Of a stretch of 64,000 nt of DNA, positions 1 to 64,000 are shown in pieces. The stretch is taken from the NCBI GenBank assembly GCA_021292105.1, contig CM037874.1, forward strand, positions 42,978,780 through 43,042,779. Reading direction: 5' to 3'. Made by a program: the position numbers and the translations under genes. Every line of letters starts with the position of its first letter. The first letter of the stretch is position 1. Below the pieces are notes generated by a model that ran no database searches, had not been told where the DNA came from, and saw only the letters and a list, made by a program, of their open reading frames with translations. Origin of the DNA: Anadara kagoshimensis (Eukaryota; Mollusca; Bivalvia; Arcoida; Arcidae).

Positions 1-25
1 TTCCTTTTTTATTAAATTATTAAAG

Positions 26-216
26 TAAAATCAACAACCGAAAAACCTATCACAGAGTCCACACTTGAAGAATTAAAAACAATTTGGATTTTTGGTTATG
101 GGTCTCTGCTGTGGAATCCGGATGTAAAATACCGCTCACAGAGGAAAGGTTACATCCGTGGATACGTCCGTCGGTTCTGGCAAGAAAATGTAACTCACAG
201 AGGGACACCAGATAGG
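26..216 (+). CDS. ChaC exon a
   Basis: Open frame TLEELKTIWIFGYGSLLW onward; 3' border is AGG|GTAAGT with the donor at 217. The 5' border (AG at 24-25) is tentative. Confidence 0.85.
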
Positions 217-1118
217 GTAAGTGTGTTCGGACCCTATAGGCTGTTCAAGACCACCACAGGACATCCGGGTCCTTCGGAAGAGACCTTAAAAACCCGGATG
301 TCCTGTGCCACGACATACATGACACGTTATAGATCACTCCTAACACATTGCCCTGAACGCACTGCAAAGGTAAAAATTCTGCAACTTCACATATAGCCGG
401 TGATGTCTCGACGTAAGTGAAATAATGTAAATGTATTTATTTTCGGGTGTAATAATTTTCGCTTATTTAGCGGTCGTTTGTTTTTGTTATAGTATATATT
501 TTAAAAACGCAAAAATTTAACTACGCGGCTTTGTCTGAATTTCTTATACCGCTAAAATAAATACGCGCGAATTTAAATACGTTTACAGTAGTCTTGACTG
601 GGACGTAAAGCCCCATTCAACCAACCATCAGGCTGGTCCTTTTGAAGGCCGAAGGTCTTAGGTACATACTGTTTCTGCCATGGCTTCAGGAGAACACATT
701 TTACCGAAAAATCTTAAATTTTAAAGAAAATATTAAATTTAATAAAAGTTTGATGTTTGTAAGAACCAGCTTTCAAGCAGAAGATTTTTTTATTTATATT
801 CATGCAGTTAATTAATAATCTGGTTGGATGTATCACATTGGAAAGCGTTTTGAGGATCCAGTCTCTGTGAATTAACTGTTCTGGAAGCATGTTTTGTGGC
901 ATATTGTAATAACATCTTATGTACCAGTATAAATTTAACAGCTCTAGTTTGCCGTTTCGGAATACAATTCCCCGTCAGTAGTATTCTGACCAAAATTGTA
1001 AAATCAAAATAAGCAACTTTATTGCAAATACCTATAATTCACTTCTCTGATATTAAAGAACTTCATAGATTAACATTTTCTTAAAGAAAACCTTACTAGC
1101 TTTATTAAGTTATATCGA

Positions 1119-1154
<36 letters not shown>

Positions 1155-2492
1155 CAGAAAGAAAATCACTGGCCCCAGTTTCACAACCCTTTTCTTAGTT
1201 AAGATTTTCCTTAAATTAAACTTAGCAAATTTTGGTAATCTTGTGTTGGAACTTCTAATGAATATTTTTGTCAAAAGTAAAGAGGAGCGATATTTAAAAT
1301 GACACCTTAAATTCATGAATATTTTGAAAACCAACAAAATTATGAAGATTTGAAATTTCGAAAAATTTAAGTCAAGGAAAATCTTAGCTAAGAAATGATT
1401 GTAAAACCGGGACCATGTTGAATGACAAGCAGTGCAGGGACTTGTTGGCAGGAACCAACGCAATCATCTCTTGTTCACCTTTTCAGATTATCATTCAATG
1501 AAGCATGCTCTGTTTTATGAATTCAACTTTATAACAAATATATTTCTGAATATTAATTATTTTTTTAAAAGTGTGAAATTATTTATTATTGCCAACCTTT
1601 ATATAACTCCTGAAGAGAAAAGAGTTCTAATACGTTTGATAAACAGAACTAAAACCAACTATAACTTCTCTTGAAAGCCAAATATCCCCCCCCCCAAATC
1701 TATAAGGATTTAAGGTTTTCTTGCGACCTTGACCTTTGCGATATGACCTTGGTTAAGGTCATGATACACTATTAGACCATAAAGATTATTCATGTTAAGT
1801 TTTATGACAGTCGTCCAAAGCAAAAATTGAGTAGTGACTTTATATACTCATCAGGGGCGTAGCTGAGCATGTTGGTAAATTACGCACTGTAAGCATGAAA
1901 AATGCGTTGTTTTTCTAGAGAGTATGGAGGCATGCTCCCCCAGGAAATTTTGAAAAAATACAACAAAAATGTTGTGTTTTCCATGAATTTCGACCCTTAT
2001 CTGCAATTTTTTTTCGACTTAACTTCAAAACCAAATTCAAGCAACCACTGAATTGTACATTGATTCATATGCATAAATCCTTTTGTTCATTATGATAGTT
2101 TTAGTGTCGATGGTTAAATTTTGTATTGCTTTCAAGCTGTCATATAATTATTTTTAACATTTTTAAATATGATACAGTCAAACCTGTCTATAAAGGCCAC
2201 CCAAGGGAACCAGTAAAAGTGGTCTTTATAGGCAGGTGGCCTTTGTATACAAGTTCAAATAATATGAATAAAGAACAATTGGGATACAATTCTACTGGCC
2301 TTTATAAGCAGGTGACCCTTATATAGAGGTGGCCTTTAAGGCAGGTTGGACTGTATTTGACAAATTTAACTTACACACGGTCGTATGTGCGTATGCTTAG
2401 CTACGCCTTTGCTTATTCACAAGTTCTTTCTTTTCATAATATTTAGCCAGGAAGAGTTGTAACGTTAGTCAAAGAGGACGGGGTAAGCACTC

Positions 2493-2540
<48 letters not shown>

Positions 2541-3341
2541 CTACTGTAGCTCAGTGGTCTGACCACGTGTATTTTATTTGATTTGATAAAAATGTATAAC
2601 ATATTATCAAAGTTAATTAAAATGCTAGTATGTAAAATACAGCTCAAAATGACCAGTAAATCAGAAAATAGTCAAACCTGTCTATAAAGGCCACCCAAGG
2701 GAACCAGTTAAAGTGGTCTTTATAGGCAGGTGGCCTTTATATAAATGTTCAAATAACATGAATAAAGAACAATTGGGATAAAATTCTTCTAACATTTATA
2801 AGCAGATGGCCCTTATATAGAGGCGGTCTTTAAGTCAGGTTGTACTGTATAGTTTTTATGCGCATTCAAAAGAATTATTACAAGATTCGTTAGCAGTAAG
2901 AGGCTCGTATTTCTTATAAAATACGACGGATTTTTTGGTTTATTTTAGGGGATTGTTTGGGGAGTTGCATACGAAGTCAAAGGACATGAGAATATCAAAG
3001 AAGCCATAAGAAATCTTCACATGAGGGAAGTGCGTGATGGTTTCAAAACAGTAGCTGTCGATTTTTACCCCGAATCGGAGAACGGTCAAGAATCACGAAA
3101 ACCTTATAAAGTTTTGGTGTATATTGCGACACCGGAAAACCCGCTATACACAGGACCATCCGACACTAAGACTTTGGGAAAACAAATTGCCGGCGCTAAG
3201 GGCTTTATGGGGTCTAATGTGGACTATGTTTTAATGTTAGCGGACTATGTTAGAACACACATACCAGAGGATAAGGATCCACATTTGTTTGAACTGGAGA
3301 AGTGTGTCAAGGCCGAATTGTTACGTGACTTTCTACAATAG
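26..3341 (+). CDS. ChaC-type gamma-glutamylcyclotransferase (5'-partial, three visible exons)
   Basis: Joined exons 26-216, 2447-2482 and 2949-3341, all meeting in phase 0, give about 206 residues. The family releases 5-oxoproline from glutathione in the cytosol. Visible motifs: WIFGYGSLLW near the start (the GYGSL gamma-glutamyl binding loop), RRFWQ, HRGTP, PGRVVTL in the tiny middle exon, VWGVAYEV, then MREVRDGF, whose Glu (codon 3027-3029) sits where the family has its catalytic acid, then YIATPENP and a C-terminal acidic/basic helix ending at TAG 3339-3341. Length and motif order fit metazoan ChaC; the IFGYGSL and GFMGSN/YVLMLADY wording is nearer CHAC1 than CHAC2, but I do not assign a paralogue. 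There is no ATG in frame between the stop at 13-15 and GYGSL, and a pyrimidine stretch plus AG precedes position 26, so the initiator exon is probably outside the window. Introns carry SINE and MITE insertions. Confidence 0.9.
240..640 (+). mobile_element. degenerate SINE body/tail in ChaC intron, split by a MITE
   Basis: Blocks 'gatgtctcgacgtaagtgaa' and 'cttgactgggacgtaaag' match the 3' region of the tRNA-headed SINEs at 3463-3770 and 29830-30195. The two blocks are adjacent there but separated here by the 423-590 insertion. The tRNA head is not recognisable. Confidence 0.5.
423..590. mobile_element. MITE with tactgtaaatgtatttattt ends
   Basis: Terminal inverted repeats (left aatgtaaatgtatttatttt; right, inverted, tactgtaaacgtatttaaat) bound about 168 bp inserted in the SINE. 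The same ends, with the 'ttcgcggtgta' motif, bound the 2.9 kb element at 32191-35125. Confidence 0.6.
641..2172. other. ChaC intron sequence without a recognisable gene
   Basis: AT-rich. It holds a 34-nt poly(A) run (1120-1153), a C run near 1686 and, at 1727-1765, a block with gaccttgacctttgcg resembling the core repeats at 33.8-34.9 and 43.6-45.1 kb. No coding exon seen. Confidence 0.5.
1120..1153. repeat. poly(A) tract
   Basis: 34 consecutive A, possibly the tail of a retroposed sequence; no companion structure identified. Confidence 0.9.
2173..2355. mobile_element. MITE family M1, copy 1 (~183 bp)
   Basis: Starts tacagtcaaacctgtctata and ends with the imperfect inverse (ggttggactgta). 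Internal short palindromes repeat the 'ggtggcctttata' theme. Copies at 2669-2849 and 62410-62592. Ends abut TA, so a TA target is possible. No coding capacity. Confidence 0.75.
2447..2482 (+). CDS. ChaC 36-bp micro-exon
   Basis: Twelve codons, PGRVVTLVKEDG, between AG (2445-2446) and GTAAGC (2483-2488). They supply exactly the PGRVVTL segment missing between the flanking exons and keep phase 0. It is too short for a standard ORF search. Confidence 0.88.
2496..2536. repeat. (CT)n microsatellite
   Basis: About 20 CT units starting 13 bp after the donor of the ChaC micro-exon, an unusually close position for a pyrimidine tract. Confidence 0.9.
2669..2849. mobile_element. MITE family M1, copy 2
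   Basis: Same family as 2173-2355 in the same orientation, in the next ChaC intron; first bases of the left end differ (ata instead of tac). Confidence 0.72.
2949..3341 (+). CDS. ChaC terminal exon
   Basis: Starts after TTTTAG (acceptor AG 2947-2948) with GIVWGVAYEV and runs 130 codons to TAG at 3341. It carries the proposed catalytic Glu in MREVRDGF. An ATG-only reading would wrongly start at 3021. Confidence 0.9.
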   Translation, partial: GIVWGVAYEVKGHENIKEAIRNLHMREVRDGFKTVAVDFYPESENGQESRKPYKVLVYIATPENPLYTGPSDTKTLGKQIAGAKGFMGSNVDYVLMLADYVRTHIPEDKDPHLFELEKCVKAELLRDFLQ

Positions 3342-3462
3342 TTATATATAGTTAAGAGATAATCTCAGATCTCAGAATACATGAAATTTTAACACACGTT
3401 TTATGTCAAATATTTCGTTGTCATGGTAATATTGTATACCGTATGTATAACATGTTTTATTT

Positions 3463-3770
3463 TAGTTGTCATGGTGTTAAACTTCCCAGTCAAGGAAATT
3501 TCACTAATATCGAGACGCCGCCAGCTATAGTCGAAGGAGCAGACACTTTGCCTGTGCAGGTCCTTTATTTTGCCGCACCTACTGCGACGCGGGAGTTTGT
3601 TTATTCTAAGTCCTTATTTGAAAGAACTCCGTTTTGCCGAGTGCTTGGCGAAAGAACAGTAAGTCACTACCTACTTTTAAGTCTTGGGTCAGACCCGGTC
3701 GGGGTTCGAACCCACGATCTCAAACTTACGGAGCGAGCACTCTACCAACTGAGCTACCACAGTGGTTCAT
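3463..3770 (-). mobile_element. tRNA-derived SINE, minus strand
   Basis: Read on the minus strand it starts with a tRNA-like head: TAGCTCAGTTGGTAGAG (A box) and GGTTCGAACCC (B box). A ~200 bp body follows, then the tail 'ccttgactgggaagtttaac'. It lies just after the ChaC stop codon, so it may be in the 3' UTR. A further tail fragment of the same family is at 3870-3930. Confidence 0.75.
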
Positions 3771-3984
3771 TTTGGTTGCCATATGCTTCTAATTCAAAGT
3801 GTCTCAAACTATTCCATAAGCTAAGCGTTGGCAATCTGCGAACAAAAAACTCATAAGTGTAAATTACTAAAGAAGTGAAGTGTGCATCCACGTCCAGAAT
3901 ATTTCACTTATATCGAGACGGTCAGTAATGGGATAGAAGAGACGCAACCATCTGCTGGCAAGGTGATGAACTTGTCACAATGTA

Positions 3985-4320
3985 TTTTTAGGACGCAAAA
4001 GGTGTAATTATGCTGGACGAAGTGTAACCTGCAAACTTGCTATACTAGCCGAGAACCGTTATCCGTAAAAAAAACGCCGAGGTAAACTCTCTGAAGGTGT
4101 TTTAGTGCAACAGGACAACACAAGAGTCCATACTTGCAATATTGCGATGGACGCTTTAGAGACGCCTGACCTAGCTCCTGACGATTTTTTTTCTATTCCC
4201 AAAATTGAAAAATGACATCCGTGGACGTCACTTCCGGTCTGGTCTGACGAAGAAACCTTGCAGACAGTTGAGAATTTGGTAATTGGAAAGGACCCCGACT
4301 TTTTCATTTCTTGGCTTATG
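3985..4320 (+). pseudogene. mariner-family transposase relic (C-terminal part)
   Basis: In shifting plus-strand frames I read DAKGVIMLDE, RTVIRKK, then KLSEGVLVQQDNTRVHTC (second catalytic Asp in QQDN), TPDLAPDDFFSIPK (the usual 'SPDLAPSDFHLFP' box with the third catalytic acid) and SDEETLQTVENLVIGKDPDFF-like words. Stops at about 4026 and 4048, a deletion before TPDLAP, and a stop after IPKIEK show it is dead. The family is the D,D34D/E mariner group; no intact ends were found. Confidence 0.72.
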
Positions 4321-4477
4321 GCACTTGAAATCCTTTGGTCTTAGTGTTACCACTCTAGAGGGCAATTACATCGAAAGAAAAGTGGGTCGTAATCGGAAAT
4401 AAATTAGGCTAGCTACTTATTGACTTGCCCTCGTATGTTCTTGTTATATATTTCGGAAAGAAATGAAATCCATTAAC

Positions 4478-4682
4478 TCATCGCCGGCCACGCCCACAAT
4501 ATTCCGACAAAAGGCTTGGCATGCATGCTTGAATAACACACAAAAAGAACGAAAACTCGGTCTGAATTGTGCCATTTAATGACGTCACTGATACTAGTAC
4601 TTCATTAGTTGCCGTGACGCTGCTCTGGTACCGTGATGGCGGCCTTTGACGGAACATTATGGGCGTGGTCGGCGATACGTCA
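4478..4682. mobile_element. MITE with 'cgccgrccacgcccayaat' inverted ends
   Basis: Left block atcgccggccacgcccacaa and, inverted on the right, atcgccgaccacgcccataa bound about 200 bp. It contains TGACGTCA at 4580-4587. Target duplication unclear. Confidence 0.6.
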
Positions 4683-4976
4683 ATTACTAGTAATATACAC
4701 ATGACAGTATATGTTATTAGAGAGAAAAAAGTGTTTCAAGGTTTTCACTTTATGGGAACGTTTGCTTCACAACTTAAGTTACACATGTGTTTTAAATTTA
4801 CTATAGCGACCTGAAATAGCTAAAATTTAAGACTAGATTTTTAATCACAAACGATTAAATGATGTAATAAAAGTTAAAATCTATATTTTATGCCATAAAA
4901 TATGCACAGTGCGAATATACTCAGGAAAGAGGAAGCACTTAAATAAGTAGAAGAAAATGCATTGTTATTTCCTTCC

Positions 4977-5020
<44 letters not shown>

Positions 5021-5485
5021 TTAACTTGTCAGTGACTTGCATTCAAAAATATTTCATTCAGAAAATAAAGGGGTCATTATAACATTAAATTAAAAGCCAC
5101 CCGTCACATAGTATCTAAGGTATAACACTTACATATGGTCATTCAAAATATTTTTTTGGTTTTTCCAACTGATTTTAAGGGAGGGCAAAACACCCTGTGT
5201 AGATTTGTAACCCCTTTAACTAGACACGTTTTTTTTGCCACATATAAATAATACGTCATCTGAAGATATGACAATACACGTCGTGTGCAAAAACCCAGGA
5301 AGTATTTGTCTACAAATAGCTAGTGTATGGCCTATCTGGACGAACTACCCGTTATTTCCGCCTTGGTATTTGAACAGACATTATGATGGTACATTTTAAA
5401 TGATACCGGTGAATCGTTAATAAACTTCCCAAAAACGAAATCGTGGTAGACGTTAGGCGTGGAAAATTATAATATTGTCAACAAC
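4683..5485. other. intergenic, no gene seen
   Basis: AT-rich; contains the (CA)n at 4980-5018. No coding or RNA signal recognised. Confidence 0.5.
4980..5018. repeat. (CA)n microsatellite
   Basis: About 19 uninterrupted CA units. Confidence 0.95.
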
Positions 5486-6034
5486 AGGTGGCGTTTCCCT
5501 TAACGAAATCATGGTAGATCGAACCATTATGGTGTCACACATGGAAAATAATGTTAGTTCACCGTCAATGGAGTTCCACTAAACAGATTCCATAAAGTGT
5601 TACACATGGAAAACAATATTGGCTCACCGTCAATAGAGTTCCCCCAAACAGGATCCATAAAGTGTTACACATGGAAAATAATATTGGTTCACCATCAATG
5701 GAGTTCCCCAAAACGGATTCAATAAAGTGTTACACATGGAAAATAATATTTGTTCACCGTCAATGGAGATCCCCAAAACGGATTCAATAAAGTGTTACAC
5801 ATGGAAAATAATATTTGTTCACCGTCAATGGAGATCCCCAAAACGGATTCAATAAAGTGTTACACATGGAAAATAATATTTGTTCACCGTCAATGGAGAT
5901 CCCCAAAACGGATTCAATAAAGTGTTACACATGGAAAATAATATTTGTTCACCGTCAATGGAGATCCCCAAAACGGATTCAATAAAGTGTTACACATGGA
6001 AAATAACATTTGTTCACCGACAATGGGGTTCCCC
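5486..6034. repeat. satellite S65, left part
   Basis: Tandem monomers carrying 'acacatggaaaataatattt' and 'gttcaccgtcaatgga'. The spacing of 'caatgga' at 5761, 5826, 5891, 5956 and 6021 is 65 bp. The first units carry the 'gtagatcgaaccattatg' version seen in the right part. The array is interrupted by the piggyBac element and resumes at 11900. Confidence 0.88.
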
Positions 6035-6038
6035 TTAA
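6035..6038. other. TTAA target-site copy, left of outer piggyBac
   Basis: TTAA directly before CCCCCTTGCTGCCG; its partner is 11896-11899. Confidence 0.85.
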
Positions 6039-6492
6039 CCCCCTTGCTGCCGTGAGTAAATTTCATTTGGTTCCCCAGTGCCGGCAGATTGTGGAAAAAA
6101 TTGAATTTTCATTAGTTTTTATGGTATGAAAACTATAATAAACGAACAAATTTTGTTAAAACTTACAAGTATTTACAACAACAAAGATCATGTTTGAATA
6201 ATTTGAAACGGCATTTCTTGAGTGACGTCATTAAAACTTCCCATTTGTGACGTAATATGTCTGACGTAATTGTCATTTACCTACTGCGTTATTGACAGGT
6301 GCTACGAGAAGATCGACGCGTTTTGTCGCTGCTTAACACTTTTTCTTTTCTTTTTTACATATTATTATTAATGTTGTTCTTTATATTTGGTTATCACACG
6401 TTTTGTTTTCCCGGATTGCTAAACGTAAAAAAATAAATATGGAAGTGTTTATGAATTTATTATTTTGTTCATTTATATGGATGCTGTTTTAG

Positions 6493-6666
6493 TTCAGGTT
6501 GGTAGATGAAACCTTGCCGCCGGTATAAAACCACCGAACTTCGGCAAGCGAACTGAAGAACTTTCTTACACTTGGATCTGTCTCGAGAGGAATTTGAACC
6601 TTGGCGATGAGAGGGGTTGTGTTACGTAAATCTTGAGCTTGCTTTAGATCCTTGATCACCTATTTT
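6493..6666 (-). other. possible further exon or remnant in PB-outer
   Basis: Minus-strand open stretch after an AATAG acceptor-like site at 6667: VIKDLKQAQDLRNTTPLIAK, later VRKFFSSLAEVRWFYTGG, ending at a stop near 6490. It does not resemble the piggyBac C-terminus. If spliced from the 7081 donor the phase would give a short tail instead. Origin unknown. Confidence 0.2.
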
Positions 6667-7081
6667 TTATGTCATAGCTAGAAAACAATTACTAGTATAA
6701 ATATAAAAAGTAACATAATGTAATGATTTTCTCGACCTTTAAGTTTGAAAATGCATGCAAATTTCGAAACACTTAGATCAAATTGTCAAATAATTACCAA
6801 ATAATCAGTAACTGTCCTTTGGTTTTTTTATTACATTTCATTATTTCGTCATCTGATAATAGTCAACATGGTAAAGTTTACAAAATAAAAATAATAATTT
6901 AAAAAATCCAATTGCACTTTCACTTTCTATTCCTCCGCAACTTGATCGCCATAGTTTAACCTTGTATAATCCAATTTGTTAGTTTATAAGTTTTAACTTT
7001 GCGTTGGGATTGTGATTAATACATCGATATACATGCTTGTTTTTACTAACATGTACAGTGCGTTTTAAATTTAAAACTTAC

Positions 7082-7204
7082 CAGTATATAACATAACTTT
7101 ATGAGTAAATCCAGTATCTGATTCCGCCAGCACAAACAATTTGGCTCCCCATCTGTGGGTCTTTTTGCCTGGCATATACTGGACAAGGTTATTACGGCCT
7201 TTAA
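7082..7204 (-). pseudogene. piggyBac transposase, continuation after the nested insert
   Basis: On the minus strand from the inner TTAA: KGRNNLVQYMPGKK, THRWGAKLFVLAESDTGF, then HKVMLYTG. This is the family's YMP..K.HRWG..L..L.DS.TGY region, and the D in ESDTG fits the second catalytic Asp. Frame and register fit the N-terminal part if the nested element is removed with one TTAA. It ends at G|GTAAGT (donor 7081-7076). No convincing third-Asp or cysteine-rich C-terminal region is found downstream. Confidence 0.82.
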
Positions 7205-8114
7205 CCCTTTCAATGCCAGATGTTTGAAAATGTATTACGTCACGTCATTGTTGACATGTGCAATTATCACGTCATCAGTGCCAGGAGTTTTCAGAAGCCG
7301 TAATTAGTTTGTGTAAATGTGCACTTATGGTGCGCGTTTTTATTGCGTCAACCTGAATGTTAAAAACTCGTTAACACATGTTTAGATTCACCATTTACTT
7401 AAAATTTAATGCTTCATAAACATGTTATGATGTCAAGTCAATCTTTTAATATATAGATGTACAGGCCTTGAATAATTACTCATCATAAGAAAAGCGGGTG
7501 TGATAAATACGAAAACACCGCCCAGCACAGAGTTCAACATGACAATCGGATTAAAGCGGTCACCAGTACAAACAGCACATTTCATATTTTTCTCTCTTAG
7601 TTTTGTCAACGAAGTGCCTTTCTGTAAGCTGTGGTAAAATTCTCCCGTCTGAAATGTCTATGCCCTTCTATCAATCTGTTACGAAACTCCCAAGTACTAC
7701 ATTTATAGTGCATGATTGAATGTCATAGCAGATGTAGGCATTAACCAAAATAAAGATTACATAATGTTTTGTTATTAATATAAAGTCTTTTTTAAAAGTA
7801 ACGTATTACAATTTTCTAGATAGAACAGTGGCGTGGCGTTCATATTTAAGCCTATAATCCTGTGCTTGCACATTATTGTTTAATAAAAAAAAATTAAAAT
7901 TAATTCAGTCTGTCATTATGTACAAAAGAAAATAAAATACAAAATATTGCGAAAATAAAACAATTTTTTTTTCAAATCTTAACAGAGAAATTCGTCTCGC
8001 TATCAGTTATAAGCCAATGTGTTCGTCTAACTCGGATGATAAGCCGTGTACATTTGTGAGCCCAATACCTTTAAACTTTAAACCCAGACCCTATATGAAT
8101 TCAGAACAAAATAA

Positions 8115-8530
8115 AATGGAATAATAGAAGGTGGCCTAGTTGATCGAGTTGTGGAAATCTCGGTCAATCCAGGTGCAGACCACGCTCGGTATTGCTAAAC
8201 TTCTTGTTAAGCGGGACATTATTCCGAATGAGCTAATTGTTAATATATAATTTATAGACCATGTAGAAATAAGCAATAGAGTGGTTGCTTCACACATTAC
8301 ATCAGAGAACAAGATTGTTCGTTGAATGAGATTTTACGTCCAAGTTAAGAATGTTTCCCTGAAAATGAATATTAAGACCATCAGCTGTAGGTAAAGTAAT
8401 AGACATTTTAACCTTTGCAGTGCGCTCAGGGCAATGTACAAGTAAGGTTCTTTAACGTTGCAGCACTGGCCACTGTGGAGGAGCATCAATTTCCATTTCT
8501 CGTCCGAAGGGCCCGTAGCAAAAAACCGAA
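8115..8530. repeat. SINE-related repeat inside PB-inner
   Basis: Shares 'catcagagaacaa..ttgttc', 'cctttgcagtgcgctcaggg' and 'ggttctttaacg' blocks with 35985-36330 and with ChaC intron 1. Old and diverged. Confidence 0.5.
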
Positions 8531-8869
8531 TTTTAACCCTTTTTACCCTGTTAATATTGATTTAGAATGCAGAAAAATGCACTAAATTGTTCCATTTTTA
8601 AAAAATTGCCGGGAAGGGTGGAGCATGCACCTGTAACAACTTAGTTAGGACGCGATAACGGCGCGTTTGGTGCCCGATTTGGCACCAGGCGTGCTCTTCC
8701 AGTCCTTTCACGCTACGCCACCGTAGAGGCTAGTTAAAACATTGCAGACAGGCCACATATATCAAAAGTACAAGCAAGAATACAAACTACAAATCAACCA
8801 CAAGCCTAACGATTCATGTTTAATTCACTATCTCAAAATCAAAATATAAACTTTGAAAATTAAATAAAA

Positions 8870-8990
8870 CGCACGAACTTCTAACACGGAAGTGAATTCA
8901 GGTGCTTTGGAAGGGCAAGCTCCTTCTGTCTAGTTACGTCTATAATTACCTGCCATGCGTGACATAACATGGGGCTCACTGGACCTTAAC
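8870..8990. repeat. retroelement 3' UTR fragment in PB-inner
   Basis: 'caggtgctttggaagggcaagctccttctgtctagttac' (in parts) matches the region downstream of the RT relics at 30740-30800 and 35450-35500. No coding part here. Confidence 0.4.
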
Positions 8991-9552
8991 AATCACCTGC
9001 CATATTTTAGGAAATCGTGAGTGTACTAGCTCTCTAAAGGTCTCCGATAGTGCGCGTCAGGAAAAAGCAGATCAGAAATACATGGCTTCAGCTTGTGTTT
9101 AGTTTACAATGACTGACCGGGTCTTTTTGACAAAAATTGTATTCGACCGAAAGAAGTTGAATTTCATAAAATTTACACCCTAGGAAATATTTAAATTGCA
9201 CGAGCGAGCGGGGGTGGGGGTGTTCGAGCTGTTGAAGTTAGAGTCATAGAGGTGCATTTACATAGCATATAGTAGGAATTTGGTCGGGGCGAGCAGACGA
9301 TCGCGACTCCTTGTTATCCAGGGCATTCGAGGTATCGATGTTCGAGCAATCGAAATTTGACTGTACGTGCACATTCCTCGATTAATAAAATTGTCTATAA
9401 CATCCAACCAACGAACCAACACAAATTCAATAAACACACCACTACTTGTGCAGTTCAACTACGTGGGCGATTTTATCATATCGCCAAAATAAAATATAGA
9501 GTTTGAATAATAAATACTAGTAGTGTGCAAATCACACCATGATCATATTTTT

Positions 9553-9652
9553 GTATTGACCCGTCATATACCATTTTTTAATTTAATCATAAAATACATT
9601 CAAAAATGTATTGTCATATATGATTTAAATCATGGTATATGGCAGATCAGTC
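9553..9652. repeat. ~100-bp inverted repeat (small MITE or hairpin)
   Basis: gacccgtcatataccatttt on the left and, inverted on the right, gatctgccatataccatgat, with AT-rich arms of about 33 bp. Inside PB-inner. Confidence 0.5.
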
Positions 9653-10950
9653 CACCTATTCAAAATTTTTATTCAATAATTTGCTTTTGATACGCCTGTT
9701 CTCTACATCTCAACCAAGGTTTTTTTTTCACTTGGCTGTCAGTTCATGATCAGGTATGGTAAAGAAAATATTATTACCTGGAGAAAACAATGGACATTGG
9801 CAAACACATTGGCCAATTTTCAAACATAACAAACAACCATGAGTAGGATTCGAACCAAACACGGGCAGTAAAATACGCTGTTATACTTTACATACACAAG
9901 TCCCGTTACGTAACTTAGAAAACTTACATCAACAAAATTTTGCACTTTTTAATTATTATTCTCTTCACTATTCAACAATGTTTGATTCAATAGTTTGAAT
10001 AGCGTATACATTTAAAATCCAGAATATAAACAACATACATTCAAAGCTCGGTGCAAGTTAAGAGTAGAATTTGTACCGCAAAGCTTGTTAACTTGGCAAA
10101 AAACCGCATACATGTAGAAAAACGCTTTGGTTATCAATCGTGGGAATTTCAGGGTGAAACATGTACAGATGATAGCGATTATATTTATATGAATTGGTAT
10201 ATTGAATAAAAAGTTAAACGCACATTATCCTTGTTCCCAAAGATAATACACACTTTTTCTGACATTACAATAACCTGTCTTTTTGTGACATTACAATTAT
10301 CTGTCAAAAAAGACATCGTGCCCATGTAGATTTCTTGTACTGCCGATGATAACCCTTTCATGTTATAAACCTCTGATCGGGGTATTTAACTTGATGATAT
10401 ATTCATCGCTGGTCTCAAAATGAGCAGAAATAACAGTAGGCGTTTTTACGGGTCACACGGTTTCTGACGCGTTTTTCAACAAAGATTCCCGAAAGTTAAA
10501 ACATTTTTACCCAGTACATTTATTATCTAAATACAATTAAAAAAAACACTTTTTTCCTTTCTAATGATATTAAACTTTTCATGTTTGACTTTAAAATTAT
10601 GGGAAATAAAGACCATCCTTATCGCTATAAGACGCTATTTATTCCATATTGTGCACCTTATAGTGTTACTGACGATAGATATGACGTCACAGATACTTTT
10701 ATCAATGACGTCATTAAAAGTTATTATTACGTCATGGAATTGACGGTTGAGAATCACATCAAGTGATTTATTATCGAATATTACTCTAAGCATGTCATAA
10801 ACATCAAGTACTTGCTCAATAAAACACTATCAATATTTATACATAAAAACGACATAAATGTCGCTTTGGCACGGAACCCCTAAACGACTTTTGTGTCGTT
10901 TTGGCATTGAACTCTCGGACGACATAAATGTCGCATTGGCATTGAAAGGG

Positions 10951-11630
10951 TTAAACCCTACCATAGACTCATCAATAGATACATCTCTATTTAACTGGTA
11001 ATTGGAGGGGAAGGAATGATTAAAAAGGTTTATGATGGGCCTTATTTTGTGTCCTGGATCATAATTAGCATGTCCTCTTGGATTGGCGGTATCATTATCA
11101 TTGCAATGTAAAAATCTGAGAATATTTTGAAATCTGTTTCTACTGAGTATTTTCCCATATGAGGGGACGTGAAACAAAAAATACTCCTCCGACATGTTCC
11201 AATAAGATTCAATACTTGGTTTTTTAACTATGCCCATGCCAAGCAGCAAACCAAGGAAGGCTCGCATCATCCTCTGGTCAGTATCTTGCCATTCATTCAT
11301 CCTGGAATATTGTGTTAGGGGTCGCACTATTGTTGGACCAGCGTAACGGTTTGTTTCGGCCACAAGGAGGTCTATTAAATTTACATTATTAATATGGTCC
11401 TGACAGATAATATCAAAATATTCAATGGGCGATGCCTCAACATTTAGTGCAGTTAGGGGCCCGGGAATCCGACTGAAAGGTCTTGGTGGAAAAGGGATCT
11501 CATACGAATCATCTACAGGCACATTTACCCAAGGACCAAATACACTACGTTGTGCTGTAGGCGGTGCATCTTCTTCGGCATCACTTTCTACTCCGCTTTC
11601 CACCTCGCTGATATCGGATTGTTCGTCCAT
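10951..11630 (-). pseudogene. piggyBac transposase, N-terminal part (interrupted)
   Basis: ATG at 11630-11628. About 226 codons read before the nested element begins; the frame then runs about 40 junk codons into it (to 10830). Seen: an acidic N-terminus (EVESGVESDAEEDA), then the DDE_Tnp_1_7-type sequence with YWNMSEEYF and RNRFQNILRFLHCND, and SIDESMVGF, where the Asp of SIDES is the first catalytic acid of the family. The frame is broken exactly at the TTAA in codons GF-K. Before the start codon are TGACGTCA-like sites (11665-11710). Transposase made from this copy would lack the rest of the catalytic core. Confidence 0.88.
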
Positions 11631-11639
11631 TGTTCAGGA

Positions 11640-11715
11640 GCCGAAGTAACTTCGCGTTACTTTTTGACGTCATTTACGTCGCGATGACGTCATAATTTGA
11701 CACGTTACGTCACTT
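11640..11715 (-). promoter_or_regulatory. CRE/ATF-like site cluster upstream of the piggyBac transposase
   Basis: TGACGTCA at 11686-11693, with further gacgtca/acgtca words around it (11666-11712), immediately 5' of the minus-strand ATG at 11630. In metazoans this palindrome binds CREB/ATF bZIP proteins; a promoter role is inference. Confidence 0.4.
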
Positions 11716-11899
11716 CAAAATCACGCTCTTTCATTACCGTCTATCATAAACGTAATGATTTTAACATAAAACGATAACTTGACGATAAATTTGTCGTATT
11801 TAATTGCGATTATCATTTTTCCAAATGCAAGGACATATATGTCCTTCCGGCAGTAAGCCGGAAAGGACATATATGTCCTTCCGGCAGCAAGGGGGTTAA

Positions 11900-12290
11900 A
11901 TTCCATAAAGTGTTACACATGGAAAATAATATTTGTTCACCGTCAATGGAGTTCCCCAAAACAGGATCATGTAGATCGAACCATTATGATGTCACACATG
12001 GAAAATAATATTTGTTCACCGTCAATGGAGTTCCCCAAAACAGGATCATGTATAGATCGAACCATTATGATGTCACACATGGAAAATAATATTTGTTCAC
12101 CGTCAATGGAGTTCCCCAAAACAGGATCATGTATAGATCGAACCATTATGATGTCACACATGGAAAATAATATTTGTTCACCGTCAATGGAGTTTTCCTA
12201 AACAAAATCCATTAAAAGTGTTACACATGGAAAATAACATTGGCGCACCGTCAATTCCACCCCCCCAAAAAAAAAACGGAACCATGGTAG
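11900..12290. repeat. satellite S65, right part (81-82 bp version)
   Basis: Same core as 5486-6034. Here most units carry the longer linker 'gatcatgtatagatcgaacc', so the spacing of 'cacatggaaaat' is about 81-82 bp. Resumes immediately after the right TTAA of PB-outer. Confidence 0.88.
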
Positions 12291-12900
12291 ATTTAACATT
12301 GTGATGGGAATAACATTGGTACATCGTGAATGAAGGTTCTCCAGAACGGAGTTAGACATCAAACTCGTGATGAATTTTTAAATAATCATCTATATTGTAT
12401 GTTAATGGATAGTCGGTAAGTGTAATTACAATTTGTAATAAATCAATTCGCCTATGTTTCAGTCTTTTTGATTGGTCAGATCTTTTCTGTTACGTTTGCA
12501 TGAATGGATTTGTGGATGACACACAGACATAAATTTTGACTTCCTAGGTCATCGCGATGCTATATTGTTGTTTAAATTGTTGATTGTTGAATTACCAATT
12601 AATATGGAATCTGGTGAAACCCAGATAAAAGTCCTATTTCTATAGGGCTAGAGTGATCGCCTATCACAACGCCTTTTAATGTCCATAAGCTCGAATCACT
12701 TTGTCAATTCGCTTGCCGGATGTCTCCTCCCCCTTGAGTAATCCAATTAATTTCAACTTCCTCGATTCTTGAATCCCCTCGGTATAAGTGAATCAATCTT
12801 TACCGGAGCGTAAAGCACCATTTCTCCTCCCCACTCCAATTATTTAGTGCGCACATTGTATACTCTTTTTTTTATTATTTAATCATAAAACAAAAAGCGG
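12291..12900. other. intergenic, no gene seen
   Basis: AT-rich unique-looking sequence; nothing coding recognised. Confidence 0.5.
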
Positions 12901-13442
12901 TAGGTAAACAAGTTTGACCTGTCCACTTGACCTTTCATTTTAATTATTTATCACAGACCAATTACATCTATGTATAGGGAGCACAGGTGTTTATTTTGTA
13001 AAATTCATGAGATATACTCACCCCATAGAGTACACCTGTATTAACTTAGATCTTAACGCTACCCATTTATTGGTTGGACCCTCCTATATGAATAGTGGAA
13101 GTGCGTGGCCTAGTGGTTAAGGCGTTGGACTCATAATTCGAAGGTTCGATCCCTGGATCGTTCAATGTGTTGTGTCCTTGAGCAAGACACTTAATTTCAC
13201 GTTGTTCCAGTTTACTCAGCTGAAAAATAAATGAGTACCAGCAAAATGCTGGGGGTTAACCCTGCGATGGACCGGCGTCCCATTCAGGGGAGAGTCTTGT
13301 ACTCTCAGTCGCTTAACGCCACCGAAACCGGGATAAGCTCCGGCCTGATGGACCTAATGGCTCGGGACAGACTTTAACTTTAACTCCTATATGAATATTC
13401 CTAATGAAAGGTCAAACGGACAGGTCAAAGTTGTTTTCCTAC
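12901..13442. mobile_element. MITE with ~38-bp inverted ends, hosting a SINE
   Basis: Left end 12901-12937 (taggtaaacaagtttgacct, then gtccacttgacctttcat). The right end 13404-13442 is its inverse (atgaaaggtcaaacggacag...). Without the SINE and its extra target copy it would be about 240 bp. No coding capacity. Confidence 0.7.
13095..13383 (+). mobile_element. full-length tRNA-derived SINE with 14-bp target duplication
   Basis: The head gtggcctagtggttaaggc (A-box-like) and GGTTCGATCCC (B box) are tRNA-like. Next come 'tgtccttgagcaagacactt', resembling the central domain of metazoan Meta-type SINEs, a body with 'gatggaccggcgtcccattc', and an (actttaactttaa) end. Exact flanking duplication ctcctatatgaata at 13081-13094 and 13384-13397. 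A 3' fragment of the same family is at 31592-31702. Confidence 0.88.
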
Positions 13443-14567
13443 ATATGGCAATTGTATTGCAAAAGTTAAACACTTAGCTAACAAAAATGCATGCAAGTCA
13501 AAGTTCGACTGCCGAGTGTCACAGATACGGATTGCTAGTAGTCACAAACCTACTATTGTTCCAGGGAACTTATAGTCCGTGGGCTAGGTGGACCCACCGT
13601 GCACCCACCCACCCCCCAGGATCCTCCGACACCACTTTTTTTCTGGTACCTTAGGGTGTCTAGTAATGGAATCGGGATGTTTCCCAGAAATAAGTTGGGA
13701 TGCTCTTAATGAAAAACTTCAATATTTAAGAGTACCTGAAAGTTTTCAGTAAATTTCTCTATTAGGGGTAGGGGAACGTTTTTATCTTTGTTTTCAATAT
13801 TATTATGCAGATACAGATCATATTTGGTACCATTGTAAAGGGAACATATTCAGCTTTTATAAAATACAAAGTTGGTTGATGTAGCTGCTTCTATGTCGTC
13901 ACCATGACGTCATAAACACAAGTTTTGAGGAAAAACGCTATAAAATCGTGTCAATTTATCCTTTATAAAATTATTTCTGTACAGCATAATAAAACACATT
14001 AAGACAAAGTATGTTTTGCATTTACTTAATGAATTGTAGTTATAAATGATCATATATTTTCATCTTCGATAAAAGACACCACTCTATTAGAAAAAATATA
14101 TTAAAGATAGCCATTTTTAAAAAAAATGATCGAAACGGGGTAGGGGAACGTTTTTATCTTTGTTGTCGATGATATTATGCAGATATAGATCATATTTGGT
14201 ATCATTGTAAAGGGAACAGCTTCAGCTTTTATAAAGTACAAACTTGATTGGTGTAGCTATTACTGTGACGTTTCTATGACGTCATAAACTCAATTTTTGA
14301 AGAAAAACACTATAGAATCATTTGAAATTATACTATATGAATTTATTTCTGTACCAACCAATAAAACACATTGAGACACTGTATGCTTTTCATTTACTTC
14401 ATAAATTGGTGTTATAGATGATCAAAATTCTCATTTTAAAGAAAAGACGCCACTCTTTTATGAAAACTATATTGATTTGAAGATACCCTTTTATTTAAAA
14501 TTGATCGAATCTTAAGATTAATAGTTTTCACGATTAAAGTGACCCAGTATGTTTCTTTGTATAAATA

Positions 14568-14672
14568 ATAATAATATCATCATCATCATCATCATAATCA
14601 TCATCATCATCATGGCATCATCATCACCATCATCATCATCATCATCAACATCATCATCATCATCATCAATTT
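14568..14672. repeat. (ATC)n in the loop of the fold-back element
   Basis: Mostly atc/tca triplets with interruptions, at the centre of the palindrome. Confidence 0.9.
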
Positions 14673-15469
14673 TTCATACATTTATAACAATACAAATTTA
14701 CAAAAATGCCCAACATCATCACCCATTATTCTATAGCCAACAAAAAGCTTAATTAATAATCTAAAGGGTATCTTTAAATCAATATATTTTTCATAAATTT
14801 AATAATAATAAATTTTTTTTCTTTAAAATGAGAATTTTGATCATCTATAACACCAATTTATGAAGTAAATGAAAAGCATACAGTGTCTCAATGTGTTTTA
14901 TTGGGTGGTACAGAAATAAATTCATATAGTATAATTTCAAATGATTCTATAGCGTTTTTCTTCAAAAATTGAGTTTATGACGTCAAAGAAACGTCACAGT
15001 AATAGCTACACCAATCAAGTTTGTACTTTATAAAAGCTGAAGCTGTTCCCTTTACAATGATACCAAATATGATCTATATCTGCATAATATCATCGACAAC
15101 AAAGATAAAAACGTTCCCCTACCCCGTTTCGATCATTTTTTTAAAAATGGCTATCTTTAATATAATTTTTCTAATAGAGTGGTGTCTTTTATCGAAGATG
15201 AAAATATATGATCATTTATAACTACAATTCATTAAGTAAATGCAAAACATACTTTGTCTTAATGTGTTTTATTATGCTGTACAGAAATAATTTTATAAAG
15301 GATAAATTGACACGATTTTATAGCGTTTTTCCTCAAAACTTGTGTTTATGACGTCATGGTGACGACATAGAAGCAGCTACATCAACCAACTTTGTATTTT
15401 ATAAAACATCCCGATTCCATTACTAGACACCCTAAGGTACCAGAAAAAAGTGGTGTCGGAGGATCCTGG

Positions 15470-15493
15470 GGGGGGGGGGGGGGGGGGGGGGGG
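15470..15493. repeat. poly(G) tract
   Basis: Run of about 24 G, where the matching left arm has cccacccacccacccccc; a possible G-quadruplex or assembly-sensitive site. Confidence 0.9.
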
Positions 15494-15527
15494 TGCACGG
15501 TGGGTCCACCTAGCCCACGGACTATTA

Positions 15528-15886
15528 GACAGTCGCTTTTTTATCTATTAAACTTTATGTTTAATGATTTATATTCAATGTTATACATTTTGAATCTAAA
15601 ATATAAAAGCCCAAATAAATGTCGAAAAATTGGTGTTCTACAGCTGTCTGGGTTTGCTCAACATACCGAAAATTACCTGTTTTTCAAACACTGCACACAT
15701 ACCTTCTCGTTATCCGTGCCTCGTATGCAAATTTAAAGCATCGCATGAAGGGTAATTATTATACATATACATGAGCACGAGTAAAACCCGAACCGCACAC
15801 CTGAAAGACAACCTTGTTGTACCCGTGTGATAATAATGAGTATGCAGGTCAACCAGGTGTGATATACGCTTATCTGAGGTACATTT
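15528..15886. other. spacer between fold-back and 48-bp array
   Basis: No gene or RNA recognised. Confidence 0.5.
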
Positions 15887-18800
15887 AGTACAATACAGAC
15901 CTGTCTAAAGTTTAACACTGACCTTACAAAAGGGAGTACAGTACAGACCTGTCTAAAGTTTAACACTGTCCTAACGAAAATGAGTACAGTACAGACCTGT
16001 CTAAAGTTTAACACTGACCTAACGAAAGGGAGTACAGTACAGACCTGTCTAAAGTTTAACAATGACCTAACGAAAATGAGTACAGTACAGACCTGTCTAA
16101 AGTTTAACACTGACCTAACGAAAGGGAGTACACTACAGACCTGTCTAAAGTTTAACACTGACCTAACGAAAATGAGTACAGTACAGACCTGTCTAAAGTT
16201 TAACACTGACCTAACGAAAGGGAGTACAGTAGAGACCTGTCTAAAGTTTAACACTGACCTAACGAAAGGGAGTACAGTAGAGACCTGTCTAAAGTTTAAC
16301 ACTGACCTAACGAAAGGGAGTACACTACAGACCTGTCTAAAGTTTAACACTGACCTAACGAAAGGGAGTACAGTAGAGACCTGTCTAAAGTTTAACACTG
16401 ACCTAACGAAAGGGAGTACACTACAGACCTGTCTAAAGTTTAACACTGACCTAACGAAAGGGAGTACAGTAGAGACCTGTCTAAAGTTTAACACTGACCT
16501 AACGAAAGGGAGTACACTACAGACCTGTCTAAAGTTTAACACTGACCTAACGAAAGGGAGAATAGTACAGACCTGTCTAAAGTTTAACACTGACCTAACG
16601 AAAAGGAGTACACTACAGACCTGTCTAAAGTTTAACACTGACCTAACGAAAGGGAGTATAGTACAGACCTGTCTAAAGTTTAACACTGACCTAACGAAAA
16701 GGAGTACACTACAGACCTGTCTAAAGTTTAACACTGACCTAACGAAAGGGGGTATAGTACAGACCTGTCTAAAGTTTAACACTGACCTAACGAAAGGGAG
16801 TACAGTACAGACCTGTCTAAAGTTTAACACTGACCTAACGAAAGGGAGTACACTACAGACCTGTCTAAAGTTTAACACTGACCTAACGAAAGGGAGTACA
16901 GTAGAGACCTGTCTAAAGTTTAACACTGACCTAACGAAAGGGAGTACACTACAGACCTGTCTAAAGTTTAACACTGACCTAACGAAAGGGAGTACAGTAG
17001 AGACCTGTCTAAAGTTTAACACTGACCTAACGAAAGGGAGTACAGTACAGACCTGTCTAAAGTTTAACACTGACCTAACGAAAAGGAGTACACTACAGAC
17101 CTGTCTAAAGTTTAACACTGACCTAACGAAAGGGAGTACAGTACAGACCTGTCTAAAGTTTAACACTGACCTAACGAAAAGGAGTACACTACAGACCTGT
17201 CTAAAGTTTAACACTGACCTAACGAAAGGGAGTACAGTACAGACCTGTCTAAAGTTTAACACTGACCTAACGAAAGGGAGTACAGTACAGACCTGTCTAA
17301 AGTTTAACACTGACCTAACGAAAGGGAGTACAGTAGAGACCTGTCTAAAGTTTAACACTGACCTAACGAAAGGGAGTACAGTAGAGACCTGTCTAAAGTT
17401 TAACACTGACCTAACGAAAGGGAGTACAGTAGAGACCTGTCTAAAGTTTAACACTGACCCAACGAAAGGGAGTACAGTAGAGACCTGTCTAAAGTTTAAC
17501 ACTGACCTAACGAAAGGGAGTACAGTAGAGACCTGTCTAAAGTTTAACACTGACCTAACGAAAGGGAGTACACTACAGACCTGTCTAAAGTTTAACACTG
17601 ACCTAACGAAAGGGAGTACAGTAGAGACCTGTCTAAAGTTTAACACTGACCTAACGAAAGGGAGTACACTACAGACCTGTCTAAAGTTTAACACTGACCT
17701 AACGAAAGGGAGTACACTACAGACCTGTCTAAAGTTTAACACTGACCTAACGAAAGGGAGTACACTACAGACCTGTCTAAAGTTTAACACTGACCTAACG
17801 AAAGGGAGTACACTACAGACCTGTCTAAAGTTTAACACTGACCTAACGAAAGGGAGTACAGTAGAGACCTGTCTAAAGTTTAACACTGACCTAACGAAAG
17901 GGAGTACAGTAGAGACCTGTCTAAAGTTTAACACTGACCTAACGAAAATGAGTACACTACAGACCTGTCTAAAGTTTAACACTGACCTAACGAAAGGGAG
18001 TACACTACAGACCTGTCTAAAGTTTAACACTGACCTAACGAAAGGGAGTACAGTAGAGACCTGTCTAAAGTTTAACACTGACCTAACGAAAGGGAGTACA
18101 CTACAGACCTGTCTAAAGTTTAACACTGACCTAACGAAAGGGAGTACACTACAGACCTGTCTAAAGTTTAACACTGACCTAACGAAAGGGAGTACAGTAG
18201 AGACCTGTCTAAAGTTTAACACTGACCTAACGAAAGGGAGTACACTACAGACCTGTCTAAAATTTAACACTGACCTAACGAAAGGGAGTACAGTAGAGAC
18301 CTGTCTAAAGTTTAACACTGACCTAACGAAAGGGAGTACACTACAGACCTGTCTAAAGTTTAACACTGACCTAACGAAAATGAGTACACTACAGACCTGT
18401 CTAAAGTTTAACACTGACCTAACGAAAAGGAGTACAGTACAGACCTGTCTAAAGTTTAACACTGACCTAACGAAAAGAGTACAGTACAGACATGTCTAAA
18501 GTTTAACACTGACCTAACTAAAGGGAGTACAGTACAGACCTGTCTAAAGTTTAACACTGACCTAACGAAAGGGAGTACAGTACAGACCTGTCTAAAGTTT
18601 AACATTGACCTAACGAAAGGGAGTACAGTACAGACCTGTCTAAAGTTTAACACTGACCTAACGAAAGGGAGTGCAGTAGAGACCTGTCTAAAGTTTAACA
18701 CTGACCTAACGAAAGGGAGTACAGTACAGACCTGTCTAAAGTTTAACATTGACCTAACGAAAGGGAGTACAGTACAGACCTGTCTAAAGTTTAACACTGA

Positions 18801-21800
18801 ACTTACGAAAGGGAGTACAGTACAGACCTGTCTAAAGTTTAACATTGACCTAACGAAAGGGAGTGCAGTACAGAACTGTCTAAAGTTTAACATTGACCTA
18901 ACGAAAATGAGTACAGTACAGACCTGTCTAAAGTTTAACATTGACCTAACGAAAGGGAGTACAGTACAGAACTGTCTAAAGTTTAACATTGACCTAACGA
19001 AAATGAGTACAGTACAGACCTGTCTAAAGTTTAACACTGTCCTAACGAAAGGGAGTGCAGTACAGACCTGTCTAAAGTTTAACACTGACCTAACGAAAGG
19101 GAGTACAGTACAGACCTGTCTAAAGTTTAACACTGACCTAACGAAAGAGAGTACAGTACAGACCTGTCTAAAGTTTAACACTGACCTAACGAAAATGAGT
19201 ACAGTACAGACCTGCCTAAAGTTTAACACTGTCCTAACAAAAGGGAGTACAGTATAGACCTGTCTAAAGTTTAACACTGACCTAACGAAAGGGGGTATAG
19301 TACAGACCTGTCTAAAGTTTAACACTGACCTAACGAAAGGGAGTACAGTACAGACATGTCTAAAGTTTAACACTGACCTAACGAAAGGGAGTACAGTAAA
19401 GACCTGTCTAAAGTTTAACACTGACCTAACGAAAGGGAGTACAGTACAGACCTGTCTAAAGTTTAACTCTGTCCTAACGAAAGGGAGTGCAGTACAGACC
19501 TGTCTAAAGTTTAACACTGACCTAACGAAAGGGAGTACAGTACAGACCTGTCTAAAGTTTAACTCTGTCCTAACGAAAGGGAGTGCAGTACAGACCTGTC
19601 TAAAGTTTAACACTGACCTAACGAAAGGGAGTACAGTACAGACCTGTCTAAAGTTTAACACTGACCTAACGAAAGGGAGTACAGTACAGACCTGTCTAAA
19701 GTTTAACACTGACCTAACGAAAGGGAGTACAGTACAGACTTGTCTAAAGTTTAACACTGACCTAACGAAAGGGAGTACAGTACAGACCTGTCTAAAGTTT
19801 AACACTGACCTAACGAAAGGGAGTATAGTACAGACCTGTCTAAAGTTTAACACTGTCCTAACGAAAATGAGTACAGTACAGACCTGTCTAAAGTTTAACA
19901 CTGACCTAACGAAAATGAGTACAGTACAGACCTGTCTAAAGTTTAACACTGACCTAACGAAAATGAGTACAGTACAGACCTGTCTAAAGTTTAACACTGA
20001 CCTAACGAAAATGAGTACAGTACAGACTTGTCTAAAGTTTAACACTGACCTAACCGAAAGGGAGTGCAGTAGAGACCTGTCTAAAGTTTAACACTGACCT
20101 AACGAAAGGGAATACAGTACAGACCTGTCTAAAGTTTAACACTGTCCTAACGAAAATGAGTACAGTACAGACCTGTCTAAAGTTTAACACTGACCTAACG
20201 AAAATGAGTACAGTACAGACCTGTCTAAAGTTTAACACTGACCTAAGGAAAGGGAGTACAGTACAGACCTGTCTAAAGTTTAACACTGTCCTAACGAAAA
20301 TGAGTACAGTACAGACCTGTCTAAAGTTTAACACTGACCTAACGAAAATGAGTACAGTACAGACCTGTCTAAAGTTTAACACTGACCTAACGAAAGGGAG
20401 TACAGTACAGATCTGTCTAAAGTTTAACACTGACCTAACAAAAGGGAGTACAGTACAGACCTGTCTAAAGTTTAACACTGACCTAACAAAAGGGAGTACA
20501 GTACAGACCTGTCTAAAGTTTAACACTGACCTAACGAAAGGGAGTACAGTACAGACCTGTCTAAAGTTTAACACTGACCTAACGAAAGGGAGTACAGTAC
20601 AGACCTGTCTAAAGTTTAACACTGACCTAACGAAAATGAGTACAGTACAGACCTGCCTAAAGTTTAACACTGTCCTAACAAAAGGGAGTACAGTATAGAC
20701 CTGTCTAAAGTTTAACACTGACCTAACGAAAGGGAGTACAGTACAGACCTGTCTAAAGTTTAACACTGACCTAACGAAAGGGAGTACAGTACAGACCTGT
20801 CTAAAGTTTAATACTGACCTAACGAAAGGGAGTACAGTACAGACCTGTCTAAAGTTTAACACTGACCTAACGAAAGGGAGTGCAGTACAGACCTGTCTAA
20901 AGTTTAACACTGACCTAACGAAAGGGAGTACAGTACAAACCTGTCTAAAGTTTAACACTGACCTAACGAAAGGGAGTACAGTACAGACCTGTCTAAAGTT
21001 TAACACTGACCTAACGAAAAGGAGTACAGTACAGATCTATCTATAGTTTAACACTGACCTAACGAAAGGGAGTATAGTACAGACCTGTCTAAAGTTTAAC
21101 ACTGACCTAACGAAAAGGAGTACAGTACAGACCTGTCTAAAGTTTAACACTGACCTAACGAAAAGGAGTACAGTACAGATCTATCTATAGTTTAACACTG
21201 ACCTAACGAAAAGGAGTACAGTACAGACCTGTCTAAAGTTTAACACTGACCTAACGAAAGGGAGTACAGTACAGATCTATCTATAGTTTAACACTGACCT
21301 AACGAAAGGGAGTATAGTACAGACCTGTCTAAAGTTTAACACTGACCTTACAAAAGGGAGTACAGTACAGACCAGTCTAAAGTTTAACATTGACCTAACG
21401 AAAGGGAGTACAGTACAGACCTGTCTAAAGTTTAACACTGACCTAACGAAAGGGAGTACAGTACAGACCTGTCTAAAGTTTAACACTGACCTAACGAAAG
21501 GGAGTACAGTACAGACCTATCTAAAGTTTAACACTGACCTAACGAAAGGGAGTACAGTACAGACCTGTCTAAAGTTTAACACTGACCTAACGAAAGGGAG
21601 TACAGTACAGACCTGTCTAAAGTTTAACACTGACCTAACGAAAGGGAGTACAGTACAGACCTGTCTAAAGTTTAACACTGACCTAACGAAAGGGAGTACA
21701 GTACAGACCTGTCTAAAGTTTAACACTGACCTAACGAAAGGGAGTACAGTACAGACCTGTCTAAAGTTTAACACTGACCTAACGAAAGGGAGTACAGTAC

Positions 21801-23019
21801 AGACCTGTCTAAAGTTTAACACTGTCCTAACGAAAGGGAGTATAGTACAGACCTATCTAAAGTTTAACACTGTCCTAACGAAAGGGAGTACAGTACAGAC
21901 CTGTCTAAAGTTTAACACTGACCTAACGAAAGGGAGTACAGTACAGACCTGTCTAAAGTTTAACACTGTCCTAACGAAAGGGAGTATAGTACAGACCTAT
22001 CTAAAGTTTAACACTGTCCTAACGAAAGGGAGTACAGTACAGACCTGTCTAAAGTTTAACACTGACCTAACGAAAGGGAGTATAGTACAGACCTATCTAA
22101 AGTTTAACACTGTCCTAACGAAAGGGAGTACAGTACAGACCTGTCTAAAGTTTAACACTGTCCTAACGAAAGGGAGTACAGTACAGACCTGTCTAAAGTT
22201 TAACACTGTCCTAACGAAAGGGAGTATAGTTCAGACCTGTCTAAAGTTTAACACTGACCTAACGAAAGGGAGTACAGTACAGACCTGTCTAAAGTTTAAC
22301 ACTGACCTAACGAAAGGGAGTACAGTACAGACCTGTCTAAAGTTTAACACTGACCTAACGAAAGGGAGTACAGTACAGACCTGTCTAAAGTTTAACACTG
22401 TCCTAACGAAAGGGAGTATAGTACAGACCTATCTAAAGTTTAACACTGTCCTAACGAAAGGGAGTACAGTACAGACCTGTCTAAAGTTTAACACTGACCT
22501 AACGAAAGGGAGTACAGTACAGACCTGTCTAAAGTTTAACACTGACCTAACGAAAGGGAGTACAGTACAGACCTGTCTAAAGTTTAACACTGACCTAACG
22601 AAAGGGAGTACAGTACAGACCTGTCTAAAGTTTAACACTGTCCTAACGAAAGGGAGTATAGTACAGACCTATCTAAAGTTTAACACTGTCCTAACGAAAG
22701 GGAGTACAGTACAGACCTGTCTAAAGTTTAACACTGACCTAACGAAAGGGAGTACAGTACAGACCTGTCTAAAGTTTAACACTGTCCTAACGAAAGGGAG
22801 TATAGTACAGACCTATCTAAAGTTTAACACTGTCCTAACGAAAGGGAGTACAGTACAGACCTGTCTAAAGTTTAACACTGACCTAACGAAAGGGAGTATA
22901 GTACAGACCTATCTAAAGTTTAACACTGTCCTAACGAAAGGGAGTACAGTACAGACCTGTCTAAAGTTTAACACTGTCCTAACGAAAGGGAGTATAGTAC
23001 AGACCTGTCTAAAGTTTAA

Positions 23020-24240
23020 CACTCTCCTAACGAAAGGGAGTAAAGTACAGACCTGTCTAAAATTTAACACTGACCTAACGAAAGGGAGTACAGTACCGCA
23101 CTGTCTAAAGTTTAACCCTGACCTAACGAAAGGGAGTATAGTACAGACATGTCTAAAGTTTAACACTGACCTAACGAAAGGGAGTATAGTACAGACCTGT
23201 CTAAAGTTTAAAACTGACCTAACGAAAGGAAGTACAGTACAGACCTGTCTAAAGTTTAACACTGACCTAACGAAATGGAGTAAAGTACAGACCTGTCTAA
23301 AGTTTAACACTGACCTAACGAAAGGGAGTATAGTACAGACCTGTCTAAAGTTTAACACTGAACTAACGAAAAGGAGTATAGTACAGACCTGTCTAAAGTT
23401 TAACACTGACCTCACGAAAGGGAGTACAGTACAGACCTATCTAAAGTTTAACACTGACCTAACGAAAGGGAGTACAGTAAAGACCTGTTTAAAGTTTAAC
23501 ACTGACCTAACGAAAGGGAGTACAGTAAAGACCTGTCTAAAGTTTAACACTGACCTAACGAAAGGGAGTACAGTACAGACCTGTCTAAAGTTTAACACTG
23601 ACCTAACGAAAGGGAGTACAGTAAAGACCTGTTTAAAGTTTAACACTGACCTAACGAAAGGGAGTACAGTACAAACCTGTCTAAAGTTTAACACTGACCT
23701 AACGAAAGGGGGTACAGTACAGACCTGTCTAAAGTTTAACACTGACCTAACGAAAGGGAGTACAGTATAAACGTGTTTAAAGTTTAACACTGTCCTAACG
23801 AAAGGGAGTACAGTGTAGACCTGTCTAAAGTTTAACACTGACCTAACGAAAGGGAGTACAGTACAAACCTGTCTAAAGTTTAACACTGACCTAACACAAG
23901 GGAATACAGTACAGACCTGTCTAAAGTTTAACACTGACCTAACAAAATAAGTACAGTACAGACCTGTCTAAAGTTTAACACTGACCTAACGAAAGGGAGT
24001 ACAGTACAGACCTGTCTAAAGTTTAACACTAACCTAACAAAAGGGAGTATATTACAGATCTGTCTAAAGTTTAACACTGACCTAACGAAAGGGTGTACAG
24101 TAAAGACCTGTCTCAAGTTTAACCCTGACCTAACAAAAGGGAGTACAGTACAGACATGTCTAAAGTTTAACACTGACCTAACGAAAGGGAGTACAGTACA
24201 GACCTGTCTAAAATTTAACACTGACCTAACGAAAGGGAGT
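23020..24240. repeat. higher-order block, copy 1, in the 48-bp array
   Basis: A series of rare variants (cagtaccgcactgtct, cagtgtagacc, aaacgtgtttaaag, gggtgtacagtaaagacctgtctcaag) recurs in the same order at about 25.2-26.3 kb, indicating block duplication; the 24.5-24.66 and 26.5-26.74 kb stretches share the 'ccgcactg' variants too. Confidence 0.75.
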
Positions 24241-25169
24241 ACAGACCTGTCTAAAGTTTAACACTGTCCTAACGAAAGGGAGTACAGTACAGACCTGTCT
24301 AAAGTTTAACACTGTCCTAACGAAAGGGAGTATAGTTCAGACCTGTCTAAAGTTTAACACTGACCTAACGAAAGGGAGTACAGTACAGACCTATCTAAAA
24401 TTTAACACTGTCCTAACGAAAGGGAGTACAGTACAGACCTGTCTAAAGTTTAACACTGTCCTAACGAAAGGGAGTATAGTACAGACCTGTCTAAAGTTTA
24501 ACACTCTCCTAACGAAAGGGAGTAAAGTACAGACCTGTCTAAAATTTAACACTGACCTAACGAAAGGGAGTACAGTACCGCACTGTCTAAAGTTTAACAC
24601 TGACCTAACGAAAGGGAGTACAGTACCGCACTGTCTAAAGTTTAACACTGACCTAACAAAAGGGAGTACAGTACAGACCTGTCTAAAGTTTAACACTCTC
24701 CTAACGAAAGGGAGTACAGTACAGATCTGTCTAAAGTTTAACACTGAACTAACGAAAGGGAATACAGTACAGACCTGTCTAAAGTTTAACACTGTCCTAA
24801 CGAAAGGGAGTACAGTACAGACCTGTCTAAAGTTTAACACTGACCTAACAAAAGGGAGTACAGTACAAACCTGTCTAAAGTTTAACACTGTCCTAACGAA
24901 AGGGAGTACAGTACAGACCTGTCTAAAGTTTAACACTGACCTAACAAAAGGGAGTACAATACAGACCTGTCTAAAGTTTAACACTGACCTAACGAAAGGG
25001 AGTACAGTACAGACCTGTCTAAAGTTTAACACTCTCCTAACGAAAGGGAGTACAGTACAGATCTGTCTAAAGTTTAACACTGAACTAACAAAAGGGAGTA
25101 CAGTACAGACCTGTCTAAAGTTTAACACTGACCTAACGAAAGGGAGTACAGTACAGACATGTCTAAAGT

Positions 25170-26270
25170 TTAACACTGACCTAACGAAAGGGAGTATAGT
25201 ACAGACCTGTCTAAAGTTTAAAACTGACCTAACGAAAGGAAGTACAGTAGCAAGACCTGTCTAAAGTTTAACACTGACCTAACGAAAGGGAGTACAGTAC
25301 AGACCTGTCTAAAGTTTAACACTGACCTAACGAAAGGAGTATAGTACAGACCTGTCTAAAGTTTAACACTGACCTAACGAAAGGGAGTACAGTACAGACC
25401 TCTCTAAAGTTTAACACTGACCTAACGAAAAGGGAGTACAGTAAGACCTGTTTAAAGTTTAACACTGACCTAACGAAAGGGAGTACAGTAAAGACCTGTC
25501 TAAAGTTTAACACACTGACCTAACGAAAGGGAGTACAGTAAGACCTGTCTAAAGTTTAACACTGACCTAACGAAAGGGAGTACAGTAAAGACCTGTTAAA
25601 GTTTAACACTGACCTAACGAAAGGGAGTACAGTACAAACCTGTCTAAAGTTTAACACTGACCTAACGAAAGAGGGTACAGTACAGACCTGTCTAAAGTTT
25701 AACACTGACCTAACGAAAGGGAGTACAGTAAACGTGTTTAAAGTTTAACACTGTCCTAACGAAAGGGAGTACAGTGTAGACCTGTCTAAAGTTTAACACT
25801 GACCTAACGAAAGGGAGTACAGTACAAACCTGTCTAAAGTTTAACACTGACCTAACAAAAGGGAATACAGTACAGACCTGTCTAAAGTTTAACACTGACC
25901 TAACAAAATAAGTACAGTACAGACCTGTCTAAAGTTTAACACTGACCTAACGAAAGGGAGTACAGTACAGGCCTGTCTAAAGTTTAACACTAACCTAACA
26001 AAAGGAGTATAGTACAGATCTGTCTAAAGTTTAACACTGACCTAACGAAAGGGTGTACAGTAAAGACCTGTCTCAAGTTTAACCCTGACCTAACAAAAGG
26101 GAGTACAGTACAGACATGTCTAAAGTTTAACACTGACCTAACAAAAGGGAGTACAGTACAGACCTGTCTAAAGTTTAACACTGACCTAACGAAAGGGAGT
26201 ACAGTACAGACCTGTCTAAAATTTAACACTGACCTAACGAAAGGGAGTACAGACCTGTCTAAAGTTTAAC
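25170..26270. repeat. higher-order block, copy 2, in the 48-bp array
   Basis: Counterpart of 23020-24240 with extra 1-3 bp indels, e.g. cagtagcaagacc (about 25247) and cagtaaacgtg (about 25727). Confidence 0.72.
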
Positions 26271-28465
26271 ACTGTCCTAACGAAAGGGAGTATAGTTCAG
26301 ACCTGTCTAAAGTTTAACACTGACCTAACGAAAGGGAGTACAGTACAGACCTATCTAAAGTTTAACACTGTCCTAACGAAAGGGAGTATAGTACAGACCT
26401 GTCTAAAGTTTAACACTGTCCTAACGAAAGGGAGTATAGTACAGACCTGTCTAAAGTTTAACACTCTCCTAACGAAAGGGAGTAAAGTACAGACCTGTCT
26501 AAAATTTAACACTGACCTAACGAAAGGGAGTACAGTACCGCACTGTCTAAAGTTTAACACTGACCTAACGAAAGGGAGTACAGTACCGCACTGTCTAAAG
26601 TTTAACACTGACCTAACAAAAGGGAGTACAGTACAGACCTGTCTAAAGTTTAACACTGACCTAACGAAAGGGAGTACAGTACAGACCTGTCTAAAGTTTA
26701 ACACTGACCTAACGAAAGGGAGTACAGTACCGCACTGTCTAAAGTTTAACACTGACCTAACTAAAGGGAGTACAGTACAGAACTGTCTAAAGTTTAACAC
26801 TGACCTAACGAAAATGAGTACAGTACAGACCTGTCTAAAGTTTAACACTGACCTAACGAAAGGGAGTACAGTACAGACATGTCTAAAGTTTAACTCTGTC
26901 CTAACGAAAGGGAGTACAGTACAGACCTGTCTAAAGTTTAACTCTGTCCTAACGAAAGAGAGTACAGTACAGACCTGTCTAAAGTTTAACACTGTCCTAA
27001 CGAAAGGGAGTATAGTACAGACCTGTCTAAAGTTTTACACTGACCTAACGAAAGGGAGTACAGTACAGATCTGTCTAAAGTTTAACACTGACCTAACGAA
27101 AGGGAGTACAGTACAGACCTGTCTAAAGTTTAACACTGTCCTAACGAAAGGGAGTACAGTACAGACCTGTCTAAAGTTTAACACTGACCTAACGAAAATG
27201 TGTACATTACCACGCTGTCTAAAGTTTAACAATGACCTAACGAAAGGGAGTACAGTACAGCGCTGTCTAAAGTTTTACACTGACCTAACGAAAGGGAGTA
27301 CAGTACAGATCTGTCTAAAGTTTAACACTGACCTAACGAAAATGAGTACAGTACCACACTGTCTAAAGTTTTACACTGACCTAACGAAAGGGAGTACAGT
27401 ACAGATCTGTCTAAAGTTTAACACTGACCTAACGAAAGGGAGTACAGTACAGACCTGTCTAAAGTTTAACACTGACCTAACGAAAGGGAGTACAGTACAG
27501 ACATGTCTAAAGTTTAACACTGACCTAACGAAAGGGAGTATAGTACAGACCTGTCTAATGTTTAACACTGACCTAACAAAAAGGAGTACAGTACAAACAT
27601 GTCTAAAGTTTAACACTGACCTAATGAAAGGGAGTACAGTACAGACCTGTCTAAGTTTAACACTGACCTAACGAAAGGGAGTACAGTACAGACCTGTCTA
27701 AAGTTTAACACTGACCTAACGAAAGGGAGTACAGTACAGAACTGTCTAAAGTTTAACATTGACCTAACAAAAATGAGCACAGTACAGACCTGTCTAAAGT
27801 TTAACACTGACCTTACAAAAGGGAGTACAGTACAGACCTGTCTAAAGTTTAACACTGACCTAACGAAAGGGAGTACAGTACAGACCTGTCTAAAGTTAAC
27901 ACTGACCTAACGAAAGGGAGTACAGTACAGACCTGTCTAAAGTTTAACACTGACCTAACGAAAATGAGTACAGTACAGACCTGTCTAAAGTTAAACACTG
28001 ACTTTACAAAAGGGAGTACAGTACAGACCTGTCTAAAGTTTAACACTGACAACAAAAATGAGTACAGTACAGACCTGTCTAAAGTTTAACACTGACAACA
28101 AAAGGGAGTACAGTACAGACCTGTCTAAAGTTTAACACTGACCTAACGAAAGGGGGTACAGTACAGACCTGTCTAAAGTTTAACACTGACAACAAAAGGG
28201 AGTACAGTACAGACCTGTCTAAAGTTTAACAATGACCTAACGAAAGGGAGTACAGTACAGACCTGTCTAAAGTTTAACACTGACCTAACGAAAATGAGTA
28301 CAGTACAGACCTGTCTACAGTTTAACACTGACCTAACGAAAACGAGTCGACGCAGGGTTGTCGAGTGGTCAGATATGGCTAACTAGTGGTAAAAAAGCTG
28401 CCGAGAGATCGAAAGGTGTAGAGATATAGTAGTTGAGATAAGCTGTCGATTCGAGTTAGCTAAGT

Positions 28466-28490
28466 GTTAAACTTTTAACAGGTCTGTACT
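28466..28490 (-). repeat. isolated inverted monomer fragment
   Basis: Inverse of part of the 48-bp monomer (agtacagacctgttaaaagt...), about 120 bp beyond the array end. Confidence 0.55.
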
Positions 28491-28499
28491 TTAACTTAT

Positions 28500-29164
28500 A
28501 CAGTAGCCATACGCTATTAAGTATTTTACCAGTAACAGCCTGCTGGATTTAATCAGTCTGATCACCAGATAGTAATTAATTAAACAGCTTACCTTTAAAA
28601 TATCTAACGCATATAAAATGTCAAAATGGCGCTAAAGTCAAAGGGATGTAAGCTGTTCCATTAGAAGAATTGTCTAAAAATACCAAAAATAAGCACTTTC
28701 ACGCCAAAATATGGTGTATTTCGGGATTAATTAGGGTGGAAACAGGTATTTTTAAAACATACATCCAGACCCCACACCTGACCTTTTACAAGTTTTTAAA
28801 GGCGGGCACTGGAAAAAAGTTCATTATGTATAACTCTTTTATTCCCAAATTTGACACATCGTCTCACGTTGTAGACTGACTAATCAGCCAACAAGACAAA
28901 AAATAAAATCAGGGTTCAGTGGACTGGTTAGTCGGACTGCTCAGGTAAGTTAAGGGATATCCAAGTAGGAAAATTCAACTGAAAACCATTTGGTGAATGA
29001 GGGGTACAATTATGAATTTACTTACACAAGTGTGAAGAGTAATAAATTAAAAAAGCAGGGATTGATAATGTAAGAATTTTTAAAATACTTGTTGCATTTC
29101 TTTATAGAAATTGTGCAAAAATACATGTATTGGGGAAAAATAGTTTTCACCTTGTAAAACGAAT
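28500..29164. other. intergenic, no gene recognised
   Basis: A 69-codon plus frame at 28670-28879 lacks an ATG and known motifs. Confidence 0.5.
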
Positions 29165-29310
29165 TAATTTAAAAAAATAAAAGGATATTAATATAATCAA
29201 CGTCATAGAGCAGTGCAAAGGGGCCAGAGTTTGTTTAAAAAATGAGGTTTCTGAAAACTTGACAATTTACGGTTGAGGTTATCTAATTTTTTTTTCCTTT
29301 TAAAAATATT
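29165..29310 (+). repeat. dispersed repeat R-A, 3' part
   Basis: 'gagcagtgcaaaggggccag' through 'gttatcta' matches 46905-47010. R-A copies are also at 46520-47030 and 53111-53522. Confidence 0.65.
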
Positions 29311-29562
29311 TGTACCAGGCGTGATATTTATGTTCTAAGGCCACTAATAATCCAAAATACAACAAGTCATTAAAAGTGCACGGTCACACAATACTGTTCT
29401 ATTTGAATTGAGGTGAATATTGTTTGGTTTGAACAATGTTGAACTATATATAGCCGAATATGCCTCAACAATAATCAAGTAATATACAAACTTAGCTTTT
29501 ATAATCTTCCCTTGGATCGTTGGTAGCCTTAAAATATGAACTATCACGCCTGGTACATGCAT
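29311..29562. mobile_element. MITE family M2 (gtaccaggcgtgata ends)
   Basis: Left gtaccaggcgtgatatttat, and right the inverse (aaatatgaactatcacgcct, ending ggtac), bound about 250 bp inserted in R-A. A truncated inverted-orientation copy is at 53523-53739. Confidence 0.72.
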
Positions 29563-29829
29563 TTTAAAAGGAAAACAAAACATAGAAATGGCGTTTAACG
29601 CCACAGCAATGAATATTTCACTTTTCTCGCATATGTGACTGATTATTATCACGGAATAAGGGGTGCGATACTAGTATTTTTTTCCATATTGCACCCTGGG
29701 TGAGCACGTGTAGGGTATATCAATAATTTTGTTTTAATTTCGTCCCATCTACCTTACACCAGTTCACAGTCAGTTTAGGCACAAAACCACAGTGTGGGAC
29801 CGCCGAAAATAATTTACAGGAAGTTGCGA

Positions 29830-30195
29830 GAGATTCCAGTTGGTATCACACCATGGTGTATTACAAACTATGTTAAGTAGAGTGTTCGCTCCGAGTGGGA
29901 GGTCGTGGGTTCGATTACCGGCCGGGTCTGACCCAAGACTTGAAAGTGGGTGGTGACTGTTCTTTTGCCAAGCACTCGGCATTACGAAATGAAAGTCAGG
30001 GTTCTTTCGGATAGGATCTTAAAATAAACGAGGTACTGTGTCACGGTGGGCTTGGCACATTAAAAAAAGCCTTGTGTATAATGCCACCAGCGCAACTCAC
30101 AGGCATAATTTCTGAACCTTTGTCTATAGCTGGCGAAGTCTCAATATAAATGAAATATTCTTGACTGGGACGATAAACACCATTACTCAACTCAA
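29830..30195 (+). mobile_element. tRNA-derived SINE, plus strand
   Basis: Head with gtagagtgttcgctcc and GGTTCGATTACC (B box), then 'gggtctgacccaagacttga', body, 'gaagtctcaatataaatgaa' and 'cttgactgggacgataaaca'. Same family as the minus copy at 3463-3770. Confidence 0.75.
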
Positions 30196-30449
30196 ATCAC
30201 CTTATTTTGTGCCTGAAGTTTAATTCAACAATATCTTCAAGGTGCAAAGAAAAGTTATCCCTAAAACTTTAAACGGTTCATTAGTCCAACTCATGTTGTA
30301 TTCTTCACATAACTTTTTAGTGCTAAATCGTTTTCAGCCAATCAAAAAAAATTTAGTCTTATTTAGTTGGGACGTAAAGTGGAGAATTTTAAAAACTGCA
30401 GAATCAGAGATAATATGTTTCTCACAGAAGACTCTGTTCCAACAAAAAC

Positions 30450-31385
30450 AAACATACTAATCCATGTCCTAAACACAATCCAGAAGCAAAGTAAAAACTT
30501 GATATACGAAGCAAGGATGGAACCGAAACAGTAATTTTTCTTCAACGACTTGGCTCATGTAAGCAAAAGAATCATTTATTTGTACCCGTCATATTGAAAT
30601 CTATAAAATATTTTGCGATCTTGCTTTCTCCGAAATAGGCTAAATAATCAAAAACAAACATACTAATCCATGTCCGAATCATAATCCAGAAGCAAAGTAA
30701 AAACTTTGGAACTGACAAGTTAGGTTAGACAAGTGAACTTTCACCAGGGAAATTTAGGACGGGTGCTCCGGAAGGGTAAGCACCTCCAGTTTAGCTAGCT
30801 ACAGCCGCCACGTGTGTAATCAAAATTGTGTGAAAGGAACATGGAACTACGAGACGTCAAATATATCCAGGGCAATCCTGGACACAGAGACATCAAACTT
30901 ATCAACAATACTGTGATGACGGCCATAAAACTTTTTAGAGCCTTGATAAGACTAGGCTTGCAATATCCCCGAGTCAACAATTTATTTGCAAGCAGCCTAC
31001 TTCGTTGTACAAAGTCCCCGTAGTGGTAACAAGCTCTATCATAGCGTATTAATTGGGAAACAAATACACCATAAGCAGGAGAAGCAGGCATATTGCTGCA
31101 TAAAAAGGAAAGTTGACAATAGAAAAATTGAAGTCATCACGTTTGTCATAAAGTTTCAAATGTAGTCTCGTGTGCATCATAATTCAGGTATAAGTCTAAA
31201 TATGAAGCAGAACTTGAGGAATCGGTCGTGTCTTTTATTTCAAGCTCACTAGGATAGACGAAATTTACATAGTCTCCAAATTTAGGATTGTTAAGAGACA
31301 GAACGTGATCTATATATCTGTATGTTGAGTTGAATGATTTGGCGACAGTTTTCTTTCCAGATTTAACAAGGTTCTGCATAAATTC
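30450..31385 (-). pseudogene. reverse transcriptase relic, copy 1
   Basis: Minus strand from about 31379: KSFNSTYRYIDHVLSLNN, then YPSELEIKDTTDSSSSASYL, then after a frame break PASPAYGVFVSQLIRYDRAC and DFVQRSRLLANKLLTRGY, with KFYGRHHSIVDKF and VSVSRIA in a shifted frame. The FRYIDDVLSLNN and ASYLDL words are the palm and following motif of a retroelement RT common in marine invertebrates. I think it is Penelope-like or related, but the clade is uncertain. YIDH replaces YIDD, so catalysis would be lost. The 3' UTR-like part runs to about 30450. Confidence 0.7.
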
Positions 31386-31390
31386 TGCTT

Positions 31391-31960
31391 CTAAATAAAC
31401 AGTAATCTGGCTTTTTTGATAGGATAATTTCTAAACCAGGTTAATCTCTTTTTGTCTGGGTGATAAACTCTATATACATCAACTAAATTGAACTCTTTTT
31501 TTAAAATTTTTACACAGCTTTTATTTTTTGTATTGTTGACAATTTTTATAATTGAAACAATCTTTTCTGATCTTGAACAATATTCCAATCCCCTATGATG
31601 GACCGGCGTCCCATTCAGGGGAGAGACTTGTACTCTCAGTCGCTTAACGCCACCGAAACCAGGATAAGCTCCGGCCTGATGGGCCTAACTTTAACTTTAA
31701 CTTAACTCATTTGTAAGAAAGTAATTTTCTAAACAAGGATGCTAAACCTCGTGAATTACTATTGCCCGGCTAAAATGATAGTCTAGAACCCGTTCTGATC
31801 TCCCCTGATTTAGAATTGATCCATCAAAATGTGTTTCTTGTAAACAGTATATTGATGGGTTTTTTTTGCGAATAATTAAAAACATCTTTTCTTTTTTTAA
31901 AATCATATAGCCCTCTACGATTGAGGGATAATATTTTTAGTATATCACTCATAACTTATA
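31391..31960 (-). pseudogene. LINE (L1/Tx1-like) endonuclease relic, split by a SINE fragment
   Basis: Minus strand 31930-31740: KRKDVF-type words, then NPSIYCLQETHFDGS, the EN motif with the catalytic Glu (QETH). After the SINE piece (31592-31702), 31588-31391 reads NLVDVYRVYHPDKKRLTWFR and NYPIKKARL, the 'DxWR..HP..K.FTW....ARLD' region of apurinic-type endonucleases. Stops and missing middle sequence show it is dead. Confidence 0.7.
31592..31702 (+). mobile_element. 5'-truncated SINE (family of 13095-13383)
   Basis: Shares 'gatggaccggcgtcccattc', 'ctctcagtcgcttaacgcca' and the actttaactttaactt end; no tRNA head. Confidence 0.8.
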
Positions 31961-32190
31961 TAAATAACCCAATATATCCAAAAAGGATCTACGTTCATAA
32001 TCGCTGACAACTCGAAAAGTTCCATTATAAATAGGCGAATCTCATTCTTACAACCTTATATAATTAAGTTCATGAATAATCCAATCTTTTTCGAGGTCTT
32101 TGGTCAATTCCTTGACTAGTCTGAAATAAAAAAACATCAACATGTTACATGATTTTTAAGTTTTTAACAGTAATATTTTTTGCTGAATAT

Positions 32191-35125
32191 AATGTAAACA
32201 TTTAATTTATTTTCGCGGTATAGAATATTTAGACATATCCGCATAGTTAGTTAGGCCATAATAATTTAATACCTAGATTTTCATCCAATTTATTTTTTCA
32301 AAATAGGGGCGGGGCGGATTTTATTTTTTTATTTTATTTTTCAGAATCTCCCGCAGACTGCTGAAAATGAAGAAAAAATACGAATATAAACAAATATAAA
32401 CAATCACAACCTTTTACTCAACAACATTTTAAAGAACACAATGTATTCCATGTGTTTTAAACCAACTAAAAAAAATATCAGTATATAAAATAAAAACTTT
32501 TTTTGTTTAGTTATAAAATAAAAATACAAACGTTTGGAATGACTAGATATTAAAATACATGAAAACATGTAAGCGGAGTTCATATTAAATTCCGGGACTG
32601 AATGCTATGAATGCGACTAGATTCATATTTAACATAACTTTGAGATTCATTTTTAAATATAACTTTTAAACTACATTCCTAACAATAAAAATCTCAACGG
32701 TGTCGATCGATGCATAGTTAGACGGATGGTGTCTTTGAAAAAGAAAACAATGTATCAAACCATGTATTGCTCAGTAAAAATGGCAGAACATAATAATTCC
32801 ATAAATATATGAAAAAGACAATCAGTAATTAAAATTTAATAAAGTTTTATAAATTGTACCTGATCGATCGTTGTTTGTCATTTTGAATAGAGAGAAAGCA
32901 GACTATGAGGGGGTTCATTCTAGTGTTAGTATGTAACTGGATCATTTGCTGTTAAGTCTGGTTTTTAATAATCTGCTGATTATCATTTACTATATACTCG
33001 TTTCATGTTAATTTTACTTCCAAATCGGTAAAGTATTTAAAATTCACATGCTCAGTTTGCACACGGCACTGTACCATTTATCTCCCTTTCATGGAAACGA
33101 AATGTAATCGATAAATCAGTTTTAAAATATGACAGAATACCGCAAAATACAAAAATACTTTATTATACCCTTCCAAATAAATTAAAGTTACCGTAGATTT
33201 TATAAAGAATTAGCTAAATCCACCTGTCATTGTTGTTTTTTTCATAAAAAGTTTTGATTTTACAAGGTAGGATGCAAACTTCCCGGACTACTAGTTTTTA
33301 TTTGTATTTACCAGATCAGTTCGCCAGATTGCACAAATTATTGGATGCATCCCGCCGCAATATTTTACTATATTCCCATACATATTCCAAAAATTTATTC
33401 TCTATGTACATATGTAACCAAATGCATTACCCGTCTCAAAATACAAATCTCACGATAAAAACAGATATATTTCTTTCACGTTCATTTAGCAGGCGCACTA
33501 CTTCCATGCGTACTTATTTCATAGAAAAGAAGTCCGATCTTCTTAGCAGAAAGCGATAGCAATGTACGCTTTCACTGTCGTGAACGCCGTACAACAAACA
33601 GACTCGTACCCAGCTGAATAATATGTGAATTCCACAGGTGAATTACATGCGAGATTTTTTCTCACAAATACAGACTTTAAAATGTGATCAGATTCAGTAT
33701 CCACATCATCAAAGACACCACAATACCAGTCTCATCTTGATTAAATTCAATATACGATCCCAACAAGAGGCCCATGGGCCTGATACGCTCACCTGATAAC
33801 TAATGGCTAGCTGATAGATTTCAAGAAAACATAATTACTGAAACCCCAAGGACTTTTCTTTACATCATAATGACTGTGTATCAATACCTACAACATTCTA
33901 ATATACATGCCCATACAAAAAGTTTATAGTTTTCAAGATAATAAACCATTTCGGTATTGTGTCGTATCTGTGACCTAGACCTTTGAACCCATGACCTTTT
34001 TCTGTACATAAAAATGGTCGTTGTATCAATACCTACAACATTCTAATATACAAGCCTATACAAAAAGTTTATAGTTTTTGAGATAATTAACTATTGAGGT
34101 ATTGTTTAGCATCTGTGACCTTGACCTTTGAACCCATGACCCATGATCTTTTTCTATACATCAAAATGATCGTTGTATCAATACCTACAACATTCTAATA
34201 TACATGCCTATACGAAAAGTTTATAGTTTTCGAGATAATAAACCACTTCGGTATTGTTTCGCATCTGTGACCTTGACCTTTGAAAACACGACCTTTTTCT
34301 ATACATCAAAATGATCGTTGTATCAATACCTACAATATTCTAATATACATGCATATACAAAAAGTTGATAATTTTCGAGATATTAACCATTTTGGTATTG
34401 ATTTGCATCTGTTACCTTGACCTTTGAAACCATGACCTTTTTCTATACATCAAAATGATCAATGTATTGATACCTTAAACATTCTAATATACATGCCTAT
34501 ACAAAAACTTTATAGTTGTCAAGATAATAAACCATTTCGGTATTGTGTCGTATCTGTGACCCAGACCTTTGAACCCATGACCCTTTTCTATACATCAAAA
34601 TGATCGTTGTATCAATACTTACAACATTCTAATATACATGCTTATACAAAAAGTTTATAGTTTTCGAGATAATTAACCATTTTGGTATTGTTTTGCATCT
34701 GTGACCTTGACCTTTGAACCCATGACCTTTTCTATATATAAAATGATCGTTGTATCAATACCTACATTCTAATATACATGGCTATACAAAAAATTTATAG
34801 TTTTCAAATAATTAACCATTTCAGTATTGTTTTGCATCTGTGACCTTGACCTTTGAATTGCAATCGAAACCGTACAAGAGTTCAAAATCCGAAAATAAAA
34901 TAAATCGGGGCGGGTGTTAAAATAGGGGGTGGGCTGGGATGACAATCTAGGTATTAATTTATTATGGCCATAGTTAAATTTTTGCATTTGTAAAATACAG
35001 ACTTTAACGAAATAAGCATAACACAATAATTTTCAGATCGTATTATAATCATGCACAACAAATGACAGCGAAATAAGCGAAAATTAGTACATGAGTACAC
35101 CGCGAAAATAAATACATTTACAGTA
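32191..35125. mobile_element. ~2.9 kb element with long imperfect inverted ends
   Basis: Left 32191-32340 and right 34880-35125 are inverse: aatgtaaacatttaatttat / tactgtaaatgtatttattt, 'ttcgcggt', 'ccataataa', 'taatacctagatt', and a G/C-rich 'aggggcggggcgg' versus 'cacccgccccga'. The same termini form the short MITE at 423-590. The interior holds no transposase; a 101-codon plus frame at 33254-33559 shows no known motif. The 146-bp array lies inside. Confidence 0.6.
33770..34858. repeat. 146-bp core-repeat array in a 'caagaggccca' element
   Basis: Opens 'caacaagaggcccatgggcc' followed by 'gctcacctga'. Then about 7 tandem units of roughly 146 bp, each with 'tgaccttgacctttgaaccc' or a variant, 'catcaaaatgatcgttgtat' and 'atacaaaaagtttatagttt'. 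Same core as 43680-45120. It resembles the multi-domain repeat elements with internal core arrays described in bivalves. Confidence 0.8.
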
Positions 35126-35229
35126 ATATGTAATTATTATCATATAATTATAGGAATACATTCTGTACAGTAATTAAAACTAATGGTGTATTTGTATCTC
35201 AATTAATAGGCTATAGTAGAGCTTGTTTA

Positions 35230-35575
35230 CACTACAGGGAAGCAGCCTGCTTGCAAATAAATTGTTGACTTGGGGATATTGCAAGCCTAGGCTTATAAAG
35301 GCCCTCAAAAAGTTTTAAGGCCGTCATTACAGTATTGTTTATAAGTTTGATGTCTCTGTGTCCAGGATTGCTCTGGATATATTTGACATCCCATAGTTAC
35401 ATGTTCCTTTCACACAATTTTGATTACATATGTAGCAGGTCTAAATAGCTAAACAGGAGGTGCTTACCTATCTTGAGTACCCAGGCTTACTTCCCTGACT
35501 TTTCAGTTCGAAGGTTTTTACTTTGCTTCTGGATTGTGATTTGGACATGGGTTTGTTTGTTTTTCATTCACTTAA
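35230..35575 (+). pseudogene. reverse transcriptase relic, copy 2 (3' end, plus strand)
   Basis: Inverse-orientation relative of 30480-31020: from 'cttgcaaataaattgttgac' through 'aggccgtcattacagtattg' to 'ttgcttctggattgtgattt'. Stops interrupt every frame. Confidence 0.65.
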
Positions 35576-35699
35576 ATGTTTGTTTATCATTCACCTAAAA
35601 TAGCACATTAAAAATGGTGGTCCACAATTTTAAAGCAAAATTAAAACTCAGAAAATTGACAAATTAAGTTAAATATTTTGACAAAGTTTTGATCCTTTT

Positions 35700-35795
35700 G
35701 CAATCAACACTAGTCTGTCGGCGGATCAAACCCACGGCCTCCACCTTACGGAGTGAGCACTCTGAGCTATTACAGTGGTCCTCCTACATAAAGAG
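35700..35795 (-). mobile_element. SINE head remnant, minus strand
   Basis: Inverse reads ccactgtaatagctcagagt, then gtgctcactccgtaag and GGTTTGATCC: a tRNA-like A/B box pair with changes. It lies about 20 bp beyond the donor of the exon at 35815-35965. Confidence 0.55.
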
Positions 35796-35814
35796 AAGAT
35801 ACAAATGTACTTAC

Positions 35815-35965
35815 TTATAAATACAACAAAAACAATCATCACTATACTCATGCAATGATTCATCTATCTTCTCATTTCTCTCGAGACTTTGTAAGAAAAG
35901 GCCTATTTGTTTACCCTGTCCATGCATATAATCAAAAAAAACCATTGCTTCAGCATATTCTTTAC
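35815..35965 (-). CDS. MAIP1-like exon 3 of 3 visible (3' border uncertain)
   Basis: TTTTACAG|GT at 35965, then KEYAEAMVFFDYMHGQGK. Two donors are possible: GTAAAC after 35915, which ends the exon where similarity to the Tim44-like fold fades, or the stronger GTAAGT after 35815, which adds IGLFLQSLERNEKIDESLHE and about 12 more residues. Confidence 0.6.
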
Positions 35966-38900
35966 CTGTAAAAATTTAAAAATCATGAATTCAATTCACT
36001 AGACATCCCTGAGGATATTGTTAAGCCAGAATGCAATACATAGCATCATCAGAGAACAATTGTTCATTAAAAATTATCTTCTTAAATTTTTAAATTCCTC
36101 AAAGTGGCAGACATTTTTACCTTTGCAGTGTGTTAAGAGCAATTTCAGACAGGGTTCTCTAATGTGCCACAACTGCCGTGGCACAGGACATTGAGTTTAA
36201 ATGTTTATTCCAAAGGACCCTGTTACATTCATTTCTAAATGCAGAATGCTTGGTGAAAGAACTGTCACAAACTCCCATATATCAAGTGAGCACTCGGAGA
36301 TACTGTAGTGATAAACTGTGTGTTTAAAAATTTTGAGAATAAACACAACAACAAATACTGTATTTCATGGTGAGGTATAGACAAAATCATTCCCCCAAAA
36401 AACTCAGAGAGCACTTGGTAACAGATCACAGACAGTATCGCTCACTGCCTAGGTCCGAATCCAACTCTTGCAGATTCTTGTTTGAGAAAGGTAATCAGTC
36501 CACTTGTCACTGGTCTGTTGTCTTTTCTAAATATTCCAATTCCCTCCACCATCCTTAAACCATAACAATAACTTATACACATATGATTTTTTCCCAATAT
36601 AATCTAACTGCAAAGTTATGAATTAACCCTTTCCCATTCTGGACTAAATGCTAGGTTTACATTTCAATGCATGTCTAAAAGATGCAAATTACATGATATT
36701 TGTAAGAGACAGTGTTGTGTTTTATAGTACCACTGAAAAACATATATTGCAGACAAGATTTAATCAAAGTACTGAAAGCAGACGGCTCATTGATTGCAAA
36801 GAACCTCATTACTGTAAAGAAATTATTGGTAATTGTGTATTCAATCCATTTTATTTAATTCAATATTGAACTGATGGAAAAATTAACATACACACAATAA
36901 ATAAATATATATATATTGTTTAACATCCTTGGGACAGTAAGAAAACAAAACTTTCAAGAGAATCAAAATCCCTGGATTTGAATTTCTAGTCACACTGGCG
37001 AACCTACGTCATAGACGCGACTTCGTAAACACAACAATGGCGGCCAAACGATCGACTCGCGGTGAGTTTTCCATACTTCCCATCAGTTTATAGTTATCTC
37101 AATATGCCTAAAGAAGGCAGAATAACCTCACAAACGATCGGTTGATGTATATATATTCTTAGAGCTGCTAGTTTTTTCAAACATTCGCGTCAAAGTAAAT
37201 TTTTGTACCACGATGCCGGGCACACTTTTCACGACGGCAAAGGAAAAAGTTGTATTTTCACCATTTAAACTCGTCCTACTGACTATAATGTTACAAACGG
37301 AATATGAATAAACTAAAGGCAATATGTATCAAAGGAAAAAGTCCAAAAACTGGGCCTAATAACGGCTATTTTAGCATTTTTGGTTTATTGTAGTCGTGCA
37401 CACTCTGCAAAACTCCTTGCAACTTATGTTGTCATGCACACAAAATATTTATAAAAAAACCATCCAGAACGGTTTTCACTGTCATAATAAATGTTTTACT
37501 TGAAATGAATCAATATAAGGAATTTTTAAATAGCAGTAAAAGCGTATCTTAGAGTTTGAAAAGGTCATTGGTGCCATAGAAAGGTCTCCCTTCAATAAGC
37601 GTGTCAGGATCGGGCTTCCTTCTCCAGCAAAAACCGTATTTTATTTGATAAACAGCTTCTCCTTCCGTTGATTAAAAAATTAACTTCAAAAAGAGTTTTT
37701 GTCACATAATCTAAAGAAAACCTGAAGTTAAACCTTCGACATTCAAAGGTAAAGGTAGAATAGAACATTTATTATTTAATTAAGATTTGCAATGCTCTGG
37801 TGAAATAATCTTGACAACCTTTCCCGATTTAAAATTTGTAGTAAGACGAATAGGAAAATTTCAATTTGAAAAAATTTAAAGACTTAGCGTCATATGTTTA
37901 AAATGAATTAAAGAATTCTACACAGAATGGAGTCCAGACTTCAATTGTTGTTGCCTTTGTTGTTATCCTACTTCTTTAACCTCCAAGAGGTCTACATCAC
38001 GACTGCCGTGGTTTATACCACAAAATAAGGTTTCCTTTTCAACTGATGATTTAGTGCCATATAGCAAAAAGAAATCTGTGATCAGTAGCTCACATAGTAT
38101 GCTTCCCTTTTATCTTCAACCACCGTAAACGTAAAAAAATAAATAAGTCGGGAAACAGGAAGTAGTTGTCTGGCAGACTTGTGCATGTATAATAAAAAAC
38201 AAACATACCTATCAAATACAAACATACCAATCTATGTCCAAATCATAATTCAAAAGCAAAATTAAAACTGACAAATAAGAATAAATATATGAACTTTCAC
38301 CAAAAAAGCATCTTCTGTATAGCTAGCTACATACGCCATTCACATGCGTAATCAAAATTCAAAATGGAAGTAACATGGAACTATAAAACGTCCAATGTAT
38401 CCAGGGTAATTTTGGATACAGATACAGTGACGTCATACTTATCAACACTATTTTGATGGCGGCTTTAAAACTTTATAATGATCTTGATTTATTTGTAAGC
38501 AATTTGCTTGTAAAATATTGGGCTATATAGGTCTATTTATGACAATATAGCGAAGTCGCCTTATATAACGAAGTTAAAAATAGAGTACCCAGGGCTTCGT
38601 TATAAACGTGTTTTACTGTATAAAGTTCCTCAAGTGGGAACAAGCTCTAAAATACACCATAAGCAAGAGAAGCAAGTATATTGTTGAAAAGAAACAGAAA
38701 GTTGACAATTAAATTGAAGTCATCACGTCGTCATTTACATGTAGCTTTAAATGGAGCCTTTAGTGAATGTCATAATTGAGGTACAAGTCCAAATATGAAG
38801 CAGAACTTAGAAAATCTGTCGTATTTTAAGGATGTATGCCATTCACTTATTCTCAAAATTTCGGATTTTTAAGAGATAAAACGTCATCTATATTTCTGTA

Positions 38901-40514
38901 TGTGGAGTGAAATGATTTGGCGACAGTCTTCTATAAGAAGGATGTGCAGCTCCTATTTTAGGCAAAATTTGCTAATATTAGAACTTTGACACGTGCTGAT
39001 TTTTTAAAATTGCTATTTATCAGAAATTTGAGCTATGGGGGATACAAATTTTGTGCAATCGGCAAGTCAAACTATACCTTTCAGTATGCACAGTATTTAT
39101 GGGTATAGCTGTTGAACAAGTTTTACTAATGATTTCTATGGATTTTGGCATGTTGAACTTGGCTTGTACATGTATGCTATGGGGATGTGACAGATACCAT
39201 TAATATTATCTTCCTTGAAAATGATTTCTGTTGAATTATATTTTCATCTTTCATGTTTTGCGGTTTTTTTTATATGAATACTGGCTACAAATTTTCTGAA
39301 GTTTCTGTTTGGTTTTAAAATCATACTATATTAAAGATATGACTTTCAAACTTTGCATTATATTTGTATCTATCTGCAAGATGTTCACCTCCCAGTACTA
39401 CTTTATTTGATGGTTTTTCTTTGGAATATGTAAAATCACTTGAAATTTTTGAACCAACAGCAGAAGTAGCTGCTAACCATTTCTTTGGCTTTTGGAATTT
39501 TACATGATGAAAAATATGGCCAGTTTTCGCTGCAGAAGGAATCCTGACCCTAGCACGCTTGGTGAAGGGAGACCTTTCTATGGCACCAATGACCTTTTCA
39601 AACTCTAAGGTAAGCTTTTTTATTTTACTTCTACTCAAAATTCCTTATATTGATTCATTTCAAGTAAAACATTTATAATGACAGTGAAAACCGTTCTGGA
39701 TGGTTTTTTTTATAAATACATGTATTATGTGTGCACGACAACATAAGTTGCAAGGAGTTTTGCAGAGTGTGCACGACAACAATAAACCAAAAATGCTAAA
39801 AAAGCCGTTATTGGGCCCAGTTTTTGGACTTTTTCCTTTTATACATATTACCTTTAGTTTATTCATATCCTGTTTGTAACATTATAGTCAGTAGGACTGG
39901 TTTAAATGGTGAAAATACAACTTTTTCCTTTGCCGTCGTGAAAAGTGTGCCCGACATCGTGGTACAAAAATTTACTTTGACGCGAATGTTTGAAAAAACT
40001 AGCAGCTCTAAGAATATATATACATCAACCGATCGTTTGTGAGGTTATTCTGCCTTCTTTAGGCATATTGAGATAACTATTAACTGATGGGAAGTATGGA
40101 AATTCAGTTAAAACTCACCGCGAGTCGATCGTTTGGCCGCCATTGTTGTGTTTACGAAGTCGCGTCTATGACGTAGGTTCGCCACCGTGAGTCCAATACA
40201 GTGGAGACGAAATATCAATTAACGTCTTGCTATAAAACATTCATATACATCTAATTTTTCACATGCATTGTCTTATGTCGTCTATCATTTTAATTTAATT
40301 TTAGTAACAAAGAAATCTGATTTTGGTTTTAATGCAAATGATCTAGACTTCAATGTTCTGGCCTGATTTTTATTAACATCATCACAAACTCTCATGCCAC
40401 ATCATCACCATGAATCATCATTATCAGCTGCAACAACAGTAGAACTCATTTCACCACCACCACCACCAGTCATCATAAATCCCCATGCCACATCATTAAC
40501 TGGTTACATCATCG

Positions 40515-40551
<37 letters not shown>

Positions 40552-43500
40552 TCACATAATCGTCATCATGTCTCATCATCATCATGTCACATCATCATCA
40601 TCACCATCATCATCATCCTCATCATCATCGTCGCATCATCATGAACATTGTGACATCATCATCAACATCATCATGAACATTGTGACATCATCATCAACAT
40701 CATCAGATGCCATCACCAGCATCATTATCATCTTCATCAGATCATCAACATAACTTATCTTATTATACCTTTAGTAAATTTCTCGAAATTTGATTGGTTA
40801 AGTGTTTGGGTTAATTTAATGTCACCCTCTGATTTAAAAAAATCTGACGTCAAAGGGTGACATTACGTGAGCGGTTGACATTACAAAAATGTCATATGCG
40901 CAGAAAAACTGTGTATGGGGTTCGAATGCATTCGTGTTCTTAATCAGTAAAACGCTTTTCTAAAGTAATGTTAAATATGATAAATGTTACAAGCGTCTCA
41001 CAAGTTGATTACGGACGAGAGTCATGATTTTAAATCCAGTATATTTTGGTTGCACAGTATAATAAACACCAACAATCGGTATAATAAATAAATATTACAT
41101 TTCTAATAGGGTGACAGTCCATTTTGTCATCCCTCGAAATCCTTTGTCAAACTCGGCTTCGCCTCGTTTGAAAATGAAAATCCTCGGGTGACAATATGGA
41201 CTGTCACCCTATCAGAAATTTAATATTTATATAATGTCACATCATCAACATTGTGACGTTATCCTCCTCCTCATCACTCCTCATATCACATCATCGTTAT
41301 CAACATTGTGACATCATCATCATCATCATTATCATCATCATAATAATCAGCAGCAGCAGATGTTATCACCACCATCATTAACATCTTCATCATCGCCATT
41401 ATCATCATCATCAGCAGTAGAACATGTTTTAAAATTATTTACGTGGTTACTTGATCATCATCATCATCATCATCATCATCATGAGCAGGAACAGAACTCA
41501 TGTCATCATAATCATCATCATTATCAGCATCATCATTATAGATTATGTCACATTGTCATCATCACCATCGATATCATCATCATTATTGGAAGTAGCAGAA
41601 CTTAAAGGGATACTGAAGTCTAGCCAATTTGACCAAAATATTAAAATTTATGGTAAATTATTATGATATTTTATTCGCCGAAAAAAGATATAGAAGTTTA
41701 AAAAAAATCAAAATTCGTAACCTCGGGCCATTTTGGAACTCTTCTATCGGTAGGTACTAAAACAAGTTGTGATGTCATGTGTGAACAAATACTCTTCTTA
41801 ACTACTGCTTATATATACAGAAGTGCCGCATCTTATGAGTATCCATATTATTAGAAATGGCTTATCATCTTTTTCGATTTTGAGTCAGAATTTTAGGGAA
41901 CTGAAAGTGAACCAGTGAATTTATTCAAATTGGACTCATACAAAGTTATAGATAATGATCATCGTTTGTAGGTTTGGGACATATAATGAAACTGCCGAGC
42001 AATGAACACCGTGCAGAAACGCATTTACTAAACAGAAATCGTACAGATCAAAGACAAAATCAAGAATTGCAATTTATTTAAAAATGTATAATCGACAGCT
42101 TTGACCTTGAGACCGTGCATTTTAACCAAGAAGTTTTGCTATTAGCAAAACCATGATTGCAAGAAACAGCATAAGACGAGAGACATTAACTATGGCCAGT
42201 CATGAAATTAAAAAAAAAAAAAATACGGTTTATGAGAATAAAGTTATTATTATTATTATCATAGTCACCTGTAATTAAACCCTTATATTAACCAATTAGT
42301 TGTATATATAATCCACTTAACTAACTAGAGACAGGTATATTGACACTTCCTGTATAGGCTGTGTATTTACACACCTTGTTTTAAGATGTTGATAGTCTTG
42401 TAAATTATAATTATCTAAAATTTTTAGAGAATTTTTAAAAACATCATTTTTCACAATAATTATTTCAGACTTTTACTTATATTTATTTATAATAAATACC
42501 TATATAAAATAAATAAATAGGTCCTTCCAGAAAATGATGTTAATATGCATTAAAATAATATTAATGATAAAAATAATTATATATGAAAAAAAGAATAAGC
42601 ATTTATTAATCAGAAGAGGGGATAGCTACTTTTGATGTATATATCTTCATGAAGTAATTTTTTATTATTTTGAATTTTATTATTAATATTGTACTAATAA
42701 ATATCTATTTTGGTTATAATCTACTAGACTTCAGTATCCCTTTTATGTCATCACCTCCATCATTATCATCATCTTCATCACAATCATCATTATCATCATC
42801 ATCGGCATCAACGGAACTAGTGTCACAACCACCATCATCATCAACATCATCATCATAGGTCCTAATGTCACATCATCATCTGACATTATAGTGACATCAT
42901 CATCATTATCGTCGTCACTGTCATCATCATCAGCAGAACTGAATTGAATGTCACCACTTTTTCATTATCTTCATCAGATCATCATTCCACATCATCATCA
43001 ACAGTGTCATCATCACATAAAAAACCTACACCATGACCAGCTACTTCCCTTTTATTTGAATTTGGCACATAAACTTGTTTTCCTTTCCAATGTTTAAGTC
43101 ATTAATTGAATTCACTATATTCACAATTAATTTGAAAAAAAAAATAAAACGAAAAATAAAAAATTGAATCTTTGTTTTAATGTTAGTTTAAATGTAGTTG
43201 AAATTACTGTGGAATTCATATAAATTGACCAAGTGGGCTTCAAAAGCCTGAATTGCTAAAACCATTCTGACACATTCTATGTCCCTAAGGTTACAATTTG
43301 CATCTACCAATAACAGAAGTTGTCCGGGTAACTGTCTCTTTCAGAAGTTTATTGACAAGAATGGTGTACAAAAGGGGCAATATTTCTTAATATGATTAAT
43401 TGATAATTAATTTATTATTATTTAGATAACTAAAATGTCCAACATAATCCTCTGCTACAATAAAATTACTTTGAATTTTAATATTATTAGGTGGTTGGAT

Positions 43501-46500
43501 AATTTTATTTAACTGATTTTAAATGTCCAGGTAATTTACTCCCTCTGTGAGCCCCACTGAAAGGTGAAACAAGAGGCCCAATAGGGCCAGTACGGTTCAC
43601 CTGGGCCGCACAAAAGCACAATAAATACTACATTTAAGGAGCAATAACTCTGATGTGGATATTTAGATATTTATGAAACTTGCTACTCACATCTGTGACC
43701 TTGACCTTCGAACCAATGAGCATAATCTATATATTAAAATGATCATTGCATCAATACTAACAATATTCTAATATACATGCCTATACAAAAAGTTCATAGT
43801 TCTCGAGATAATGAACCTTTTTGGTGTTGTTTAGCAACCGTGACCGTGACCTTTGGACCCATGACCTTTCTCTGTACATCAAAATGATTGTGGTATCAAT
43901 ACCTACAACATTCTAATATACATGCCTATACAAAAAGTTTATAGTTTTCAAGATAATGAACCATTTCAGTATTCTTTTGTATCTGTGACCTTGACCTTTG
44001 AACCAATGACCTTAATCTATATATCAAAATGATCATTACATCAATACCAACATATTCCAATGTACATGCCTATACAAAAAGTTTATAGTTTTCAAGACAA
44101 TTAACCATTTCAGTATTCTTTTGTATCTGTGACCTTGACCTTTGAACCAATGACCTTAATCTATATATCAAAATGATCATTACATCAATACCAACATATT
44201 CCAATGTACATGCCTATACAAAAAGTTTATAGTTTTCAAGATAATTAACAATTTCAGTATTCTTTTGTATCTGTGACCTTGACCTTTGAACCAATGACCT
44301 TAATCTATATATCAAAATGATCATTACATCAATACCAACATATTCCAATGTACATGCCTATACAAAAAGTTTATAGTTTTCAAGATAATTAACCATTTTG
44401 GTATTGATTTGCTACTGTGACCTTGACCTTTGGACCCATTACCTTTTTCTATACATCAAAATGATCGTTGTATCAATACCTTCAACATTCTAATATACAT
44501 GCTTAGTAGGCTATACAAAAAGTTCATAGTTTTCAAGATAATGAGCCATTTCAGTATTCTTTTGCATCTGTGACCTTGATCTTTGAACCAATGACCTTAA
44601 TCTATATATCAAAATGATTGTTACATCAAAACCAACAACATTCCAATATACATGCCTATACAAAAAGTTTACAGTTTTCGAGATAATGAACCTTTTTGGT
44701 ATTGTTTTGCTACTGTAACCTTGACCTTTTCACCCATGACCTTTTTCAATACATCAAAATGATTGTTGTATCAATACCTACAATATTCTAATATACATGC
44801 CTATACAAAAAGTTTATAGTTTTCGAGATAATGAACCTTTTTGGTATTGTTTTGCTACTGTAACCTTGACCTTTTCACCCATGACCTTTTTCTATACATC
44901 AAAATGATTGTTGTATCAATACCTACAACATTCTAATATACATGCCTACATAAAAAGTTTATAGTTTTCAAGATAAAGAAACATTTTGGTATTGTTTTGC
45001 TACTGTGACCTTGACCTTTGAACCAATGACCTTTATCTATACATCAAAATGATCGTTACCTCAATTCCAACAATATTTTAATTTACATGCCTATATAAAA
45101 AGTTTATAGTTTTCCAGATAATAAATAATATTAGAAAGGTAAAAAATTAGGTCATGACCTTCATAATTGACCATTTTGAAGGTAATTACAAGAATATGTC
45201 AAAACTGAAAACCCCATGTCATTATCTGGTCAAATAGTCAAGTTATAACAATTTGAAGCTATTTTACGATTTTTTCTAAATTAAACCCAAAAACACGTAA
45301 CCTATTTTTTATCCGAATTTTACACAATGAACAAACTATAGGCTTAAGACCCTAGAGAAGCCAAATATCACATCAGATTTTTTCTCCAATCGGGACTTTC
45401 GGAGAAGAAGATTTTTTAAGATTTTTGCACCCCTAGGTCACCTTGACCTAGTTATGGTAGCCATGGCAATGCCACAAACAAATCTGAATTGCACCGGCCC
45501 ATATATACTTCTCACCAAATTTCATTGAAATCTGTCTTGTAGTTTCAAAGGAGATGTCGAAAATAGGTGTTAACGACGCACGCACGCACCCACACATGCA
45601 CACACACTGCGCTATGCCATAACCTCACATGACCTTCGGTCAGGTGAGCTAAAACTGAAAGCCCCTCACCCAGACTTCATTACTGCCAATATCATCAAAT
45701 TTGGTTTTGTAGTTTTGGAGGAGTTGATTAAAATGTGAAAAGTTTACACACAACGGATGATGGACGACGATAGATAACAATAGCTCATCTGAGGCTATCT
45801 TACAACCCAATTTTCAATGATCTATATATTGGATTTTATAATATTTTCACATAATAAGCGGAATGACATTAATTTTTAAATATTTTTGATTTTAAAAAAA
45901 TTGGATAGTTTTGAAGTTATTAAAAAATACATGGGCTACACTTTTTCCAATCTGTCAAAATTCATCTGAGGCAGGATGCAAACAATCTGCTATAAAAAGA
46001 AAACCACTGCATTATAGGAAATACAATTTGGTGGTATTAAATATATATATCCACCATGTATTTGTTGCAAATTTTAATAGGCTAGCATAATTATGTGGAG
46101 AGATGTCGATCAATGTTCAAAGCTCACTTATCCTACTTCGCATAAATTTTGACCGATTGGAAAAAGTGTATCCCATATTTTTTTAAATAACTTCAAAAAT
46201 TTAAATAATTTTTTAAAATCAAAATCATATTTTAAAAATTGAGGTCATGCCGGGTATTATGTAAAAATACTATATAAATCCAATGAATATTTATTGAAAT
46301 ATAGATCAATGAAAATTGGGTTGTAATATTTTGTCATGCTACCTGGGATGAATTTTGACCGGTTGGAAAAAGTGTAGCCCATGTAAATCAAAAACATTTT
46401 TTAAAAATTGAGGTCATGCTGGATATAATGTGAAAATATTGTAAAAACCCAATAGATATTTTTTCAAATATAGATCAATTTAAGATTTTGCCAGCCTGCC

Positions 46501-47830
46501 TACACATTTTATACCCCTTCGTCGCGAACTGATAAGATCGTCATTTTTGTTGGGTTTTTCAAGGGGCTTATACTTAATGAAATTTTTTTATTTTAATCTG
46601 AAAATAATCATACAAAAGTGAAGAATTAAAATATATTATCCAGATATATTTCAGAATGCCTATCTGAAATGTGTGTACATAATGAAAACATTGCCTTCAT
46701 AACTTTTCGGGAGACCCAATCACTCAGATTAGAATTGTATACATACCTGGGATACAGTATATAGAAATTCCAGTAAATTCAGTCAAAACGAAGAATTTGA
46801 TTGGCTGTCAAAGTGAAATGAAAGCGGCGCAAAATATGAAAAAAAATCCAACAATCACTATAAAGAATTCAGCATGGCCGATGCTTTAAAAATGAAAAGA
46901 TATTAATATAGCCAACATCAAAGAGCAGTGCAAAGGGGCCAGAGTTTGTTAAAGAAGTACAAGATTATTGAAAACTCGACAATTTACAGCTGAGGTTATC
47001 TAGGACTCATTTTCCTTTTAAATCAAAGTACTGAAGGTACTGAGCATCAGCTAAACTGAGCAATTTGATTAAAAAAATGTGCACTTGAAACTGAGATTTG
47101 TCTAATGAATCAGTAACAAATGAAAATCATGCAAATAATAGATACTGTGATTGGGAAGCTTCTAACAACAAGTCTGCTTTTTATGCAAGTTGTTAGGTTC
47201 TAACATATAAATATGTTACAATGGTCAAAATGGACATGCCACGCAATGTTTATCAATTGAGTAAACTAAGTAATTCGCATAAATATTAATTTTCAATTTT
47301 TCAAAAACCAAGAGAGGCTACTAAAGACCCGACCCCAAATCTGAGTGAAATATCTCAAGCGTAACGAAAAAAGTCCAGAGAAACCATCATTTTGATAAAA
47401 TTCACAAAGTAAATGGGGCATAACTCCACTAAAATGCAGTTGACTGGAAGAAAAACCAAACTGGATCTGTAATCACCACCATCATCATCATTATCACTCC
47501 TCATATCACATTTTAATCATCAACATGAAGATATCATCATCAACATCATCATCGTCATTAGCAGCAGCAGTAGAACCCATGCCATGACAATCACCACCAA
47601 TATTATATTAATCATTTCAGAAATCCTCATGTTACATCATTAATATGGTCACATCATTATCATAGCTCTTTGTGTCACATAATCATCATCATTATCAGCA
47701 GCAGCAGTACTGAATATCATCATCATCATCATCATCATGTCACATCATCAGCATGAAGACATTGGCTTTGTCATCATCATCATCATCGTGAATTATTATC
47801 ATCATCGACAGCAGCACAACTGAATGTCAT

Positions 47831-47907
<77 letters not shown>

Positions 47908-50900
47908 CTGAATGTCATCATTGCCACCATCATCATCATGGGTAGCAACAGAACTCATGTCACCATCATAATCATCATCATAGTTCGTCAAGTCACATCG
48001 TCATCATCACCATCATCATTCATAGCAACAGAACTTATTTTCATCACCACCATCACTATCATCTTCTTCATCACGATAATTATCATCATCGGCATCAACA
48101 GAACTCATGTCATCACCATCATCAACATCATTATCATATATCCTTGTGTCACATCATCATCATGGTTACATCATCATCATATCTCCTCATGTCACATCAT
48201 CATCATCATTATATCTCCTCATGTCATATCATCATCATCATAGTGACATCATCATCATCATCGGCAGCAGCAGAACTGAATGTCATCATCATCATTGTTA
48301 TTGTCATCATTTTCACCAGATCATCATGCCACATCATCATCGACATAGTGTTATCATCACAAAAAAAAAACTTTCACCATGACCAGCTATTTCCCTTGAC
48401 TCGCAATTGACAGATTAACCATTGTTGAAGTCATTAATTTTATTCATTGAATTCACAATTAATTTGAAAAAAAATAAAAATAAAAATAAACCTTTGTTTT
48501 AGAAATAATTTAAATGTATTTAAAATTATTGTTGAATATATATAAATTGTCCAAGTGAGCTTCAAAAGCCTGAATTGGTATAAACCATCCTGACACAATA
48601 AGCTAATAATCTGTACATCCCAATTACAGAAGTTGTCCAGGCAACTGTCTCTTTCAAAAAAAGTTTGTTGACAAGAATTGTGTACAAAAGGGGGAAATAT
48701 TTCTGAATACGATTAATTGAAAATTAATTGATTATTATTTAGACAACTAAAATGTTACAATAAAATTACTTTGAATTTAAGAGAAACTGTAAGAGGAGTT
48801 GAGTTCACAAAGTAGGTACCCCCATTCTAATACTTGCTAAAAAGTGACTAAGTTTCAAAGTCTGGAAAAATGGGGAAAAAATCTTGAAATATTTCCATAA
48901 AGTCAGGTGCAAATCTTCAATATATATAAACATTCTGTGAAGTTTCAAGGCTTTTGGTTAAAAACTGTAAGAGAAGTTGAGTTCACAAAGTAGGTACCCC
49001 CATTCAAATACTTGCTAAAAAGTGACTAAGTTTTAAAGTCGGGAAAAATGGGGGAAAAATCTTGAAATATTTCCATAAAGTCAGGTTCACATCTTCAACA
49101 TATATATATAAACATTCTGTGAAGTTTCAAGGCTTTTGGTTGAAATCTGTAAGAGGAGTTGAGTTCACAAAGTAGGTACCCCCATTCAAATACTTGCTAA
49201 AAAGTGACTAAGTTTCAAAGTCTTGAAAAATGGGGAAAAAATCTTGAAATATTTCCAAAAAGTCAGGTGCACATCCTCAATATATATAGAAACATTCTGT
49301 TAAGTTTCAAGGTTTTTGGTTGAAAACTGTAAGAGGAGTTGAGTTCACAAGATTGGTACCATATTTTCCCCGCCCTTAGTTTCTGTTCTACTTCACCAAC
49401 GGTGCTCTAGAAATCGGTAGAACTTAAGAAAGCACAATAACGGTTTTGTTTGTTTTCCTGCATATTATGTGAAATAAAGTAATATGGCTTCATGAAAAGA
49501 AAATTAAAGGTTGTAAAAACCATGAATTAAACTACTGACAACAACTTTAATCGGATATCCGCTGTAAAAACGATCTAATAAGGACTTGTAACAAGGTATA
49601 TAAATTTTATCTCAAAATTTTAAAACATCGTTTTTTTCAGTTTTGTTTAGATTTTGATTTCAAGTTGTTCTTTCTTGTCGGTTTATTTTGTTGATTCAAA
49701 ATAAACAACTGGAAAAGGTATTTAAATGAACATTGATGATGAAATTGTCTGTCTTCGGAGAGAAGTGGAGTGTGTGCGGAAGATCGGAAGTATGTAGCAG
49801 AGATTCGAGAATAAAGCATGTCGTTTTTATATTAAACTGATAACCGAAAAGGACAGGGTGTCATGGTCATTTTAAAGTGTGCAAGGATGTACAGGACTTA
49901 AAAGGTCAGTCACTACACTATGTGAATACATTTGAACAGGGGCATCGGGTGTCATATGCAGGCATGCCCCCAAACACATGGCTAATTTGCATACGGACTA
50001 CGGTATCGATATCTGGATATAGCCTACACAACTTCACGAGTCACAAACGATTTATCAACATAGCCAATAACTTGTAAATAAACTTCTTCTTTCAGTTTCG
50101 TATCACATTTTTGGGAATAATCTTTGATTTCTACTTTTTTGTTATGCACAATTTCGCTACCGGCAACCTGATCGGAATGAATTTTAATACCCAATGAAAG
50201 CGGGAAAATCCTCGTGACGTTATGATGAATATTAATAAACCAGGTCGGGATATCCCAAACACGAAATATTATTGACAATCAATTTTTTAAAAATATATAT
50301 AATTTATCATCAAATGTGATCCATGTTTAAAGTTATTTAACTTAAAAAGTGTTTAATTAGCATACTTTGTGGTTATTTATCGATGTCACTTTGCGTAAAT
50401 TAAAAAAATCCAATATGGCGGCGACTGTAAAACAACCACATGTACAGCACTGTAGGTCGGGTAACCCGAAATACCGGATCGGCCCTAATTTACCGGATCG
50501 ACCATACGATTTACCGGATCGGCGCCGGATCGACCCTTATATGTGGTTATATGGTCACATAAATTGAATTATAATGTTGATATCTTTAATAGAAAGTGTA
50601 ATCAATCTTATTTTGATTTTATTTATGATGTATTGACACACAATCATAAAAAAAAACTTATTATAGTCAAGGGGAGATAAATCTTATTATGATAATTCTT
50701 TTAAGTGCGTATCAATAAATAAAACAACCTAAAATAGTATTAATGTTATACTATTTTGATTTATATTATATATTGATACATTATATCGTTATATTTTTAT
50801 TATACTATGGCTTGCTCCCTTCATGTTTCAAATGAAGGAAAACGCGGGTCATGTTAGAATTGTCGTCATCAAAAGTTGTATCATCTGCCGCGTCAATTTG

Positions 50901-53900
50901 CCAATTGTCGTCATCCAAACTGTCGTCAACGTGCATGATACCGGACATATTAACGTCATAATTTGAGTCAACGTTGCTATCATTGATAATGATAGTCTCA
51001 GTCGTTGTGGTCTCAGAACCAAGTTTCATTAGGGGGAAAAAGTGATTGGGTACGAACTCATCACTAGATCTAAATACCATTTGTGTCCATATAACCCTGG
51101 CAATTGTTGTTGCTGATTTATTAACACCTCTTCCCACAACTTTTCTGGTGTGGGGTTCGGAAACAAACTCAGCTGAAAGTTGTGGGGGAGGGGGTAATAT
51201 GACCGGATGAGATGTTTAAGAGCAGCACTCAGGGCATATACTATCAATCATATTTGCAAATTCGCCAATTTTGCCAGTTTCTTTAACTATGTCGTCAAAA
51301 GGGATCTCAACTATTCTTTTGTCTCGTATATATCAGGTCTTTGTAATACTTGTGAGTACACGAATAAAATAGAGGGTTTGGTCATAATTTCAATTAACGT
51401 CAAAAGTCGGAAATGTTTGTGGGGAGATTCTGAACAAGTTAAAGCCAAAGAAAGATAATGTCTTTGGAAACATGGTCCAACGGTTGAGGGGGATTCCTTA
51501 CAAATTGGAATGAATCGTAACACGTGTGCAACCAAGTGTGCTTGCAATATGTGTGACATTGCTGCCGGCATGAAACATCCAATTGCCTGCTCACGCTGTA
51601 TTTGAGTCAATCTAGCCATTAATTCTTTAGATATCTGGCAATATTTTTTTATGTTTTATTGTTACCTGATGTTAAGAGATCAAATTTGTCAATTTTGAAT
51701 TGAATTGCACATGCCATATGAGTTGCACGTGTAGCACATGCGCTTTTTATTAAATAGTGTGCATTAAGACACGCGCCACTAAGCACGAATATTGAACATT
51801 AGATTAAAGCGATAGCGAAGTCAGTATCACGGGTGGTAAATTTCGTCAAAATCGAAAATGACATAATTAAAAAAATATATAATTTCAATGTGTATAGTTT
51901 CTTTTGTTGCTCAGTACACAATTATTGAAGTAAGGTCACAAAAGCACTCACTTTAACTCTTAATAAAACAATATATCTTATTTAACAAATTGTAACGGAC
52001 CAATGATAACTAATATATGTAATACTTTTCTCAAAAATTTCGGAGATATTTTTTTTTTTTAAGAACAAATAAATTCTCTCTCTCTCTTTCTCTCTCTCTC
52101 TCTCCTAAATATATATTTATATTAAATATATTTTAAAACTAATACTTTATTTAACATAATTAAATTATGAAATACTATTTCTTTCATTTAATTTCAATTA
52201 TTAAAAACTTAATTACTTAAAACTGTATTATTAAGCTAATAAAAAGTTACTTTTATGTCTTAAATATTTTTTTTAATATACAAATTATATTCATAATTTA
52301 ATTCTAAATTAAAATATAGATATCTATAATAATTATCTGAGAAATATTATTAAATACTAAATTACACTCTTATTTGAACGTTAAGAATTTTGAAGATCAC
52401 GGGCCAATAATGAGATAGGTAATTTTATTAAATATGAGTTACTTTTTATGTCTTAAATAAATTTTTGACATCGGGCCGTTAATTATCTAATTTTCTAAGG
52501 ATGAATTGTCATTAAGAATTAACATCTTTAAATTATCGGGGTTGTTTAAATAAAATATGAAATAATACCGCTTTCATGACTAAATTTTATAATAATTTTA
52601 AATAATGAAAATTTAAAAGTTACTTTTAAAAAAATGACGTTCCAGGAATCCTTTTTCCCAAGCTGTTTGGAACGACTTCAAGGATAATAAGCCGCCGCGT
52701 GCTAGAAATACTTTACTTTAATTAAAGTCACTAATTAACTAATTACCACCGATAGCGAAGCCCTGATGAGTACTTACAAACATTGAATGTTCTTAACTGG
52801 TGCGTGTCGTCAATGAAGTAACTCAGTTTGATTGGTCTAAAATCTTAAGGAGGTTGTCCTTTCGCTTTGACATGATTCAACATGGTGATTTGTACAGCCG
52901 TTAACCTGTTCTGGAAATAAATGATATTTTCGAGCATCCACGATCAAAACAATTAATAATAATATATAATTTTCTTCATTGATATCATATAAATCTAATG
53001 TTGCCCTCTATGTGACAATATAAGGGTCGATCCGGCGCCGATCCGGTAAATCGTATGGTCGATCCGGTAAATTAAGGCCGATCCGGTATTTCAGGTTACC
53101 GCTGTAGGTCAAAAAGAAGAACGTCGGCGCGAACTGACAAGATTGTCATTTTTGTTGGGTTTTCCGAGGGGCGTATACTTAATGAATTTTTATGGTTTTT
53201 ATCTTAAAATTATCATACAAAAGTGAAGAATTAAAATATATATCCAGCAAAATCAAATTACGGACTAATACGCGTATTCATACATTTCAGATCGGCACAT
53301 GTGTACATGATGAAAACATTGCTTTCGTAACTTTACGAGAGACCTAATCACTCAGATTAGAGTTTATACATACCTGGGATACCGTATATGGAAATTCCCG
53401 TAATTTCAGTCGAAACGAAGGATTTGATTGGCTGTCAAGGTGAAATGAGAGCGGCGCTAAATACGAAAAAATCCAACGATCGCTATAAAGCATTCATCAT
53501 GGCTGATGCTTTAAAAAGCGTGTACCAGGCGTGATAGTTCATATTTTAAGGCTACCAACGATTCAAGGGAAGGTTATAAGAGCCAAGTTTCTATATACTT
53601 GATTATTGTTGTGGCATATTCAGCTGTATATAGTTCAGCATTGTTCAAACCAAACAATATTCACCTCAATTCAAATAGTACAGTATTGTGTGACCGTGCA
53701 ATTTATATGACTTGTTGTATTTTGGATTATTAGTGGTTTAAGACCCTACATAATCTAAATATTACATCAGATTTTTATTCCAATCGTCAATTTCAGAGAA
53801 GAAGATTTTTTAAGAATTTTGCATCAAGTCAGTCACCTTGAGCTAGTTTTGGTAGCCATAGCATCACAACAAACAAATTGCATTGACCTATGGTTACTTC

Positions 53901-56900
53901 TCACTAAGTTTCATTTAAATATGTCTAGTTGTTTCAAAAAAGAATTCAAAATTAGGCATTAAGGATGCACATACACACGCTGTGCTATGCCATAACCTCA
54001 CCTGACTTAAAATAATACATTTACCTGTATCTCTATCTACTCTGATTGACAGATCACAGTCCAAATCATATAGTAAGTCAAACTCACACACCAAGAGGAA
54101 TTCTTTCTGTTCTTCACTAAGTTTATGAAAATTCTGCTTTATTTCTTCCAACGCCTAAAAGTATACAAATACACATGTTAATTCAACTTGGTTTATTGAT
54201 GCCTGTACAACCATTGGGTCATTTAAGTAAATTCTGTGAATTAAGATACAAAAGCAGGTTTTTTTTTATAATTTGCACATATATTCAAAGGGCAATAACT
54301 CCCAGGAAGATGAGCAAACCAACTCCGGTTATCGATATGCACATCTCCTATCAATGTTGATGCTTTGCACCAAGTCTCATGAAAAAGTGCTTCATAGTTT
54401 TGGAGAATTTCAGATGGACAGACAGAAGGATGGAGGGACAGAAACTCAAATTTATTATCCCCCTCTTTCTTCGAAAAGCGGGAATAATTAGATTAATTTG
54501 CTATACAGAAATTGTAGGCCAAGTGCTAGGTTTCCACAAATTTAAAATAATTAGTAGCCAAATTTCCAAAATTTGTGAAAATATAGTCCTTTTTAAAGTA
54601 TTTTTCCACAAATTTGCTAAAATAGGTTACTTTTTGAAAGAATTCCTCAGAAATTAGTAGCCAATGGCGATTTTGGCTACCAGGAATGGAAACATAGAAG
54701 TGGAGTAGGTTAAAGACACGCTTACAGATCACTTAGTTTTTTTTCAACTAGGTTTGAACACATTAAGCATAGATCTTAAGTGAGAAAATTTGTTAGTTTG
54801 TTTGCAGAGAGTAAATGTTTTCCCCCCCGACACTCTGGCTTCCACAGCCACCAATGTCAATTTGTTTGCAGAGAGCAAGTGTTTTCTATTGACACTGTCT
54901 TCCACAGCTGTCCATGTCAGTTTGTTTGCCAAGAGTGAGTGTTTATCTATTGGCACTCTGGCTTCCACAGCCACCCATGTCAGTTTGCCAAGAGCGAGTG
55001 TTTTTCTATTGACACTCTGTCTTCTACAGCCACCCATGTCAGTTTGTTTGCAGAGGACGAGTGTTTTTCTATTGACACTGGCTTCCACAGTCACCAATGT
55101 CAGTTTATTTGCCAAATGTGAGTGTTTTCTATTGACACTCTTCCAAAACCACCTATGTCAATTTGTTTGCCAAGAACGAGTGTTTTTTCTCCCGACACTC
55201 TGTCTTCCACACCAATCCATGTCTATTTGTTTGCCAAGAGTGAGTGTTTTTCTATTGACGCTCTGGCTTCCACAGCCACCCATGTCAGTTTGTTTGCAGA
55301 GTGAGTGTTTTTCTATTGACACTCTGTCTTCTACAGCCATCCATGTCAGTTTGTTTGCAGAGTGAGTGTTTTTCTATTGACACTCTGGCTTCCACAGCCA
55401 TCCATGTCAGTTTGTTTGCAGAGGGTGAGTGTTTTTCTATTGACACTGGCTTCCACAGCCACAAATGTCAGTTTATTTGCCAAATGTGAGTGTTTTCTAT
55501 TGACACTCTTCCAAAACTACCTATGTCAATTTGTTTGCCAAGAGTGAGTGTTTTTTCTCCTGACACTCTGTCTTCCACACCCACCCATGTCAATTTGTTT
55601 GTCAAGAGGGAGTGTTTTTCTATTGACTCTGGCTTCCACAGCCACCCATGTCAGTTAGTTTGCAGAGTGAGTGTTTTGCTCCCGACAGATTGTCTTCCAC
55701 ACCCACCCATGTCAATTTGTTTGCCAAGAGTGAGTGTTTTCCTATTGACTCTGGCTTCCACAGCCACCCATGTCAATTTGTTTGCCAAGAGTGAGTGTTT
55801 TTCTATTGACTCTTGCTTTTAAAACCACCACTGTCAATTTGTTTGCCAAGACACTCTAGCTTCCACAGCAAACCATGTCAGTTTGTTTGCAGAGGACGAG
55901 TGTTTTTCTATTGACACTGGCTTCCACAGTCACCAATGTCAGTTTATTTGCCAAATGTGAGTGTTTTCTATTGACACTCTTCCAAAACCACCTATGTCAA
56001 TTTGTTTGCCAAGAACGAGTGTTTTTTCTCCCGACACTCTGTCTTCCACACCAATCCATGTCTATTTGTTTGCCAAGAGTGAGTGTTTTTCTATTGACGC
56101 TCTGGCTTCCACAGCCACCCATGTCAGTTTGTTTGCAGAGTGAGTGTTTTTCTATTGACACTCTGTCTTCTACAGCCATCCATGTCAGTTTGTTTGCAGA
56201 GTGAGTGTTTTTCTATTGACACTCTGGCTTCCACAGCCATCCATGTCAGTTTGTTTGCAGAGGGTGAGTGTTTTTCTATTGACACTGGCTTCCACAGCCA
56301 CAAATGTCAGTTTATTTGCCAAATGTGAGTGTTTTCTATTGACACTCTTCCAAAACTACCTATGTCAATTTGTTTGCCAAGAGTGAGTGTTTTTTCTCCT
56401 GACACTCTGTCTTCCACACCCACCCATGTCAATTTGTTTGTCAAGAGGGAGTGTTTTTCTATTGACTCTGGCTTCCACAGCCACCCATGTCAGTTAGTTT
56501 GCAGAGTGAGTGTTTTGCTCCCGACAGATTGTCTTCCACACCCACCCATGTCAATTTGTTTGCCAAGAGTGAGTGTTTTCCTATTGACTCTGGCTTCCAC
56601 AGCCACCCATGTCAATTTGTTTGCCAAGAGTGAGTGTTTTTCTATTGACTCTTGCTTTTAAAACCACCACTGTCAATTTGTTTGCCAAGACACTCTAGCT
56701 TCCACAGCAAACCATGTCAGTTTGTTTGCAGAAGGCAAGTGTTTTTCTCCTGACACTCTGGATTCCACAGCCACCCATGTCAATTTGTTTGCCAAGAGTG
56801 AGTGTTTTCCTATTGACTCTGGCTTCCACAGCCACCCATGTCAATTTGTTTGCCAAGAGTGAGTGTTTTTCTATTGACTCTGGCTATTAAAACCACCACT

Positions 56901-59900
56901 GTCAATTTGTTTGCCAAGACACTCTAGCTTCCACAGCAAACCATGCCAGTTTGTTTGCAGAGGGCAAGTGTTTTTCTCCTGACACTCTGGATTCCACAGC
57001 CACCCATGTCAATTTGTTTGCCAAGAGTGAGTGTTTTTCTATCGACACTCTTGCTTCAACAGCCAAAAATTTCAATTTGTTTGCCAAGAGTAAGTGTTTT
57101 TCTCCTGACACTCTGTCTTCCACACCCACCATGTCAGTTTGTTTGCCAAGAGTAAGTGTTTTTCTCCTGACACTCTGGCTTCCACAGCCATCCATGTCTA
57201 TTTGTTTGCCAAGAGTGAGTGTTTTTCTATTGACGCTCTGGCTTCCACAGCCACCCATGTCAGTTTGTTTGCAGAGTGAGTGTTTTTCTATTGACACTCT
57301 GTCTTCTACAGCCATCCATGTCAGTTTGTTTGCAGAGGGTGAGTGTTTTTCTATTGACACTCTGGCTTCCACAGCCATCCATGTCAGTTTGTTTGCAGAG
57401 GGTGAGTGTTTTTCTATTGACACTGGCTTCCACAGCCACAAATGTCAGTTTATTTGCCAAATGTGAGTGTTTTCTATTGACACTCTTCCAAAACTACCTA
57501 TGTCTATTTGTTTGCCAAGAGTGAGTGTTTTTCTATTGACGCTCTGGCTTCCACAGCCACCCATGTCAGTTTGTTTGCAGAGTGAGTGTTTTTCTATTGA
57601 CACTCTGGCTTCCACAGCCATCCATGTCAGTTTGTTTGCAGAGGGTGAGTGTTTTTCTATTGACACTGGCTTCCACAGCCACAAATGTCAGTTTATTTGC
57701 CAAATGTGAGTGTTTTCTATTGACACTCTTCCAAAACTACCTATGTCAATTTGTTTGCCAAGTGAGTGTTTTTTCTCCTGACACTCTGTCTTCCACACCC
57801 ACCCATGTCAATTTGTTTGTCAAGAGGGAGTGTTTTTCTATTGACTCTGGCTTCCACAGCCACCCATGTCAGTTAGTTTGCAGAGTGAGTGTTTTGCTCC
57901 CGACAGATTGTCTTCCACACCCACCCATGTCAATTTGTTTGCCAAGAGTGAGTGTTTTCCTATTGACTCTGGCTTCCACAGCCACCCATGTCAATTTGTT
58001 TGCCAAGAGTGAGTGTTTTTCTATTGACTCTTGCTTTTAAAACCACCACTGTCAATTTGTTTGCCAAGACACTCTAGCTTCCACAGCAAACCATGTCAGT
58101 TTGTTTGCAGAAGGCAAGTGTTTTTCTCCTGACACTCTGGATTCCACAGCCACCCATGTCAATTTGTTTGCCAAGAGTGAGTGTTTTCCTATTGACTCTG
58201 GCTTCCACAGCCACCCATGTCAATTTGTTTGCCAAGAGTGAGTGTTTTTCTATTGACTCTGGCTTTTAAAACCACCACTGTCAATTTGTTTGCCAAGACA
58301 CTCTAGCTTCCACAGCAAACCATGCCAGTTTGTTTGCAGAGGGCAAGTGTTTTTCTCCTGACACTCTGGATTCCACAGCCATCCATGTCAATTTGTTTGC
58401 CAAGAGTGAGTGTTTTTCTATCGACACTCTTGCTTCAACAGCCAAAAATTTCAATTTGTTTGCCAAGAGTAAGTGTTTTTCTCCTGACACTCTGTCTTCC
58501 ACACCCACCATGTCAGTTTGTTTGCCAAGAGTAAGTGTTTTTCTCCTGACACTCTGGCTTCCACAGCCATCCATGTCAGTTTGTTTGCCAAGGGTGAGTG
58601 TTTTTCTATTGACACTGTCTTCCACAGCCACCCATGTCAATTTGTTTGCCAAGGGTGAGTGTTTTTCTATTGACACTGTCTTCCACAGCCACCCATGTCA
58701 GTTTGTTTGAAGAGGGCTTGTGTTTTTCTATTGACACTCTATCTTCCATTGCCACCCATGTCAATTTGTTTGCCAAGAGTGAGTGTTTTTCTATTGACGC
58801 TCTGTCTTCCACACCCACCTATGTCAGTTTTGTTTGCCAAGAGTGAGTGTTTTTCTATTGACGCTCCGTCTTCCACACCCACCTATGTCAGTTTTGTTTA
58901 CCAAGAGCGAGTGTTTTTCTATTGACGCTCTGTCTTCCACACCCACCTATGTCAGTTTTGTTTACCAAGAGCGAGTGTTTTTCTATTGACGCTCTGTCTT
59001 CCACACCCACCTATGTCAGTTTTGTTTGCAGAGTGAGTGTTTTTCTATTGACACTCTGGGTTCTACAGCCATCCATGTCAGTTTGTTTGCAGAGGGTGAG
59101 TGTTTTTCTATTGACACTGGCTTCCACAGCCACAAATGTCAGTTTATTTGCCAAATGTGAGTGTTTTCTATTGACACTCTTCCAAAACTACCTATGTCAA
59201 TTTGTTTGCCAAGAGTGAGTGTTTTTTCTCCTGACACTCTGTCTTCCACACCCACCCATGTCAATTTGTTTGTCAAGAGGGAGTGTTTTTCTATTGACTC
59301 TGGCTTCCACAGCCACCCATGTCAGTTAGTTTGCAGAGTGAGTGTTTTGCTCCCGACAGATTGTCTTCCACACCCACCCATGTCAATTTGTTTGCCAAGA
59401 GTGAGTGTTTTCCTATTGACTCTGGCTTCCACAGCCACCCATGTCAATTTGTTTGCCAAGAGTGAGTGTTTTTCTATTGACTCTTGCTTTTAAAACCACC
59501 ACTGCACTGTCAATTTGTTTGCCAAGACACTCTAGCTTCCACAGCAAACCATGTCAGTTTGTTTGCAGAAGGCAAGTGTTTTTCTCCTGACACTCTGGAT
59601 TCCACAGCCACCCATGTCAATTTGTTTGCCAAGAGTAAGTGTTTTTCTATCGACACTCTTGCTTCAACAGCCAAAAATTTCAATTTGTTTGCCAAGAGTA
59701 AGTGTTTTTCTCCTGACACTCTGTCTTCCACACCCACCATGTCAGTTTGTTTGCCAAGAGTAAGTGTTTTTCTCCTGACACTCTGGCTTCCACAGCCATC
59801 CATGTCAGTTTGTTTGCCAAGGGTGAGTGTTTTTCTATTGGCACTCTGGGTTCCACAGCCACCCATGTCAGTTTGTTTGAAGAGGGCTTGTGTTTTTCTA

Positions 59901-62677
59901 TTGACACTCTATCTTCCATTGCCACCCATGTCAATTTGTTTGCCAAGAGTGAGAGTTTTTCTATTGACGCTCTGTCTTCCACACCCACCTATGTCAGTTT
60001 TGTTTGCCAAGAGTGAGTGTTTTTCTATTGACGCTCTGTCTTCCACACCCACCTATGTCAGTTTTGTTTACCAAGAGCGAGTGTTTTTCTATTGACGCTC
60101 TGTCTTCCACACCCACCTATGTCAGTTTTGTTTGCAGAGTGAGTGTTTTTCTATTGACTCTGGCTTCCACAGCCACCCATGTCAATTTGTTTGCCAAGAG
60201 TGAGTGTTTTTCCATTGACTCTGGCTTTTAAAACCACCACTGTCAATTTGTTTGCCAAGACACTCTAGCTTCCACAGCAAACCATGCCAGTTTGTTTGCA
60301 GAGGGCAAGTGTTTTTCTCCTGACACTCTGGATTCCACAGCCACCCATGTCAATTTGTTTGCCAAGAGTGAGTGTTTTTCTCCCGACACTCTGGCTTCCA
60401 CACCCACCATGTCAGTTTGTTTGCCAAGGGTGAGTGTTTTTCTATTGGCACTCTGGGTTCCACAGCCACCCATGTCAGTTTGTTTGAAGAGGGCTTGTGT
60501 TTTTCTATTGACACTCTATCTTCCATTGCCACCCATGTCAATTTGTTTGCCAAGAGTGAGTGTTTTTCTATTGACGCTCTGTCTTCCACACCCACCTATG
60601 TCAGTTTTGTTTGCCAAGAGTGAGTGTTTTTCTATTGACGCTCTGTCTTCCACACCCACCTATGTCAGTTTTGTTTACCAAGAGCGAGTGTTTTTCTATT
60701 GACGCTCTGTCTTCCACACCCACTTATGTCAGTTTTGTTTACCAAGAGCGAGTGTTTTTCTATTGACGCTCTGTCTTCCACACCCACCTATGTCAGTTTT
60801 GTTTGCCAAGAGTGAGTGTTTTTCTATTGACGCTCTGTCTTCGACACCCACCCGTGTCAATTTGTTTGCCACGAGTGAGTGTTTTTCTCCTGACTCTGGC
60901 TTCCATGGCCACTCATGTCAATTTGTTTGCCAAGAGTGAGTGTTTTTCTATTGACTCTGGCTTCCACAGCCACCCATGTCAATTTGTTTACCAAGAGGGA
61001 GTGTTTTTCTATTGACTCTGGCTTCCACAGCCAACCATGTCAGTTTGTTTGAAGAGGGCGAGTTTTTTTCTATTGACGCTCTGGCTTCCACAGCCATCCA
61101 TGTCAGTTTGTTTGCCAAGAGTGAGTGTTTTTCTCCTGACACTCTTTCTTCCACACCCACCCATGTCAGTTTGTTTGCAGAGTGAGTGTTTTTCTATTGA
61201 CACTCTGGCTTCCACAGCCACCCATGTCAGTTTGTTTGAAGAGGGTGAGTGTTTTTCTATTGACAGTCTGTCTTCCATACCCACCCATGTCAATTTGTTT
61301 GCTAAGGGTGAGTGTTTTTCTATTGGCACTCTGGCTTCCACAGCTATCCAAGTCAGTTTATTTGCAGAGGGCGAGTGTTCTTTTTCTCCTGACACTCTGG
61401 CTTCCACATATGCATGGCTATACAAAAAGTTAATAAATTTTGAGATAATGAACTATTTTGGTATTATTTTTCTACCGTGACCTTGACCTCTGAAACCCAT
61501 GACCTTTTTCTTTACATCAAAATGATTGTCATATAATACTTTCAACATTCTATACATGCCTATACAAAAAAGTTAAGTTTTAAAGATAATTAACCATTTC
61601 AGTATTCTTTCCAGGTATCTTTTTACTATATAATAAATTTGAAGAAATTGGTGGAAAAATGAATCTGTAATGGATATTTTAGGGATTTTGCTATTTATAG
61701 TAACAAGTGTCCATTTGAAATTTCATACAGGGTTGCCTTGTCTCCTAGGGACCAATGATTTGTTTGTTTAAAATTACCAACGAATAAATGCAGTTTCCCC
61801 TAAGGAAAATGACTAAAATTTCCCAATTAGACCAATAGAATTCCAAAAACAACAATGATAAGCAAGTAAATCTCTGAAAATAGATTAAATTTTCCCAATT
61901 TAAAAGGCAGAAGGTAGTTTTTAAAAACCATATCAAAATCACTGCAGACCTTCCACACCAAATTTGATTCCAATTATCCCAATGGCTTCTGAAGAGACGA
62001 TTTTCAAAGAACTGGCTAAAAATTTGACCTCATTTGCATAATTTGCTAAATTGGGTCAATAAAAAATACTCCAGAAAAACCTGTTACTGTACATATATTA
62101 AATAACTGTGTATCTACTTTCTATATTTTAAATATAATTGAATCCACAATGGCCATTTTAGTGGTTTTGCTATTTAAAGTTATGGCGTCCATCTTGGATT
62201 TCATCCAGGGTCGTCTTGTACAAACTTTGAACCTTTCACACCAAATTTGGTTTTAGTTAGCTCAGTGGTTTAAGAACAGAAGATCAAAATTCACTCATAC
62301 TTGCTTCACCATGCCATAAGCTAAGTTGGCTATAGCCAGTTGACCAAAAAAGGACAGAAAAACAGACTTCTCTTACATGTATCGCCATGATTAGGTTACT
62401 GCTTATATATACAGTCAAACCTGTCTATAAAGACCACCCAATGGAACCAGTAAAAGTGGCCTTTATGGGCAAGTGGCCCTTATATACAGGTTCAAATAAT
62501 ATGAATAAAGAGCAATTGGGATATAATTCTACTGGACTTTATAAACAGGTGGCCCTGATATAGAGGTGGTCTTTAAAGCAGGTTGGACTGTATGTGTATA
62601 CCTACCTTTGGTTCAAATAGTCCTTCTAACTGCTCAAATTCACCTTTTGACAAATAAGGTGATACATAAACCATGGC
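35815..62677 (-). CDS. MAIP1/Tim44-like gene, three internal exons (partial at both ends)
   Basis: Minus-strand exons 62677-62606, 54154-54025 and 35965 to 35815 (or to 35915). The first two join in phase 0. The second ends with one base and the third starts with two, completing a Gly codon. The peptide words are AMVYVSPYLSKGEFEQLEGL then FEPK|ALEEIKQNFHKLSEEQ, then DLSIRVDRDTG|KEYAEAMV. The pattern 'A...VS..LS.G.FE.LEGL...ALEEIK' is that of the Tim44-like domain. The closest family I can name is MAIP1 (C2orf47), a mitochondrial matrix partner of the m-AAA protease that helps processing of the calcium uniporter regulator EMRE. First and last exons were not found; the N-terminal targeting region should lie beyond 64000. 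The introns (8.5 and 18 kb) hold the 63-bp array and the inverted gene duplication. Confidence 0.62.
35985..36330 (-). repeat. diverged SINE-related repeat
   Basis: Shares 'tttttacctttgcagtgtgt', 'agggttctctaatgtgccac' and 'gcttggtgaaagaactgt' with the family at 3463-3770 and with 8115-8530. Confidence 0.5.
36996..37635 (+). repeat. left arm of a ~650-bp inverted duplication
   Basis: Inverse of 39525-40184, from tggcgaacctacgtcatag through the start codon, intron and first part of exon 2 of the small gene. The arms are clearly similar, with scattered substitutions and small indels. Confidence 0.85.
37037..37635 (+). pseudogene. truncated copy of the small two-exon gene
   Basis: Exon 1 37037-37061 (MAAKRSTR plus one base, donor GTGAGT) is identical to the minus-strand copy. 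Exon 2 starts at 37553 (after CTTAG) with EFEKVIGAIERSPFNKR, but similarity stops near 37635, and the frame then reads unrelated codons to a TGA near 37678. Confidence 0.75.
37636..39320. other. spacer between the inverted arms
   Basis: No host coding exon seen apart from the RT relic at 38190-38940; the remainder is AT-rich. Confidence 0.5.
38190..38940 (-). pseudogene. reverse transcriptase relic, copy 3
   Basis: Same family and orientation as 30450-31385. On the minus strand FHSTYRNIDDVLSLKNPKF retains the DD pair that copy 1 lost (YIDH), but stops and indels elsewhere make it dead. 3' UTR-like part down to 38190. Confidence 0.65.
39321..40143 (-). CDS. small two-exon gene, 102 residues, unknown function
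   Basis: Exon 1 40143-40119 (ATG GCG GCC..., MAAKRSTR) ends CGCG|GTGAGT. Exon 2 39604-39321 starts after CCTTAG and ends at TGA. The spliced length is 309 nt, exactly 103 codons. The peptide is basic: EFEKVIGAIERSPFTKRARV, then IPSAAKTGHIFHHVKFQKPK, then VVLGGEHLADRYKYNAK. No domain recognised; no signal peptide or membrane helix. The sequence before the ATG contains TGACG and is shared with the inverted copy at 37037. The splice-consistent frame in one copy and breakage in the other suggest a real, possibly transposed, host gene. It lies inside an intron of the MAIP1-like gene on the same strand. Confidence 0.65.
39525..40184 (-). repeat. right arm of the ~650-bp inverted duplication
   Basis: Inverse of 36996-37635; both arms read inward (promoter side out). 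No clear target duplication at the outer borders. Confidence 0.85.
40376..40755. repeat. ATC-rich repeat block 1
   Basis: Imperfect atc/cat/tca triplets; any frame gives Ser-, His- or Ile-rich junk. Confidence 0.9.
40756..41236. mobile_element. fold-back insertion in ATC DNA
   Basis: The end at 41083-41235 is a palindrome (aatagggtgacagtccattt versus the inverse of aatatggactgtcaccctat). A second hairpin at 40818-40865 uses 'tgtcaccctctgattt'. Flanked on both sides by ATC-type DNA. Confidence 0.6.
41237..41600. repeat. ATC-rich repeat block 2
   Basis: Same triplet pattern as 40376-40755; the two were probably contiguous before the insertion. Confidence 0.9.
41605..42742. mobile_element. 1.1 kb TIR element, TTA target duplication, no transposase
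   Basis: AAGGGATACTGAAGTCTAG (41605-41623) and its exact inverse (42724-42742) are flanked by TTA at 41602-41604 and 42743-42745. No long ORF. The 3-bp TTA duplication matches the fold-back element at 13573. Confidence 0.82.
42746..43030. repeat. ATC-rich repeat block 3
   Basis: Continues the ATC DNA beyond the TIR element; ends at 'acaccatgaccagct', the border of the duplicated segment. Confidence 0.85.
43031..43500. repeat. duplicated segment, copy 1
   Basis: From 'ccatgaccagct' to 'aataaaattactttgaatt', matching 48377-48780 with small indels; both copies follow ATC blocks. Confidence 0.8.
43567..45652. mobile_element. 'caagaggccca' element with ~10 core repeats of ~146 bp
   Basis: Starts aacaagaggcccaatagggc and 'ggttcacctg' and ends 'ccttcggtcaggtgagctaa', so the inverse of its end resembles its start. 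The core units (43680-45120) repeat 'tgaccttgacctttgaacca' and 'atacaaaaagtttatagttt'. The unique 3' part has 'tgccataacctcacatgacc' after a short CA-rich stretch. A 3' fragment of the same element is at 53742-54010. No coding capacity. Confidence 0.78.
45808..46480. repeat. inverted repeat pair plus a third partial copy
   Basis: 45808-45975 is the inverse of 46140-46330 ('aattggaaaaagtgt.gccca' type words, 'ttgaggtcatgccgggtatt'). 46345-46480 repeats the right arm in direct orientation. AT-rich, non-coding. Confidence 0.7.
46520..47030 (+). repeat. dispersed repeat R-A, near full copy
   Basis: 'cgaactgataagatcgtcat' through 'tttgattggctgtcaaagtg' and 'atggccgatgctttaaaaat' to 'gttatctagg'. 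Matches 53111-53522 (5' part) and 29165-29310 (3' part). Contains a CCAAT-type 'gattggct' before an ATGGC; a promoter origin is possible. Confidence 0.65.
47470..48376. repeat. ATC-rich repeat block 4
   Basis: Imperfect atc/cac/agc triplets, including (agc)n around 47875-47905; ORFs here are low-complexity artefacts. Confidence 0.9.
48377..48780. repeat. duplicated segment, copy 2
   Basis: Counterpart of 43031-43500, same orientation, about 5.35 kb apart; together with the ATC blocks it suggests a tandem segmental duplication later filled with insertions. Confidence 0.78.
48781..49370. repeat. 180-bp tandem repeat, ~3.3 units
   Basis: 'ctgtaagaggagttgagttc' at about 48787, 48967, 49148 and 49327. 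Diverged relative of the core units at 62990-63620. Confidence 0.85.
49371..50449. other. intron sequence with an unassigned minus-strand frame
   Basis: A minus frame at 50278-50024 (84 codons) reads GIKIHSDQVAGSEIVHNKKV and KDYSQKCDTKLKEEVYLQVI before a stop. Composition is protein-like but I recognise no family and see no splice borders. The rest is featureless. Confidence 0.25.
50450..50458. other. 9-bp target duplication, left copy
   Basis: ctgtaggtc, repeated at 53102-53110. Confidence 0.8.
51490..51619 (-). pseudogene. Tc1-like transposase helix-turn-helix relic
   Basis: ATG at 51619: MARLTQIQREQAIGC is the usual start of Tc1-type paired-domain HTH. After a frame shift LGCTRVTIHS gives the recognition helix. 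No catalytic domain nearby. Confidence 0.45.
51650..53010. other. AT-rich interior of the 50459-53101 element
   Basis: No ORF of note; contains a (TC)n stretch at 52074-52104. Confidence 0.6.
53111..53522 (+). repeat. dispersed repeat R-A, 5' part
   Basis: 'gcgaactgacaagattgtca' to 'atggctgatgctttaaaaag'. It directly follows the right target duplication, so the TIR element may have inserted at or near its 5' border. Confidence 0.65.
53523..53739. mobile_element. MITE family M2, truncated copy
   Basis: Starts tgtaccaggcgtgatagttc and matches the inverse of 29340-29560, but lacks the far inverted end. Confidence 0.68.
53742..54012 (+). mobile_element. 3' fragment of the 43567-type element
   Basis: 'aagaccctacataatctaaa' to 'gctatgccataacctcacct' matches 45345-45635. 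Ends about 12 bp from the donor of the MAIP1-like exon 54025-54154. Confidence 0.68.
54025..54154 (-). CDS. MAIP1-like exon 2 of 3 visible
   Basis: TTTTAG|GCG at 54154 to ACAG|GTAAAT (last exon base 54025): 43 codons plus one base, from ALEEIKQNFHKLSEEQ to LDCDLSIRVDRDT. Confidence 0.7.
54160..54794. other. intron sequence, no exon seen
   Basis: Contains 'gatggacagacagaaggatg', an ACAG-type microsatellite like the tail of other bivalve-type elements; otherwise featureless. Confidence 0.5.
54795..61408 (+). repeat. ~61-63 bp minisatellite, ~107 copies (6.6 kb)
   Basis: Monomer words: 'cagtttgtttgccaagagtg', 'agtgtttttctattgacact', 'ctggcttccacagccaccca'. Variants swap attgacact/cctgacact, gccaaga/gcagagg, and catgtcag/catgtcaa. 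A higher-order unit of 839 bp is repeated nearly exactly (about 55035-55870 and 55874-56709), and a 333-bp part recurs at 59161-59493 and partly at 57708-58040. Many overlapping frames are open by chance of composition; none has start, domain or splice support. Lies inside the 8.5 kb intron of the MAIP1-like gene. Confidence 0.92.
55035..56709 (+). repeat. 839-bp higher-order duplication in the 63-bp array
   Basis: Two adjacent near-identical blocks, e.g. 55301-55822 matches 56140-56661 at an offset of 839 bp. Indicates recent unequal exchange or replication slippage over multimers. Confidence 0.85.
61410..61612. repeat. fragment of the 146-bp core repeat
   Basis: 'ctatacaaaaagttaataaa', 'ccgtgaccttgacctctgaa', 'catcaaaatgattg'. 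About 1.4 units, joined directly to the end of the 63-bp array. Confidence 0.7.
61613..62409. other. intron sequence without recognised exon
   Basis: AT-rich; a piece near 62335-62375 ('ggacagaaaaacagac') resembles the tail of dispersed elements. Confidence 0.45.
62410..62592. mobile_element. MITE family M1, copy 3
   Basis: Same ends as 2173-2355 (tacagtcaaacctgtctata ... ggttggactgta). Its right end is 13 bp from the MAIP1-like exon border at 62606. Confidence 0.75.
62606..62677 (-). CDS. MAIP1-like exon 1 of 3 visible
   Basis: TTGTAG|GCC at 62677 to AAG|GTAGGT at 62606: 24 codons, AMVYVSPYLSKGEFEQLEGL then FEPK. It abuts the MITE M1 copy (62410-62592). Confidence 0.68.
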
Positions 62678-62749
62678 CTACAACACAAACATTATGTACA
62701 ACATAATTTAAATCATAATTATTGTAAATATTGACAAAAGTTAATTTTA

Positions 62750-63832
62750 ACTAGAACTGTCTCTGAAAGAGGCTAATACCCCCTCCTAACTTTTGATCTG
62801 GGACAAATTGTATGTATGGCCAAATTGTAATGCGAAAAATTCTGTGTATGAAAATGTTAATGATTTGGCAAAATACGTGTGATGAAACCGATAATGGCAG
62901 GTGCACATGTTCTTGTGATGCTCAATATCTATGCATAGTTTTAAAAAAATTGGATCATATATAATTAAGTAACTATATAATCCACCAAAAAAGGAGGTGC
63001 ACATGTTCAATGTATATAGAAACATCATGTAAAGTTTCTGACTTCTTGGTTAAAACCTGTAACAAGAGTTGATTACACAAAAAGGGTACCCCTCATATAG
63101 AATATTGATGAAAAATGACTTAGTTCAACTACCATAACCCGTAAAATCTGAAAAAAATAATATAATCCAACCAAAATAGGAGGTGCACATGTCCAATGTA
63201 TATAGAAGCATCCTGCAAAGTTTCAGACTTCTTGGTTAAAAGCTGTAAGAGAAGTTGATTACACAAAATGAGTACCCCTCATATGGAATATTGTTGAAAA
63301 ATGACCAAGTTCAACTACCAATAAAATCTGAAAAAAATATAATCCAATCAAAATAGGAAGTGCACATGTTCAATTTATATGGAAACATCCTGCAAAGTTT
63401 CAGACTTCTTGGTTAAAAGCTGTAAGAGAAGTTGATTACACAAAATGAGTACCCCTCATATGGAATATTGTTGAAAAATGACCAAGTTCAACTACCAATA
63501 AAATCTGAAAAAAATATAATCCAATCAAAATAGGAAGTGCACATGTTCAATTTATATGGAAACATCCTGCAAAGTTTCAGACTTCTTGGTTAAAAGCTGT
63601 AAGAGGAGTTGATTAAATGGGTACTCCACATATCATAGAGGTCAAAGGTCAAAGTCAATGTCACAGTGACCTAAATTTGGTACATGACTAATCACCTTCC
63701 TATGATGCATCCACAAAAGTTCTGTTCCGGACACAAAGCAGGACAGACAGAAAGACAGATGGACAAGGTGATTCCTATATACCCCCACAAAGGAACCCCC
63801 TCCCCCCCAAATTTTGTTTGCGGGGGATAAAA
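62750..63832. mobile_element. dispersed element with ~178-187 bp core repeats
   Basis: Opens 'actagaactgtctctgaaag' and 'gctaatacccc', then 3-4 core units ('aggtgcacatgttcaat', 'cttggttaaaagctgtaaga'; units from about 62994, 63181, 63358, 63537). It closes with a (acag)-type stretch 'ggacagacagaaagacagat', a C/G-rich end and 'gcgggggataa'. This layout of left part, core array, 4-bp microsatellite and right part is that of bivalve 'pearl'-like elements, thought to be non-autonomous Helitron relatives. Confidence 0.72.
63642..63660 (+). promoter_or_regulatory. DR1-type nuclear receptor site in a repeat
   Basis: AGGTCAAAGGTCA is a perfect direct repeat of AGGTCA with one-base spacing, the RXR/HNF4-type site. 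Function inferred only from sequence. Confidence 0.3.
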
Positions 63833-64000
63833 AAGAGAATCTAGCCATTGTTCATATAATACTAAATTGATTAAATGTCTTTGCAACCATCCTTGTGTTG
63901 TTATTGTGGTAATGTTGTTTAAAGTTGTATCAGTAATCTTTCAGCTATCTTAAGAAAACCTTATGCCATCTGTGTCACATTATTTTCCCCGTGTTGCATC
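63833..64000. other. unassigned edge sequence
   Basis: Nothing recognised. Confidence 0.5.

Follow-up and report, generated by a model that had tools for sequence, protein, structure and literature searches.

The closest described relatives of the locus reported here are piggyBac and piggyBat, with which it shares a TTAA duplication, ends starting with CCC, subterminal palindromes and a PF13843 transposase resembling both piggyBat and the solved structure 6x67 (which we take to be piggyBac of Trichoplusia ni). Non-autonomous piggyBac elements and MITEs keep the ends, have lost the gene and are presumably moved by an outside transposase. An excerpt of PMC3952818 describes autointegration, in which a piggyBac transposon enters a TTAA within piggyBac DNA and disrupts it. 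Nesting of one piggyBac element in another is, as such, ordinary. In the 64-kb stretch of DNA analysed here (the window), a preliminary description had proposed such a nest at TTAA, and both elements do indeed have matching ends and TTAA flanks. The locus is very probably best explained as a nest of piggyBac-superfamily elements from two families, the inner of which would have been mobilised in trans at a later time. The features are as follows.

5532-6034: host minisatellite of 65-bp units, on the left side of the outer element
6035-6038: target duplication TTAA, left flank of the outer element
6039-11895, minus strand: outer piggyBac-type element, 5857 bp with its insert, ends aligned to relatives; its L end (6039) is plain and its R end (11895) palindromic, the gene being read from the latter
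6927-6964, minus strand: last-exon tail left in the outer copy (..TRLNYGDQVAEE stop), read by eye
6963-6965, minus strand: junction of the internal deletion, intron 1 to last-exon tail, 3 bases common to both sides, from the L068 and L009 alignments
7081-7076, minus strand: donor-like GTAAGT just after coding piece 2
7082-7204, minus strand: outer transposase coding piece 2 (KGRNNLVQYMPGKKTHRWGAKLFVLAESDTGFTHKVMLYTG), which joins piece 1 uninterrupted in paralogues
7201-7204: target duplication TTAA, left flank of the inner element
7205-10950, plus strand: inner piggyBac-type element of 3746 bp that carries no transposase; its L end lies at 7205 and its R end, a palindromic one, at 10950
10849-10946: inner R-end subterminal palindromic repeats (ACGACATAAATGTCG type, 35-bp spacing)
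10951-10954: target duplication TTAA, right flank of the inner element
10955-11628, minus strand: outer transposase coding piece 1 (MDEQSDIS...SMVG, frame open), with the Asp that aligns to 6x67 residue 268
11829-11880: outer R-end subterminal palindromes (AAGGACATATATGTCCTT, two copies)
11896-11899: target duplication TTAA, right flank of the outer element
11911-12194: host minisatellite of 81-bp units, on the right side of the outer element

The 64 kb contain the exact 14-base outer end, CCCCCTTGCTGCCG, at just two places, 6039-6052 (plus strand) and 11882-11895 (minus strand); allowing up to three mismatches gives 4 matches where 0.57 are expected, and none of 100 shuffles yielded as many as 4. 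Less the insert and one TTAA, the outer element measures about 2.1 kb. The preliminary description read its frame as ending at ...SMVGF and resuming at KGRNN across a single TTAA, and suggested aligning both parts to piggyBac transposases. That reading stands: the two pieces match neighbouring parts of PF13843 (DDE_Tnp_1_7), piece 1 (10956-11630, minus strand) at profile positions 1-135 of 349 (E 1.2e-27) and piece 2 (7080-7202, minus strand) at 138-177 (E 7.7e-4, its 19.3 bits being below the family cut-off of 22.4). Among solved structures, piece 1 (10953-11630) matches piggyBat 9c0f (E 3.1e-12) and 6x67 (labelled Transposase, E 3.8e-4), and the residue of 6x67 to which the Asp of its SIDES aligns, 268, is presumably the first catalytic Asp. 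The TTAA target duplication with matching ends and the PF13843 transposase together place the outer element in the piggyBac superfamily.

A perfect 19-base inverted repeat (7200-7218/10937-10955) bounds the inner element, which has the TTAA and matching ends of the superfamily and no PF13843 coding sequence: none of the six frames of 7205-10950 gives a Pfam match at E <= 1. Being without a transposase, this element does not supply its own movement. In at least 3 of the 46 inner-family loci, one of which was read, the ends enclose sequence that matches the outer transposase.

Genome-wide, the exact outer end has 21+22 occurrences and the exact inner end including TTAA 40+38, with none for the backward-read control of either. 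These correspond to 24 outer and 46 inner loci, counts which cover exact-end copies and leave imperfect-end copies uncounted; 19 of the outer and 32 of the 46 inner loci are paired, and TTAA lies on both sides of all 16 outer elements read. The genome search for uninterrupted copies that the preliminary description advised was productive: loci with the same outer end exist, and two paralogues of the gene in the same genome, L027 and L068, are empty at the insertion site. L027 differs from the window's outer copy at 22 of 945 columns in the R part and at 1 of 121 in coding piece 2. Compared with L010-L029, the inner element finds an inner copy in L018 and otherwise only stretches of at most 194 bases in L021 and L029; 55 bases match in L009. 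The copy in L018 is a second case of nesting, an inner-family insert of 3738 bp that has a 4-base repeat of TTAA and is absent from L017. These two loci are copies of one duplicated segment, the element being 99.7% identical over 4428 bases and 100% over 137, and the outside flanks 100% and 98.8% identical over 245 bases. With flanks common to both, a recent transposition of the outer element was ruled out as the origin of the pair; the emptiness of L017 could alternatively stem from later excision. Common flanks are also found for outer loci L015/L016 and, among the inner loci, for those at 27.9 and 28.2 Mb of C4 and those at C2. Insertions at sites other than TTAA occur within outer-family copies at L010/L021/L023, L012, L013, L015/L016 and L021. 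A search for relatives in viral contigs, phages and plasmids gave no lead; the viral contigs yielded a single pattern match, L001.

The outer copy is a deletion derivative, damaged beyond the insertion. L068 matches it down to 6963 (97.5%), and L009 matches from 6965 to 6039 (96.0%). None of the three minus-strand frames of 6039-7082 matches PF13843 at E <= 1; of the catalytic Asps the copy lacks the second and the third, and it also lacks the cysteine-rich end, leaving neither a complete DDD triad nor a C-terminal zinc-binding domain. The copy on C4 still shows sequence from further along the gene, namely PF13843 profile positions 265-342 and a Cys-rich gene end that was read by eye only and matched no Pfam family; none of the copies read contained the stretch bearing the second Asp. 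A 55-residue open frame (6495-6659) was rejected as a lost exon, since it has no Pfam family and its one structure match is at chance level (E 1.7). The insert had been placed by the preliminary description in the catalytic core, between the first two catalytic Asps. Relative to the profile, the site does lie ahead of where the second Asp belongs; in this copy that Asp is missing, and the core is not otherwise whole, the remainder of the gene having also been lost through the deletion at about 6963-6965. Since this deletion may precede or follow the insertion, the insert is not necessarily what killed the outer gene. The order of events would then be that the outer element entered a TTAA within the host minisatellite; that later a gene-less inner element of a different family, mobilised by a transposase from elsewhere, entered the outer transposase exon by the usual TTAA cut-and-paste; and that, before or after this insertion, an internal deletion removed the middle and end of the outer gene.

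As to why the inner element landed where it did, the preliminary description suggested that the TTAA supplied by the GF-K codons turns piggyBac transposase genes into self-limiting landing sites. TTT-AAR codons do yield TTAA, likewise in L027, L068 and L067, but the same TTAA is free in all three of these genes (three further genes read, rather than a survey), the number of TTAA fits base composition (5 against 4.9 expected in exon 1, 45 against 40.1 in the inner element), and only one nested inner copy, the window's insert, uses this site, the second one found (L018) lying elsewhere. A self-limiting landing site is accordingly highly improbable, and the choice of site is probably not due to the GF-K codons. 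More likely, it reflects a tendency of both families to land near each other's palindromic ends (R, the 5' end of the gene). Among exact-end copies, 4 of the 46 inner loci are either nested in one of the 24 outer loci or no more than 1 kb away from one, where 0.008 are expected, and the next nearest inner-outer distance is 311,455 bp. In all five close cases (four inner-outer and one between an inner element and a third family) the R ends are nearest each other, at R-R distances of 945 bp (window), 137 (L018), 265 (C17), 882 (C6) and 0 (C16, with one TTAA in common). A stronger claim, in which only the R end draws insertions, was weakened as counts grew: in 30 ends the split was 4 of 14 R against 0 of 16 L, but in 53 of the 78 inner ends a piggyBac-like end lies within 1 kb in 4 of the 23 R cases and 2 of the 30 L cases (p 0.38). 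In that larger count TTAACCC was present in 13 of the 53 flanks, and by eye 6 were kept as piggyBac-like and 7 dropped (R ends of L047 and L090; L ends of L035, L041, L052, L058 and L084). Another family (TTAACCCTCTTGCTGCCACGG type), found near L002 too, accounts for some of the neighbouring ends.

Plain chance, with a TTAA-targeting family of dozens of copies occasionally entering another element and nothing further, seems to us rather unlikely. It draws on the density of TTAA throughout (12.1 per kb for the window and 11.6 for L017), on the presence of other, non-TTAA insertions in outer-family copies, on real densities that may differ from those of exact-end copies, and on the non-independence of the loci with common flanks; yet even at a 50-fold local density four or more close pairs have a probability of 0.0009, and merging duplicates costs only a handful of loci and leaves all four close cases standing. 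The two side-by-side cases were considered as a single duplicated inner-plus-outer segment and rejected, as neither the gaps nor the flanks of the two align in sequence. Somewhat more credible, if tentative, is a shared chromatin preference, by which piggyBac favours active promoters and the R end, as the promoter end of the transposase gene, becomes a landing zone. The facing R ends in 5 of 5 close cases are consistent with this, as are full TGACGTCA sites at 3.8 and 4.0 per kb at the two ends against 0.05 mid-element (17 outer elements) and the favouring of highly expressed genes by piggyBac in mouse ES cells, reported in an excerpt of PMC5333637. Against it, R and L ends do not differ significantly in the larger count, and a shared hot-spot also predicts close inner-inner and outer-outer pairs, of which there are none below 146 kb and 1.2 Mb, respectively.

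It may instead be that the cysteine-rich end domain of the inner transposase binds the outer R-end palindrome and delivers its cargo to a nearby TTAA, a tethering which we consider doubtful. The palindromes concerned are near-identical (GACATATATGTC versus GACATAAATGTC, with cores one base apart), and these cores are present at the R ends and absent from the L ends of the window's elements (first 200 bases). Calling cards reportedly employ piggyBac transposase fusions. As a method, calling cards (insertion mapping directed by a transposase) are already in use, according to an excerpt of PMC6219186. However, there are only four or five cases in a pattern noticed post hoc (1/256 or 1/1024 if orientations are free), an element would be expected to be drawn to its own R ends equally or more, yet close inner-inner pairs are absent, the palindrome of the third family (ACCATATATGGT) is more divergent and still adjoins an inner element, and the end domain of the inner transposase was seen in none of the inner-family loci. 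It is tempting to go further and speculate that one piggyBac family homes on another, its transposase recognising the other's near-identical subterminal palindrome and inserting cargo no more than about 1 kb away, in a mutual parasitism and disabling by sequence-guided nesting; this we regard as improbable. If the excess of close pairs survives proper controls, it would be natural evidence of guided piggyBac insertion, with bearing on how transposon families limit one another and on the site choice of piggyBac vectors. Being the empty and the filled version of one duplicated segment, L017 and L018 offer a clean object for testing.

Compared with known systems, the nest reported here departs from piggyBac and piggyBat in that its outer copy lacks two of the three catalytic Asps (the second and third) together with the cysteine-rich end, and its inner copy is gene-less. 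Autointegration is the entry of an element into itself, whereas here the inserted element has ends unlike those of its target (CCCTTTCAATGCCA against CCCCCTTGCTGCCG). Unlike MITEs, finally, these elements are long rather than miniature, the inner one being 3.7 kb and 8 of the 19 paired outer loci 4.5-4.7 kb.

The preliminary description had placed one piggyBac-type element within the transposase gene of another, and both elements lie where it put them, with their ends and flanking TTAA in place:

6039-11895: outer element, TTAA at 6035-6038 and 11896-11899, exact 14-base inverted end
7205-10950: inner element, TTAA at 7201-7204 and 10951-10954, perfect 19-base inverted repeat, TTAA included
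10956-11630, minus strand: first coding piece of the outer transposase, positions 1-135 of 349 in the transposase profile PF13843
7080-7202, minus strand: second coding piece, PF13843 positions 138-177 of 349
6039-6538, 11396-11895 and 10451-10950, and in loci L010-L026: regions of TGACGTCA sites

The 14-base outer end has no other exact occurrence in the window. A host minisatellite surrounds the outer element, with 65-base units on the left and 81-base units on the right, and its short flanks, when joined, form an array unit containing TTAA. Complete TGACGTCA sites, which we take to be CRE-type, are dense in the terminal 500 bases on either side of outer-family elements (3.8 and 4.0 per kb, 17 elements) and occur at 0.05 per kb inside; the inner element has two in its R (palindromic) end and none in its L (plain) end. 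Elsewhere in the window are a 12.5-kb array of ~260 copies of a 48-base unit with several open frames (STVQTCLKFNTDLTKG repeats; 15887-28341), large arrays built of 61- to 63-base units, showing higher-order periods of 105, 122 and 168 bases (54829-61408), and a 145-base unit in two separate arrays that look related by eye (33854-34857 and 43693-45122). The sole cellular gene identified is ChaC-like (PF04752), in two plus-strand stretches (16-393 and 2949-3338).

The profile positions of the two coding pieces make them neighbours in the family. The first piece matches the solved structures of piggyBat and 6x67, the Asp of its SIDES motif aligning with 6x67 residue 268, in piggyBac the first of the catalytic Asp residues; taken by itself, the second piece gave only chance-level matches to solved structures. 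Moreover, the site is uninterrupted in two paralogues of the same genome. One, L027, lies on the same contig at a distance of 4.3 Mb, differs from the window at 22 of 945 columns across the R part and at 1 of 121 across the second piece, and likewise departs from the window sequence directly after that piece. The other, L068 on contig C6, is truncated on both sides and carries 1-base and 2-base length changes beyond the insertion site. Because the pieces adjoin in PF13843 and two uninterrupted paralogues exist, the claim of a nested insertion stands. The insertion itself is ordinary cut-and-paste into TTAA, the established mechanism of the piggyBac superfamily. By eye, a host repeat ACAAAAAGAAYGAAAACTC...GCCATTTAA appears common to L060:6800-6840, where an outer element is inserted in it, and L027:3985-4030 (minus strand), where it follows the broken exon end.

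The window copy of the outer element is incomplete for a second reason besides the insert, an internal deletion: intron 1 now runs directly into the final part of the last exon, with everything in between lost. A splice donor at 7081 is followed by about 120 bases of intron 1, matching L068 down to 6963 (97.5%), and from 6965 to the left end of the element the match is to L009, the outer-family copy on C4 (96.0%). The corresponding stretch of L009 forms the last part of a reading frame rich in cysteines (..CCVVC...CPDC.., as read by eye), for which a Pfam search returned no family. Adjoining L009, L069 matches PF13843 265-342 (E 1.4e-4; at 21.8 bits, slightly below the cut-off), the region in which the third catalytic Asp is expected. 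This C4 copy is damaged too; PF13843 178-264 was seen in no copy, and the three minus-strand frames of 6039-7082 retain no PF13843 match.

The genome (1.115 Gb) contains 40+38 occurrences of the exact inner end plus TTAA (backward control, 0), which give 46 exact-end loci, 32 of them paired. A Pfam search of all six frames of 7205-10950 yielded no match at E <= 1, and at least three of the 46 loci (on C3, C6 and C13) enclose matches to the outer transposase, at 42%, 43% and 49% (the last with one stop), a lower bound with 150 of 191 candidates scored and end pairing assumed for these long loci; the C3 match lies in a 234-residue open frame. Given the lack of Pfam matches inside it and the three same-ended loci, the window copy most likely belongs, as a non-autonomous element, to a family that has a related transposase of its own.

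The exact outer end occurs 21+22 times, in 24 exact-end loci (19 paired, eight measuring 4.5-4.7 kb), with TTAA at both ends of all 16 elements printed; the first coding piece is matched within 5 kb of three of the 24 (the window, L027 and C4). L017 and L018, separated by 1.2 Mb on C6, have both outside flanks in common (100% and 98.8% over 245 bases), which makes them two copies of a single duplicated segment. They differ in a 3738-bp inner-family element, present in L018 and absent from L017, that lies 137 bases from the R end and has an exact TTAA repeat, so that two nested cases, at different sites, were found for these families. L015 and L016 form another duplicated pair, and some inner loci are duplicated as well, at C4 and (for one end) at C2; independent insertions are thus somewhat fewer than 24 and 46. 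G000:C6 holds two duplicated segments, each with an outer-family element; an exact-end inner element lies close to L016 and not L015.

Among exact-end copies, four of 46 inner loci are inside or less than 1 kb from an outer locus (window, 0; L018, 0; C17, 265 bp; C6, 882 bp), the next nearest distance being 311,455 bp. The uniform expectation is 0.008, with P(>=4) = 1.9e-10, rising to 0.0009 for a local density 50-fold higher; without the window case, which was selected beforehand, P(>=3) = 9.2e-8. Inner loci are at least 146 kb from one another and outer loci at least 1.2 Mb, several of the closest pairs being duplicated segments. The gap sequences of the side-by-side cases on C17 and C6 do not align. 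In a fifth case, on C16, an inner element and the R end of a third piggyBac-type family share a single TTAA, followed by that family's gene. In all five, the inner R end is the end nearest the partner's palindromic end, with free-orientation probability 1/1024 (1/256 for the four outer cases) for a pattern noticed after the fact. The C16 region (L066 and L067, G000:C16:5640900-5646000) has the inner-family element between other piggyBac-type genes, one transposase fragment stopping before its L end.

Of the explanations for the clustering, the likeliest is that the families share a preference for chromatin resembling promoters at R ends. Against the clustering pattern, piggyBac-like neighbour ends are not significantly commoner at inner R ends (4/23) than at L ends (2/30; p 0.38; 53 of 78 inner ends, with 7 of the 13 flanks holding TTAACCC set aside by eye). 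Tethering through the common palindrome core (GACATATATGTC versus GACATAAATGTC) is less likely than this chromatin preference. Unmeasured copy number or chance could still account for the proximity, and in favour of chance, outer copies also host nested elements of other types.

Among the titles listed in literature searches, none concerned these two families together, which does not prove absence from print. Among known systems, the cysteine-rich domains of piggyBac and piggyBat bind palindromes (PMC11707139), and piggyBac is known to autointegrate, using TTAA sites within itself (PMC3952818).
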